DNA of 64,000 bases from Asterias amurensis (taxonomy: Eukaryota; Echinodermata; Asteroidea; Forcipulatida; Asteriidae): positions 10,007,285 through 10,071,284 of the forward strand of contig NC_092651.1 of the NCBI RefSeq assembly GCF_032118995.1, given 5' to 3'. Positions within the stretch are counted from its first letter, which is position 1; each line of letters starts with the position of its first letter. The notes below the pieces were generated by a model. The model had not been told where the DNA came from, did not search any database, and worked only from the letters and a program-made list of their open reading frames with translations. Shown one piece after another: positions 1 to 64,000 of the stretch. Position numbers and translations under genes: made by a program.

Positions 1-180
1 GCATATTGGATATGTACTTTGAAGTTGCATATTGGGCATGTACTTGGAAGTTGCTCGTAGTACAGCAATTGGCAACACTTGCATATTGGATGTGTACTTT
101 GAAGTTGCATATTGGGCGTGTACTTGGAAGTTGCTCATAGTACAGCAATTGGCAATACTCGCATATTGAATATGTACTTG
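1..180. repeat. Tandem repeat, about 80-bp unit
   Basis: The unit starting GCATATTGGATATGTACTTT recurs at about 1, 81 and 161, and contains two sub-copies of the GCATATTGG...TGTACTT motif. The array runs off the left edge, so its full copy number is unknown. Confidence 0.85.
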
Positions 181-916
181 AAAGTGTTTTACAGTTTTAC
201 AAACATGAACATGATAATATGCGCACTGCTAGTCTCAAGCTCATACATACTGTTAAGCAGGTGCTAATTGAGGCAGAGTCATAATTCTTAATTACCTCTA
301 TAAAGATTACAAAATAAACAGTAACTATTGGCAGTATTTGTATTTTTATGAATTTGTGTTTCGGAAAATACAGCAAGACGGATGGGTTTTTTTCACTGAA
401 ATCATTGCCTGAGCAAAATGAATGTTAAAGTGGTTGAGTGGTAGATAATTTACGTTCGCGATACCTCTAAGGTGACTACAACTACGTCTGGCTTATAGGT
501 CTACGTAGGGGCTTGTTTGTGGAAGAAACTCCCTTTTTATGCCTCAATTATTCGAAATGGTAAATTTCTTTTTAAAAAGATGAGTTAGCGAAGCCGGTTG
601 GACTTTTCAGAGGATTTTTGATGCCGGTTTATTTTGTTGTCGTTCAGGCCCCCTGTAGATAGCAAACACTGTCAACCACGCAAGGCATGGGGCTAGGCAT
701 ACCAATCTCAGCCGAGTCTTAAGGGGTGGGTGTTGAGTTGCCATAAAGCTGTTGGATTGTGATTCGGAATTGTGTAATAGTGCTCAAATGCCTGAAATGT
801 TGAGGTATCGATCACGGCCTTGATATTCAACGCCCACAGTCAGAAGTCCTCGCTGAGGATTAAGACGGTTATCTCCAAGGAATGTGACACATACATTGCA
901 CAATATGAAGAGCATG
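181..916. other. Intergenic, nothing recognised
   Basis: I see no coding exon, RNA gene or clear repeat in this AT-rich stretch. Confidence 0.5.
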
Positions 917-1253
917 CACATTGTAGTCAAACCTCGTTTTAAGGAGTACTTTTTATAAAGTAGTTCTGTTTGTTAAGAGATAGGCCTACATTCTGAAGTC
1001 ACACGGATGCAATGCTATGTGTTCCTTCATTTCGCTGTATCTAAAATCAGTGTTCGTATTATTAAGAGGTAACTTTGGCCAGTCCACACATTGTAGTCAA
1101 ACCTCGTTTTAAGGAGTACTTTATGAAGTAGTTCTGTTTGTTAAGAGATAGGCCTACATTCTGAAGTCACGGGTGCAATTTATGCTATGTGTTCCTTCAT
1201 TTTGCTGTATCTAAAATCAGTGTTCGTATTATTAAGAGGTAACTTTGGCCAGT
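917..1253. repeat. Tandem duplication, about 170-bp unit
   Basis: The segment beginning CACATTGTAGTCAAACCTCG at 917 is repeated at 1087 with a few substitutions and small indels, ending at AACTTTGGCCAGTCC in both copies. It looks like a recent local duplication. Confidence 0.85.
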
Positions 1254-2662
1254 CCCAGCGATCTAGTTACGAGAGTCGAATGTACATCAATAACTAAAAC
1301 TGGATTTAAGATAAGACCTCCGTTGAGTCTGCTTCTTGAATGTTAGACAGTTATTTCTGCGAAACCTTTTGACGGTTACAAAGCTGAACTTGTTATACTC
1401 AACGATATAGTTCTACTTAAAACACGAGTACGTTCCGAAGTCCCGACTCCCGAATGTTATTTCTGCTTTGTGTTTCTTTGAGTCCTCCTATAACAGTGTT
1501 CCTGTTCTACAAGGGTAGTTTGGCCAGCCCTGTTATGTTGCGAGAGTCAACTGTATTATAACTATTACGTTGGATTTAAAACAAATTCTACCCCGTCCTT
1601 TAGACTTCAATGTACTTTCCTTCCCTCTTCAATCTGGTTTTTGTGCCCCCAGAAAACTCAGCATGTCCTGAAACGTATGTAGACCAGCCTTTTGCATGTG
1701 TACTAAACAAAAACTAAACAAAAGTTCCCTTAAGGGTCAAACATCATCACACATTTTTCTCCACCTCGAATATTTTGTCACTAAGAAACTCGTTCCCATC
1801 CTCTAGTTTGAATCTTCCAATCTTCTAATAATAAGAAATAATATATCATTGTCGTTGGTATAAATGGGTCTCTCAGCATCACTTTACTTTATACCTATCT
1901 CTGTAATATCATTTGTTTTGTTGTGTTGTCATTTTGCCTTCGAGAAAGACTATGTAACAAGGTCGAAACGTCAGGCCATTAACTATTTGTTGCATCATTT
2001 ACATCCATAACTTGTTGTGGTTTACTTTCTTTGGAATATAATATGAAAACCAGAGCCTGAATGTCAAACTATGTAATCGCGTTTTAATTAAAACATCAAG
2101 GTTGACAGTTCATGTTTTGGCGGGGATTTTGTGCAGATATTATCATTGTCATTTTAATTTTTAATATATATATTTTTTTTTTCTGAGTACCTATTATGTA
2201 ATCCACATTATCTTATGTTATAACTCAAGTTATTAAGTTATAATAACTTCCATGAAACGTTGTGTTATGTGATACTTGAACACCTATTATGCGACTAATG
2301 GTGTAGGGTACGCCCTGTGTTTTCTTGTTACGCAAACCATGGAAATTCCTTCCTCCGTGGTGAGATGGACGGCTTGGTCAACCTTGCCAAGGTGCTAAAA
2401 GCTGTTCTGCTTAAGAATTATACCAGTACCTTTCTCCATACCTTCACTCGCATGGCTGCACCTGTTATGACTGTCCCCACAAGGTTTACAAAATGTACCA
2501 ATAGTGCTTAGTGCTCATTGTTAGTCAAATCCCTCCTACACATGAGATCCTTTTCTAAGTAGACTGGAAAGCTTTGAATTGAGTGTTTATTTTTCCACCC
2601 ATGTCAACATATTGCGCAGTTACCCGGCGAGAGATACATCATTTTGCTCCTCGACGTTCGTA
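1254..2662. other. Upstream region of gene A
   Basis: No exon is supported here. It should hold the promoter and 5' UTR of gene A, but I cannot place a transcription start. A short AAGGTCGAAACGTC motif near 1951 resembles motifs in other dispersed repeats of this window. Confidence 0.4.
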
Positions 2663-3993
2663 ATGGCTGGCTACGTTACAAATCTTCCTTCTTCGGCTGT
2701 CTTATTTGTTGTATCGTGTTTGATGTTATCGTTTTCCTTGGAGAAAGTTCAATCTGATGTAGTCATGATTAACACAACTACGGGGATGCTTAGCGGTGTC
2801 TCTGACGACACAAGTGGCAGTCTGTTTCTGGGTATCCCCTACGCCGAGCCACCGATCGGAAGTCTCCGATTTAGGGCTCCCGTACCGAAGATACCGTGGG
2901 AAGGAGCCCGGGCTGCCGACAAACACGGGGCGTCCTGCCCACAGGACATGCAGAGTAACCCGGACTTGCAGGCCCTTCCCGAAGAAGCAAGGGTGGTCAA
3001 TGAAGACTGCCTTACTCTGAATGTCTACTCTCCAGCTGGAGCTGTTAGCGAAGCTGTCATGGTGTGGCTTCATGGTGGATCATTTGAGACCGGACAAGGA
3101 GCTGCTTATGACGGTACTGATCTAGCGTCCAGAGGAGTCGTTGTAGTCACCCTAAATTATCGTCTTGGCCCGCTGGGGTTCCTCAGTACAGGAGATGGTT
3201 CTTCCACGGGTAATTACGGACTAATGGACCAACGTCTCGCTTTGCAGTGGGTGAAAGACAACATCGCCGAGGTTGGTGGGGATCCAACTAAAGTAACATT
3301 ATTCGGCCATGATGTCGGTGGTAATAGCATCCTTCAGCATCTTGTAATGTCAGAGAGTAGCGACCTGTTCTCCAGAGCTATCCTTCAAAGCATCTCCTCC
3401 TCGTATCCCATGAAGTCTGTTAATAATGTTGTGCACGCCGACGCTTTAGCTGCAGCGGTGGGATGCGTGGAATCCGAGTACGTGGACTGCCTGAGAGCGC
3501 TTCCTCTCTACGATTTGATGAACGGTCAGGTACAAGTGAAGTCCGGACACCACGAGACTCTGGTCTGGGGTCCCGTGACCACCTTCGGTACCCAAACCTT
3601 GCAAGAGGTGCAGGGAGACGAACATGATTTGGTCGTCGGCTTCTCTTCGAGTGACGGCTCTGGGGTCGTGGACAGACTTGGACAGGGGCCTCTCTCACGC
3701 GAGGCATGGGAAGCATATTCAGGACCCTTCGTCGCAGGTGGTAAGGGACATCGCAGCACCCATGGAGGCAGTGATGAGCAGGGTATTCTTCTCCAGGCTG
3801 CATTAGACCACGAGTATCTCGTCCCCATCGATGGCAACTCGACCGACGGAATGCTGCGTCTCCAGCAAGCTGTTGATTTAAACACTGACTCCCGCTATGT
3901 GTTACCGACTGTGTTGTTACTTCGACAGGTGGCTAGTCTTGCCCAGAGTGTTCGCCTCTACGTGTTCGACCATCATACCAGTTCTGTTAATGG
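2663..3993 (+). CDS. Gene A exon 1: cholinesterase-like pseudo-esterase ectodomain
   Basis: This exon encodes a signal peptide (about residues 1-31) and most of a COesterase domain. Family landmarks are GIPYAEPPIG, the cysteine motifs SCPQD and NEDCLTLNVYSP, the oxyanion segment WLHGGSFETGQG, and NYGLMDQRLALQWV. At the nucleophile elbow it reads GHDVG instead of GxSxG, so residue 217 is Asp, not Ser. The acidic triad site is Asp331 (SSDGSG). A serine hydrolase mechanism is therefore unlikely, and a binding or adhesion role like neuroligin, neurotactin or glutactin is inferred. The first ATG of the frame is at 2663. The exon ends GG|GTAAGC in phase 2. The full predicted protein over three exons is 779 residues. 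Confidence 0.93.
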
Positions 3994-4023
3994 GTAAGCA
4001 ACCTTTTTGATGAAAAATTTTTT

Positions 4024-4368
4024 TTAAAGGCACTGGACACTATTGGTAACTATTCAAAGTAATTGCTAGCCTAAAAACTTACTTGGTAACTAGCTAATGA
4101 TAGTATAAAACATTTCGAGAAACTGCCCCCTCTGAAGTAGCTTAGTTTTTGAGAAAGAGGTAAATTCTTACTCGAATATTAAAAGTTTTCATGCCTGAAG
4201 TCTTTTATTAATTTGTAGGCATCTGAAAGCACACAAATTTGCGTAACAATGGTGTTTTTCTGTCGTTATTCTCTTGCAACTTCGAATTTAGTCCAAATTT
4301 TCAGAGATTTGCTATACACCAATTGAGAATAATTATCTTTGACAATTACAGATATCCAGTGCGTTTAA
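4024..4368 (+). mobile_element. TTAAAGG TIR element, copy 1
   Basis: It begins TTAAAGGCACTGGACACTAT and ends with a degenerate CCAGTGCGTTTAA, matching the family consensus (internal GAAACTGC..CTCTGAAGTA, ATCTGAAAGCACACAA, TTTGACAATTAC). It is non-autonomous, with no coding capacity. Confidence 0.85.
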
Positions 4369-5310
4369 TGTAAGGTAGATATGCACGTATATTTCTTTAG
4401 CACATTATGCTTGGTTTGAAACTTTGCATAATAAATTTGGTTAATTAAATCGTTTTCAATTCATCTCATTTATATTTACATTATGCTATAAATGCAATAG
4501 TACTATCACTTATTAGTGATCTCTTTAACTGAATATAACCTGAAGTATATCCCCTACCGAGCCCATCAAAAGATCACTGCATACAGTTTGGTTGATTCTG
4601 TTGAACATTCACTATAGTAAAATAATAATGGTTTAAAAAGTTACGATGATGTCGAACTACCGGGTACGTAAGAATAGACGGTTTAAAACTCCCGTGGTAA
4701 ACAACTCGACGTTTCGATCAGTTTGCTCTAAATGTTTTCATGAGAAACAAACGTATTTTTGTCAAATTAAAACCAAATTAATTACGCCGAAAATCTTTTG
4801 GTCAAATTAAAAACAAATTAATTACGCCGAAAATCATTTCAGTATTGCTATACAATTTAGACTCAAAGTTCACTATATCACCCGTTTAAAGTCCAACTAT
4901 GCAACAATTCCATCAGTGAAACGTTTCGCGGAGACTATAAACTGTAAATAATGTCAATTAAATTGTCAAATGTCGTCTTTTTTAGGGAAATTACCAATTC
5001 CCAGCAGTTATTAAACAAATCTACCGAATAATTCGAGACGCTCCGCCGCCAGTCTTCTCTGTAAGATTAATTCCATAATTAGGGGGGCTCCGCCGCCAGT
5101 CTTCTCTGTAAGATTAATTCCATAATTAATAGAGACAGTCTAGACGTTTTACGCTCGGATACATGCACTGCTGAAGTGGCAGTTAACTTCGCGCCAACAG
5201 CGGTTATACCTGATGGTGTTATCTGTCAATATGATGTGTTTGTACAGGGATGACAACAATATTTCTTGCATCTTGTAAACGCAAATATATTGCATGAAAT
5301 TAACTTCTTA
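4369..5310. other. Intronic AT-rich DNA with two short duplications
   Basis: A 38-bp segment containing AATTAATTACGCCGAAAATC is doubled at about 4760-4838. A 47-bp unit starting CTCCGCCGCCAGTCTTCTCT occurs at 5041 and 5088. The motif CAACTCGACGTTTCGATCA near 4706 recurs near 21475. Nothing else is recognised. Confidence 0.6.
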
Positions 5311-5480
5311 CAGGCCTGATATCCTACGGAGGCATCGAATGCGATTGCCTCCATGCCCTCTGGCCATTGCCTAGGTGCCCATGAAATGCTCCAGTTCCTC
5401 ATACATGTAGGGTGCCCTTTTTACTAAGATGAAAATGCCTTGGTGCCCTTGCCCTTTCAAAAACGAAAGCATACAGGCCT
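5311..5480. repeat. GGGCACC-type dispersed repeat, copy 1
   Basis: It is bounded by CAGGCCTG and carries GGTGCCC, GATTGCCTCCATGCCC and CTTGGTGCCCTTGCCCTTTC. It is the reverse orientation of the copies at 6641, 22150 and 49290. The family type is unknown. Confidence 0.65.
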
Positions 5481-5680
5481 GCCGCATTACTTTTGGTAGT
5501 TATCGCTCTACAGAACCTTGTCACCCCAATGATTTCCTTTTGCACTACCAAGTGCTCAGAGTCAGACTGTCCCTCAGTGTTGAACGCAATATCATGTTTA
5601 CTGTCTGACGCTCCTTCATATCACACCGTCATTTTCCAAAGCCGTCGAATATTAGAGATTTCCCCCACGCACTTCACACC

Positions 5681-6008
5681 TTAAAGACAGTGGACACTAT
5701 TGGTTATTGTTAAAGACCAATATTTGCACTTGGTGTATCTCAACATATGCATAAAATAATGAACCTGTGAAAATTTGAGCTTAAACGGTCATCAAAGTTG
5801 CGAAATATTGAAAGAAAAAACACCCTTGTCACACGAAGTTGTGTGCTTTCAGATGCTTGATTTCGAGACCTCAACTTATTCTAAATCTGAGGTCTCGAAA
5901 TCAAATTCGTGGCAAATGCTTCTTTCTCGAAACTACTCCACTTCAGAGGGAGCCGTTTCTCACAATAAATTATTTTGAGTAATTACCAATAGTGTCCACT
6001 GCCTTTAA
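5681..6008 (-). mobile_element. TTAAAGG TIR element, copy 2
   Basis: The ends are TTAAAGACAGTGGACACTAT and AGTGTCCACTGCCTTTAA. The interior (CTTGGTGTATCTCAACATATGC, TTCAGATGCTTGATTTCGAG) is in the opposite orientation to copy 1. Confidence 0.88.
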
Positions 6009-6509
6009 TATGACACACTTCAAATTGCTCAATTCGCATTTTTTTGATACAAAATATTGGACAGTACATGCTATTTATAATCTACGTGCACTTTTTTAAT
6101 CATCTTAAATGTCGGAAATAGCTTCAGATGGATTTACGGGGACTTTTAGTATCTATTTCTAGGCACATTATTAGACCTTTCCTGAAACAAACGGCTTCTT
6201 GTGAGCTTTCCAGGTTAACGCTAATTCTCTTTAGTGTGGGGCCTATAGAGTTATTTGACACCCTTTTTAAATGATTGCGTTGGACGAATTCATAATTTGG
6301 TAAAGGTGGCAATGATTGGAATAAACATACCCGTGATTTTCAACCTGAAATTTTGTTCGAAAGTGCTGCAGCCACCATTGAGCAACTTTTTATCATTTAT
6401 TGTTGTTATAAATCTTCGGACATAAGTACATAATGTATTGATTTAAAATTGTCCTGGTCTTGACAACATTGTAAAATGAATCTGTCATCATGAGTGGATC
6501 AGACCCAAT

Positions 6510-6530
6510 AACCCCCCCCCCCCCCCCCTT
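6510..6530. repeat. Poly-C tract
   Basis: A near-pure run of C precedes the tandem array. Confidence 0.8.
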
Positions 6531-7320
6531 TACCAAGACAATGTTTTAAGGTGAGCGTGAACCATACTATTTTTTTACGTGTAGAACCAGAGAGTATATA
6601 GCAATGGAATGAAGTTCCCGTAAAAATCAACAACGACATTTAGGCATGTACGCTGAAAGGGCAAGGGCACCAAGGCATTTTCTCCTTTGAGGAAATTGTA
6701 AATTTCAACTGGGGCATTTCAAGGGCACCAAAGCGATGACCAACGGGCATGGAGGCATTCGACTTCGTTGCCTCCGTGAAGTATCAGGACTGAAGTTCCA
6801 TATATTTTAACAGAACGTCTGATCCGTTGGTACCAAATTGCCCACATGTATGGGCACTACACAACACATCCCAACTATACCAAGATACTTTAAAATCTCT
6901 ACTCTACCAAGACAATGTTTACATGTGAGCATGAACCACAATATTTTGGTATAAGTTTCACAGATCAGTCAAAATGTTTGTATAGAACCAGATAGCAGCA
7001 ATGAAATGAAGTTCCCGTAAAAAACAATGACGACGTTCCATATTGTTAACAGAACGTCTGATCCTCTGGTACCAAATAACCCACATGTGGCACTATAAAA
7101 TACTATAAAATCTCAACTATACCAAGACAATATTTTTATATGAGCATGAACCACATTTCTTTTGCTATAAATTTCACATGTTCTTGTAGAACCAGAGAGT
7201 AAGCAATAAAATGAAGTTCCCATTAAAAAGAAAACCCTTGACGACGTTCCATACCTTTAACAGAACGTCTGATCCTCTGGTACCAAATTACCCACATGTC
7301 AAGGCACTACGTAGCCCATC
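6531..7320. repeat. Tandem repeat of about 216 bp, interrupted in the first copy
   Basis: Three copies start at TACCAAGACAAT (about 6531, 6905, 7121) and share GAACCACA, AATGAAGTTCCCGTAAAAA, AACAGAACGTCTGATCC and the end TACCAAATTACCCACATG. The first copy is longer because a GGGCACC-type repeat sits inside it. Confidence 0.82.
6641..6792. repeat. GGGCACC-type dispersed repeat, copy 2 (nested)
   Basis: It contains AAGGGCAAGGGCACCAAGGC, GGAAATTGTAAATTTC and CATGGAGGCATTCGACTTCG. It splits the first copy of the 216-bp tandem repeat between CAACGACATT and TTCCATA. Confidence 0.7.
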
Positions 7321-8285
7321 CATACCGGTAAATTCAATTACTATCTCCCGCTTGCATCCCTGGTGTGTAGTTTGTGCAAGTCGATAAGACATCAGTGGGT
7401 GGGCGAGGGGATGGTTGCTCTTGATTAAGTTAACTCACACAAATGTGCACGGAATGCTATTGCAGGGGTTAGCAGAGAACCAAATTGAAGGGCCGATTTG
7501 GACGAAGCCTTTTAGGCAAATAAATCGAAAGGATGGTGATGAGAGTTTAGGGCAAAACAAAAACGTGTTTAGCGTTCTCCCTTTAAAAATAGAAGGAGCA
7601 GTGTCCTTTTTATTTCAATAAGGCCGCCCGACACATTTTTTAGCCTAAATACAAACCCCTCGGCTTTTTCAAAAACATTGTTGTTGCTGAGATCGCTAAA
7701 AAGCATTCTTTTGTAGAAAAAAAACACACTTTATTTTGTTACAAATAATTAATAATAATCCTTTTAAGGAGGGCAGGTGGCCTCTTAAAAGGAAGCGGGC
7801 GGGGACGCTAAACAGCTTTTTATTTTTATTTGGCTCAAACTTGTACCTGCCAATGTGTTATTTTAACATCGATCGTGGTGCTCCTATGGGAAGGACTACT
7901 TTGAAAGATATTGTGGGACCCCAATGAAGGCCAGCATCAATCCAAAGTGATTCAATTCCAGTGCATAAATAAGTTACTGAAAATAAATTTGACAATTATC
8001 GCCTACATTCACCTCAACAACAGGCTTGTCAATTTAGATAGTCCTCCGTGACAAACAAACTCGACCTTTAGTCACGGCTGCAGACTGCTATCTATTTTCT
8101 CGAAAGGGTTAGATCCTTTTTGTAAACGTACGTCATTTTTAAATTGAAGATTAAAGTTTCCCCAAACGTAGTCCCATATACCTTGCAGGTTCTAAATCGC
8201 CTTGGCGTCACTGAGTGACGGATATTCGTACTGATAAGAAGCCAGTATTCTTATAAAAATATAACGAAATGTCAATGAACGTGTG
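7321..8285. other. Intronic DNA, nothing recognised
   Basis: I see no exon or clear repeat in this part of gene A intron 1. Confidence 0.5.
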
Positions 8286-8720
8286 ATTCCTGGAACCAAC
8301 TTATAGTACCTTAGTACTTAGGGAACCATATAAAGGTACTTAGGGAACCAACTTATGGTATTTAAGTACTTAGGGAACCAACTAAGGGTATAAGTACTTA
8401 GAACCAAATTATGGTACCTAAGTACTTAGTGGACCAACTAAGGGTATGAGTACTTTGGGAACTTACTTGTGGTACTTAAGTACATGTACTGGGGAACTTA
8501 AGGGTATAAGTTCTTGGGGAACCAACTTTTGGTACATAAGTACTTTTAGGGAACCAACTAAGTGTATTTTAGTACTGGAACCAATTTGCGGTACATAAGT
8601 ACTTAGGGAACCAACTAATGGTATGTAAGTACTTAGGGTACCAACTCGGGCTATATGTACTAACCAACTAAGGGTCAACCTATTTAGGTCACCAACTAAG
8701 GATATAAGTACTTAAAGAGC
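8286..8720. repeat. Minisatellite, unit about 36 bp
   Basis: About a dozen degenerate copies of GTACTTAGGGAACCAACTAA followed by GGTATAA are present. Unit length varies by several bases. Confidence 0.85.
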
Positions 8721-8969
8721 AATGATATTCGCCCCCCTTTAAGTTTCAACGAGCATTTAATGAAACTTAAAACGCTGCCCTTTAACAAAAACTGAAGACT
8801 CTTGGCGTAGCTGCCATTCACCATTACCTGATGTCAGCTGGTTGGGATGCGCAAGTGTGATGGATATCACAGATGAAGTACACGAAGAAAAACACACTGC
8901 TGGGAAGGGGGAAGCCAGCAATGTGGATAAAGACACGAACCAATACAGATGCGATTGCAAGTTATGACA

Positions 8970-9552
8970 TTAAAGGCACTGGGCACTATTGGTAATTAGT
9001 CAAAATAGTTGTTAGGATAAAAACTTACTTGGTCGAGCAATGGAGAGCTGCTGATATAAGCAACACTGTGCGAAACGGCTCCCTGTAAAGTAACGTAGTT
9101 TTTTGAGAAAGAGTTCGTTTGTCACTACTCAATGTATTACTTCAATCTGAAGCATTTTTATAGGCATCTGCAAGCAGACACATTTATTTTTTGTTTCATG
9201 TTTATTCTCTTGCAACTTCGATGACTAATTAATTCCAAATTTTTACAGATTTGTTTAATTAATGCAATCGTTGGGGTACACCAAGTTAGAATGCAGGGCC
9301 CAATTTCATAGAGCCGCTTAAGCACAAAATTTTGCTTAAGCAACAAAATCCTTGCTTAGTAAAATCAGATTACCGGCCAAGACTCCACTTATTGTTCTGC
9401 TAAGTAAACAACAGCTAAATACCAGTCACAAGCAATGTAAATGGCATGAAATTTTTGCCAGTAACAAGTGAAAAATAAGCAAGCTATTTTTGTGCTCTAA
9501 GAAATTGGGCCCTCGTCTTTGACAATAACCAAAGATGTCCAGTGCCTTTAAA
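8970..9552 (+). mobile_element. TTAAAGG TIR element, copy 3, with a nested insertion
   Basis: The ends are TTAAAGGCACTGGGCACTAT and TCCAGTGCCTTTAA. The copy is about 220 bp longer than its relatives because another element occupies 9296-9512. Confidence 0.85.
9296..9512. mobile_element. GGGCCCAATTTCATAGAGC element, inserted in copy 3
   Basis: The ends are GGGCCCAATTTCATAGAGC and AAGAAATTGGGCCC, an imperfect inverted repeat, with internal GCTTAAGCA and GCTTAG motifs. Related fragments lie at 19058, 54140, 55980 and 59165. It is short and non-coding. Confidence 0.75.
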
Positions 9553-10404
9553 TCAACGCATAATTTCTCCTTACTGGTTAACTATTGAGGGACTCATCAC
9601 TATGTGGAGCTACACAAGAAGCCTCCCTTGGATATCGCTTCAGAAAGCCTCAAACTTAACAAGAAATAAACCGATAATGATATCACGAAACCATTAGAGA
9701 GCTCTAATTAATTATATTAATAGCTGATGAAATTAACAGGGTTTCCAAAATGCAGACGTGTGTGGGGTTCGGAAATCAAAGAAGGGGACGCGATGGAACG
9801 CAATTCGGTTGGTGCAATCAGTATACAAAATGACGTTGGTTTTTCTACTCGCAATTTTCTTTTCCATTACTGCAAGAACAAATTTGGGTGACAACAAATA
9901 CCGTTGAGCTGGCTCATTACCACTTAGACTACCCGCTGACTTACTAGACAAACAAATTTAAAAAAACATAAATCAACCGCAAAAAGACACTTGTGACATT
10001 CCAAATATTTTGTTTTTTTTATAATTATTTATTCGTCGTTAAACACAATACAAAATACAAAACACACAATACAATAAACACTAACATATAAATGAACTGA
10101 AAACAAAAAAATTACAAAAATGTTGCTCTCATGCATTTAGCTCATGATTTTTTTTTAAAGCAACACAATAAACTGATAAATAATAAAATATTGAATTGTT
10201 ACATAAAAAGTAGCCTGTGATATCATAGTAGGCCTAGTGACATTAGGTTTAATATTTTCCTCATAAAATACCATAGAGAACCATTCTCATTGCTATTAAA
10301 ATGAGTTTGATGTTTAATATTCCTGTCTAGCTTAAGCCTATGTATAGATTCAAGTGATTTCATTTTCCACCTCTTACACCCATTTTCACCTACATCTATT
10401 TCAG
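9553..10404. other. End of gene A intron 1
   Basis: This is AT-rich DNA with A/T-run segments near 10010-10160 that may be a retroelement tail. No further exon is seen before the acceptor. Confidence 0.45.
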
Positions 10405-10551
10405 ATATCCGTCTTGGCTTACAGGTGCTCCACATGGTTCTATATTGCCCTACGTCTGGGGGAAAACCGGTAATGATTCCTCTTGGTCGACGGATGAGGG
10501 CGCCCTTAGTGACGTCATAATGACGTATTGGACCAACTTTGCCAAATACGG
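10405..10551 (+). CDS. Gene A exon 2: catalytic-His segment
   Basis: This 147-bp exon follows TATTTCAG. Its first base completes a Gly codon, then it reads YPSWLTGAPHGSILPYVWG and ends MTYWTNFAKYG. The family His is present at residue 454 (APHG). It ends GG|GTGAGT, again phase 2. Only gene A has an intron between the acidic and His regions; in B, C, D and E this stretch is continuous with the upstream exon. Confidence 0.9.
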
Positions 10552-10787
10552 GTGAGTTCTAAGTGACGTTAGGCGACAAGAATGTGTAATAACTCGACTG
10601 CAGTCATTTTACTGCCAATTTCATCAAAGCAATTGTCTTATATACAATTTTCAGATTGTTTGCTTAATTAAAGAGTACCACATCTTAACATTCTTAATGA
10701 TGCTGTTTCTGAAAGTATCGACGAAATTATATTAGTGCCTTATTAATCAATTCTTTATGACATTTTTTTCATCCGCATTATTTGTAG

Positions 10788-11649
10788 ATCGCCGAATCAG
10801 AACTCTGCAGTCGCATGGCCTGAATATGAAGAAGCGAGTCAGAAGTATCTCCACCTTCAGGTTCCAGACATCGTCGCTCGTCAAGCCTACCGCACCCCAA
10901 AGGTGGACTTCTGGCTCAACTGGCTACCAGAACTCACCGAGTTCATCAGCCAATGTGATGCGGAAGAGACAGATGAATGTGAAGGTGTAGTCGTGGGAGG
11001 AACCGTTGGTATCACTGCTTCGGAGGCTGGAGATGTGATACTTGTCTTACTGATTGTACTTGCTGTTCTTGGTCTTCTGTGCATTGTGTTGCTGACTACC
11101 ACCTGTGGGTACAGAGAGAGGTCGAAGTCACTCTCGCATACCCTGACGGGGGACACCGAGATGGCGCTTAAGTCGTGGGGGAACGCTTCCTCGAGTCTAC
11201 CGTCTACCATCGCTGTATCCGTGCCTTTCCCTATGGACGATCTACCCCTACCACCACCACCACCAGCTCTCATAGACACTGACGACACTAAGCCTCTCAT
11301 CCCAGAGAGTCAAACACCTTCAGAGAGTCAGGAAGAAGAGGCGGACTACGAAAACATCAACGACGACGAGGAAGTCAGGCAGGCACTTGATCATATTGAT
11401 GCCGTCGTAGACAATGCAGAAACGGCTTCGGTCGACCTTGGAGATGGTGGACAGCCCAGCGATGACCAGAAACCAAAGATAGATGAAGAGAAGGAAAGAG
11501 AGCCAGAAAATAAAGAACCGGCCCTTGAGGATGAGGTTCCAAAGAACGAAGAGGCAGGCACCGTGGAGGATAAGGCACCAAAGAACAAAGAGCCAACTGT
11601 TGAGGATGATGTACCGGTACCACAGGAGGACGAGGTTCCGGCTTCTTAG
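10788..11649 (+). CDS. Gene A exon 3: ectodomain end, membrane segment, acidic tail
   Basis: After TTTGTAG the exon completes Gly and reads SPNQNSAVAWPEYEEASQKY, then a VDFWLNWLPEL helix that ends the esterase fold. The motif CEGVVVGGTVG leads into a membrane segment (about 11035-11095, VILVLLIVLAVLGLL). The cytoplasmic tail of about 180 residues is strongly acidic. It holds a PLPPPPP stretch, a candidate SH3/EVH1/WW ligand, and a DYENIN site matching the pY-x-N pattern known for Grb2-type SH2 domains. The end is built of degenerate repeats of VEDxxPKNxEPT type. The stop is at 11647. Signalling partners are inference. Confidence 0.9.
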
Positions 11650-11689
11650 ATAACACCTGAGGAGACAAAAAGAGGCTTTAAGAAGTCGT

Positions 11690-12010
11690 GTTGTCTGGAA
11701 GCTATTGATTAGCTTCAAACCTCGTGTTGTATTGTACACTATCCAACGTGAATATAAACTCGGACAAATATTTTGTATGTGTAATAACTTGAACACTAAT
11801 TTTGTTTTGTTTTTCCTGGGCTGTCTGTCCATCAGGTTAAGCCTGATGTTTGGACCAACAATGAAGCAAGCTTTTCAATAGCTTAAAAGGTCGTGTTGGA
11901 CTGTTCACTCTCTAGCATAATTGGATTCGGACTCGTCTGTATGTAGTAACTGAAACACTCAATTTTCTTTTTGGGTTGTCCTGAGCTGTCTATCGCGTTT
12001 ACTGTTGATT
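11690..12010 (+). repeat. Duplication in the gene A 3' UTR
   Basis: Two diverged copies (about 11690-11835 and 11870-12005) share AATAGCTT/GATTAGCTTCAA, GTCGTGTTG, TGTATGT.GTAA, GAACACT and the end CTGGGCTGTCT or CTGAGCTGTCT. Confidence 0.7.
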
Positions 12011-12114
12011 CTTGTCGTTATACTTGTATTATTTGCACGATTCTCTATATGATACATGGAGGGTTTTTTCATCTATCAAATATGACTGGCTATATCGATG
12101 ATCAAGTTTGATAC

Positions 12115-12120
12115 AATAAA
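12115..12120 (+). terminator. Candidate polyadenylation signal of gene A
   Basis: AATAAA lies 466 bp after the gene A stop, followed by a T/G-rich stretch. It is the first canonical signal I see downstream. Confidence 0.5.
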
Positions 12121-12840
12121 TATTTGTTTAAACCAATATTAGTTTCTAAACTTGTGTTCTGTTGACATGTGTGAGCCCCTGACAAGAGCTAAACGAACGA
12201 CCACTCACGTCACCGCTCTCGTAATGAATTCGTTTACCTGGGGCACACTGGGGGCTGACCTGGGTGAGCCCCTGGAATGACGTCAAAGGCTATTCGAACG
12301 CACCGGGGATGACCCAGGGAAGCTATTGAGCGAACGCACCAATTATTTAAGTGGTTTTAATGTGGGGTTTTTTGTTTTTTTAAATAAATCAAATAGGTTT
12401 ACTTTGGGTGTTGTACAATCAGTAAATTTTGTAACAAACATTTTCTTAAATTTGGTTTTGTTGACATTGATTTGTTTTTTTAGTGAATTTTGTTTTATCC
12501 GATTGTAAAATTGTACCAAAGGCGTCTGCAACGAATGTGAAAAGACCCGTCCGTGTAGAAAGACACTTGTACTTTTTTGGTTGGTGTTTTTGATGTTTGT
12601 TTATTTTATTACTATTGATTCTTTTTACAATTAATTAGAGTAACTTTTGGTTTTATACAGTCAATACATTTTTAAGCCAACATCAGTTTCTAAATTGTTG
12701 TTTTGTTGACATGGATTTTTTTTTTTTTTTTTATTCGATTGTAAGATTATATCAAGGGCGTCTGCAACGGATATGAAAAGTAGTAGACCCTTCCGCATAG
12801 AAAGAAGACACATGTATTTTTAGACCCTAAATCCACAATC
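12121..12840. repeat. Diverged tandem duplication of about 250-550 bp
   Basis: The pair CCAATATTAGTTTCTAAAC (12134) and CCAACATCAGTTTCTAAA (12677), and the pair GGCGTCTGCAACGAATGTGA (12520) and GGCGTCTGCAACGGATATGA (12758), show internal duplication. No coding content is supported. Confidence 0.6.
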
Positions 12841-13270
12841 TCAAAGCCAGAAGTATTACCACGGCACACTGGCAAGCCACTCCGTCAAGATTGCATCAGC
12901 ATTTTAGCCTCAACCTTATCCTTGCATTTGCACAAAAAACAGCGCATTTCTGAAAGCCTTTTTATATCTTGTCATTCATCGTAGGTTTTGTATTGTGAGT
13001 GGTTTGCCTTTGGAGAAGAGAAGGAAGGGTTTCCGATGTAGGCCTATCCTGGATTTGTTGACGCGCGTGGATTTAAAGGGACATTCCACCGTTGTACATA
13101 CAGGATTGAATTAGGCACCAGCCTATCATTGCAAAATCTGGGCTGTTCAAATTGACATTATGGGTGTTTGACACATACTATAAAGACCAATTAAATTGAC
13201 ACAATAATATTAAAGGGTGCTAAAATAACACAATATTTTACTGTCATTTCGTTTATTCTTGTTATTTGAT
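12841..13270. other. Intergenic, nothing recognised
   Basis: No exon or clear repeat is seen. Confidence 0.45.
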
Positions 13271-13299
13271 GAATAAGAATTGAGAATTTTTAGTATTAA

Positions 13300-13860
13300 A
13301 GACTCAAATAATTGAGACCGTCTGTCCAGTAACCGCGTGATATTCTTGGCTTCACGTTCTCGAACCCACTGTTCGACCCTTGGGCATGTACATGTACATG
13401 TATCTGCTAATATCGATGTTGCATATTATTGGATATTGGACTTTTCCATAGTTTGTACAGCGAATATCGATGCTGCTTTTTAAATACTGGATATTGGACA
13501 TTAATAATAATAATAATAATAATAAATGAGACTTATAAAGCGCATTTTACAAAATTCAATGCGCTGGACAGTGAATCGTACAATTCAAGTTGCAATGTTA
13601 AAGAATCCAATAATTGAGACCGTCTGTCGTATTATAACTGCGTGATGTTCTTGGCTTCACGTTCTCAAACCCATTGCTCAACCCCTCGGGCGTGTACAGC
13701 AAATATCGATGTTGCATTTTAGTTATTGTATATTGGATATTCCCATAGGTTTGTACAGTGGATTGACTATTTAAGTTGGAATATTTAAGAATCCATTAAT
13801 TGAGACTGTCTGTCCAGTAAATTTCACGTGATATTCCTGGCTCCACGTCCCAACCCAATG
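13300..13860. repeat. Tandem repeat of about 188 bp, three copies, one interrupted
   Basis: AATTGAGACCGTCTGTC occurs at about 13313, 13610 and 13798, each followed by CGTGAT.TTC.TGGCT.CACG and a CGATGTTGCAT segment. The first interval is about 109 bp longer than the second because it contains a GCGC-type element. Confidence 0.8.
13500..13582. mobile_element. (TAA)n plus GCGC-type retroelement fragment
   Basis: TAATAATAATAATAATAAAT is followed by GAGACTTATAAAGCGCATTT and AATGCGCTGGACAGT, resembling the elements at 39541 and 62261. It interrupts the 188-bp tandem repeat. Confidence 0.6.
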
Positions 13861-14179
13861 CTCTTCCCTCGGGCGTGTATTCCTGGTCACGTTTCATTCT
13901 TCCGAGCTCGTGCCCCGTCTCAAGCCGCAGTTCCGTGTTTGCAAGTCAGAAACCCGACAAATCCTTCATTTCAGACCGAAAGCACGTCTAGAAAAGCTCA
14001 TTATTTGCCCCTCAAAGACAATAAAGAGCGCTGCAATGAGATGGTGATGAATTGTTCTCCTAATAGAGTACGGAACTATGGCGATGTGGTCGCCGCTCAA
14101 TCAATGCATCTAGTGTTTGGTTTGAGTTTTAAATGGAACGTACAGCCTTGCCTTTTAAGAATTAGTTGAGGGATGTATG

Positions 14180-15110
14180 TTTTAAAGACACCGTGTTTGT
14201 AATATTACGGCAAAACTGCAAACCATGGTGTTTCTTTTTACTGTAAGTGCATCAAGATGAGGTATTATAATTTTAAGGATGTTGGGAAACTTCTGTTTGA
14301 GTACCAATACGAAATATAGCAATTATGGTTGTTTTAAAAACTATTTTTAGTGCGGTCTTTGAATCAAGATAAGCACCGTGTTTGTAGTATGGCAAAACTG
14401 CAAACCATGTCTTTTTAACTGTATTTGAATAAAGATAATAAGGTATTATAATTTAAAGGATGTTGGGAAAACTTCTGTTTGAGGATGGCTTCTGTCTTTG
14501 AACAAAGACGAAATATAACAATTATGGTTGTTTTAAAAACTATTTTTAGTGCGGTCTTTGAATCAAGATAAGGTATAACATTTAAGGATATTGGGGAACT
14601 TTAGTTTGAGTTTGATTTTTGTCTATCTAGATGAGGTATGACAATTATGGTTGTTATCAAAACTATTCTTAGTATGAATAGTTTACTGTCTTTGAATCAA
14701 GATAATGTATAACATTTAATGATATTGGGAAAAATTATGTTGAGTATGATTTCTGTCTTTGAGTCTAGATGTGACATAACAATGATGGTTGTTATATAAA
14801 CTATTCTCTGTGTGGAATGTTCACTGTCTTTGAATCAATATAAGGTATAATATGTTTAAGATGGCTGGTGTTTAAATCCAGATGTTGTATAACAATTATG
14901 GCCGTTATCAAAACTATCCTTAGTGCTAAATAAGATATAACACTAAGTATCGCTTCTTTCTTTGAGTCGGGATGTGGTATAACAACGATGGTTGTTATAA
15001 AACTATTCTTAGTGGCGTATGTTTGCTGTCTTTGAATCAAGATAAGGTATAAGGATGTTGGGGACATTTTGCTGGCTGATTTGAGAGTACACGTCATTGA
15101 CTTTTTGTAT
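14180..15110. repeat. Irregular tandem array, about 90-200 bp units
   Basis: At least five copies combine GTCTTTGAATCAAGATAAGG, TATAACATTTAAGGAT.TTGGG and CAATTATGGTTGTTAT.AAAC. Spacing varies from about 90 to 200 bp. Confidence 0.8.
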
Positions 15111-15178
15111 GCAGATGTTTGACGATGCTATTGTTTCCAACAAACCCTTCAACAAAGAATGCTACACCCGAGTCCCTC

Positions 15179-15576
15179 TAAAGACACTGGACACTATTGG
15201 CAATTGTCAAAGACTAGTCTTCTCAGTTGGTGTATCTCAACATAATATGCATAAAATAACAAACCTGTGAAAATTTGAGCTCAATCGGTCGTCGAAGTAT
15301 ATCTCGTCTGCGAGATATTTAATGGAAGAAAAAACACCTCGTCACACGTAGTTGTGTGCTTTCAGATGCTTGATTTTGAGACCTCAAATTCTAAATCTGA
15401 GGTCTCGAAATCAAATTCTGGGAAAATTACTTCTTTCTCAAAAACTATGGCACTTCAGAGGGAGCCGTTTCTCACGATGTTTTATACTATCAACCTCCCC
15501 CCATTACTCGTTACCAAGTAAGGTTTTATGCTAATAAATATTTTGAGTAATTACCAATAGTGTCCACTGCCTTTAA
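15179..15576 (-). mobile_element. TTAAAGG TIR element, copy 4
   Basis: The ends are TAAAGACACTGGACACTATT and AATAGTGTCCACTGCCTTTA, with the family interior in the reverse orientation. Confidence 0.88.
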
Positions 15577-17484
15577 GTCAGGTGTACCTGGCTTCCTGCG
15601 GTCTGTACGCTCAAGAACAACAACTGCGCATTTCACGGATAGAAACACAGCTCCCTAAAGCGATCCGCGTGCGTCATTATTGTTTTCGTATGGTGCGATT
15701 TTTGTCACATTACGTAAACAAGGCGGCACAATCTAGATCAATAAAGAAGTAGTCAAGTATTATTGCAGCTTAATGCCGAGAGGATAGAAAATAAAAAAGG
15801 GGCTTTTGTTGCTGTTACAAAGCTTTCTATACATGTAATTTAATAACAACTGCTGTGATTCTATCTCGATTTTACTCGCCTCTCGAATAATAGAGTTACA
15901 CATTTTGCAAAGTGGGTTATTTCATCATACACAAAATCAGTTCCTCATTGTATTTAAAATCACATGCGGAAAACAATATTTAGGTCGAGTTAGACCACTT
16001 ACATTCAATACGACCAAGGATTTCACAAATGCAATTCTTTGTCTTGGCTCAGGCTCAAGGAGTGTGGGCTTTCTTGAATCCGTGTTTTGCAAGCCTTTGT
16101 TTTCACCCTTGGACTCGTTCGCAGTAATATTTACATTTCAAAAGTTTGATATAAGATTAAGAATATAGTTTGTAGTTTTTATTTGCAAAGACTGTTGTCG
16201 TAGATTTATTGACTTTGATAGTGTGGAAACGAAATCAACCTATGCACCTCGAAATGAAAAGCAACGCTAGGAGTGTTTTTCCTCTAAAAACATACAAAAA
16301 ATACACTTTAATATATCTGCGTTTTTATATATGTTTACAATTATTTAATTTATTAATTTTGGTTTTACCCATACATCGATGTTTGTAAGCGCTGTATACT
16401 CAGTACTTTCCCGAGTCCTGTGAAAAAATATCACAGGCATGTTTTATTATTTAATTTGTATAACTTACTAACTTAGTTAAACTTTTTGTTTGGGGTCGTT
16501 TTTTAATTAATTAAATTTATGTTATTTATATTTTTGGGGGATCTTTACAAGATAGAAACAACCTGAAATAGACGGATCTTTAGTGACTTGATCAACAAAA
16601 TAAACACAGTATTAATCTAGGTCGTGCCTTAAAATGAATTTTCAAAGAGATCACTATTGTCTTGTTTGTTCTTTTTGTAACACACACGATTGTGACGAAT
16701 AGGGTCATCTGTAGGCGAGAGACTGGCAAATATTTGCCTCGCCGTAAACCATATTATCAAACCCTCCTTTTGTAAAGTAACCCATGCCAACCCCTTCCAT
16801 AATTCATATTAAATAGAGAAAAAAATAATCAAATCTTGATGAGATATACATTTTATAGGTTGACTTGAAGTGTATTCATTTTTTATTTTGTTGTCCAAAT
16901 GCAAACACATCAGGTTGATTTCAATTGTATTAATTTGTTGTACAAATGCAAACATACCTTTTGTTCGCCTGAGATACGACGATGAAATTTTGTTAGCCTG
17001 CGCGTGTTGACCGTAGCTTATTATTCGATTCAGGGGGGGGGGGGGGTGATCAATGATAGCCTCGGGGCTGTAGGGAAGCTTGATATGCACAGCCGTGCCG
17101 TCCGTACGCAGTGCGTCGACCTTATTCACCAACGATGCTAGCATCGCAGACTATACAGCCAGCGGATTGATTTTCATATTTTTACTAGTCGTTCCTCCTA
17201 GCGGTTGTGTTTTTCCCAACGCAAAGTAGATGTCTAATGAAGAGAATAACACACGCAAGCCAGTAACTATGGATAGATTTGCTGATCTATGTGAAGAAAT
17301 ACCTAAGGAGTTGGATTATGTATGAGGCATCAGGAAGAATCCCATCGCGTGCATGCTTAATACCATGGGCAACGACCACATCTAAAAAGACGCTAATAAT
17401 AGACATCATCAGATGACGGCAGATGGGTACTACACTGCAAGCGGGTATAACGCTTAGTCTCACTTGGACACTCACTCGGCAAGC
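15577..17484. other. Upstream region of exon B
   Basis: No exon is supported. A reverse-oriented SINE-tail fragment (ACTCAGTACTTTCCCGAGTC) lies at about 16397-16430, and a poly-G tract at 17033-17046. Promoter elements cannot be placed with confidence. Confidence 0.5.
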
Positions 17485-19034
17485 ATGTTGTTGATGTTCT
17501 CGGCAAGGGTTTTCACACTCAATATTGTGCTCTCCACGGTGGTGGTGTTGTCCGGTTCGGACCAGGTTGATGTATGCACATCGACGGGGAGAGTTCGCGG
17601 CGAGACACGGGTGCTGGACGGGCGCGTTTACGAGGTGTTTCTCGGTATCCCGTACGCTGAGCCACCTACCGGACACCAGAGGTTTCGAGCACCGGTCCCG
17701 AAGGTATCGTGGGAAGGGACTCTCGATGCGGTCAACTACGGACCGTCTTGCCCGCAGGATATAGAGGATGTGTCGAGGTACTACCCGAACTATGTGGTCC
17801 GTATCCCGAAGTCTGCTCGAGAGATAAGTGAGGATTGTTTAACTTTGAATGTATTCTCTCCCGTACGGAGAGACAGAATTGGGAATGTAGCCGTGATGTT
17901 CTGGATTCATGGGGGGAGCTGCGAGACGGGGCAGGGGAGTGGGTACGACCCGTCCGCTCTGGCGTCCCGTGGCGATGTCATAGTGGTCACCATCAACTAT
18001 CGGTTGAATGTCTTCGGGTTTCTGTGCACGGACGACGAGAATGCACCGGGGAACTACGGTCTGCTTGACCAGCAGCTCGCCCTGCAGTGGGTCCATGACA
18101 ACATAGGTGCGTTTGGAGGGGATCCGACCAGGGTGACGCTTTTCGGTCAGTCGGCTGGTGGTGCCACGGCGATGGCCCACCTCTCAGCTCCGGGAAGCCG
18201 GCCTCTTTTCCACCGGGTCATCGCCCACAGTGGCATCTTCGCCGGGTCTGCCGGCCTGGAGTCCGTAGGGAAACAACTCAAAGAATACGCCAAGCGGATT
18301 GCACTCAAAGCCGGTTGTGATCACAGCGGGAACCTCTTGTTTGATACACATATGATAGTCGACTGCCTGAGGAGCAAATCGGCCCAGGTCGTACTGAAAG
18401 CTGGTCTTGAAGTGGCTAAAGAGGTGATTATCCCCATGCTGTGGCTAGCCGTCATAGACGGAAACTTCTACCCCAGACAGACTTTCCCTCCAAAAGCAAT
18501 CAGCTTCAGCCAATATGACATTATAGCTGGGATAACATCAAACGATGGATCCCCCTTGTTGGAGCTGCTCCCCTTCATAATACATAAACAAGTCAACCAG
18601 TCGACTGGACTCTCCCGAACCGACTTCGACAGACTGGTTCAGTTCTTCACCCTCTCTGACGAGACGTCAAACAACCAATTCAGATCGTTAGCCATTTATC
18701 ACGAGTACAGAGACTGGTCCGTGCTGAACAGAACTCTGGATAATCTCTACCAGATCACGAACGTCATGCTGGACGTGAACTTTCTCTACGGCTTGAACCT
18801 GGTCTTGGGCAGCATCTACGGGGGAGCCAACTCGAGGCGTATGTTCGTGTTTGATCACCGGAGCACGCCTCGTGTGAAATACCCCTGGTTGAACGGAGCG
18901 CCGCACTCGGAAGAGCTGTCCTACGTGTTTGGTTTGCCCTTCAATGGCTCAGGAATCGGGTCTCTGTTTACTGACGATGAGCGTGCATTGAGTGACCGAA
19001 TGATAACTTACTGGACTAATATTGCAAAAACTGG
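17485..19034 (+). CDS. Exon B: secreted or membrane-linked carboxylesterase ectodomain
   Basis: The first ATG of the frame (17485) gives a hydrophobic signal sequence of about 24 residues and then a full COesterase core. Landmarks are [40 protein letters not shown] and NYGLLDQQLALQWV. The nucleophile is Ser223 in GQSAG, the acidic site is Asp354 (SNDGS) and the His is His474 (APHS), so an active esterase is plausible. The choline-site Trp seen before SEDC in true acetylcholinesterases is absent, so choline esters are unlikely substrates. The exon ends NIAKTG with donor GG|GTGAGT; unspliced, the next codon is TGA. I find no anchor exon between here and 23382. With the exon at 38204 the protein would be 682 residues. 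Confidence 0.92.
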
Positions 19035-19057
19035 GTGAGTACTTAATTAACAAACCT

Positions 19058-19450
19058 GGTGCCAATTTTGTAGAGCTGCTTAGGCACAAAAAAGCAGCTT
19101 TAAGCAGCTTAGTGCATCAAAATTGTGATTGCCAGCAGAAGGTAACCAGTCAAATACAATATCATTTGTAGAATTTGTGCCTGGTATCCTGCTAATTTTT
19201 GCAAAGTACAAATTTATAAGCAACATTATCAGCTGAAGCAGCACTATTGAATTGGGCCCTGATGCGTGCCAGGGCCTAAGCACAAAACGATGCTAAGCAC
19301 AAGGAAATTACGCTTACCAGAATAAAGTTACCAGCCAAACTACCATGTCAAATGAACCCTTTGTGACTGGTACCCTTTGTGACTGTTATGCTACTTATTC
19401 CTGCTTAGCAGAAATAATATTGCATTTTTCTGCTCAAGCAACTCCATGAT
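19058..19450. mobile_element. GGGCCC/GCTTAGCACAA-type elements, two adjacent fragments
   Basis: The first fragment runs GTGCCAATTTTGTAGAGCTG to TGAATTGGGCCC (to about 19259). The second begins GCCAGGGCCTAAGCACAAAA and includes GCTTACCAGAATAAAGTTAC. Both match the element nested at 9296. Confidence 0.65.
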
Positions 19451-19621
19451 ATTGGTTTGTTCCCCCACATGTGTTCTTTAACCCGGCGGAAACATCAATT
19501 TGTAAGCGCACTTTATTTGTGTGAAGGTGTCTTGCCGAGTTTCACTATGTGGATTGGGTTTTCAGTCCCTTGACTGCGTGAGTTTTCCCTGGAATGATTC
19601 TTAGAGACTTAAACCAAACGC

Positions 19622-20050
19622 AATTTAAAGGAACACGTTGCCTTGGATCGGTCGAGTTGGTCGTTGAAAAGCGTTTGAAACCGTTTGTAATGAAATGCAT
19701 ATGGTTAGATAGATAGTTCAAAAGTATAATTTAATGATCAACACAAATTTGCCTCGAAATTGCATGGTTTTCTGTTTACTTTGCGAACTAACACGGTTGG
19801 CCAGTTATGCCTTTAAATCAATCTGAATTAGTTCATTTGGGCCAAATTATCATGGCGCTCATCGTAGAGTTAACATACAATGGACACCGGGCAGCGATTT
19901 GTTTGTCCCCAAACGACAATGCAATATTCTTTTGCCCTTTCTGTCAAAATTGGCTCTTTCTGTCAAAATTACGTCGTATTGAAATTGGTCTGCTCTTTTA
20001 CCAAATGATTGCAATATCGTTTGAGGAACAAACTAGCCAATATCTTTAAT
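19622..20050. repeat. AAAGGAACACGTTGCC-type repeat, approximate extent
   Basis: TTTAAAGGAACACGTTGCCT is followed by GGATCGGTCGAGTTGGTCGT and GCGTTTGAAACCG, a sequence I recall as a dispersed repeat in echinoderm genomes. The right end is unclear. Confidence 0.4.
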
Positions 20051-20506
20051 GTTTTTGTTGTTTTTTTCAAGTAAGAGAACCAGATCAGTTTACCCTGTCG
20101 GCCAACAAGCGCTTGCAGTCTTGTCACCATTGTACTTTTTTAACCCTTTCACACGACTGCAATTTAGCAACGGTCTCTTGCTAAATTAAAGCAAGGTTAA
20201 TATGCAATTTACAAAGTGTAACTCGTGTAAAATGACAGCAAGTGAAAAACTTGTCCAACATTGCTTCATCTAGCAAACTAGCAACCCCCCCCCCCTCCAT
20301 TCCTAATATCCATCAAGGTTAACTTTTTCAGATAACAATCTAAAAAACACTTTTGATGATTGACTGCTTATTTGTCTCCCACCGTATTAGGCGTTTTAAA
20401 AACCGGTTCAGTAAAAATGTGTTTACCTCTTTGAAAGTTAAAGATAAATGTGTAAAAAAAAAAAACGCCTTTAACGAGCTATTCATGTTTTTAAAAACGA
20501 ACCTCT

Positions 20507-21098
20507 TTAAAGGCAGTGGACATTATTGGTAATTACTCCAAACAATTATTGGCATAAAACCTTACTAGGTGACGAGTAATGGGGAGAGGTTGATGGTATA
20601 AAACATTGTGAGAAACGGATCCCTCTTAAGTAATGTAGTTTATGACAAAGATGTTATTTACACACTCAAATAGAACACTTGTTTTTGCCGAATACCAAAA
20701 GTCTGTAACACTACATACGAAGTGTGGACTTGAGAACAAAAGAGGTCCATATTAAAACACTATGTGGACCACACAGTGTTTTTTTTTTTTTACAGTGTTG
20801 AAGAATAGCCTTTATAGAACAATGTCCACAGAGTGACTGTAACATTATGTGTGGTTGTGGGTGCAGTTGTCCGTATATGTATATGGAATGATAAAAGCCA
20901 AAAAATTGCCAATGACCTAGTTTTGTGGAATTATAATACCCCCAAAGTCCTTGAAGATTGTTTTGTAAAAATAAAACCCACATTTGTAAAGTGGTTTTTG
21001 CTTCATGATGAAACCAGTTCAAGGATACCTGTACGTGTCATGTTGGCATAGTAACCCGGCTTCCTCTTGGCAAATATTTTCGGTGTCCAGTGGCTTTA
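20507..21098 (+). mobile_element. TTAAAGG TIR element, copy 5 (rearranged)
   Basis: The left 160 bp match the family (TTTAAAGGCAGTGGACATTA, GAAACGGATCCCTC). A terminal-like GGTGTCCAGTGGCTTTA lies near 21082, with unrelated sequence including a T-run in between. Confidence 0.65.
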
Positions 21099-21265
21099 TT
21101 TACTTAGGAGCAGCAGATCATTTCAAGGCATGATAAACGACACATCGGAGAGGAAATGCAAACAGTTTCACGTTATTAAATTTAGGTATAACGAATTGGC
21201 CCATGAGTTGTGTCTGCTTTCCTGAAGGAGTCATTTAAAAAAGAAAAATCACGGGCACTAGTTTA

Positions 21266-21350
21266 TCAACCTGGTTTATCAATCTGGTTTGTCAGAACCT
21301 GGTTAAATCAACCCGATTTATCAATCTGGGTAATTAACCTGGTTTGCAAC
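21266..21350. repeat. Short degenerate tandem repeat
   Basis: TTTATCAACCTGG, TTTATCAATCTGG and related 15-20-bp units repeat about five times. Confidence 0.55.
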
Positions 21351-21472
21351 TGGTAAGAACAACCCTTAAATTTTGAAAATCAAAATCCATTATAGATTTT
21401 CCTTTCCAGTAAGATTTGCGTTAACATGAAAAGTCTCTCATATGGAGGTTCTGAAAAGAACAATTGGTGTGT

Positions 21473-21525
21473 AACAACTCGACGTTTCGATCATCATGCT
21501 CTGATATGGTCTTCAGGAGAATGTT
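21473..21525. repeat. CTCGACGTTTCGATCA motif, possible retroelement fragment
   Basis: ACAACTCGACGTTTCGATCA then TGCTCTGATATGGTCTTCAG resembles the segment at 4703-4745. Such motifs are known from Penelope-like element termini; the assignment is tentative. Confidence 0.25.
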
Positions 21526-22149
21526 CGGTATCTTTGTCCGCTTCAGCTGCCCCCCCCCCCCCCCCCGCTCAATTTGGTGGATAAAAACTTATATACTTGT
21601 TCTATAACCACATTAATTCAAAGTAAAATTATTCTCAAATTGCAATGTACTGTAATTGACAGCTGCTGTATATCTAACAAAGTAAGTCTTTATTGGCATT
21701 AATTTTAAGATTGCTTCTACCAAGCGTATAATATATAATTATTCCCTTCGAATCAAACAAATAATTCAATTTTGAGCGTGTGGCACCGACGATTCGTTAC
21801 ATGCCAACGTGTGTAAGTCGGACCGAATGAGCGATCATAATTCGACAGGTGTAGTTTCGGCTTTATACAGCGGTCGAAATTGATTTTGTAAATCTGTCAA
21901 TATGAATTTGTGTTTGGTTGTTTGTTTATGTCCGACAACCCATTAAACTTGTGTCTCTCCCATGCGTCCATATGGGTTAAGTAACATTGGTCTGTTTTAT
22001 TGTAAAGGAGTAAAGCCTGCGACATTTACAATGTCCGTATTGTTTAGTTTTAGGGTTTGTGCAGCCAATGGGCAATATTTTTCTAGAAACTGTTGGAATC
22101 TATCGGCACGTTAAACTAATCAGACTTGTGGATTATAATCGAGTTCAGG

Positions 22150-22318
22150 TCTTGAACTTTGATCTGGAAGGGGCACAGCAATTTCCCCCTTGTAAGGGAC
22201 ACTTCTATGGGAAAATTGATATGTTAGTATTTGAATCTTGCAGAGGGCACCACAGCAAAAGCACAGGGCACCACGGTAGTTGCTGTGGGTGCCCTAGTTT
22301 ATTTCGAGGACGGTGAGT
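22150..22318. repeat. GGGCACC-type dispersed repeat, copy 3
   Basis: GGGGCACAGCAATTTCCCCC, GAGGGCACCACAGCAAAAGC and AGGGCACCACGG match the family at 5311, 6641 and 49290, but with more divergence. Confidence 0.5.
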
Positions 22319-23179
22319 TCAATGGCAATTAGAATTGTCCATAAGATGAAGTGAAATGCAGGTCTGAACTGTTGTCTTTTAAAAAAAAAGTATCGAAGAC
22401 GTATAGAGATTGTAGATTGTCACAGCCTAGAGTCGACGATTATGTATTAATTTATACATAACGAAATACAAGTTAAAATGTGCATCAATTACAAAAAGGT
22501 ATATATACATTACAAACTCATGTATGGTGATACCTCGTTTTCATTCGTTCAATTATTTATTAACGTATTTATACATAACGAAAAGACCATTTTAAATGTG
22601 CATCAATTAGGCCTACAAAGGGGTATACAATAACAATTAATGTATGGTGATACCTGTTTTTCATTTATTATATGAAGATTAGTTGAGGCTTGTATGAAGG
22701 TAATCTGTTTCCATGGTTATAAAGTGATAATAAATATTTATCGTACGTTGTTGTGAATACAGATAATTTCTCAAAATGACCTATAAGGCTAAAGATGTGA
22801 CGTTGATGCATCGGCCCGTTTGATTCTCCACTATCTCCCCTGAGAGTGTGCTAGACTATGACCCTCGAAACCCCACACTTTGTTTTCAGGATCGACGTGG
22901 TTCAGCACACCTTACAAATAATTACACGCCAATCAGAGGTTAAACTCTCTTCCTAGTCTAATGTAGTAGTGGTGGAATGTTATGCATTTCGGTGCGGTGA
23001 AGGAAAAAAAAGATGATGACGTTTTGAAAGTTGGCCCAGTGGTAAGCTCTACAAAAAAAAAATCGCCAATCACTGTTGGTATGTGCTGTATGTACGTAGA
23101 CATTGCATGTGTGTATGCAGTTGGTTCGAAGAGTTGGTATAGCAATGACACGCCGAACACTTACAATTTTGTAAAACCT

Positions 23180-23342
23180 ACTTTTCCAGGTAGATGAGTA
23201 AGAATTTGTTTTGCTTTATGTTATACTGCCGCGGGTTAGATTTTCGGAATTCGGGGGACTTCTCATCAGTTGTGAAAAGAACTGTCCTGCTCATTAACTA
23301 CTATCTGGGCGGAAGGCAGAACATTGACCGGGTCTACTACAT
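23180..23342 (+). repeat. CTGCCGCGG repeat upstream of exon C
   Basis: It contains TTTTCCAGGTAGA, ATACTGCCGCGGGTTAGA, GTGAAAAGAACTGTCCTGCT and CTGGGCGGAAGG, matching copies at 34464, 40055 and (reverse) 54660. It ends about 40 bp before the exon C start codon, so it may supply promoter or 5' UTR sequence. Confidence 0.65.
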
Positions 23343-23381
23343 TTACTTTCCAGGACTGCAAGGTACGGCACCTACCAAACA

Positions 23382-24865
23382 ATGACTTTGGTTGGACACA
23401 TGCTGGTCGCCATTTTGTTAATGGTCAGTGTGGATTCGGTGGTCATCAGGACCTCAACGGGATTAATACGAGGAGTGAAACATGAACTAGACGGAGTCCA
23501 GTTTCATCGGTACCTTGGCATCCCTTATGCCGAGCCGCCCGTGGGGCCACTGAGGTTCAGAGACCCCGTTGCAAAGTCACCCTGGAACTCGGTCCTCAAC
23601 GCAACTTCCTACGGACCATCCTGTCCACAGGATATCCAAGCTGTGTCCAAGTTCTATCCTGATTATATGGTGAAGATTCCAGACAGGGCTCGAGAAATAA
23701 GCGAGGACTGTTTAACTTTGAATATCTTCGCACCAGTTACGGACACAGTTACCGGTCTGGCGGTGATGTTCTGGATTCATGGCGGGAGCTTCGAGACGGG
23801 GCAGGGGAGTGGGTACGACCCGTCCGCTCTGGTGACCCGTGGAGATGTCATAGTGGTCACCATCAACTATCGGTTGAATATCTTTGGGTTTCTGTGCACG
23901 GGCGACGAGAATGCACCGGGGAACTACGGTCTGCTTGACCAGCAACTCGCCCTGCAGTGGGTCCATGACAACATAGAATCGTTCGGAGGGGACCCGACCA
24001 GGGTGACGCTGTTTGGCCAGTCAGCTGGCGGTGCTTCGGTTACGCTTCACCTCTTCGCCAATAAGAGCAGGTCGTTGTTTCAGCGAGCAGCGGCACACAG
24101 CGGCTACCGTCACCCCTCCGTATACGCCAGTGGAAGAGGTGGATGGCTCGGAAAACGCGCAAGGGACATCGGCGAGGAAGCGGGGTGCGACTCGGGGTCC
24201 ACAAACTCCGAACTTGTACAATGTCTCCGGGAACGTCCGATGGAAGATGTTCTAGCGGCCGGTCAAGCCGTGTCTGCCGCGGTGGCCTCGCACATTTGGT
24301 TCCCGGTCTTGGATAACAACATGATATCCTTAACCACTTCTCAGTTGCATTTGCAGCACGACTTCATGGTCCTCTTAACATCTGGGGACGGTTCCGTAAT
24401 TTTGGAAGTCATTGATACCTATTTACGTGGTATGAATGCATTTAATGCAACCCTTGGTTTAACGGAAGACGAATGGGACAGCTGGCTCACTATGACCTAC
24501 AGCTCATTACAGGTAACAAAACTTGCTACAGCCTTCGAGTACATGGACAACACCTTGCCAGACCCCAACTTTGCCCGAATGCAAGCCATGACAGAGATGA
24601 TGATGGAGCAGAGCTTTATGCTTAGACTCAACCCATTCTTGACACTCTTGCCCAACTCGACAACCGTTCACATGGGCGTGTTTGATCACCGTTGCGAGGC
24701 TAATGACAGGTACCCGAGTCTCAACCAAGTACCGCACGGAGAGGAGATACCATTTTTGTTTGGATTGCCTTTTAACGGTTCTGGTATGGGCGCTGTCTTC
24801 ACAGACGATGAAAGGGATCTCAGTGGACGTGTCATATCTTACTGGTCAAACTTCGCCAAGAGTGG
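23382..24865 (+). CDS. Exon C: carboxylesterase ectodomain with a GC splice donor
   Basis: ATG at 23382 begins an 18-residue signal sequence, then a COesterase core close to B. It has [41 protein letters not shown], Ser214 in GQSAG, Asp336 in SGDGS and His452 in VPHGEE, so it is a likely active esterase. About 214 bp around the oxyanion and NYGLLDQQLALQWV region are almost identical to B. The core ends NFAKSG at the family donor site, but the bases are GG|GCAAGT, a GC-AG type donor with an otherwise strong consensus. Without splicing the frame runs 10 more codons to a stop at 24896. No anchor exon is seen before 35110. With the exon at 38204 the protein would be 660 residues. Confidence 0.92.
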
Positions 24866-24898
24866 GCAAGTATTGTTTTATCCTTTGATGCTTTGATG

Positions 24899-25180
24899 GG
24901 AGTGTCGTGGCAGAGTGCTTAAGAGCACCAAATTCAAACTCTGGTGTTTCTGATCAGTAGAGTGTGGGTTCGGTTCTCAGTCGTGACATTTTTGTCCTTA
25001 AGCAAAACACTTAACTATTGCTTTGTCCTTCGAATGGGGCGTTCAGCCGTTGGTCCCGTATGTTAAAAGAGAAGGGGTTCGTCTCGGTGTTCCTGGTTTG
25101 ATTTGCAGCATATTGCGCTCAGCACTTTGTAAACCATCACATGGTGCTATGTGCAAGGAATAGATCTCATAATTCAAAAC
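24899..25180 (+). mobile_element. tRNA-Leu-derived SINE
   Basis: The head has an A-box-like GTGGCAGAGTGCTTAAGAGC, a Leu-type variable arm and a B-box-like GGTTCGGTTCT. It is followed by a non-tRNA body with TCCTTAAGCAAAACACTTAA and GCCGTTGGTCCCGT. It starts just after the exon C frame closes. Confidence 0.75.
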
Positions 25181-26100
25181 GTATAGTCCCATCTATACCG
25201 TGCGGGCAAGTACTGTGTCTAAATACGTGTGCTAGGGGCTTTACACACAAACGAAGCCTGAGCTGAAGTCAAATCTGTAATTTCGAAAGTTAAGGGCCGG
25301 AAAAGCTCCCTCTATAGTCGAACGTCTCGGCTATATAGTCGAATATCTCGGCCATCCAACCGGGCTGTACGGCCTAATCCACAGCCATGCAAACGACTGG
25401 CAAAATTACAAAAATGTTTGCGTAATTTTATTCTTTTTGTATTCTGGGATACGACACGAGAGGGCCGTCTCACGATCTACGAGTGATGTACGGTCGCCAT
25501 TTTTGAATCGATGTGATGTGTTAATAAAAAACAAAATATGAATTTTGTGTTGAAATCTCATTTAATACAAACCGATACTGTGGTTAATAATGTACAGATG
25601 TAGGTCATACCTTTAACGAAAGTTACAGTAAAAAGCTAGTTATATTTCCTACAAAAATCGAGTTATGAATAATGCACCATTTCTATAATTCAAAATGGCT
25701 GAGCGGATAATCCACTTAAAGTTGTACGTAATCTCCATAGCTCACAAGTCTGGGAATTGTAAAGCGATTGAGGCCTTTGGTTGATATCCAGCCATCCTTC
25801 AGATCAGGGGTTTTGTTCATGGTGATAATCACATTGTAAATCTTAGATGTTTTTATGTAACTCAAAGCCGGCATTCATCCTTTCCGCAAATCCGGGTTAT
25901 CGAAGAATAATCCTGCACCTTTATTTTATGTATTCATTAATTTCAAGATATTTGTACATGATACAAATATCAGCACAACTGCTGTTTGACATCATGATCA
26001 TATGTAAAGTTCGAACATAAAAAAAAGGTTGTATACAGCACAAACAGTTTGACAAATAATTAAGACAGCTTCATAAAGAATGCTGATGAATTATTGCTTG
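25181..26100. other. Intergenic, nothing recognised
   Basis: A short AGTCGAACGTCTCGGCTATA / AGTCGAATATCTCGGCCAT duplication lies near 25316-25355. No anchor exon for C is visible. Confidence 0.5.
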
Positions 26101-26540
26101 TTGAAGTCACATCTTAACCTTTTTAATACTGAGATAACAAGGAGCCATTCCAACAGCTTTATTCCTCGTACTGCATCTCTTTAGAACTCCAGCTTATTTT
26201 CCCTCGACAGCTTAAAACATTTTTTTTATTTGGTGTGTACAAAATGTGAACCTTTGGAGTATAATTTAATCTCTTTAGAATAAAGACTTTTGCTTTTAGG
26301 CATTATTTAAATATTGTGGACAGCACCAAAATTTGAAATAATTGAGACAGGTGCATCAAGAATGCTAATACCTTTACTTCCTCCGACAATTTAAAACATT
26401 CATTAAAAAAGTTACAATTTATTAAGACAGATGAACCAGAAATCATGCATAGGAATACTGCTTAATTTCCTCAAACGAGTCGGAACTGAGCGGTTTTTGA
26501 CGCCTTTTCTTGAGCCGTCTGTAATAAAGCACCAGCAATG
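26100..26540 (+). mobile_element. LINE 3' end remnant
   Basis: A frame at about 26150-26220 reads NSFIPRTASL, then a stop, then NSS, resembling the PRTxRLWNSLP motif near the end of non-LTR reverse transcriptases. TTAAAACATT segments repeat downstream and the block ends with TAATAAAGCACC. It is degraded, with stops in frame. Confidence 0.5.
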
Positions 26541-26949
26541 AATGAAGGAGAGCTATTTATACAGCCTCCTTGCGTTTGCAAGTCAGTTCAAGATAAATGT
26601 GGAAGCCACAATATTGATTATTGTAAGAGCTTCACTCGGGTCCATCAAAAATCTGATCTAAATTGTACAGCAGTGATTTCAAACAGAATCTGTATTGGGT
26701 GTAGTAAACAAAAAAGTAATGGTTTGACTGGATGCGGTCTGGTTTGCATGTCGCCCTCTACGACCAGTTACAACCAACCCCGGTAACCACGCACCACACA
26801 AGTCATTCAACTGATATGGCCCCTGAAGCCCTTTGCACTCAACTGCTGTATGCACCGTGGCATCAAATCACCCGTGACAAACACATAATAGAGAAAAGGT
26901 GTTCAGTTGCTCTAATCGACATTTTTCTTGAATACTGGAGAAAAAAAAC
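26541..26949. other. Intergenic, nothing recognised
   Basis: A short open frame is present but has no recognisable homology and no sign of being an exon. Confidence 0.4.
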
Positions 26950-27262
26950 TTAAAGGCACTGGGCACTCAATTATAACAAAATAATTGTCAGCATAAAACT
27001 TACTTTGTAATGAGCAATAGAGAATTGTTGATAGTAAAAAAAAAAAAACATTGTGAGAACCGGCTCCCTCTGAGGTAACGTAGTTTTTGAGAAAGGCGCA
27101 ACTTCTCACTCAAATATTAAAATACTTCTGGCCTGAAGCCTTTTATAGGCATCTGGAAACGCACACATTTGTGCAACGAGGGTGTTTTTTCTGTCATCAT
27201 TCTCTTGCAACTTCAATTACCAATTGATTCCAAGTTTTCACAGATGTGTTATTTTATACATC
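26950..27262 (+). mobile_element. TTAAAGG TIR element, copy 6 (right end lost)
   Basis: TTAAAGGCACTGGGCACTCA, CGGCTCCCTCTGAGGTAACG and TTTTTGAGAAAGGCGC match the family. The element fades after TTCACAGATGTGTTATTTTA. Confidence 0.8.
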
Positions 27263-28252
27263 CATGGAGGAATAATTATTCCTCCATGATACATCATACA
27301 TGAATACACGAATACACGAAGTGAGAATACAGTGCGCTTAAAGGTGTAGTCATGTCTCGCTTGACCTCGTTGTGATGCCACTTGCCGTTATCAGTTAGCC
27401 TATGGAGGCCTACCGTTTCTCTATGTAGCTTCCCGTTGGTCTGAGGTTTCAGATATATATAAATTAAGGTAGATTTATGTGATGAGAAGTGAGCTGACAT
27501 TGCAGTATGAAGCTAAGGGATTGTTGGAGAGAATAGTTATTTCTGATTTGTTTTCCTGCAATCTAAACCCTGGCATCTGAATATGAAATACTCAATATTT
27601 ATGACAAATTTGTTCGTTCGTGTTTCTCCCTGTTGAACTTCGCTTATTTTTTTAAAGCAAATTTGTATTTCTTGGCAAAAAATGAAAAACCTTGGAGAAA
27701 TTGGGCCCTGAAGGTTGAAATGATGTATAGTATTATTCCCTTTCAAGAAGTGAAATCGATGAAAAGCAAAATTAGCCCGTGGGAGAGTCATCGAAGCTAA
27801 TTTCCTCTCTGAGATTGAAATGCCAGTTTATTGCTATACCGCAAATCATCATCTCTCATGGCATTCCAAAATGAGCTTGAATATCTATGTGTTTCTGCAT
27901 GGGAGGGGGTGGGGGATGCCAGTGGGCAATGAAAAGTGATGACCGCGGGGAAACTAGTGTAGTTTTGTTTGGATTTTTGTCTCTCCCTTTTTGTTTAGGG
28001 GGGGGGGGGGTTGGCATCCGGGATTCAGTCGTACAGGTGCGTCGTACTCGTCTGGGTTTAATTGGCAGGTGTTTTTTAGTGGGCCGGAGTGAGGGACTTG
28101 ACGGTGGGGGAGAGTTGAACTTGTCTGGTAAACGACTCCCAAGTGTTACGATGTAGACCAATAAAAGTCTCGTGTTCGCATAGCGGCATGTAACAATGAG
28201 TATAGGTTAATATGAACGATGTGGGGGTAATATATAGGCCCGATGGAGAGAT
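27263..28252. other. Intergenic, G-rich runs, nothing coding
   Basis: Simple G-rich tracts lie near 27900-27920 and 28001-28012. A TTCCTCCATG / CATGGAGGAA hairpin lies near 27261-27290. No exon is supported. Confidence 0.45.
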
Positions 28253-28619
28253 TTAAAGGGAAGTTACACGTTTGGTAGGTACGCAAAACAAACAAATATT
28301 TACTTAAAACTGACTTGGTAACGAGCATTGGAGAGCTGTTGATAGTATAAAACATTGTGATAAACGACTCCCTCTGAAGTAACGTAGTTTTTGACTAAAA
28401 TAATAAAAGACTTCTAGCTAGAACTAGAAGTCTAGTATTCCTATCTGAAAGCACACAAATTCGTCCAACAAGGGTGTTTTTACTTTCATCATTTTCTCGC
28501 AACTTCGATGACCAATTGAGCCCAAATTTTCACAGGCTTGTTATTTTATGGTTATGTTTGGATACACCAAGTGAGAAGATTGGCCTTTGACAATTACCAG
28601 ACGTGTACAGTGCCTTTAA
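28253..28619 (+). mobile_element. TTAAAGG TIR element, copy 7 (diverged left end)
   Basis: The interior GTAACGAGCATTGGAGAGCT and CTCCCTCTGAAGTAACGTAG and the right end GTACAGTGCCTTTAA are clear. The left end TTTAAAGGGAAGTTACACG is diverged. It shares a duplicated CTTCTAGCTAGAA palindrome with copy 9. Confidence 0.8.
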
Positions 28620-28977
28620 GACCCGTTCCTGTTTCCAAAATAATGTTTGATTGATAACACTTGAACCGCATGTTCTGTATGTAAACCATAATTTATTTTT
28701 TTGCATTATGAAAGCTGATACTGATTATAAGTTCAGACAGATAGGCTTTCCTGAATCCTCAGGAGTTTCGGTTTGAAATGCCAAAGTCTACAAAATAGCT
28801 CTCCCCACACACGCACACACACACGGAGACAATTTACTTATTATTTGTTATTGCCAAAAAAGAAACCACGCGAAAAAGCGTATGCAACCACTCAGTAAAA
28901 AAAAGAAAACAGGCCTACCAGTAATTCAAATGAGACTGCCCTACCCTAATTTACTTATCACTGGGTAGTTTGATGGT

Positions 28978-29848
28978 ACATTCATATGGTGGCCCTGAAG
29001 GGACATCGCATATCGCAAACGTGTGCGCATACGTATGCAATGTCGTGAAACAATTCGCAAATATGTGCGCACACGAATGCAATGTCGTGAAACAATTCGC
29101 GAATATGTGCGCACACGTATGCAATGTCGTGAAACAATTCGCAAATATGTGCGCACACGTATGCAATGTCGTGAAACAATTCGCGAATATGTGCGCACAC
29201 GTATGCAATGTCGTGAAACAATTCGCGAATATGTGCGCACACGTCTGCGAATATTATTTGCGATGTCGTGAATTTTATTGCATACCATGTTGCATACCTT
29301 TGAATAAAATGTCTAATGATCTGGGGGGTTTCTTTCCAACAGTGAGATAAGCGGTAGTCATTGCAGCAGTAGTCTTTGTTGTGAGGCAAGCGAGGCGTGT
29401 GGTCGTCCTTGACCTGGTGCCAAGTTCCTGGGTATACACATGCTTTACAGAGGGAGCCTGCTGTAGCGCCACAGTACTCCCTAGATCGGTAACAAATTAT
29501 CCACAACTATGACATCATCCTAATGGTATGCAACATGGTATGCAATAAAATTCACGACATTGCAAAACAAATCGCACTCGTGTGCGCACATATTCACGAT
29601 TTGGTTCACGAAATTGCATACGTGTGCGCACATATTCGCGATTTGTTTCACGACATTGCATACGTGTGCGCACATATTCGCGATTTGTTTCACGACATTG
29701 CATACGTGTGCGCACATATTCGCGAATTGTTTCACGATATTGTATACGTGTGCGCATATATTCGCGATTTGTTTCACGACATTGCATACGTGTGCGCACA
29801 CGTTTGCGTTATGCGATGTCCCTTCGGGGCCACCATACATTCACGATG
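28978..29848. mobile_element. Foldback element with inverted arms of 42-bp tandem repeats
   Basis: The outer ends are ATGGTGGCCCTGAAGGGACA and its inverse TGTCCCTTCGGGGCCACCAT. The left arm carries about five 42-bp units (AATGTCGTGAAACAATTCGC...) and the right arm carries matching units in reverse. The inner ends TTGCATACCATGTTGCATAC and their inverse flank a single-copy loop at about 29301-29523. Because 42 is a multiple of 3, several frames stay open on both strands; these are not genes. Confidence 0.88.
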
Positions 29849-29875
29849 AATTTACTCTTCCCAAACCTAAGAACT

Positions 29876-29942
29876 TCCCCCCCCCTTTTTTTTTTGGGGG
29901 GGGGGGATGGGGTGGCAAATGTTCTGAGCGAGGAAGGGGGGA
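29876..29942. repeat. C/T/G homopolymer cluster
   Basis: Runs of C, T and G in succession, likely hard to assemble. Confidence 0.7.
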
Positions 29943-30007
29943 GGGGCGGTCTTACAGAATCACTTGCTATAAACAATTAAATAGAACTGCCACTTGTAAT
30001 AGACCAG

Positions 30008-30152
30008 GGGTCGATTTCACAAAGAGTTAGGACTCGTCTTATCTCGAGTTTAGGATTAATCGTAAGGTCTGCATGTTATACAGTGCAGGGTTGGGACTCG
30101 TCCTAAGTCCTAAGATTAGTCATAAGTTAGGAAGAGTTTTGTGAAATCGACG
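30008..30152. mobile_element. TCGATTTCACAAAG short TIR element
   Basis: The ends TCGATTTCACAAAGAGTTAG and TTTTGTGAAATCGA form an inverted repeat, with internal inverted TAGGACTCGTCTTA motifs. A smaller relative lies at 39357. Confidence 0.7.
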
Positions 30153-30549
30153 GCAGGTCTCTTTAGAACGACATTTTAGGTGCTTCACAAACCTCCATTC
30201 CTTGTTTTTATCTTGCTTCCATCATCATAGAGTAAGGCTTCCATAAATCACAACAAGTCCTGAGGCACATGTACTTGGTGTACAAATTAAGAGGTTCCGA
30301 TTTGTAAACCATCGACCCTCTTTCGCTTACAAACGACTTTTTGTTTATCATAGACGGCATTGGAGTAATGTGGAATGCGTTTCTACTTCTTTGTATTCAA
30401 GGTGTTCGGTTCAAATAGGTTGAGCATAATTCAACTTACTGGCACATTATTAGCGTTGAACCTGATCCAATAGGTAGGTGTTGAAAGGTTGAGGGGCATA
30501 GTGAGCTGCCGGAAAGGGCACAGGGTCAGGTGTATTCAGACGCCTCATG

Positions 30550-31445
30550 AGAGATCCCGTCTGATTGATACGGGATCCCATTGGGATCGTGTTGGGATCC
30601 TGTGGGATCGTATTGGGATCCACTGTGTGATCGTTGGGATCCATTGGGATCATATTTGGGATCCGTTGAGATCGTATCGAGGAGATCCACTGTGGGATCG
30701 TCGGCCATTGGGATCGTATTGTGATCCTGTGGGATCGTATTGTGATAAACTGTGGGATCATTGGGATCCATTGGGATCATATTGGGATCCGTTGGGATCG
30801 TATCGAGATCCACTGTGGGATCGTCGGCCATTTGGATCGTGTTGTGATCATGTGGGATCGTATTGGGGTCCACTGTGGGATCGTCAGGATCCATTAGGAT
30901 CATATTGTGATCCTGTGGGATCGACTGTGGGATCGTCGGGATCCATTGGGATCGTTTTGGGATCCTGTGGGATCGTATCGAGGTCCACTGTGGGATCGTC
31001 AGGATACATATGGATCGTATTGGGATCCACTGTGGGAATGTTGGGATCCATTGGGATCGTATTTGGGTCCGGTGGGATCGTCCGGATCCACTGTGGGATC
31101 GTCGGGATCCATAGATAGGGATCGTATCGAGATCCACTGTGGGATCGTCGGGATCCATTGGGATCGTATTGGGATCCGGTGGGATCGTCGGGATCCTCTG
31201 TGGGATCGTCGGGATTCATTGGGATCGTATTGGGATCCACTATGGGATCGTCGGGATCCATAGGGATCGTATTGGGATCCGGTGGGATCGTCGGGATTCT
31301 CTGTGGGATCGTCGGGATTCATTGGGATCGTATTGGGATCCACTATGGGATCGTCGGGATCCATAGGGATCGTATTGGGATCCACGGTTGGATCGTATCG
31401 AGATCGACTGTAGGATCGTCGGGATCTATTGTGGGATCGTATAAA
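30550..31445. repeat. Minisatellite, 21-bp unit with 42-bp higher-order period
   Basis: About 900 bp of TGGGATCGT(A/C)... GGGATCCAT/ACTG units. The alternation of GGGATCGTAT and GGGATCGTCG, and of CATT and CACTG, gives a 42-bp period. Long open frames on both strands are a by-product. Confidence 0.92.
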
Positions 31446-32350
31446 CTCTACCATTACATGTAGACGTCTTTGTTGGATTCCCTGATGAATATCGTGGTTT
31501 TTATCGTTAGCCCAAAGAACGAGACCGGACGAATTTGTCTGAATGTCTCGCTTTGGCTGCATTTTAGCCAAATACAACAATATATAATTATACGTTTGGT
31601 AATGACAATTATTATGGGCAATAAAAACAAACTTTTGAACAAAGGCATATAGCCTAAATCGTGCAGATTTGGATAGCATATTTTTGAGAAACTTTTCACT
31701 TCGAAGTACTGCGGTCATGGACAAAGAAGCCACCAGTGATCACCCAAAAATTAAATCTGTGCAGCGTTACTGGCAGTAACGCTGCACAGATAGTGTCTTA
31801 TTGCGATCATTCTTCCTGCGAGGACATAACCGCTCCAGATTTTAAGAAATATCTCAGAAAAGCTACCACCTTTTGAAATACAATTCTTTACAGATTAGTT
31901 TTATCATTGCTCTATGTTTTTTTTAAATCTACAATACAACAATATAGGTTTGGATCAAAAAGTTGGTTTCATGGTTTCATGAATTAGAAGTATACAATCC
32001 ATCCCTTAGAATCTATATTTTGGCAAATATTACTCCCCAAAAACAGGCAATAAGGCCTAAGCCTTTTTTTTTATAAGATATCTGTTGAAAGTGTTAACAT
32101 TTAAATGGCTATACGTTGAAGTAATTATGCGTGTTTCGTGATAAGTAGATGTAAAAAGCCCACGAATGCAACGGTATTGATACGGGCAGTCTGACACCTT
32201 ACGATCTCACTTGATACCCCGTACTCGAAACGAAGTCTCCCGCAAGACAAAATACTACTCCATTTTCACTCTCAGATTTCATCGCGTGTACCATTAGAGA
32301 AAGGACGTGGTTTTCTCTCTATCTCTATCTCTCAGGTCAATGGCAATGCT
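31446..32350. other. Intergenic with one perfect hairpin
   Basis: Apart from the hairpin at 31755-31791 I see nothing recognisable. Confidence 0.45.
31755..31791. repeat. Perfect 17-bp stem-loop
   Basis: ATCTGTGCAGCGTTACT, then GGC, then the exact reverse complement. Its function is unknown; it could be the collapsed ends of a short inverted-repeat element. Confidence 0.85.
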
Positions 32351-32725
32351 TTAAAGGCGCGGGACACCGTTGGTAATTGTCAAAGACCAGTATTCTCACT
32401 TGGTGTATCCCAACATATGCAAACAATAACAAATCTATACAATTTTGGGTTCAATTGGGCATCGAAGTTGCGAGAGAATAATATAAAAACACCCTTGTCA
32501 GTGCACACAATGTGTGTGCTTTCAGATGCACAATAAAAGGTCGCAGGCCTGAACATTTTTGAGTGAGAAATTACTTCTTTCTCAAAAACTACTTTACTTC
32601 AGAGTGAGGCGCTTCTCCCAATGTTTATACTACCAACAGCTCTCCTTTGCTTTTTACCAATAAGTTGTTATGCCAACTATTATTTTGATGAATTATTACC
32701 AATAGTGTCCAGCCAGTGCCTTTAA
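32351..32725 (-). mobile_element. TTAAAGG TIR element, copy 8
   Basis: The ends are TTTAAAGGCGCGGGACACCG and CCAGCCAGTGCCTTTAAA, with a reverse-oriented interior (TCTCACTTGGTGTATCCC). Confidence 0.85.
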
Positions 32726-32891
32726 AGCTGTATCTAAATGCACTTTGCTTGGAGTGAATAGATCGATGCATCTAATTCTGTACCATATTTTTGCACATGC
32801 ATAATATATCAGGATGATGCAAGCAGCTAACATTACCGATATGTACTTCATCTTCTTAACTTGTGTTTGCTAAAAATAGTGATTATGGAGT

Positions 32892-33222
32892 TTAAAGGCA
32901 CTGTGCAGGTTGAAGTTGTCAAAGACCCGTGTAACTTGGTGTATCCCATTATAAGCATAAAATGTTAAGCCTGTGATGAAAGAAAAAACACCCTTGTTGG
33001 ACGAATTTGTGTGCTTTCAGATAGGAATACAAGACTTCTAGCTAGAAGTCTTTTAATCTTTTAGTGAAAAATTACCCCGTTTCTCAAAAACTACGTTACT
33101 TCAGAGGGAGTCGTTTCTCACAATGTTTTATACTATCAACAGCTCTCCAATGCTCGTTACCAAGTCAGTTTTTAAGTTAATATTTGTTTTGAGTAATTAC
33201 CAATCATGGACCTTCCCTTTAA
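32892..33222 (-). mobile_element. TTAAAGG TIR element, copy 9
   Basis: The ends are TTTAAAGGCACTGTGCAGG and GGACCTTCCCTTTAA. The interior CTTCTAGCTAGAAGTC is shared with copy 7, which makes these two a subfamily. Confidence 0.82.
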
Positions 33223-34463
33223 GTAGCTCTTTCAAATTTGGCGGATCACGTACACGGTATATCCAAACGTGTCGTGTACGTACACGATAAGAGATATTTT
33301 GTTGTTATTGATGTGGCGGCAACACGCTTCCCTACCCAAAGGATTCGGTGAACCCGATTTAAAGAAAACAACAGGGACAGGCCAGGGCCTGTGGAAAGAC
33401 TGACGAACAAAACAAACAACATGACATTTCAGATCGCTTCTGTTGACATAATCCTCTTTTAAAATAGATGGTGAATATAGAACGATTACAGTTTCCCTGA
33501 TTTCCAAACCAGCATTGAAGCACATCATTGTGTAGGCAGCATATTGTAATAGTAGTATGCACTGATGTTGTCTGATTTTGGAGCATCAAAAGTCACTGTG
33601 GCTCATTTTGTCCATAATAATGTACATAAAAAAATATAGAAGCGTAGTAAACTCCGCCCCCCCCCCCCCCCAACTGATAAAGCCCAAACTTTCACAGGTT
33701 TGTTATTGCATGTATGGTCTATCACACAAAACATAAACACGCTCTACGACTGTTTTGTCGGCTATATACCAATCTTGTATAATACCTTTAAAAGGGAATG
33801 TACAGTGCTAACACACATCGGTGTATGGGTAAAATAAAATATAAAAAAAATAATATATTCTTTATCCCCGATGCAAATTTAACATCTCTTATAGGGAATG
33901 TATTTGTACTCAAGCCTTTTAAAGCTTTCTTTAAGCTTTCCTTGGGATGGGGCGATTGCGTTTGAATAAACGCTTGAATATTTTCCTCATTTTTTTTATC
34001 TGGCAGACCCGAATTACATTGAATTCCTCCGGCTGAGCTAATTTGGAATTCAAATTCCTTGGGGGTATCCATGTGCGTGTTAAATTGCATGTCTTCATGA
34101 ATATTATGCACAGTGTTAAGGATATCCGCTTCTGTATCACACAGGATTTTTACCTTAATTTTTTTTAAGGGAACAATGTCTCAAAACTGTCGTGTCAGGT
34201 GAATAATAATTTCTCAGGACGTGTGGCACCGATGCCGTCTCTCACCAAGTAGGCCTACTCCAGAATGAGGGGTTTGCAAAAACCGGAATTGGGAAAATTG
34301 CCAATGGTGCACGCGCACCATTTGAGAAATCTGTAGTAGCTTTTTTTTGTATTTGATTGAATGAATGAACACTTCTGAGTGAGAGAAGAATCTAAACCAC
34401 GTTTAAGTGGATCCTAGTAGTGGAATTTATTTATTCTTTATACTATTTGGTGTGTATCTACTT
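33223..34463. other. Intergenic upstream of exon D
   Basis: An ACGTACAC / GTGTACGT hairpin lies near 33247-33283 and a poly-C run near 33656-33671. No exon is supported. Confidence 0.5.
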
Positions 34464-34745
34464 GCCAGGTAGAGTATGTTTTTTTAGAGAACTGTCTTGC
34501 TATATATTCTACTGCCGCGGATTAGATGTTCTCGGATATCTTCGGGAGTCTTAATTCTCAGTTCTGAAAAGAACCGCCTGCTTTTTAACATCGGCTATAT
34601 GATCGTTTTTAACTGCACTACAACGGATTGAGTTCTTAATTTGTCAACGTTTCGACTCTTGCTCTATAGTCATTCCTATTATTCACGGCAGTGGAATATC
34701 TTTGAGAGTGGCGAGGGGTGGCACTTCTTCTTATCAACGGACTAC
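34464..34745 (+). repeat. CTGCCGCGG repeat upstream of exon D
   Basis: CTTGCCAGGTAGAGTATG, TTCTACTGCCGCGGATTAGA, CTCAGTTCTGAAAAGAACCG and a terminal ACTACTACT match the copies at 23180 and 40055, in the same orientation relative to the esterase exon that follows. Confidence 0.7.
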
Positions 34746-35109
34746 TACTACACTGCATAGCGTCTTCAACTCTCAACGTGGTGCAAACTAGTTTGCTAGT
34801 GACCCCTATGTGTAATTTGCCGTAAGGCTTTTGTGTAGCGTTAGTGTATTGTCGCCCTGCTGTGTATTGTACGACTTGGTCTGTTTATGCTCTGCTGGAG
34901 AAATGAAATTCCATAATTTCAATAGCTTCTAAAGTTTTGTTGTGTAGGCTATGACTCGGTCAGCAAGCACGCAATTTACTATTGAATAGAGTGCTCTTTT
35001 GTCATTAATATTACCCATTCATGCATCGAACTACAAGTGCAACTACGTTAGCGGTACCTGTACGAGTTCGGGTCAGTAATTACAGGCGTGTTTCGTCTTG
35101 TCATTAAAA

Positions 35110-36602
35110 ATGTTCTCACTCGAAATGGCGGTGCTCGCGTCTTTGGCGTGCATGTCGCTTATGGTTATTCCGATTGCTTGTGTCGTTGGCCCGATCGTGA
35201 GTACGACTTCAGGGGATCTTCGAGGTGTCCAACAAGATCTTGACGGGACTGATTACTGGTTTTTTAAGGGGATACCCTACGCAGAGCCACCGACCGGGGA
35301 GTTGAGGTTTAGTGCCCCCGTGGAAAAGGCAGCGTGGGACGGTACGTTCAACGCGACCAAGTACGGACCGTCGTGTTGGCAAGACATCACGGGTGTGGCC
35401 ACATTCTACCCTGATTACGTCGTGCAGATACCAACGGAAGCCGCCGTGCTTGATGAAGATTGTCTGTCACTAAATGTGTACACTCCGGTGGATGTTAATA
35501 GCAATGCGTCCGGGCCCGGTCTGGCTGTTATCTTTTACATACATGGGGGGAGCTACTTGACGGGTCAGGGGAGTGGATACGACGGGTCCGCCCTGGCAGT
35601 TCGCGGTAATGTCGTCGTGGTCACTATCAACTACCGGTTGAATTTCTTCGGGTTCTGGGGTACAGGTGACGAGAACGCTAAGGGGAACTACGGTCTGCTC
35701 GATCAGCAGTTAGCGCTGAAGTGGGTCAACGAGAACATCGCTGCCTTTGGGGGCGACCCGAGCAGGGTGACTCTCTTCGGCCAGTCTGCAGGTGGCGATG
35801 CTGTGACCCTTCACCTCTTCGCTAACGCCAGTCGCCCGCTCTTCAGACGTGTCGCTACCCACAGCGGACCCGTTGCGTCCACAAGCATGCTGAAGCCTAC
35901 AAGCGAGATTGAAGATCTCACCACCCGTATCGGGAAGGCTACGGGGTGTAACTATAAAGATACTTCAAGGCTTCTCGAATGCTTACGGGATGCTGGCAAG
36001 ACGCCCGAGGAGCTCTTCGCACACGGCGCTGCTGTGGCCGACAGCATCAGCCCGTTACCCCTTGTGTACATCCCGTTCATTGATGACGTCTTCTTGTCTT
36101 ATGATTTTGACCGTCCGGACTTGTTTCATGATCTCCTGGTCCTGCATACATCCGGCGATGGGTCGGGCATTCTAGACTCGGGGGCTGTCCCCGCGTTCAA
36201 CCCTATGGATGGAATAACACAAGAGCAATTTGACCATGTACTGCGTTTGTTTGGGCTGGGAGAGTTGGGCAATCTCGCGGTTACTCGTGCGTACACGAAG
36301 CAGGACCAGGATGGAATCTCTCGTATGCAATCTCTCGCAGATGTCATGCTGGACTACAACTACCTCGCTAGCCTGTCCAGGCTACTGAAAGGGCTGCCGC
36401 CTCTGGGGTTGTGCCATGCGGCTATATTCGACCACCGGAGTGACGCGGATGACAGGTATCCACAACTCAACCTGGTGCCTCATGGAGAGGAGTTATCCTA
36501 CGTGTTTGGATTGCCTTTCAGTAAGGCGTACAGCTTCACTGATGATGAGAGGTGGCTCAGTCATCGGGTCATGACCTACTGGTCAAATTTTGCCAAGAGC
36601 GG
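35110..36602 (+). CDS. Gene D exon 1: carboxylesterase ectodomain
   Basis: ATG at 35110 (a second in-frame ATG lies five codons on) begins a signal sequence of about 24 residues. The COesterase core has GIPYAEPPTG, SCWQDI, DEDCLSLNVYTP, YIHGGSYLTGQGS and NYGLLDQQLALKWV. The triad is Ser226 (GQSAG), Asp350 (SGDGS) and His458 (VPHGEE), so it should be an active serine esterase. The usual choline-site Trp is missing. The exon ends NFAKSG, donor GG|GTAGGT, phase 2; unspliced, the next codon is TAG. The next compatible exon is 1.6 kb downstream. Spliced together they encode 663 residues. Confidence 0.93.
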
Positions 36603-38203
36603 GTAGGTTCAATATTCAACTTCAGTTCAGTTCATCTCCACTTTATAATTTCCCCAATGAAAAGTGTGCAGGAGGTCAATTTGACCATGCTTAATAGAAG
36701 TACAGACAAGCTTGAGCCGAATTGAAATTGGGTATGCACACAAAAAGTTCATTGCAAACTCAATAATACAAGGGCACAACTTTTTAAAAATTCACCCTTG
36801 TGGACCATTCCATTGTCCCTGCACTTTACAGTTTCCCATAGACTTGATATACATATTTACTTGAGGAGCATCCCAGTCTTGAGAATTTCCATGAGGAGTC
36901 CTTTTGTTACTCAGTTTTGTTCTGCTTGGTCTTGATGAGGTACCAAATAATATGAACATATTATTGTGTACCTTTGTTGTAATACCTAAATTGTATGTGT
37001 GTGTTGTTGTCATTAAAGGCAGTGGACACTATTGGTAAATACTCAAAACAAGTATTAGCATAAAACCTTGCTTGGTAACAAGTAATGGGGAAAGGTTAAT
37101 AGTATAAGACATTTACGAAACGGCTCCCTCTGAAGTGACGTAGTTTTTGAGAAAGAAGTAACGAATTTGATTTCCAGACCTCATATTTAGAATTTGAGGT
37201 CACGAAATCAAGCATCTGAAAGCAAACAACGTCGTGTGACCAGGTTTTCACAGGTTTGTTATTTTATGCATATGTTGAGATACACCAAGGTGAGAAGACT
37301 GGTCTTTGACAACTACCAATAGTGTCCACCGTCTCATAACTTATCATTTTAGAACGACTCTCACATGATTCCAAACATATTGAATGTAAAAGCAAATTGT
37401 AAAAAATAACGCTGGATAAAAATAACTTTCCCACTTATCGCCATATGAGCGAACAGGTGTAACTTCATCTATTACAGACAAATAAGACAAAATCAAGCAT
37501 TTTTTTTGCCGTTAATGTTGAATTTGTTTTTTTTAACTCGGGCGATGCATCTTTAACTAAACCCATTCGTGGGTTGCGCGACGCACTTGTAAGGTCGAGG
37601 CCAGAGTCATGTAAAGCGGTTAAATATTGTGGAATCGATTTCAGTTCTGCCCCTACACTGTTTACTTAGCCATGTCCCAAGCGGTTCATTCCCAGAACAC
37701 TGTTTGGTGATGCACAACTAAAGTTCGCCTGGGGTAGAGGTTTATTAGCCTTAACATTGCCAGCCGTACTGTACCGTGACATTACTGTTAAGTTCCTCCA
37801 TGGTGTTATGTGCAGTCGGAGTACGAGGTTGCAAAAGCACATCGACCCCATATTGTGACGATGTCACTCTAGTTCTCGCACGTGTCCACGCCTTAAGGCT
37901 CGTGCCGCTTTCGTTTTTAGGTAGTACTTTTTACCGCCATGGTCAAGGCTGACCGTACTGCTTGCTCGATACTTTCTGGGTGTGACATGGGTGTGGCAGA
38001 TGTGAATATTTCTCAAACACGTCCGCGCGCGCGTCCGTGGCCCACACCCTTTTGCATCCTGAAGCAGATGTTGGTCGATCAAACCAAAATGCTTCCGCGG
38101 TTGCTCGATAGTAACACAGGGTCAAATTTCTCCAAATCCCTTCCCGTGAAAGTATGAATACAAATGCCTGCAATTTTGTATTTTGTTTTTGTTTAATAAA
38201 CAG
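36603..38203 (+). other. Gene D intron (1.6 kb, phase 2)
   Basis: Donor GTAGGT, acceptor AATAAACAG|A. It contains one TTAAAGG element at 37013-37336 and otherwise unrecognised DNA. Confidence 0.88.
37013..37336 (+). mobile_element. TTAAAGG TIR element, copy 10
   Basis: TTAAAGGCAGTGGACACTAT, CGGCTCCCTCTGAAGTGACG and ATTTGAGGTCACGAAATCAA match the family. The right end is ACCAATAGTGTCCACCGTCT. Confidence 0.87.
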
Positions 38204-38702
38204 AGATCCGAACGTCAACCCAGATGACCCCCCGAGTGTCAACCTGACGTACTGGCCAAAGTACGGTGACGCTGAGAAGTACCTGCTCATCCAACTGGCC
38301 GACGACACACCGGGTGAAGCATACCGCCAGGATAAGGTCATGTTCTGGACTGACTACCTCCCCAATCTCCGCCGGGCCGCCGTGGAGTCTTGCCCCGACC
38401 AGCCGGACGGCTCGGCCACCCCGCTCTGCGAGGAGGTGTTCATCGGCGAAGGCCTGGGCTTCAAGCTGACGCCGGACCAAGCAGAGTCACTGATTGAAGT
38501 CTTCTTGTTTGTGATCGTTGCTCTGCTTGCGCTGATTATTATAGTATTCGGTGCGGTACTTGGGTACAAGTTTAAGTACAAAGAAAACAAGACTCACTCC
38601 AAATCGAACGGGCTTGTCAAGACCAACGGGTCGCTGCAGAAGAACTCGGCGTTCGAAGTGAACGAAGCTTTTTACTCCGAATCAGAAGATACGAAAATGT
38701 AA
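38204..38702 (+). CDS. Gene D exon 2: ectodomain end and membrane anchor, possibly shared by B and C
   Basis: The first base completes Gly, then it reads DPNVNPDDPPSVNLTYWPKY, a standard end of the cholinesterase-like fold, with VMFWTDYLPNL as the last helix. The motif CEEVFIGEGLGFKLT precedes a membrane segment (about 38505-38565, IEVFLFVIVALLALIIIVFG). A tail of about 45 residues follows, basic then acidic, ending ESEDTKM. It fits gene D exon 1 in phase and would also fit exons B and C, for which no private anchor exon is visible. Whether B and C use it needs transcript data. Confidence 0.92.
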
Positions 38703-38847
38703 AGAAAACAAACAAATTAATGTTCAATCGACAAACGACGATTGGAGCCTGACAGGTGTAGTTAGGTCATTGACCTACTGGACTTTATAGAAACAAAATA
38801 CAGCAAAACAGGCTGAACAAATTGCAAGAATTTTCCCTTTTTTGTGT

Positions 38848-39080
38848 TTTGTGTTTAATTAAAGAAATATATTCCCGATTTTCAAGTGACTGTTTGGGTT
38901 TTTAATATGAACAGCCGTTGTGAGTTATCAAACGTAAAACATGTTGCTTTTTACTGTCACGATTTCTTTCTTTTTGTAGACATTAAGGAAACATATTCCC
39001 AATTTTCAAGGGATTGTTGGAGTTAAAATGAACAGCCGTTGTGTATATAAAACGTTATCGGTTGCTATTTAATGTCACGA
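38848..39080 (+). repeat. Tandem duplication in the gene D 3' flank
   Basis: AAATATATTCCCGATTTTCAAG...GAACAGCCGTTGTG... is repeated about 125 bp later as AAACATATTCCCAATTTTCA...GAACAGCCGTTGTG. Confidence 0.75.
38858..38863 (+). terminator. Candidate polyadenylation signal after gene D
   Basis: ATTAAA lies about 160 bp after the stop codon, within the first copy of a duplicated 3' segment. It is weak evidence. Confidence 0.3.
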
Positions 39081-39356
39081 AAACAAAGTTAAACTCGCGC
39101 ATAATATAGAATTTTTACGGAAACATATTTACCGCGCGTTAAATCGAAATACGTTTTAGGCCTTCTTTGTAAATAATGTTTGATTTGGCGTTAGTGCATT
39201 CTACATTCAGTTAAGAAATGTCTCTATATCAGGAAATGTAAAAAATATTGAGAAGTTTAATACACATATCAAAATGTTGTTATTCGCACACGACTTGTAA
39301 TAAGTAGTTTTTGTATTACGAATTGTTATGTAAGTTACGAGTAAGCACGAAGTTTC

Positions 39357-39441
39357 TCGATTTCACAAAGCGGATTGGTCTTAACTGCTAAGCAAAGTGT
39401 GATGTCATGACGGCTGATTCTTAGTACTTTGTGAAATCGAG
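39357..39441. mobile_element. TCGATTTCACAAAG short TIR element, second copy
   Basis: TCGATTTCACAAAGCGGATT and TACTTTGTGAAATCGA are inverted ends of an 85-bp element related to 30008. Confidence 0.7.
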
Positions 39442-39540
39442 CTCATAGTTTGAGGACAAACAATTAGATAAATATTTTAAAACACAGATAAAAAAAAATC
39501 AACCTTGGTTTTAGTGTTAGGAGTATATACAAATTATAAT

Positions 39541-39850
39541 TGTTCATAATAATAATAACAATAATAAAACACAGTTTTTATATAGCGCTTCACACAAAAA
39601 GCCTCAAAGCGCTTTACAAGAAGAAAAAAACAATGTAACAACTTAACATAATTAAAGATAAGCATATATACATAGAAAGCGGCAGAAAACAACAGAGAAC
39701 TAATTGAATAAATAGGTTTTGAGCAGTGATTTGAATTGATTAGCAGTTTGGGCAGTTTTTATGTGGTTTGGCAGAGAGGCGTAATGTTCTATTCACACTG
39801 CACTCCAGTAACCGACCTATGTGAAATGTAATCCTCCCTTGTCAGTTCGT
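39541..39850. mobile_element. (ATA)n plus TATATAGCGCTT element
   Basis: Simple AAT repeats precede TTTTTATATAGCGCTTCACA and CAAAGCGCTTTACAA, then A-rich sequence and GTTTTGAGCAGTGATTTG. The same layout occurs at 62261. It is a common dispersed retroelement-like repeat in marine invertebrates. Confidence 0.6.
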
Positions 39851-40054
39851 TTATGAATACTGAACAATATCACAAGTTGGCATGTCTGTTTTATTTTATT
39901 TTAGTGTTACAGCACGGGTCCGAGTGGTTTTGTTTTGCCTATCTGAGTTCGGACCCTAGAGGTAATAATCCAATGTTTATTATTGGGTTGTACAAAGAAA
40001 GGAACAGTATAAAGTAAAAGTGACCATGGGGATTTTAAAACATTCTATATTTTA

Positions 40055-40515
40055 TATAGGATTTGAGGCATTGCATGGTGGGGTATCAATATATATTGGT
40101 TTGCGGTAACACCATGTGTGTATCTACTTGCCAGGTAGAGTTGTTCTTAGGGAACTGTCTTTCTTTATTCTACTGCCGTGGAGTAGATAATCGGAGGTTC
40201 GGGAAACTTCTCAGTTCTGAAAAGAACTGTCCTGCTTTTATAACTATTACCAGGGCGGATGGTATAGAAATTAGACTGGACTACTACTTTAGCTTATAGG
40301 ATCGTATTAACTGTACTATTTTGACTGAGTTGTTCTTAGGGAACTGTCTTGCTTTATTCTACTGCCGTGGAGTAGATAATCGGAGGTTCGGGAAACTTCT
40401 CAGTTCTGAAAAGAACTGTCCTGCTTTTATAACTATTACCAGGGCGGATGGTATAGAAATTAGACCGGACTACTACTTTAGCTTATAGGATCGTAATAAC
40501 TGTACTGCCGCGGAG
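40055..40515 (+). repeat. CTGCCGCGG repeat with a 189-bp tandem duplication
   Basis: The region starts TGAGGCATTGCATGGTGGGG. The unit GAGTTGTTCTTAGGGAACTG... at 40138 is repeated almost perfectly at 40327. Both hold ATTCTACTGCCGTGGAGTAG and CCAGGGCGGATGGTATAGAA. No esterase exon follows this copy. Confidence 0.85.
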
Positions 40516-40573
40516 TCAGTTCTGAATTGGTCTCTAAAATTCTATATTTTGATGTTTACAACTGTCCTACATA

Positions 40574-40886
40574 TTAAAGACACTGGACACTCTTGGTAAT
40601 TGTCAAAGACCAGTCTTCTCACTTGGTGTATCTCAACATATGCATAAAATAAAAAACCTATGTGAAAATTTGAACTCAATTGGTCATCGAAGTTGCGAGA
40701 TGATAATGACAGAAAAATACCTTTGTCAATTCGTGGAAAATTACTTCGTTCTCGTAACTATGCCACTTCTATGCCACTTCTCACAATGTCTTATACTACC
40801 AACCTCTCCCCATTATTCGTGATCAAGAAAGGTTTTATGGTAATAATTATTTCGAGTAATTACCAATAGTGTCCACTGCCTTTAAA
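40574..40886 (-). mobile_element. TTAAAGG TIR element, copy 11
   Basis: The ends are TTAAAGACACTGGACACTCT and AATAGTGTCCACTGCCTTTA. There is a small internal deletion and a doubled ATGCCACTTCT. Confidence 0.86.
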
Positions 40887-40939
40887 GGAATATCATACTT
40901 CAAAATGTAGTTCCTAAACATACCTTGCAGGAAAACAAA

Positions 40940-40960
40940 GAGCGCCCCCCCCCCCCCTTT
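40940..40960. repeat. Poly-C tract
   Basis: A run of C after AAAGAGCG. Confidence 0.8.
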
Positions 40961-41404
40961 AGGGGTGCGACTATAGCACTTTATAAGAAGCTATTGGTCA
41001 AGTGCAGATGTACAACTGTATCAGACTTCATGGGAAAATGCACCGCAATAACATTCAATATAGAAGACTGTATGTAGGCCTAGTTTATTACTTTGAATCG
41101 AACTCGACTCGTCAAAGCACAGCCCCGAAGCTATCGATGACCTAGGTTGACCCCTTTATTATGATTGGCACAACAGAACACGCAGGTATGATGTTACCCC
41201 AGCATCGAGCATAGGTTATGTATGTCCATAAAAATGTATATTGAATATTTCTGACACTTGTTTTTTAGCAGCATGTTACAGGGTTCACACAGAGTGTCAA
41301 CACTCAGAAAATGAGATCAGTTCTTTCGCAAGGTTGACTGTCTTTCCGACTTATTCTTGGGTTGAGTTCACTACGAAACTTGCTAAGAAAAAGTCGCTTC
41401 TTGG

Positions 41405-41760
41405 CTTTGAAAATAAAACATGGCGTATTAGATTGTCCTTAACATGATGTTATGTTCACTACTAAGTCGTACTGGCGTAACCTCACTCAATATATTTACT
41501 CAGGAGTCGACAGGATGAATTTTCCCGGGCCTTAAAGCGGGCCCCGGACCCTACGCCGTAAATGTCATGTGTGGTCCCCCCATCTTTCAAGACGAATTGA
41601 CGCCCCTGTTTCAGGTTATAAGTTAAAACATGGCGTACTAGATTGTCACTAACATTACAAGTCTACATATTATATTCAGTGAGTTCTACTGGCGTTATAT
41701 AACGCCATGTCTTACCTTACTCAATTTACTGGGTCGACTGGATTTACATAAGCCGGGGTT
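41405..41760. repeat. Diverged duplication of about 215 bp
   Basis: AAAACATGGCGTATTAGATTG (41414) and AAAACATGGCGTACTAGATTG (41627) begin two copies that both end in TACTC..GTCGACTGGAT or GTCGACAGGAT. Confidence 0.7.
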
Positions 41761-42615
41761 TTCGACAATATTGGTACTCAAAATTATTGTAAGCATAAAA
41801 ACTGACTTGGTACCAATCAATGGTGTTGGAAGTGTAAAAATAGTATAAAATATATACACCAGGTGTTTACTGCAAAATTAAACTAAACATTCAAACCTTA
41901 CCCGTACAATCGAATGCCTCAAAACCCCAAATAAAAGTAATGTTTTGCATTTTACGCTGCTTTGGATTTATACAAACTTCCAATCGGGGTAGAAATCATT
42001 TCATACACCAGTACAATTAATTTAAATTAAAAAAAAATTGTAAATTATGTAAACATTGTTGATGAATTCGAATTAAATGTTTAGATAAAACACAATGGAT
42101 GGTGTTAATTTTGTGAGCATATTTTTGTTTCGGCTGTTTTTGACATCTCATGTCCCCTTCATTGTATCTGAAGTAAAGTTGTTGCTACGATTACGAAAGA
42201 TAATGCAGTTTTGACTTGTATGTTTTGGAATTGTAAATTAATCTTTAAGTGATATATCACTATCTTTGTTAAGGATGTGTATTAGATTATAAACAATGAA
42301 CTGATTGAACCTAATTATCTTTTTCTTCTTCTGTTTCTTAATTACTAATAATCGTGGACCTTTAAACATGTTCACTGAAGATGCCATAATGTTTTTCTAG
42401 AAACTCGCAGCCATCGTCAACATTTCCTCCCTGCTTGTTCAGCACATCCGATTTGATAAACACTTCACACGAGTTAACTTTATACACACGATGAATGACA
42501 TATTTTTATAAAGGGAACTTCAGCCCTGATTTGAAGCATTGCTATTTGCATTATATATAAGAAGCACTGGTTTGTTAAGCTCAGACATTATTCTTCTTTT
42601 TCTTCAGCCGACCGA
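41761..42615. other. Intergenic, nothing recognised
   Basis: This is AT-rich DNA with no exon or clear repeat boundary. Confidence 0.45.
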
Positions 42616-42747
42616 TAGGCCGTGTCCGAAACGAAGACTTCGGCTACAGCTACGGCTAGATCGCGCGCGTCTGCTATTCTTCAACACTGGTAGACGCGCT
42701 GATCTAGACGTAGCTGTAGCCGAAGTCGTCGTTTCGGACACGGCCTA
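42616..42747. mobile_element. Palindromic MITE, GGCCGTGTCCGAAACG ends
   Basis: The two 50-60-bp arms run TAGGCCGTGTCCGAAACG to the inverse CGTTTCGGACACGGCCTA, with matching CTTCGGCTACAGCTACG inside and a short loop. TA lies at both edges, compatible with a TA target duplication. No coding capacity. Confidence 0.88.
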
Positions 42748-42844
42748 TGACTCGCTCAAGGGACAGTCTGACCTGTGAGTTTTTGGACTGCAGAGGGCGC
42801 TCATTAATTTGTGACAGGTACAGATCCAGAATGTATGGTTTGAG

Positions 42845-42960
42845 CAGAGTAGAGACAACGCACGTCGAATTATGTGAGCACGTTATATCCGGAGGTCGTT
42901 GGTTCGAGTCTCACTCTGGTTAATTTTGTCCATGTTCAGCCCCAAATCATTCAAGCTTTA
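42845..42960 (+). mobile_element. SINE-like fragment with a B-box
   Basis: GAGGTCGTTGGTTCGAGTCT then CACTCTGGTTAATTTTGTCC and CAGCCCCAAATCATT look like a tRNA-derived SINE head and body. Confidence 0.45.
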
Positions 42961-43736
42961 CCTAGTCAGTTTCCTTTGTGGTTATATTATGTGTAACGGA
43001 GAAAGCCAATGCGTAGTAAGAACTGAGACTGCTGTGAGGCTCAAAGAAACTCTTCCCTTGGTATGTGATGTGTTGTTTATTGATTCATCCAAACCATAAA
43101 AATGTTGTCATCCATCAACCAACTTCGCATTCTGCCAGTTTTGTTGGCTAACAATCATGTTGTAGCGATTTGTAAATCCTTGGGAATGTCACAGAATGCA
43201 GCACTCTTAATCGCTTTGGTGGTGGGGATTGACATTTTTGTAGCATTGTCTGCACAAATACGTAAAACGCTTATTTGGAACATGAGAGGTAGAAATAGAT
43301 TTCTACCTCCATGTTTGGAAGATGCTCATTCGAGCGTCACGGTTTGCTGAGGTGCAAAATGAGAAGCGAGAGACGAGCTATAGGAGGCAATGGCCGTGCG
43401 GAATTGGCGGCTGCGGTCGCTGCTGGATCACCACATGTTGAAGCACTTGAAACAACCTCGGCCGCTACTCCAAACTCGACCCTTCTGCACAACTTTCTTC
43501 TTTGGATAATGGGACCCAACAGCTGAATGCAGAGTGCTTTTTGTTGTCTTCGTTTCCCAAGTTAGCCATTTGCTCCTTGACCTTGTTGACACCACTGCAA
43601 CGGTTAGCTGCCTCGCTGACAGTACAGATGAAATTTATGGTGAGTTTTTTACTTTTGATTGTTGTACACTTCATCTGTGATTTTTGTAAAGGCCTGTTTA
43701 TTCATTAAATTGGGTTAAAGGTCAAAGTGCATGTTG

Positions 43737-43855
43737 ATGGTACTCGAACTTGAGTACTACCATTTTTAGTGTTGTAGTACTCGTTCTCAGTACTTGAGTA
43801 CTACCATTTGTAATAATGATGGTACTTGAACTCCTTGAGTACTACTGTTTATTTA
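43737..43855. repeat. TACTTGAGTACTACC satellite, left block
   Basis: About three copies of GGTACTCGAACTTGAGTACT / ACCATTTTTA units. The array resumes at 46360 after an insertion. Confidence 0.82.
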
Positions 43856-43923
43856 TTTAGGTGTTCGGGCCAACAGCCCGGAACACCTCTTATTTTTGTT
43901 CATTTTTTTTTTCTTTTTCTTCA

Positions 43924-43955
<32 letters not shown>

Positions 43956-45959
43956 CTTCTGAACGTCCCTTGTCCGCTAACAAAAGCGCCTTTCCCAAAC
44001 TTGTATGAACTTGAAACTTCACACATAGTTAGCGATTTATTAGGAGAAGAAACCGTGTGAGTTACGTCATGATGACGTCATCAATTCTTGAGTTATGAAT
44101 ATTCAAAGTTTATTAATTCAAAAAATCATAACTTTTGATCTACATGAGGGATTCTTACAATTGAAACATCATCGGAATTGTCATTGAAAACTCCGTAAAC
44201 GCCCCACAGACATGACCCCATTTTGATGTTGTCTTCCGGCTCAAAAGAGAGGTTGAAAATTTCAAAATTCACGTCTAAAGAACAACGTAAATCCCCATTG
44301 GTATGTGCATAAACATTGCAACGTGTAGTGTATTAGCGGTGCAGCAGAGTCACGCTCCAGTGATCATCCATAGAGCGCGAAAAAGCTTCATGAAAAATAG
44401 TCCTCGTTCAAGGCGGTTAAAACATACATGCCCCTTACAGTCTTTTCTACAGTCGTCAATATTTCCTAAGTTCATATAACCTAAACTACATAAGCTATTT
44501 TGACAATCTATACATCATATGAAAGGGCGTTACGTACTTTACAGAAATGGATATGTTGGTGAACTTTCGTTGACCTTTTGACCTGTTTAAACCGGATGTG
44601 ACTGTGAAATGATTTGAAAGGGCGTTGTTTATTGCCTTTTAGGTTGAAATTATACATCCTTTGATGCTTAACCATCACCACAGCATACAAGTCTGGCAAA
44701 GGTCTGGTTTAAAAGACATACTTGCTAAGCTCACATAAACTTGAAACTTCACACATAATTAGATATTCATTAGTAGATGAAACCGTGTTAGTTTCGTCAT
44801 GATGACGTCATCAGGTGTCGAATTACAAGGTTTTTAGGTTCAAAAAGTGACCATTTGCTTTTCGCTATATGTCTTCGAATTTTACAGTTATGCTATTCAT
44901 AATTACGCATCTGATAGATCAAGACTGGGACTACATTTGAAAAGTTAACGTCAAAATCGTATGACCCCTCCTTCCGTTCGTACCGGAAGGTCAAAGTTTG
45001 CAATTGTATATTTTTCTTCAAAAATACATCTCCGTCCCTTGCCCTCTAACAAAAACACACTTTCCAAACCTGTATGAACTTCTAACTTCACACATAGTTA
45101 GATATTTATTAGGAGAAGAAACCGTTTGAGTTACGTCACGATGACGTCATCAATTCTTGAGTTATGAATTTTCAAAGTTTATTATTTCAAAAAATCATAA
45201 CTTTTGATCTACATGATGGGTTGTTACAATCGACACATCATTGGAAAGTTCGTTAAAACCTCCGTAAATGCCTCACAGACATGATCCCATTTTGAGCTCG
45301 TCTTCTGGTTCAAAATCGAGTTTGAAAATTCATAATTTCATGTTTAAAGAACTACGAAATTTCCCCATTGGAAATTGCAAATTAAAACCTAAAGCCAATC
45401 TCACACAAAAATATTGCATTTGTGAAGAAAAAAAGGAGTCGTTAAAACCTGTGACACAAGTTTAACTATAAAAATTAACGACACGTTGTAGAAAAAGTCA
45501 TCTTTATGGTTCAATGGTTTTGAACTACGTCATCACTTAACGCCCAACCGAACACCGTATTTTTGTCATTAACAAAAATTGTATGTCTAGTTATTTCCTT
45601 TTATTGTTTATCCTTACCTTATCTGTTATTTATTTATTTTTAATTTATTTATTTTTAATTTATTTTTACTTATTTACTTTTAATTTATTTTTTGTTCTTA
45701 TTAGATTTTGAATTTATGCTTTCTTATTAGATATTTATTATTCACTATTGGTTGTATAATTATCTGCTTTTATTATTGCTTTGTGTACTATATTATGTTA
45801 AATCTATATTAATTTTATTGTGTACCCCAGATGTGGGGCAACAGATCTACGGATCATAGTATGTATTTGCTTTTGTTGTCCCTTGCCCATCTCGGGGTAT
45901 ATTTGTCAATGTATTTTGTTTTGTACTGTTATGGCAAATAAAATAATAATAATAATAAC

Positions 45960-46016
<57 letters not shown>

Positions 46017-46305
46017 GATAATGATAATGATAATGATAATGATAATGATAATGATAATGATAATGATAATGATAATGATAATGATAATGATAATGATAAT
46101 GATAATGATAATGATAATGATAATGATAATGATAATGATAATGATAATGATAATGATAATGATAATGATAATGATAATGATAATGATAATGATAATGATA
46201 ATGATAATGATAATGATAATGATAATGATAATGATAATGATAATGATAATGATAATGATAATGATAATGATAATGATAATGATAATGATAATGATAATGA
46301 TAATG

Positions 46306-46340
<35 letters not shown>

Positions 46341-46345
46341 TAATT
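43856..46345 (+). mobile_element. GTGTTCGG-hairpin repeat element with (TAATGA)n tail
   Basis: It starts near a GGTGTTCGGGCCAACAGCCC / GGAACACC hairpin and a CTT tract. It carries two long internal repeats with TGAACTTGAAACTTCACACA, GAAACCGT and GATGACGTCATCA (about 44000-44560 and 44735-45420). The right end holds ACCCCAGATGTGGGGCAACA, TGGCAAATAAAATAATAA and a hexanucleotide tract, like the tail of a non-LTR retroelement. It may be two elements. No open reading frame of interest. Confidence 0.6.
45975..46338. repeat. (AATGAT)n hexanucleotide tract, about 360 bp
   Basis: A near-perfect AATGAT array follows a short AAT array. It gives a false Ile-Met open frame. Confidence 0.97.
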
Positions 46346-46359
46346 ACTGTTGAATGTTG

Positions 46360-46830
46360 ATGGTACTCAAACTCAGTACTCGAGTACTACCGTTTTTGAG
46401 TGTTGTACTACTCAAACTCAGTATCAAGTACAACCATTTTGAATGTGGTAGTACTCAAACTCGGTACTTGAGTACTACCATTTTTAATGTTGATGGTACT
46501 CGAACTCTTTATCGACTTGCTGTTTTTAATGTTGATCGTACTAGAAATCGGTACTTGAGTCCATTTTGAATGTTGTAGTAGGCCTATTGGAACTTGGTAC
46601 TTGAGTACTACCGTTTTTAATGTTGATGGTACTCGAATTCGTTACTTGAGGATGATAGTTGATCTCAAACTCTGTACTTGAGCACTACCGTTTACAATGT
46701 TGATGGTGCTCGAACTCTGTATCGACTTGCTGTTTTTAATGTTGATCGTACTGGAACTCGGTACTTGAGTACTACCGTTTTGAATGTTGAACCCAATTAC
46801 CCAAGGAAATCGTCAGGGTCGAGTACTACT
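46360..46830. repeat. TACTTGAGTACTACC satellite, right block
   Basis: About eight degenerate copies of a roughly 50-60-bp unit (GTTGATGGTACTCGAACTC..TACTTGAGTACTACCGTTTT). It continues the block at 43737. Confidence 0.85.
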
Positions 46831-48259
46831 CGCCAACCTTAGTACTCAGGCATACTTGATACCCGACTGAAAAATACTTAAATATGCAAAACTGATGAAA
46901 CCATTATTATCTCTTGTAAAACCATAAATAAATAAAAAGTTTCTTTTAACTTTCCCAGACCTGTCAGAACTCCATTCTGATCGTATTTCAAACCCCATCT
47001 CATGTTCCATTGCTCATGTCAATGGAACATGATAGTCTACTCTCTGAAACTTCCGAAACCTATGCTAAAAATAAACCGACTGGATATAAATTTCCGCCGG
47101 CTGTTCGCTTAATGGACTCGCAGACAGAGGGAGCATCGGTTACAACTCTTGAATGTATTTAGTCGGGGAAGGGGTGGGAGGGGTGAATGGGCGCGACGCA
47201 AACAGCTTGGTCGTGGGGCGCCAAGGTCCTCTGTTCCGGGGCTGCTTCGGGTAACCGTGGGGTCTAGACCACCGTGTGTAGTGAGTGAGTGCTTGATGAA
47301 AACTGTTTCCATTTTAAGCAATAAGGGGTGATTCAATTCAATGAACAATTATTTTTATGATGTGTTAGGAAGTGTTAAGGCGAAACACTGAAATGTGAGC
47401 ATCTAATATGAACTGTTTTTTCCTCCACAACTTTGTATTATTATCAACCTTCCCAGGCCTAGTGAAAATGCAAACTTGTTTTTATGAATAATGGCGCATA
47501 AGTCCTCCTTTTTTTTTTACAAGGCATCTATTGTTCATCATGTTCATGGAAAACACGTTGCCTTTAGAAAATAACAGAAGTCCCCCAGGAAAAGTTAACA
47601 CAAGTAAAACTATAAACTATTGTCATATAATAGGGCAAGCAGTCAGGCGAGGGGGGTATTGTTTTGGCTTGTTTGTTGTTGGATGTCTCTTGATATAGTA
47701 AGTGCAATGGAGTAGTTTCATTTTGGGATAACAAAGAGAGTATATAGGCCTATTCAACATTGATTAGAATAAATTTTAAACAATTGTTTCTTGCACCAAG
47801 TTTGCCGAACGCTATGGCCTGTGCCATGGTCGGGCATTTAATACAAATGAATGGGTTGCACAGTTATTAACTTTACTCATAGTGTATGAAAATTTAACAA
47901 ATTATAGAACTTGAAAATCAATGATCTGTAGCGACATGACGATGGAACTGGTCATCTACACCTGTACATGCCACGTCTGAAATTTATAGTATTGGTGTCG
48001 TGGGGAAATCTGTCGCAGTGATTCTGATCCTTGTAATGTGCCTCATAAAATGGGCTGAGTGAGGTTGAACCAAAAGAGGGCGCTATAAGAAAAGTTTTTA
48101 CACAGAATCTCCCGATATCCATGTCCAAAGACATTGCATCTTTCACATTTCTACTTAATTGAGTTTGGTTCAACAGTTCAAAACAAGCGCATAATAAAGT
48201 ACATTATAGACCTTCGACAGACTGTTTTTCGAGAGGCCATCTCTTAATGTTAGATCCGA
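46831..48259. other. Intergenic, downstream of gene E
   Basis: No exon is supported. It should include the gene E 3' UTR on the minus strand. A CATGTTCCATTG / CAATGGAACATG hairpin lies near 47001-47032. Confidence 0.5.
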
Positions 48260-48734
48260 CTACAGTCTTGAGCTTAACTCCTCGTTCCCGTTGTTAGTGT
48301 AAGCGTGACTCGAAAGGTGTGGCTCCGTGTAGACCCCATAATGGTTCGATTTAGCCACTAAGTTGGTATAACGGGACTTGTAGGTCAGGCACCCTCCAAA
48401 GCATAAAAGAGATAGTACAAGGGTTCCTACAAGCACCCCAACTAGGACCGTGATAAGAATGAAGGCTTCGTCCGTTGAGAGAGCCAGCCCGATGACTTCC
48501 CCAATGATGCAAGGCTGTTGGTGGTCCTCCTCAGTGGTAAATGGTGGTGTGGTTGACCTCGTTGGAACAGCAGAGGGCGCTGTTATGGATGGTATCAAGT
48601 CGGACCAGAAACGGAGGATGTGTGGCCAGTTGTCGTCACTGTGGACCATAGGGCAGGCTCCCAACCGCATGTACTCTGGGTTTCCTTGATCATAAGCTGG
48701 CCACTCGACACCGGAAAGTGACTGCCCAGGGTGT
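48260..48734 (-). CDS. Gene E exon 3: end of second esterase domain, membrane anchor and tail
   Basis: After TTACAG on the minus strand the first base completes Gly, then HPGQSLSGVEWPAYDQGNPE and ILRFWSDLIPSI end the esterase fold. A Ser/Thr/Pro-rich stalk follows, then CIIGEVIGLALS and a membrane segment (about 48460-48395, ILITVLVGVLVGTLVLSLLC). The tail of about 40 residues has two Tyr (YGVYTEP) and ends NEELSSRL. The stop codon ends at 48260. Confidence 0.9.
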
Positions 48735-49512
48735 CTGTAATTGGAAGCACCACATTCATAAATACAGGTTATACATCTGTTCAATAAGTACATTTTCCAT
48801 AAACTTACCAAACAACCTTCTCCTGACATTCCACGTTGCTGGCACTCTTTGGTTGATTGTTGCTTAAAAGGGAGCATAGATTTGTGCCTAATGCCTTTAT
48901 CATGAAACCTTTTTCCTTGCACATACTAGCCGAGGTGCTGGCACTCCTGGGGTGATCGTCGCCTTTCTTATGCTGAGCCATATATATTTCAGAAACCATA
49001 GCTTTTCAAACTTTCTCGTTTTTTTGCGCCAGGAGTGTTATCATTTACAGATGTGGCGCACTAGAAATTTTCCATATTATAATTATAATTATTTTCATAT
49101 TTTAGCCTTGCGCAAATGTTTGCCTTGATATAAGAAATGATCAACTCATTGTCTTTGTCTATCAGAAAGATCGACTGCTGTGTTAAAGGTAGTCACAGCC
49201 AAGTTCCGACTGGTGATCCGAGATTGATCACAATTTAAGAAAATGTTCCTGAAGTATACACAGGGTATAGTTACTATAGAAAATGACTGCAGGCCTGTAT
49301 GCTTATTTTTGAAAAGGTTAGGGCACCAAAGAATCATCTTATTGGTGAGGGGCACCCTATGGGGAAATTGTAAATTTCTACTCGAGCATTTCCAGGGCAC
49401 CAAGAATTACCACGGGTCATGGAGGCAATCACCTTCGTTAAGTACCATATCTGCTATTGAACTCCAGGAAATTTAAATCCACCCCAGGCCCCAAAAGGTC
49501 TCAAGAACTTAC
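48735..49512 (-). other. Gene E intron 2 (phase 2)
   Basis: Donor GG|GTAAGT at 49512, acceptor TTACAG at 48735. It contains a GGGCACC-type repeat at 49290. Confidence 0.85.
49290..49452. repeat. GGGCACC-type dispersed repeat, copy 4
   Basis: CAGGCCTGTATGC, TTAGGGCACCAAAG, GGGGAAATTGTAAATTTC and CATGGAGGCAATC match copies at 5311 and 6641. Confidence 0.65.
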
Positions 49513-51182
49513 CCTTTGTGAATGAAGTTCTTCCACAAGGTCATCATCTCTAAGCTGATCTGCTTATCCTGGAGTCGGTAGGTGAGCTTGTATTCATCAA
49601 CGAGGGAGCTGTAAGGATCTCCAAACAGGAACTGAAGATCATCACCAAAAGCAGGTCCAGCTTGTGGGGGAAGGAAGCTGTAATAGTGAGAGCTTGGTTC
49701 GTGATCGAAAGAATAAAGAAAGACGTCGTTTCCCAAAGCAGCATGAAGCTCAGCTGCTTCCAATGTAGGTGACACAGTCAACATATCTTGCACAAACTGC
49801 CTGACACTACCTCTTGTAAGACACTTGTCCTCCATGCCTTTCCGTCCAAGATACTCAGTGGAGAAAGCTACGGCAGCCTTCTCAGGATTATTGAATGAGG
49901 CTTGACTAACGACTGCAATGATGCCTTCAGCTTCCTCTTGAGTTGGACAGAAACTTACGTTGCTGAAAAAGAGTGGGAATGAAACTGCAGAGACTTCATC
50001 CTGGGCCATTCCTATGATCAAATCTACATTGTTGATTGTTCCTGATTTCAACAATGCCCTTGGATCAGCAGTCAGAATGTCACCGTCAATTATTGGTCGG
50101 AATGGGAGTCCCAATGGGGAGTACCTGCTGCTCCCTGCAACATCCAGAGCAGGTTTCTCACGCAGGCACTTGATCATTACCTCATTGCTATCGATTGGAC
50201 AGTCCACACTTCTGGCAAGGATTCTAGCTTGCTCGATTGGACTCGGTTGGACAGGATTCGAAAGAGGACGCACAAGACCAGTGGCGCTCATAAGTACAGC
50301 TTGCTGAAACAGCCCCTGTGCCTTCTCTGACATGACGAATAAGTGAGCAATTACTGACCCAGATCCATGACCGATCACAGTGATGCGGTTAGAATCACCT
50401 CCGAAGCTGCCTATATACTTGCTGACCCATTTGAGAGAAGCCAACGCGTCTTGCAATCCATAGTTACCAGGAGCTTCTTCATCTTCAGTACTCAAGAATC
50501 CCAATGCTCCAAGACGATGGTTGATGACAACTACGACAGCCTCTATGTTAGATGACAGAGGTACAGCATCATAAACAGACGACGTACCGACAGTTCCTCC
50601 TCCAGGATGGATGAAAATGACGACTGGTAAGGAAGAGTTGCTGGCAACAAGTGGAGTGTAGATGTTGAGAGTTAGACAGTCTTCACTGACTTCCGTCAAT
50701 CCAGCGCGAACCATCCAGGGATCTTGTGGGATGTCTTGAGGGCAGGCATGGGGTAGTTTATCACGGATTCCAAGTGGTTCATCTCCCCACGGTCCAGTGT
50801 CTTGCGGAGCCCGATATCGTAATCCCCAATCGGGGGTTTCGCATACGGTATTCCTAGAAACTCTGCTACGTCTTCACCGCCCACAGCCTCGTCGGCGATC
50901 CGTATGGCACCAATAATGGACCCTAATACCTCGCCATCTCCACTTGTAATCACTACAGTTTTATTTTCAGGCGTTGTTTTTGTTCCGAGTCTAACAGGGG
51001 CTGTGATTGGGCAAGCATTTTGGTCCAACGGGTCAGAAGCCATTTTGACGTATTCTCCCCAGAAGGCCACTTTATCTGCCTTGAGGTGTTGCCCAGTTGT
51101 GATGTTTGGTTCAAGGATGAGATAAGTCTCGTTCTCAGCGTCAAACTTGGGCCACTCAGGTAGATCGGCCCCATTTGGATCT
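49513..51182 (-). CDS. Gene E exon 2: end of first esterase domain fused to a second, pseudo-esterase domain
   Basis: The exon starts (51182) with the base completing Gly and reads [20 protein letters not shown] and [11 protein letters not shown], the normal end of one esterase domain. Without a stop it then continues through a short linker into a new domain ([67 protein letters not shown]). The nucleophile elbow is GHGSG with Gly at the Ser site (codon near 50365), as in neuroligins. The His site reads PAFGDD with Phe (near 49648). The domain is thus probably non-catalytic. The frame slips by one base at the four-C run 50824-50827: homologous sequence resumes in another frame ([17 protein letters not shown]), and the exon length is one base short of phase. 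This is a sequencing error or a real null allele. Confidence 0.88.
50824..50827 (-). other. Apparent one-base frameshift in gene E
   Basis: Upstream of this G run (minus strand) the frame reads PYAKPPIG. Downstream the family sequence LRYRAP is in the next frame. Exon 2 is 1670 bases where 1671 would keep all splice phases consistent. A homopolymer miscall is a simple explanation. Confidence 0.8.
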
Positions 51183-51439
51183 CTGAAACATGAATATTGA
51201 AATACATGCAATTATTGTTTCTTACTTGACAGACTTAAGCTCGTTTGTATACGAGTCATTTGGATGTCCCTTGAGACAGCCGACCAGTCTTTGTAGTAAA
51301 CTAACCAGCGGGTAAACAACCTTGCCTTGGCCACTCAAACTTAATTGTCTTTCTCAAGCGCATTCTCTTAGAATTAAGGGAAATTGGATTTCAACTAAAT
51401 TCATAGGCAAAGTTTAAAAATAAACTAGAACTTGAGAGT

Positions 51440-52430
51440 TTGTGTACAAACTCAGGGTGTTCGGGTGAATGGTCAAATGAGGTCACGTTGTGTACAACAT
51501 TTGTAGAACATTACAGGAGGTTTCATGTAGTGAAAGAATCTTGTATGTAGCATTTGAGGTTCTCAAGATATGAATTTTCTAGTGTTTAACGTGTTTCTGA
51601 GCATAATGACGTCATCAATGACGTCATCATTCCAAAAAAGTTGCGGGTTCATCTACTCATGAAGGTTCATGTTTATGATAAGTTTCAAGTTCATAGTAGT
51701 TTAACATTTTGTTCAAAATCGCACGAAGAAAGATGAGGCGAATCCCAGCGTAGTGGAATTTGAATTACGCGCGCCTTCAACGGAGTCTGCATGTGTATAC
51801 ACAACCCGTAATGCCCACAGCCACGCAGTGCTGTTTTGTCGTAGAGCATGGATACAATGTAGGCCTACATGAACTACACGCACACACACCCACACACCCA
51901 CAATACAATAGTAGCATTCACATACATGAATGGCGATACTATCTGGTTTCTACGCGTAATGAATGGAGGTCAACACAAACGCGCGCTTTTACGACCAGAA
52001 GGCAAAATTCAACTGGCATTATGTTTGTGCAAAAGTTTGAGCAGGATAACTGATCTTCAAACTGATATTCAAATTTTGCGAATATGATATATAGTTCTTG
52101 AGATATGAACTTTTGAAATTTTGAACTTCCGGTTTCAATCGGAAGTAAAAGTCACATGAGGTCACGTTGTGCACGACTTTTGTAGCTAATTACAAGACCT
52201 TTTATATGCACCAAATATCTTGTGTGTGGCATTTGTAGTTCTCAAGATATGAACTCTCCAATTTTTAGCGTTTTTTTGAACGTAATGACATCATCAATGA
52301 CGTCATCATTCCAAAAATGTTGCTGTTTCGTCTACTCATTAAGATCAATATATATGGTAAGTTTCAGGTTCATACAAGCTTTAGTTTTTGCGAAAATCGC
52401 GCGAGAACGTTCGAGGAGAAGAACACGCAG

Positions 52431-52461
<31 letters not shown>

Positions 52462-52502
52462 AGAACAATAACAATAGTTGTTCGGCTGGTGGCCGAACAC
52501 CT
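51440..52502 (-). mobile_element. GTGTTCGG-hairpin repeat element, reverse copy
   Basis: The GTTGTTCGGCTGGTGGCCGA / ACACC hairpin at 52479-52502 matches, reversed, the start of the element at 43856. Two internal repeats (about 51465-51730 and 52145-52420) share GAGGTCACGTTGTG, TTCTCAAGATATGAA and ATCAATGACGTCATCATTCC. Confidence 0.65.
52431..52461. repeat. Poly-A tract
   Basis: About 30 A residues adjoin the hairpin end of the element. Confidence 0.95.
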
Positions 52503-52970
52503 AAAAAAATCGTTGAGTGAACCAGATGTTAACTGGCAGTGTACGGCACTAAAAAGAATTGGAAATGTCCAATTCAAATTTATGATTTTCAATACAAATA
52601 GTGTTCATGTGGGTGGGAAAATTGTCGCATGTTAAAATGGTATAAGTTGCAAATAGTGCAAACATTTCAACATTCAAAGCATCCGATGTCATTATTCTAT
52701 AAAAAAAAAATGAGTCTGTACGTTTTTGTACGGGGATATTTTGGCAATTTACACAATTTTAATGTGAGGTTTAAAGACTTGCAATTTCCCCATTCATTTT
52801 AGGACTCTGTCTATTGGAAAATGAGTACATCACAAAATTGATTTTGATTTTTCCTTTGCTCTTTAAAAATTGTGATATCAGGTAATAGGCTTATATAAGT
52901 TTGTTTTATCACCATGGTGCATTATGGCTCGATCTAAGCGTGTGATAATGTATGGTTTTATTCTATCTCG
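52503..52970. other. Intronic, nothing recognised
   Basis: This is AT-rich DNA between two mobile elements. Confidence 0.4.
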
Positions 52971-53326
52971 TTAAAGGCAGTGGACACTATTGGTAATTAC
53001 TTAAAATAATTGTTAGCATAAAACCTTTCTTAATGGAGAGCTGTTGATAGTATAAAGCATTGTTAGAAATGTATTTTTCGAGAAAGAAGTAATTTTCCAA
53101 AGATTTGATTTGGAGACCTCAGATTTAGAATTTGAGGTCTCGAAATCAAGCATCTGAAAGCACACAATTTCGTATGTGACAAGGGTTTTTCTTTCTTTCA
53201 TTATTATCTCGCAACTTCGACGACCGATTGAGCTCAAATTTCACAGGTTTGTCATGCATATGTTGAGATACACCAACTGTGAAGACTAGTCTTTGACTAT
53301 TACTAATAGTGTCCAGGGTCTTCAAT
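52971..53326 (+). mobile_element. TTAAAGG TIR element, copy 12
   Basis: TTAAAGGCAGTGGACACTAT, GAGACCTCAGATTTAGAATT and the right end AATAGTGTCCAGGGTCTTCA are clear. Confidence 0.87.
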
Positions 53327-53763
53327 AGGCTGGTTGATTGCATTGTATCAAATTGATCAACATTTCATGGTCTCTTTGCCCAGTCTCACTAACGTTTTTT
53401 GGTCACTCCCTCTTTAACAATGTTGACTTGTACTATAGTTCTATAATGGCGTGTAGGGGTCATAAACGAATTAAAATGGTCATACAATAGAAATTTGATC
53501 ACTGCGTTTTTCACCGTGTTATAACGGTCCAAGAACGAGTGTAAACAACTGGTCTGGAAACACAGTCCCAATTGCACAGTTCCCCTCAAATATTGTTTAC
53601 GCAATAGATAACTTGTGTTCAAAGGCAGGTGCCTATATTTATATTTTCCCAATTACGGTCGGCCAATCGCCCAAGACCAAATTTCACTAAGCAAAAATTC
53701 AAGTGGGGCACTAGTCACAACAATATAAAAACTTAACGTAATTAAGGCTGGTACTTGTTTCTG

Positions 53764-54137
53764 TTAAAGCCATTGGACACTTTCGGTAAACAGTATTGTC
53801 CAAGTCCCACACTTCGTGTATCACAACTTATATATAAAATAACAAACCTGTGAAAATTTAGGCTCAATCGGTCATCGGAGTCGGGAGAAAATAACGGGAA
53901 AACCCACCCTTGGTTTCCGCACGTTTCGCCGTGTCATGACATGTGTTTAAAATAAATCCGTAATTCTCGCTATCGAGAATTGATATTGTTTTAATGTTTT
54001 CTCAAAAAGTAAAGCATTTCATGGAATAATATTTCAAGAGAAGTCTTTCACCATTACCTTCTGTAAACCCTGTAAATTATTTGTAAAACTGTGAACTTTT
54101 ATTTTTTTTCTGTACCGAAAGTGTCCAATGGCTTTAA
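53764..54137. mobile_element. TTAAAGG TIR element, variant copy 13
   Basis: The ends TTAAAGCCATTGGACACTTT and AAAGTGTCCAATGGCTTTAA are a perfect inverted pair. The interior shares only part of the family sequence (TGTGAAAATTTAGGCTCAAT), so it is a distinct subfamily. Confidence 0.85.
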
Positions 54138-54200
54138 GCAATTCTTTTCTGTGCTTAGCAAGTTTTTGCGCCTTCAGGCTTCATGAACCTGGGCCCTGTC
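54138..54200. repeat. GGGCCC-type element fragment
   Basis: CTGTGCTTAGCAAGTTTTTG and TTCATGAACCTGGGCCCTG match one end of the element at 9296. Confidence 0.5.
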
Positions 54201-54418
54201 CATTCCACGGCTTGACCCATCAAGTCCAAAGACACTCCCCCATCTCTCGAAAGTTACGGAGTTGGCTTTCCGACTCCGTCCCCTGACACTACAAAACCGG
54301 GGTGTTAAAATTTACACCATTGGTTTTGTCACATAACACCTGTATTAAATTTCCTATCTCTTGGCCATGTATAAGTAGTCAATAAGCACGCAGGACAGTT
54401 CTTTTCAGCATTAAGTAC

Positions 54419-54600
54419 TTAAAGCAACTGTACACATTTTTGGTAATTGTCAAAGACCAGTGTTCTCACTTGGTGTATCCCATCATAAGCATAAAATAAC
54501 AAGCCTGTGAAAATTTGGGCTCAACTGGTCATCAAAGTTGTGAGAAAATTATGAAAGAAAAAACACCCTTGTTGGACGAATTTGTGTGCTTTCAGATGTT
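54419..54600 (-). mobile_element. TTAAAGG TIR element, copy 14 (truncated)
   Basis: TTAAAGCAACTGTACACATT, CAGTGTTCTCACTTGGTGTA and GTGTGCTTTCAGATG match. The far end is missing where the next repeat begins. Confidence 0.75.
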
Positions 54601-54659
54601 TTGTAAGTATTTGTTTTGAGTATCTACCAAGCGTTAACCTTCTACTTAAAATCTTTAAA

Positions 54660-54870
54660 AAACTCATTTTATTTATTCTACTGCCGCGAAGTAGATTTCA
54701 GAATTCTCCCGAATTCCGAAATCGACTCCGCGGCAGCAGAATAAATAGCAAGACAACTTATCAAAGAACAGACATACACAGTAAAGTAGATAGGCCTGTG
54801 TACACTTGATATTACTGCAAACTGAATAATCATTATATACCTTGCCGTGCAATGCCTCATTCAAAACCAA
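54660..54870 (-). repeat. CTGCCGCGG repeat, reverse copy
   Basis: Read on the minus strand it matches 40055: TGAGGCATTGCACGGCAAGG, TATTCTGCTGCCGCGGAGTC and CGGAATTCGGGAGAATTCTG. A second inverted CTGCCGCGAAGTAGA gives a local palindrome. Its orientation matches the host gene E. Confidence 0.7.
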
Positions 54871-54994
54871 TTTTAATTTTGTTATAGCATCTTTTTAACA
54901 AAAATCTTAGGGTGTTTTTTTCCCCCGTTTTTGTTGTTTGGGGTTTTTTTTTTGGGGGGGGGGGGTGGGGGTGGTTTCTGGAAATGAGGCATAA

Positions 54995-56996
54995 GGGTCA
55001 TTCCATGTCAGACCAACACACTTTTTTACCTCATGTCTTCCGATTTTTTTAAAAATTGCTCTGCTTGTAGGTCCTAATGAGCAATGAATGCACACCAATT
55101 TTTAGCCTGATCCGACTTACCATGTGGTCAGGGCAGAAACCACTAAAATCTGACATTTTTAGGGTAAAGTACCATATAAAAATATGTCATAACCATGTCA
55201 ATTTTTGTCACACATTAGATGCAAATTTGGTATCAAAATGATGAGAATTGCATGCTCAAATCAATTCTTTTGTCAACAATAAATTTTTTTTGAAATGTAG
55301 GTCACTGTAATCTTTAATATGTTATCGTGACCTTTGACCCAGTTTTTGAAACAATGTATCATTCCAAAAAATCAATGAAATAAAAAACACTTGTTAGAGC
55401 ATGTCTTCCTCTATCAGAATCCACTAAGAAACAGTTGGGCTCTTCAAAATTCACAACTTTATGACTATTTTAGTACAAGTCGCTGTGATCTTTAATATGT
55501 TATCGTGACCTTTGACCCAATTTTTTAAATATCGCATCATTCCAAAAATCAACGAAATGAAAATCAATTGATAGAGCATGTCATCTTCTATCAGAATCCA
55601 CTAAGAAACAACTGGGCTCTTCAAAATTTACAACTTTAAGACTATTTTTGTACAGTTGGTAAGTTACAAATTAGTCAATTTATATATACTTTACTTTATA
55701 AACCCACAAAAAACAAACTTTCCAAAGTTACTAAAATTGTTAATGGTTTGGGATTTTTTCATGTTGAGGGCTGATGTGGTCTAACCAGAATAATACTTTA
55801 AAATACCAGCAGTGACGCACCCAGGATTTAATTTGGGTTGCGGGTGGGGGGGGGGGGGATATTTCCCAAACAAAATTCTTTCCAAGATGAAAAAAAAGAA
55901 TGTCACCATGCTGCAACTCTGACTTCATCGGAAGGTTAGCATGCCTTTTCGTGTGCTATACGGTTAGCGGCGCTATGAAATTTAAATCGCACAGTTAGCA
56001 CAAAATCTTGTGCTGAGCAGCTCTATTAAAATGGGCCCTGAAGTCAGAGTTGCAGCATGGTGAACAAATTGTTCTTGAGGATTTCTCAGAAAGTTATTAT
56101 GCATTAATTTGTTGTTCAAGATTCATCACAGGGGGTTAAAGCAAGACTGCATAAGTTTGTGATCTAGAAGAAAGGCAGACAGCTTCTCCATCTCAACCTT
56201 GATGTAATCTCGAACTGGGATCACTAATAAAATGAAAGTGGGGGACGATGGGTCTAGGGGATTGATCCCAGCCCCTCCAAGGTCATCAATTTGTTTGTTT
56301 GATTTGTTTTTATTTATTTTTTAACAATCTTCGAAAGAAATTTTTTGGGAAAATAATTATGGCCCACCCCCCAAAATAATAAATTCTGGGTGTGTCTCTG
56401 CTTTGAATTTAAATTCTGATTCTGGTTAAACCATATCAGCCCTCAACAAGAAACAAATCGCAAATCATGAACACTTTTAGTAACTTTAGAAACAGAAGAG
56501 TGAGTTTTGTTGGTGGATTTATTATTTAAAGTATAAAAATTGACTAATTTGTACAAACTGTACAAAAACAGTCATAAAGTTGTAAATTTTGAAAAGCCCA
56601 ACTGTTTCTTAGTTGATTCTGATAGAGGAAGACATGCTCTATCAAGTGATTATTTCCTTGATTTTTTGAATGATACATTATTTCAAAAACTGGGTCAAAA
56701 GTCACAATAACATATTAAAGATTACAGTGACTCACATTTGACCATGCAATTCTCATCATTTTGATACCAAATTTGCATGTGACGAGAATTGACCTTGTTA
56801 TGACATATTTTTACCAAAAAGGTGGTATTTTACCCTAAAAATTTTGTTTTTTTGTGGTTTCTGCCCTGACCACATGGTAAGTCAGATCAAAATTGGTGTG
56901 CATTCATTGCTCATAAGGACCTACAATCACAGCAATTTTTATCAAAATCGGAAGACATGAGGTAAAAAAGTGCGATGGTCTGACATGGAATGACCC
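54995..56996. mobile_element. 2-kb long-inverted-repeat (foldback) element
   Basis: The ends are GGGTCATTCCATGTCAGACC and its exact inverse, flanked on both sides by ATAA (54991-54994, 56997-57000), a likely 4-bp target duplication. Inverted similarity runs through most of both halves (for example TTACCTCATGTCTTCCGATT near 55025 and its inverse near 56955; CACCATGCTGCAACTCTGAC at 55905 and its inverse at 56042), leaving a loop of about 110 bp that holds a GGGCCC-type fragment. No transposase is seen. It is probably a non-autonomous DNA element. Confidence 0.88.
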
Positions 56997-57117
56997 ATAA
57001 TTATATAATATATATTATTGTTATTCGTTTCTATTGTAAATGTACTTTTTGGCCTGCTCGGCCACCAGTGCAGTAAATAAATAAACCAGAATAATAATAT
57101 TCTGTACTAGAACTCAC

Positions 57118-58574
57118 CCATACTTAGCAAAGTTTGTCCAATACGCAATAATGTCTTGAGAGAACCGTGCTGTGGCATTGCTCGAGTTTCCCGAAGCCAA
57201 TGCATCACCGAAGATGTATCCAGGAATGATGCCATGAGGTGATCCTGGTATGGCATCCAGGTACTCGGCAGGCACCAAAGCCTCCTTCCCTTCGCTATAC
57301 GTAAGGTAATAAGAGTACGTATTGGTGGCAGTTGAGTCCGCGTGCTGTTTGAGGAAGTTCACGGTTGGAGCATTGAAGTAAGAGTCCCCAATAAGATCAA
57401 AAAGTATTCTGGCATTTTCTGGAGGATCTGTAAACCTCGCCTTAGTTGTGTACACGAGCTTGCCAACGTCTGTGAGGGATGCTGCGTTACTACACTGGCA
57501 GATTCCACTCATCCAGATCACCAACAGCTCGTAGAAATCCTTGGTGTTTAACTCTGGGGCACCAAATGTTGGGATGACGACGGATCCCTCATTGCTGCTG
57601 GTTCCTGCGAGAAGATCGTACTGTGCAAAATGCCGCGATGATATGAGTCCGTCGATTCGATCTGAGATGAACTCACCGTCTATCGCGATGGGGTACTCGA
57701 GGAGACTGGTGAGGGAGAGGATGGAGCTCACTGGTGCCTCTCGGAGACAAACTAATAAAGTGGATGTGTTGTGACATCCGAGTGCTGCTGCGATTTGGGA
57801 GGTTTGCTTGCGAAGTTGCTCCCCGTCGTATGTGAGTAAAAGACCCGCCGCTGCCACCCCGCTCGAAGCGATGACACGCCGGAATAGATTGAAGTTGTTC
57901 AGGGGAGTCAGCATTTGGTAGGTGACACTGAAACTGCCTGCCGACTCACCAAATATGGTGATCTGATCTGGGTCACCTCCAAAGTTTCCAATGTTGTCTT
58001 TCACCCAATGTAAAGCCAACTTCTGATCCCATAGGCCGTAGTTTCCAGGCATGCGGTCATCAGCAGTGCTGAGAAACCCAAGTATTCCTAGCCGGTAGTT
58101 GATGGTAACGACTACCACTTCACCTAGCAGAGAGAGAATGGTAGCATCGTATAGTGATCCCTGTCCCCTTACGAATGAACCGCCATGGATCCAAACCATG
58201 ACTGATACATGATCAGAAGTATTGACTGCACTATCTGGTATGAAGATATTCAAAAATAAGCAGTCTTCAGTCATGCCGTTTGCATCCTGTGGGCAACTCG
58301 CTCCATAGACTTGCGCGTCCCGAACTCCACTCCAAGGGATCTTCGGGACCGGTTTGGCGAAGCGAAGGGCCCCAGTAGGTGCCTCGGCGTACGGCACACC
58401 GAGGAATTGGCTGACTGTACCAAACTGAGCACCGGGAACCGTCGCCTGCAGGCCCGGTGGTGGCGCCACGACACGCCCACGGACTGCCCCCGTTGTGGTG
58501 TTCACAACCGGCTCGGCTTTGACATGTCCGAAAGCACCGATGAGGCAAAGTAAAATGCCGTGTGTGATTTTCAT
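57118..58574 (-). CDS. Gene E exon 1: first, apparently active esterase domain
   Basis: ATG at 58574 opens a 20-residue signal sequence (MKITHGILLCLIGAFGHVKA). The COesterase core has GVPYAEAPTG, SCPQDANG, TEDCLFLNIFIP, WIHGGSFVRGQG and NYGLWDQKLALHWV. The triad is complete and classic: Ser211 in GESAG, Glu329 in SNEGS and His447 in SPHG. The loop between SCPQD and TEDC is shorter than in B, C and D. The exon ends NFAKYG with donor GG|GTGAGT, and unspliced the next codon is TGA. Over three exons the protein would be about 1200 residues with two esterase domains, one membrane segment and a short tail. Confidence 0.93.
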
Positions 58575-59164
58575 ATTGTCCCGATCATTCGTCAGACAAC
58601 TAAAGTAGTCCACAATGAAGACTACACACCCTCACGGCATAAGTTGCCGACCTCATATGGTTGCATGACAAAACAATCTCCTTATACTGGGAGGCGTGTT
58701 GGGTGACAGCTTTTACATCGACGCTCATAAATATGATACATGCAAACAATAATGGGCACTTGAAGTAAACATTATTGTGCCTAATAAACCCACGAGGTCA
58801 ACAAGTGTATTTATTACCTCTCTGTGTTTTTAGCACCAAGTCGTTTCCTCATGCACCATACATCAGTGTCTACAGCCTTCAGAAAGAAGAAAAAAACTGT
58901 CCTTGCAAGTAATGGTGTAATGATAGCACCTTAACAATATAATCGCTGCTCCCATTCAAAGTTGCTGACATCTTATTTGCAACAGAAATACCTAGCCATT
59001 CACACTTGTTTATATGAGAAGAATTAACCAGTGTATAGCAAACACAGCTGATTCATCAGTTAGGTAATAGTCCATAGAACTATCCTTGGTATTTCAATGT
59101 TGTGTGTTGAGCTGCCCATAAATCAAATAGCTCTGTGTGTCACAACACAGATAGGCCTTGAAGT
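58575..59164. other. Upstream region of gene E
   Basis: It should contain the gene E promoter on the minus strand. No distinct element is recognised. Confidence 0.45.
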
Positions 59165-59525
59165 ATACTGGGGCAAATTTCATGGAGCTAGCTGCTTATA
59201 GCAGAAAATATTGTTAAAAACTTGTTTACTAAGCATAAATAAGCAATACCAGTCATAAATTGTATATGAAACATGGAAGTTTGATTGGTAACCTTATTCT
59301 GGTAAGCATAATTTGAGCTGCTTAGCTACTTTTGTGCTTAAGAAGCTCAAATTGGGCCCAAGCAGATACTGCTTGACAAATTTAATTGCTCAGCACAAAT
59401 TGAGTGGGGCACCAGTCACAACAAACTTAATGTAATTTTGACTGATAACCTGTTTCTGTTAAGCAATTTTTTCTCTGCTGAGCAAGTTTTTGTGCTTACC
59501 AACTTAATGAAACTGGGCCCAGGTT
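59165..59525. mobile_element. GGGCCC/GCTTAGCAC-type elements, two in tandem
   Basis: GGCAAATTTCATGGAGCTAG to AGCTCAAATTGGGCCC (to about 59359), then a second segment ending AATGAAACTGGGCCC at 59520. Both relate to 9296 and 19058. Confidence 0.65.
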
Positions 59526-59656
59526 TATTGCAAAGAGAATGAAAGTATAACAGCAATACTTCCGTAGTAAATGTGCCACCAGTGTGTCCGACCTAGTTTT
59601 TCCTATCAGAATATTTGATTGTGAAACCAGACTTTCTGCTTCTTCTCACTATGTTC

Positions 59657-59890
59657 TCACCCATACACTCTTGATTTGCTGAGAATTAGAGAGAAGAGCC
59701 ATTTCAACAGCTTTGTTCCACCATAGAGCAAGGAACAACATTGTCTATGGTTCCACGTGCTGCATCTCTGTGGAACTCCTTGCCTGGTGCATGTTTCTCC
59801 CCTTCCTACAATACTTATAGACTGTTTAAAGAGGAATATCAATTCCTACCTTCAGCTCCCCTGTCATTTGCACATTCAATAATAGCCCCA
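59657..59890 (+). mobile_element. LINE reverse-transcriptase C-terminal remnant
   Basis: The plus strand encodes LSMVPRAASLWNSLPGACFS then YNTYRLFKEEY, matching the well-known PRxxxLWNSLP...C..YN...FK end of jockey/CR1/RTE-like non-LTR reverse transcriptases. Only the last 60 or so codons are present. Confidence 0.7.
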
Positions 59891-59904
59891 TTCCAAGAGT
59901 AGCT

Positions 59905-60208
59905 TTAAAGGCAGTGAACACTATTGGTAATTACTCAATATATTTATTAGCATAAAAACTTACTTGGTAACGAGTAATGGGGAGAGGTTGAGACATTGTG
60001 AGAAATGGCTTGCTTTGAAGTAACGTAGTTTTCAAGAAAGAAGTAATTTTCCACGAATTTGATTTTGTTACCTTGAAACTAGAATTTGAGGTCAAGAAAT
60101 CATGCATCTGAAATCACACAATTTCGGAGAAAGGGTGTTTTTGCTTAAGTTTAATTAAATTGAGAAGACTGGTCTTTGACAATTACCAATAGTGTCAAAA
60201 GTCTTAAA
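59905..60208 (+). mobile_element. TTAAAGG TIR element, copy 15
   Basis: TTTAAAGGCAGTGAACACTA, GAAATGGCTTGCTTTGAAGT and TTACCAATAGTGTC are present, with a shortened interior. Confidence 0.84.
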
Positions 60209-60604
60209 GTCTTGTTCAGGACGAACTTCCATTAATTTTTTTTTAAAAGATCCTTTTTTTCTGTCATTGAGGTGGAAAAACAGTTCTTCAAAAGTTTTTT
60301 TAAAGAACTTCAGTCAAGTGTTACTTTTTGTATTTGACAATACCTGTACACATTATCAAAAATGCGTCATTGTGGAGTATTCTTTTGTTATTTCCGTTGT
60401 CCCTGCATTTATTACGAATCAACCATAATCCAACACATTAAAAGGGACACAATTATTAGGTTTTAATAGTCAAATGATTATCTGTGAAAGTGGAATGCTT
60501 TACAACAATATTTGCGCTTTATCCTGAAAGTTTTTACGAAGTTTCTAAATTTATATAATACTCTTTCATTGCTTATAATATAAAGTATTATGTAATTTGA
60601 CTTT

Positions 60605-60965
60605 TAAAGGGTCTATGTAACTTTTGTAGGACAAAAAACACAATGCCCACAGATGTACACTAAACTTACACAGTTTGAAGATAATGATAGTAGAAAGCTT
60701 CCCTGAAAATACTACGTGCTGAGGTGCTGTAGTTTTGGGGAAATGAGTAAAACAATGTCATGAAAATAATTTTCATCTCATGAGACAAAAATTATTTTAA
60801 TCATTTACAAATGTATTTTCATAACATTGTTTTACTAATTTCTCAAAAACTACAGCACCTCAGTAAGTAAGATTTGAAGGGAAGCTTTCCACTATCATTA
60901 TCTTCAAACCCTGTAAGTTTAATGTAAATCTATGGACATTTTGAAAAAGTACCCAAATCCTTTAA
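60605..60965. mobile_element. Second TIR element family
   Basis: GTAGAAAGCTTCCCTGAAAAT..CAGCACCTCAG-type arms are inverted around a centre near 60780 (TTTGAAGATAATGATAGT and its inverse). Outer ends are TTTAAAGGGTCTATGTAACT and TACCCAAATCCTTTAA. It is unrelated in sequence to the TTAAAGGCACTGG family. Confidence 0.75.
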
Positions 60966-61029
60966 TATTATGTAATCTTTACTTAAATAATACTATATAC
61001 TTGATGTTTTACATTCAGACATGGATGAA

Positions 61030-61620
61030 CCAACATTATACAATTGTGGCACGCTGTGACGGGGTCCATGGCGTTTTGTACGCCCGAGGGACCCCAGTCC
61101 AAGGTGCAATAATTGTCTTGTTATACCTTGGTAACATTATTATTCCTCTTCTCAAAGTTCTGTTGTCATCCTTAAACATTATTACATAGTTTAAATTAAT
61201 TGTTCACTATTCCCTCGAACCCGCGGTTGTTTCGTACTAAGCACTGGAAATTGACCAATGGTGGGAACGATCAAGGTAATGTACACCGGTGAACATCACT
61301 CAGCCATGGTACATGATACAATTGTTGCACACCCGAGAGGGGAAATGACACCCGAGGGTGCCATTTCCTCTCAAGGGTGTACAAAACCCATGGACCCCAG
61401 TCACAGCATGCAGCAATGGTTTTGTTATACGTTTGTAAAATTGTTATTCCTCTTCCCGAAGTTCTGTTGTCATCTTCAAACATTATTTAATAAGCAGACG
61501 AACAAGAAACAATTCCCTCGAACCCGCGGTTATTTCGTACACAGCGCTGGAAATCGACCAACTCTGGGAACGATCAAGGTGATGTACACTGGTGTACATC
61601 ACTTTTCATGTTACCCGGCC
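61030..61620. repeat. Diverged tandem repeat of about 310 bp
   Basis: TTCTGTTGTCATC.T.AAACATTATT, TTCCCTCGAACCCGCGGTTRTTTCGTAC and GGGAACGATCAAGG each occur twice in the same order. Confidence 0.78.
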
Positions 61621-61639
61621 CGTCGAGCCATGTAACATG

Positions 61640-61790
61640 CGTTTTTGTTGCGCATCACATGATTGGTTCTCGACCAATCAAACTTCACATTTGTACAGGG
61701 GTATAACAAGTGTATTTGTTGCACGGCACGTGATTGGTTCTCGACCAATCAAACTTCACAGTTTGTTACCGAGGTATAACAATTCAAATT
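61640..61790. repeat. Tandem duplication of about 72 bp
   Basis: TGATTGGTTCTCGACCAATC then AAACTTCACA and GAGGTATAACAA occur twice. Each unit contains an inverted GATTGGTTC/GACCAATC pair. Confidence 0.8.
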
Positions 61791-61799
61791 GAACCGAAA

Positions 61800-61905
61800 T
61801 CTTGTGCAGATAAGCAGAAGTCGTGGGTTCGAATCTCAGCCGAATAAAAAGCATGTGGATTTTTTTACAGGACTCTGGGAAAGTACTGAGTATTCTATCT
61901 TAAAC
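61800..61905 (+). mobile_element. SINE fragment
   Basis: B-box-like GTGGGTTCGAATCTCAGCCG is followed by AAAAGCATGTGGATTTTTTT and GACTCTGGGAAAGTACTGAG. The tail matches the reverse fragment near 16397. Confidence 0.6.
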
Positions 61906-62149
61906 ACCTAAATGACCCGAACCCGGCTTGGAATGAACTCATGTGAACCCCAGCAACACATAAACTGACCCCGGGTCCAAACTAACTGGAAAATTAAACC
62001 AGGTTTTCATTATCCTTAGATAATTTTGGTATTTTTCCCCAGGAGGCTGGAAAAACATCGGTCCATAAAACAATATTAGTTACCCTGCAAACTTATGTTT
62101 TAAAATGGTACGGTACTCGCTGCTAGAGTATAGGATTCCGACAGGGCAA

Positions 62150-62258
62150 TCTCAGTTGTCTAAAGTGGTACGACTTTTGCTCTGAGATAAGAGCAGAGGC
62201 CGTGGGTTCGAATCCCACCTGAGTAACAAGTCTGTGGATTGGTTTACAAAACTCTTAA
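62150..62258 (+). mobile_element. SINE fragment with tRNA-like head
   Basis: GGTACGACTTTTGCTCTGAG and AGAGGCCGTGGGTTCGAATCC resemble A and B boxes. ACAAGTCTGTGGATTGGTTT follows, like the element at 61800. A structure able to act as a tRNA is not apparent. Confidence 0.55.
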
Positions 62259-62640
62259 TATTATTATTATTATTATTAACAAGATTTATATAGCGCATTT
62301 CCAAAATAGACCAATGCGCTTTACAATAAAAATTGAAATTAAATACAATAGAAAGCAAATTTATGCACACACATAAAAAGCACAAGAAACAGCACATTAG
62401 AAGAATATTAAAAATTTGCAACATATAAAAACCTACGGGAAAAGCTTTGCAAAGAAAAAACCCCCCCAAAACAGCGACATTAATATTCCTTTGGAAAGAG
62501 GAAAGTTTTTAAAAACTTCTTAAACATTTTTAAACTAGGGGCATTACGAAGGTTTACAGGGAGACTGTTCCCTGTACCCTGAAACAGAAAAAGACTTGTC
62601 CCCGAAAGATCTTTTGGTTGACGGCAGTTTACTGTGTATG
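62259..62640. mobile_element. (TTA)n plus TATATAGCGCATTT element
   Basis: A short TTA array precedes AAGATTTATATAGCGCATTT and CAATGCGCTTTACAATAAAA, then A-rich sequence, a C run and CAGGGAGACTGTTCCCTGTA. It is related to 13500 and 39541. Confidence 0.6.
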
Positions 62641-62702
62641 CTTTATATATACTTGATATGCTATATGTGGGACCAATACTTCAATTCCTGTGATGTTTTT
62701 TT

Positions 62703-63084
62703 ACAGGCAGTGGACACTATTGGTAATTACTCAAAATAATTACTAGCATAAAACCTCACTTGGTACCGAGTAATGGGGAGAGGTTGATAGTAAAAAACAT
62801 TGTGAGAAACGGCTTCCACTGAAGTGACGTAGTTTTCAAGAAAGAAAGAATTTTCCATGAATTTGAATTTGAGACCTCAGATTTAGAATTTGAGGTCTCG
62901 AAATCAAGCATCTGAAAGCACACAACTTTGTGTGACAAGGGTGTTTTATTCTTTCATTATCTCACAACTTCGATGACCGATTGAGCTCAAATTTTCACAG
63001 GTTTGTTATTTTATGCATATGTTGAGATACACTAAGTGAGAAGACTGGTCTTTGACAATTACCAATAGTGTCCAGTGTCTTTAA
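62703..63084 (+). mobile_element. TTAAAGG TIR element, copy 16
   Basis: GGCAGTGGACACTATTGGTA to AATAGTGTCCAGTGTCTTTA, with the complete family interior. It is one of the best-preserved copies. Confidence 0.9.
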
Positions 63085-63273
63085 TCATTGGCTAATTCTA
63101 TGTTATTCTATTATACATTGTGTACAGGGCTTGAAGGGTTAAGGTACTTTTTGTAATACAACTCACAATGTGAAAAAGTACGCGAACCCTCTCATACACA
63201 TTGGTGTAAACAAAACAAGTACTATTCCTTTTCCCGATGCAACCTTAGCAGGTTTTTTTTGTGTGTAGTTTGT

Positions 63274-63739
63274 TCAAAGAAAATCTTTATCAGGTTGTTC
63301 AAAGAAATTTAACCTAACCCCAGTCCCTTCGTCATCCTCTCTACATTCAGAACGGGAAGCACGTACGCTGTACACCAAACAACCAATCAGTAATAAGACA
63401 TTCAAGATCAAAGCCACTACAACCAACCCTATGAGTACTTGGATGAGAGCAGTGGCATCTTCTGGGGTTAAGTTTAACCCAAGAGCATTTCCTACTAGAC
63501 ATGGCTCCGTGGTTGGCCTGGTGGTGTCTGGGGAATCGGTTGGTTGAGTCTCGGTTGGCTTGGCTGAGGGTGACAACATTGTGATAGATGGTAGCAGGTT
63601 GGACCAGAACTGCACAAGGTGGGGCCAATCGTAATCCTGACCAGATTGAACTTCAGGACAGTCTTTCAGAGACATAAAGGCGAGGTTCTTTCTGTCGATA
63701 TGTGGCCACTCAACTCCAGAACGAGACACGCCTGGTTTC
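63274..63739 (-). CDS. Gene F last exon: esterase end, membrane anchor and tail
   Basis: After TTTACAG (minus strand) the first base completes Gly, then KPGVSRSGVEWPHIDRKNLA and LVQFWSNLLPSI end the fold. A Thr/Pro-rich stalk, CLVGNALGLNLT and a membrane segment (about 63440-63375, VLIGLVVVALILNVLLLIGC) follow, then a 30-residue tail ending EQPDKDFL. It is homologous to gene E exon 3 but clearly more diverged than the preceding exon. Confidence 0.9.
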
Positions 63740-63867
63740 CTGTAAAGAAATAAGGAGCTCACCATTAGTGCTAACTTGGAAAAAACCCAATTAGAAAGAG
63801 CATAACCAAATGCATGTTTGCGATCATTTTCAACATCAGTATAATGTCCACCACTTAATCAACTTAC
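63740..63867 (-). other. Gene F intron (128 bp, phase 2)
   Basis: Donor GG|GTAAGT and acceptor TTTACAG. It is far shorter than the 778-bp intron at the same place in gene E, which carries a repeat insertion. Confidence 0.85.
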
Positions 63868-64000
63868 CCATCTTGAATGAAGTTCTTCCACAAGGTCATC
63901 ATCTCTAAGGTCATCTGCTTATCCTGGAGTCGGTAGGTGAGCTTGTATTCATCAACGTGGGAGCTGTAAGGATCTCCAAACAGGAACTGAAGACCATCAC
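63868..64000 (-). CDS. Gene F penultimate exon, partial (runs off the right edge)
   Basis: It encodes [19 protein letters not shown] and ends [12 protein letters not shown]. Over this stretch the DNA is almost identical to gene E exon 2 (49513-49648), with under ten differences by eye in about 135 bases. It is the second-domain type of ectodomain. Whether gene F also has two esterase domains lies beyond the window. Confidence 0.9.

Follow-up and report, generated by a model that had tools for sequence, protein, structure and literature searches.

A sea star esterase cluster in which three alternative first exons may share one fold-end and membrane-anchor exon

In the UGT1 locus, as the accessible text of PMC1885805 describes it, similar first exons lie in tandem, each with a signal peptide and a substrate-binding part, and a downstream set gives the C-terminal part and the membrane anchor. 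We analyzed a stretch of 64,000 nucleotides of the sea star Asterias amurensis (NCBI RefSeq GCF_032118995.1, contig NC_092651.1, positions 10,007,285 to 10,071,284 of the forward strand; hereafter the window), in which one exon, L, would take that downstream part for three esterase exons, B, C, and D. UGT1 differs in that it encodes another enzyme family, has four constant exons, and has established splicing, whereas the present locus is known from sequence; gene conversion, according to the same text, is not prevalent in UGT1 except in dog, whereas a conversion-like tract is seen here between B and C (PMC1885805, accessible text). GCNT2 is similar in having three similar variable first exons of about equal length ahead of shared exons, but it encodes a glycosyltransferase, has two constant exons, and has described transcripts (PMC1885805, same text). 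The clustered protocadherins also join variable first exons to common exons, with conversion between neighbors, but are cadherin-like, and each of their clusters has >12 first exons and three constant ones (PMC1885805, same text). Silkworm CCE011a/b belong to the same superfamily as the present exons and are two esterases produced from one gene by alternative splicing, but their geometry is the opposite, the N-terminal 62 residues being shared and the remainders different (PMC3017765, in its accessible part). Neither a shared-exon esterase locus nor the B/C/D cluster was found among the matches listed in the open-licence PMC literature. As far as these searches show, the present locus, if its junctions exist, would be the first of the UGT1 type in the carboxyl/cholinesterase family among the literature matches listed.

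Exons B (17485–19034), C (23382–24865), and D (35110–36602) all lie on the plus strand of the window. Each frame is open, without a stop, up to its donor, and each has a signal-peptide-like start as judged by hydropathy (N-terminal 12-residue values of 2.25–2.59) followed by an esterase core (Pfam COesterase, B: E = 1.4e-120; C: E = 5.1e-124; D: E = 2.9e-114). The COesterase match reaches profile position 472–473 of 515 in all three exons, whose phase-2 ends follow an N-F/I-A-K-S/T-G motif, with the donors TGG/GTGAGT (B), TGG/GCAAGT (C), and CGG/GTAGGT (D). Exon L (38204–38702, plus strand) carries D-P-N and supplies the fold end (Trp-Pro, then Phe-Trp), a strongly hydrophobic membrane segment (best 19-residue hydropathy = 3.39), a short tail, and the stop. 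The joins B-L, C-L, and D-L are all in frame. Over its residues 29–552, a span that includes the junction, the D+L protein aligns with solved cholinesterases, 6emi_A being the best chain; L begins at about residue 499 of D+L, and the fold-end residues fall within the crystallized cholinesterase chains. Our ORFs, profile scans, and D+L alignment thus agree with the original prediction in the coordinates, the signal-like starts, the cores, the common phase-2 stop at one fold position, and the single downstream exon with fold end and membrane segment; it had missed that the C donor is GC and not GT.

By their profile match and GxSxG nucleophile elbow, present as GQSAG in each, B, C, and D are members of the carboxyl/cholinesterase family (COesterase). 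The acid position of D is an Asp aligned to the cholinesterase Glu. True cholinesterases have a choline-binding Trp in the first disulfide loop; this identity was rejected for the present exons, the loop Trp being without counterpart in D and no Trp occurring in that stretch of B or C.

Exon L is the only fold-end exon found 3′ of B, C, and D on the plus strand before the minus-strand genes of the cluster. Across the window, a last-exon profile returned only the five segments already known (next best E = 0.63), namely L and four assigned to other genes, one to gene A and three on the minus strand. When the window last exons were left out one at a time, 5/5 were recovered (E from 9.6e-26 to 8.2e-8), with the best nonmember at E = 0.65 or weaker. 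An enlarged profile found 13 members at E < 1e-3 in the 164 kb around the cluster, and nothing better than E = 4.9 between B and D; in a small separate set, it detected the fold ends of two of three esterases on contig C12 (1.6e-6 and 3.2e-6) and none for the third, which was searched with 1.5-kb flanks only. The best frame-tolerant tblastn score, 23.9 bits, was inside shuffle noise (best per shuffle 20.4–25.4, n = 20). Profile scans and tblastn therefore revealed no second fold-end/anchor exon on either strand in 19035–23381 or 24866–35109, and the absence of such a signature that had been read from the letters of these two intervals is upheld.

The window is part of contig C4 of an assembly of 491.5 Mb in 23 contigs. 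On contig 23, a cytochrome oxidase I gene has its highest score with the echinoderm/flatworm mitochondrial code (508 bits; code 4: 493; code 5: 483), and the dispersed repeats resemble sea-star sequence, which suggests an echinoderm, probably a sea star. Two genome-wide probes covered the assembly. Exon L gave 16 matches: itself, three on C6, two on C22, nine belonging to further cores of the C4 cluster, and an unassigned weak one on C12 (E = 0.34). The last exon of the relative C6b gave 12 matches and the same picture, and neither probe found an orphan exon near B or C. Such probes score best candidates only, and both missed the known last exon of g5, so that they are less sensitive than the profile. 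The introns of B, C, and D contain no relic of a last exon; their only similarities are short and scattered, and we take these for dispersed repeats. In the present assembly, B and C are thus without a detectable private fold end of the kind that has family homology; a private last exon lacking such homology would escape the searches used.

In the 164-kb cluster on C4, 12/14 esterase cores are followed on their own strand by a fold-end exon ahead of any further core, the two exceptions being B and C; the boundaries in this layout are partly approximate, those of the second cores among them. Gene A (2663–11649, plus strand), with exons at about 2663–3993, 10405–10551, and 10788–11649 whose limits are predicted from sequence, has its own fold end and anchor. 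In the two-core gene F/E (48260–58574, minus strand), core 1 would be joined to an exon with the first fold end and core 2, and this to a last exon with the second fold end and the anchor. All eight relatives in which the corresponding junction was read (A, F, E, C6a, C6b, and three on C12) also have it in phase 2, and it looks like an old family intron. The phase-2 position was therefore rejected as a sign of sharing and carries no weight for it. The most conserved intron of the silkworm carboxyl/cholinesterases, which may or may not occupy the B/C/D position, is also in phase 2, in 45 of 69 genes (PMC3017765, accessible part); BCHE exon boundaries are not given in the accessible part of PMC5891924.

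We scored the plus-strand splice sites of the window against approximate consensus frequencies. Counting the site itself, 22 of 4086 GT sites score at least as high as the B donor, 16 of 4086 as high as the D donor, and 18 of 2442 GC sites as high as the C donor. Apart from its GC, where the relatives of C have GT, the latter (GG/GCAAGT) fits the consensus, intronic bases included. The L acceptor scores 5.3 (rank 229 of 3366 AG sites) and is outscored by an acceptor-like site at 23334–23353 on the plus strand, 28 nt 5′ of the C ATG (score 9.7, rank 17 of 3366). Of the 12 cores examined, C has the strongest site; the best sites before the other 11 rank 144 or weaker, and no comparably strong site was found upstream of the nearest relatives of C, on C6. 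Before D there is a moderate one (score 4.2, rank 380), not far below that of L, and before B none was found. The site before C may mark a 5′ leader exon of C, may be due to chance, or may compete with B-to-L splicing. Between B and D, there are also 14 AATAAA and nine ATTAAA motifs at which a transcript could end early; the AATAAA counts were rejected as evidence, being uninformative. A repeat of ~140 bp 5′ of C and D was considered as a shared promoter element and rejected: it recurs 3′ of L (two tandem copies, 98% alike) and as weak pieces near 54.3–54.8 kb, and is taken for a dispersed repeat.

Since B and C have no detectable private fold end and fit L in frame, one locus probably makes three enzymes. 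We consider it somewhat probable that B, C, D, and L form a variable-first-exon cluster of the UGT1/GCNT2 type in the carboxyl/cholinesterase family. The three would be alternative first exons of one locus, each with its own promoter and each encoding a signal-peptide-like start and a different esterase ectodomain. A transcript starting at B or C would run through the downstream first exons, which would be skipped, and the phase-2 donor of B, C, or D would be joined to the acceptor at 38204, L completing the fold and adding the membrane segment and a short tail common to all three. Promoter choice would then determine which of the three esterases the one anchor presents, presumably at the cell surface. 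The two genome probes, the layout of the cluster (12/14), and the kept donors of B and D (GT) and of C (GC) count for sharing; against it we counted the GC of the C donor, the sites before C and before D, the poly(A)-type motifs, and the rejected monophyly of B, C, and D (below). The variable/constant-exon arrangement originally proposed is partly supported: it has the layout, the probes without a private exon, the constraint on the frames, and the fold end kept by the relative C6a (below) in its favor; its phase argument falls away, and it had overlooked the site before C.

If the shared-exon reading is true, a further enzyme superfamily, in a further phylum, independently evolved diversification by alternative first exons. 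The position of the splice junction, within the catalytic fold, would be unusual, since L must then pack against three diverged cores. A sea star or a relative would also become a system in which ectodomain choice on a shared tail could be tested, and the locus would show how tandem copies can survive the loss of their own last exon.

Of the other readings, the one that survives best, although we regard it as unlikely, is that private fold-end exons of B and C exist but are absent from the assembly or too diverged to detect. The interval between C and D contains tandem arrays at 29.0–29.8 and 30.6–31.4 kb, and tandem arrays are places where assemblies can collapse. However, there is no N in the 164 kb around the cluster, the profile was sensitive in both trials (5/5 held-out exons and 2/3 on C12), the genome probes disclosed no orphan copy elsewhere, and two separate losses would be required, one after B and one after C.

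The exons themselves bear on whether B and C are first exons that died recently, their last exons having been deleted. Core identity among B, C, and D is ~50% overall and ~40% outside the conversion tract. Synonymous differences are near saturation (B-C: 0.63, conversion tract included; B-D: 0.71; C-D: 0.75), and nonsynonymous differences are smaller (B-C: 0.34; B-D: 0.38; C-D: 0.33). In a neutral-decay simulation that assumes 0.1 indel per substitution, the frame remained intact at 0.02 substitutions/site in only nine of 400 runs for B and 12 of 400 for C, and in 0/400 for either exon at 0.05, 0.1, 0.2, and 0.4 substitutions/site. By these measures, B and C are old, intact, and constrained, unlike young debris, and something would complete them unless their last exons were lost very recently, twice. 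Clean deletions are expected to leave no relic, such an array is prone to unequal exchange, and the C donor has GC against the GT of its relatives, all of which suits dead exons; but both frames are open, and their poor survival in the simulation means that both losses must be recent. We therefore give this account a low probability.

There is also a slim chance that the products of B and C stop short of the fold end and are soluble or truncated proteins. Read-through past the C donor adds nine residues beyond the last Gly and then meets a stop, and in B a stop lies directly at the donor. Against this, the fold end aligns within the crystallized domain of solved cholinesterases, and the splice donors are kept in both exons. 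C6a and C6b are a recent duplicate pair with cores 98% alike, and C6a retains the fold end in an exon without the membrane segment (best 19-residue hydropathy 0.91), no separate membrane segment being found in the 8.3 kb scanned. That C6a kept its fold end despite losing the membrane segment supports the need for a fold end.

Least probable is splicing of B into the acceptor-like site before C, which would give a two-core protein B-C-L like those of the five two-core genes adjoining the locus: although this site outscores the L acceptor and the join is in the right phase and in frame, with 1020 codons free of stops, the fold end precedes the second core in 5/5 two-core exons of the cluster and would not do so in B-C, the C signal peptide would sit internally, and ~0.4 site of rank 17 is expected by chance in the 12 × 120 bases screened (~76 AGs, estimated from window AG density).

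The origin of the three cores is compatible with sharing by more than one route. In the best tree of the cores with the conversion tract left out, B is deepest, and C, D, and the relatives on C6 and C22 fall together; 36 of the 105 core topologies tested remain possible. The AU test rejects a monophyletic group of B, C, and D alone (P = 0.010), with C6 and C22, whose last exons are private, grouping among them. C is closest to the C6 pair (57% identity overall, 51% outside the tract). L groups with the last exon of C6b, and both alternative placements are rejected (AU test: P = 0.034 and P = 0.027). On these trees, B, C, and D are old paralogues and not one young exon family, with relatives that have private last exons among them. 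Given where C6 and C22 fall, descent of B, C, and D from one-to-one genes through exon loss is a fair history too. Complete copies could have left an already shared locus for C6 and C22; alternatively, two last exons were lost from what had been one-to-one genes, and L came to the rescue. Sharing is the outcome in either case.

A fuller version of the shared-exon reading, to which we give even weight for and against, is that alternative first exons, each joined to the one fold-end/anchor exon, give three distinct membrane esterases, with the cores exchanging by conversion and L held back. Such an exchange is suggested by 17893–18164 in B and 23763–24034 in C (both plus strand), a conversion-like pair of tracts with 253 of 272 bases identical. 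The synonymous difference is 0.10–0.13 in three windows inside the tract and 0.54–0.88 in windows clear of it, and none of 5000 column shuffles reached the tract score.

The slow rate of L is a weak sign of a shared exon. With C22 as the outgroup, L has five changes vs. 22 in its sister, the C6b exon (P = 0.0015), whereas the D core has 36 vs. 38 in the C6b core (contrast with L, Fisher’s exact test: P = 0.0065). With five other outgroups, the comparison of L with C6b is not significant (5:9, 8:9, 4:6, 7:8, and 3:7). A comparison of L with C22 using C6b as the outgroup (5:36) was set aside because C6b is the sister of L; with the outgroups A, E2, g2, and g3, L and C22 do not differ (11:8, 6:8, 8:6, and 9:10), and the D core is slower than the C22 core with three of four outgroups.

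The genes neighbouring the esterase exons of the window appear to encode proteins with two consecutive esterase cores each. Five two-core esterase genes are present in the cluster; one two-core region is the minus-strand gene F/E (window 48260-58574), and the neighbours in the cluster lie at C4:10070561-10138939 on the contig that carries the window. Their apparent exon order is core 1, followed by an exon with the end of the first fold and core 2, followed by a last exon with the end of the second fold and the membrane anchor. At g5, an esterase gene of this cluster, an additional partial copy of the last exon (C4:10132449-10132796, minus strand) adjoins the full copy, and constitutes a spare fold-end and anchor piece to which no core belongs.

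The reading frame changes within the second core of F/E (window 50690-50900, minus strand), and the matching stretch is open in the cluster genes g2, g3, and g4; the change may be either a sequencing error or a real lesion. The catalytic serine motif of this second core (window 49509-50873) is GHGSG, and that of the three-exon comparison gene A (window 2663-3993) is GHDVG. Because of these motifs, the sequence suggests a non-enzymatic, perhaps adhesion-like, role for both.

Elsewhere in the genome, a recent tandem esterase pair lies at C6:13972055-13986796. Its upstream copy retains the fold end, no membrane segment was seen in it, and the encoded protein may be secreted.

A dispersed repeat of ~140–190 bp is found upstream of the core exons C (window 23207-23343) and D (window 34450-34589), and again after the anchor exon L as two tandem copies that are 98% identical (window 40138-40506). 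Two further COX1 matches, at C5:658874-660214 and C5:675294-676634 on another contig, are both likely nuclear copies of mitochondrial DNA.
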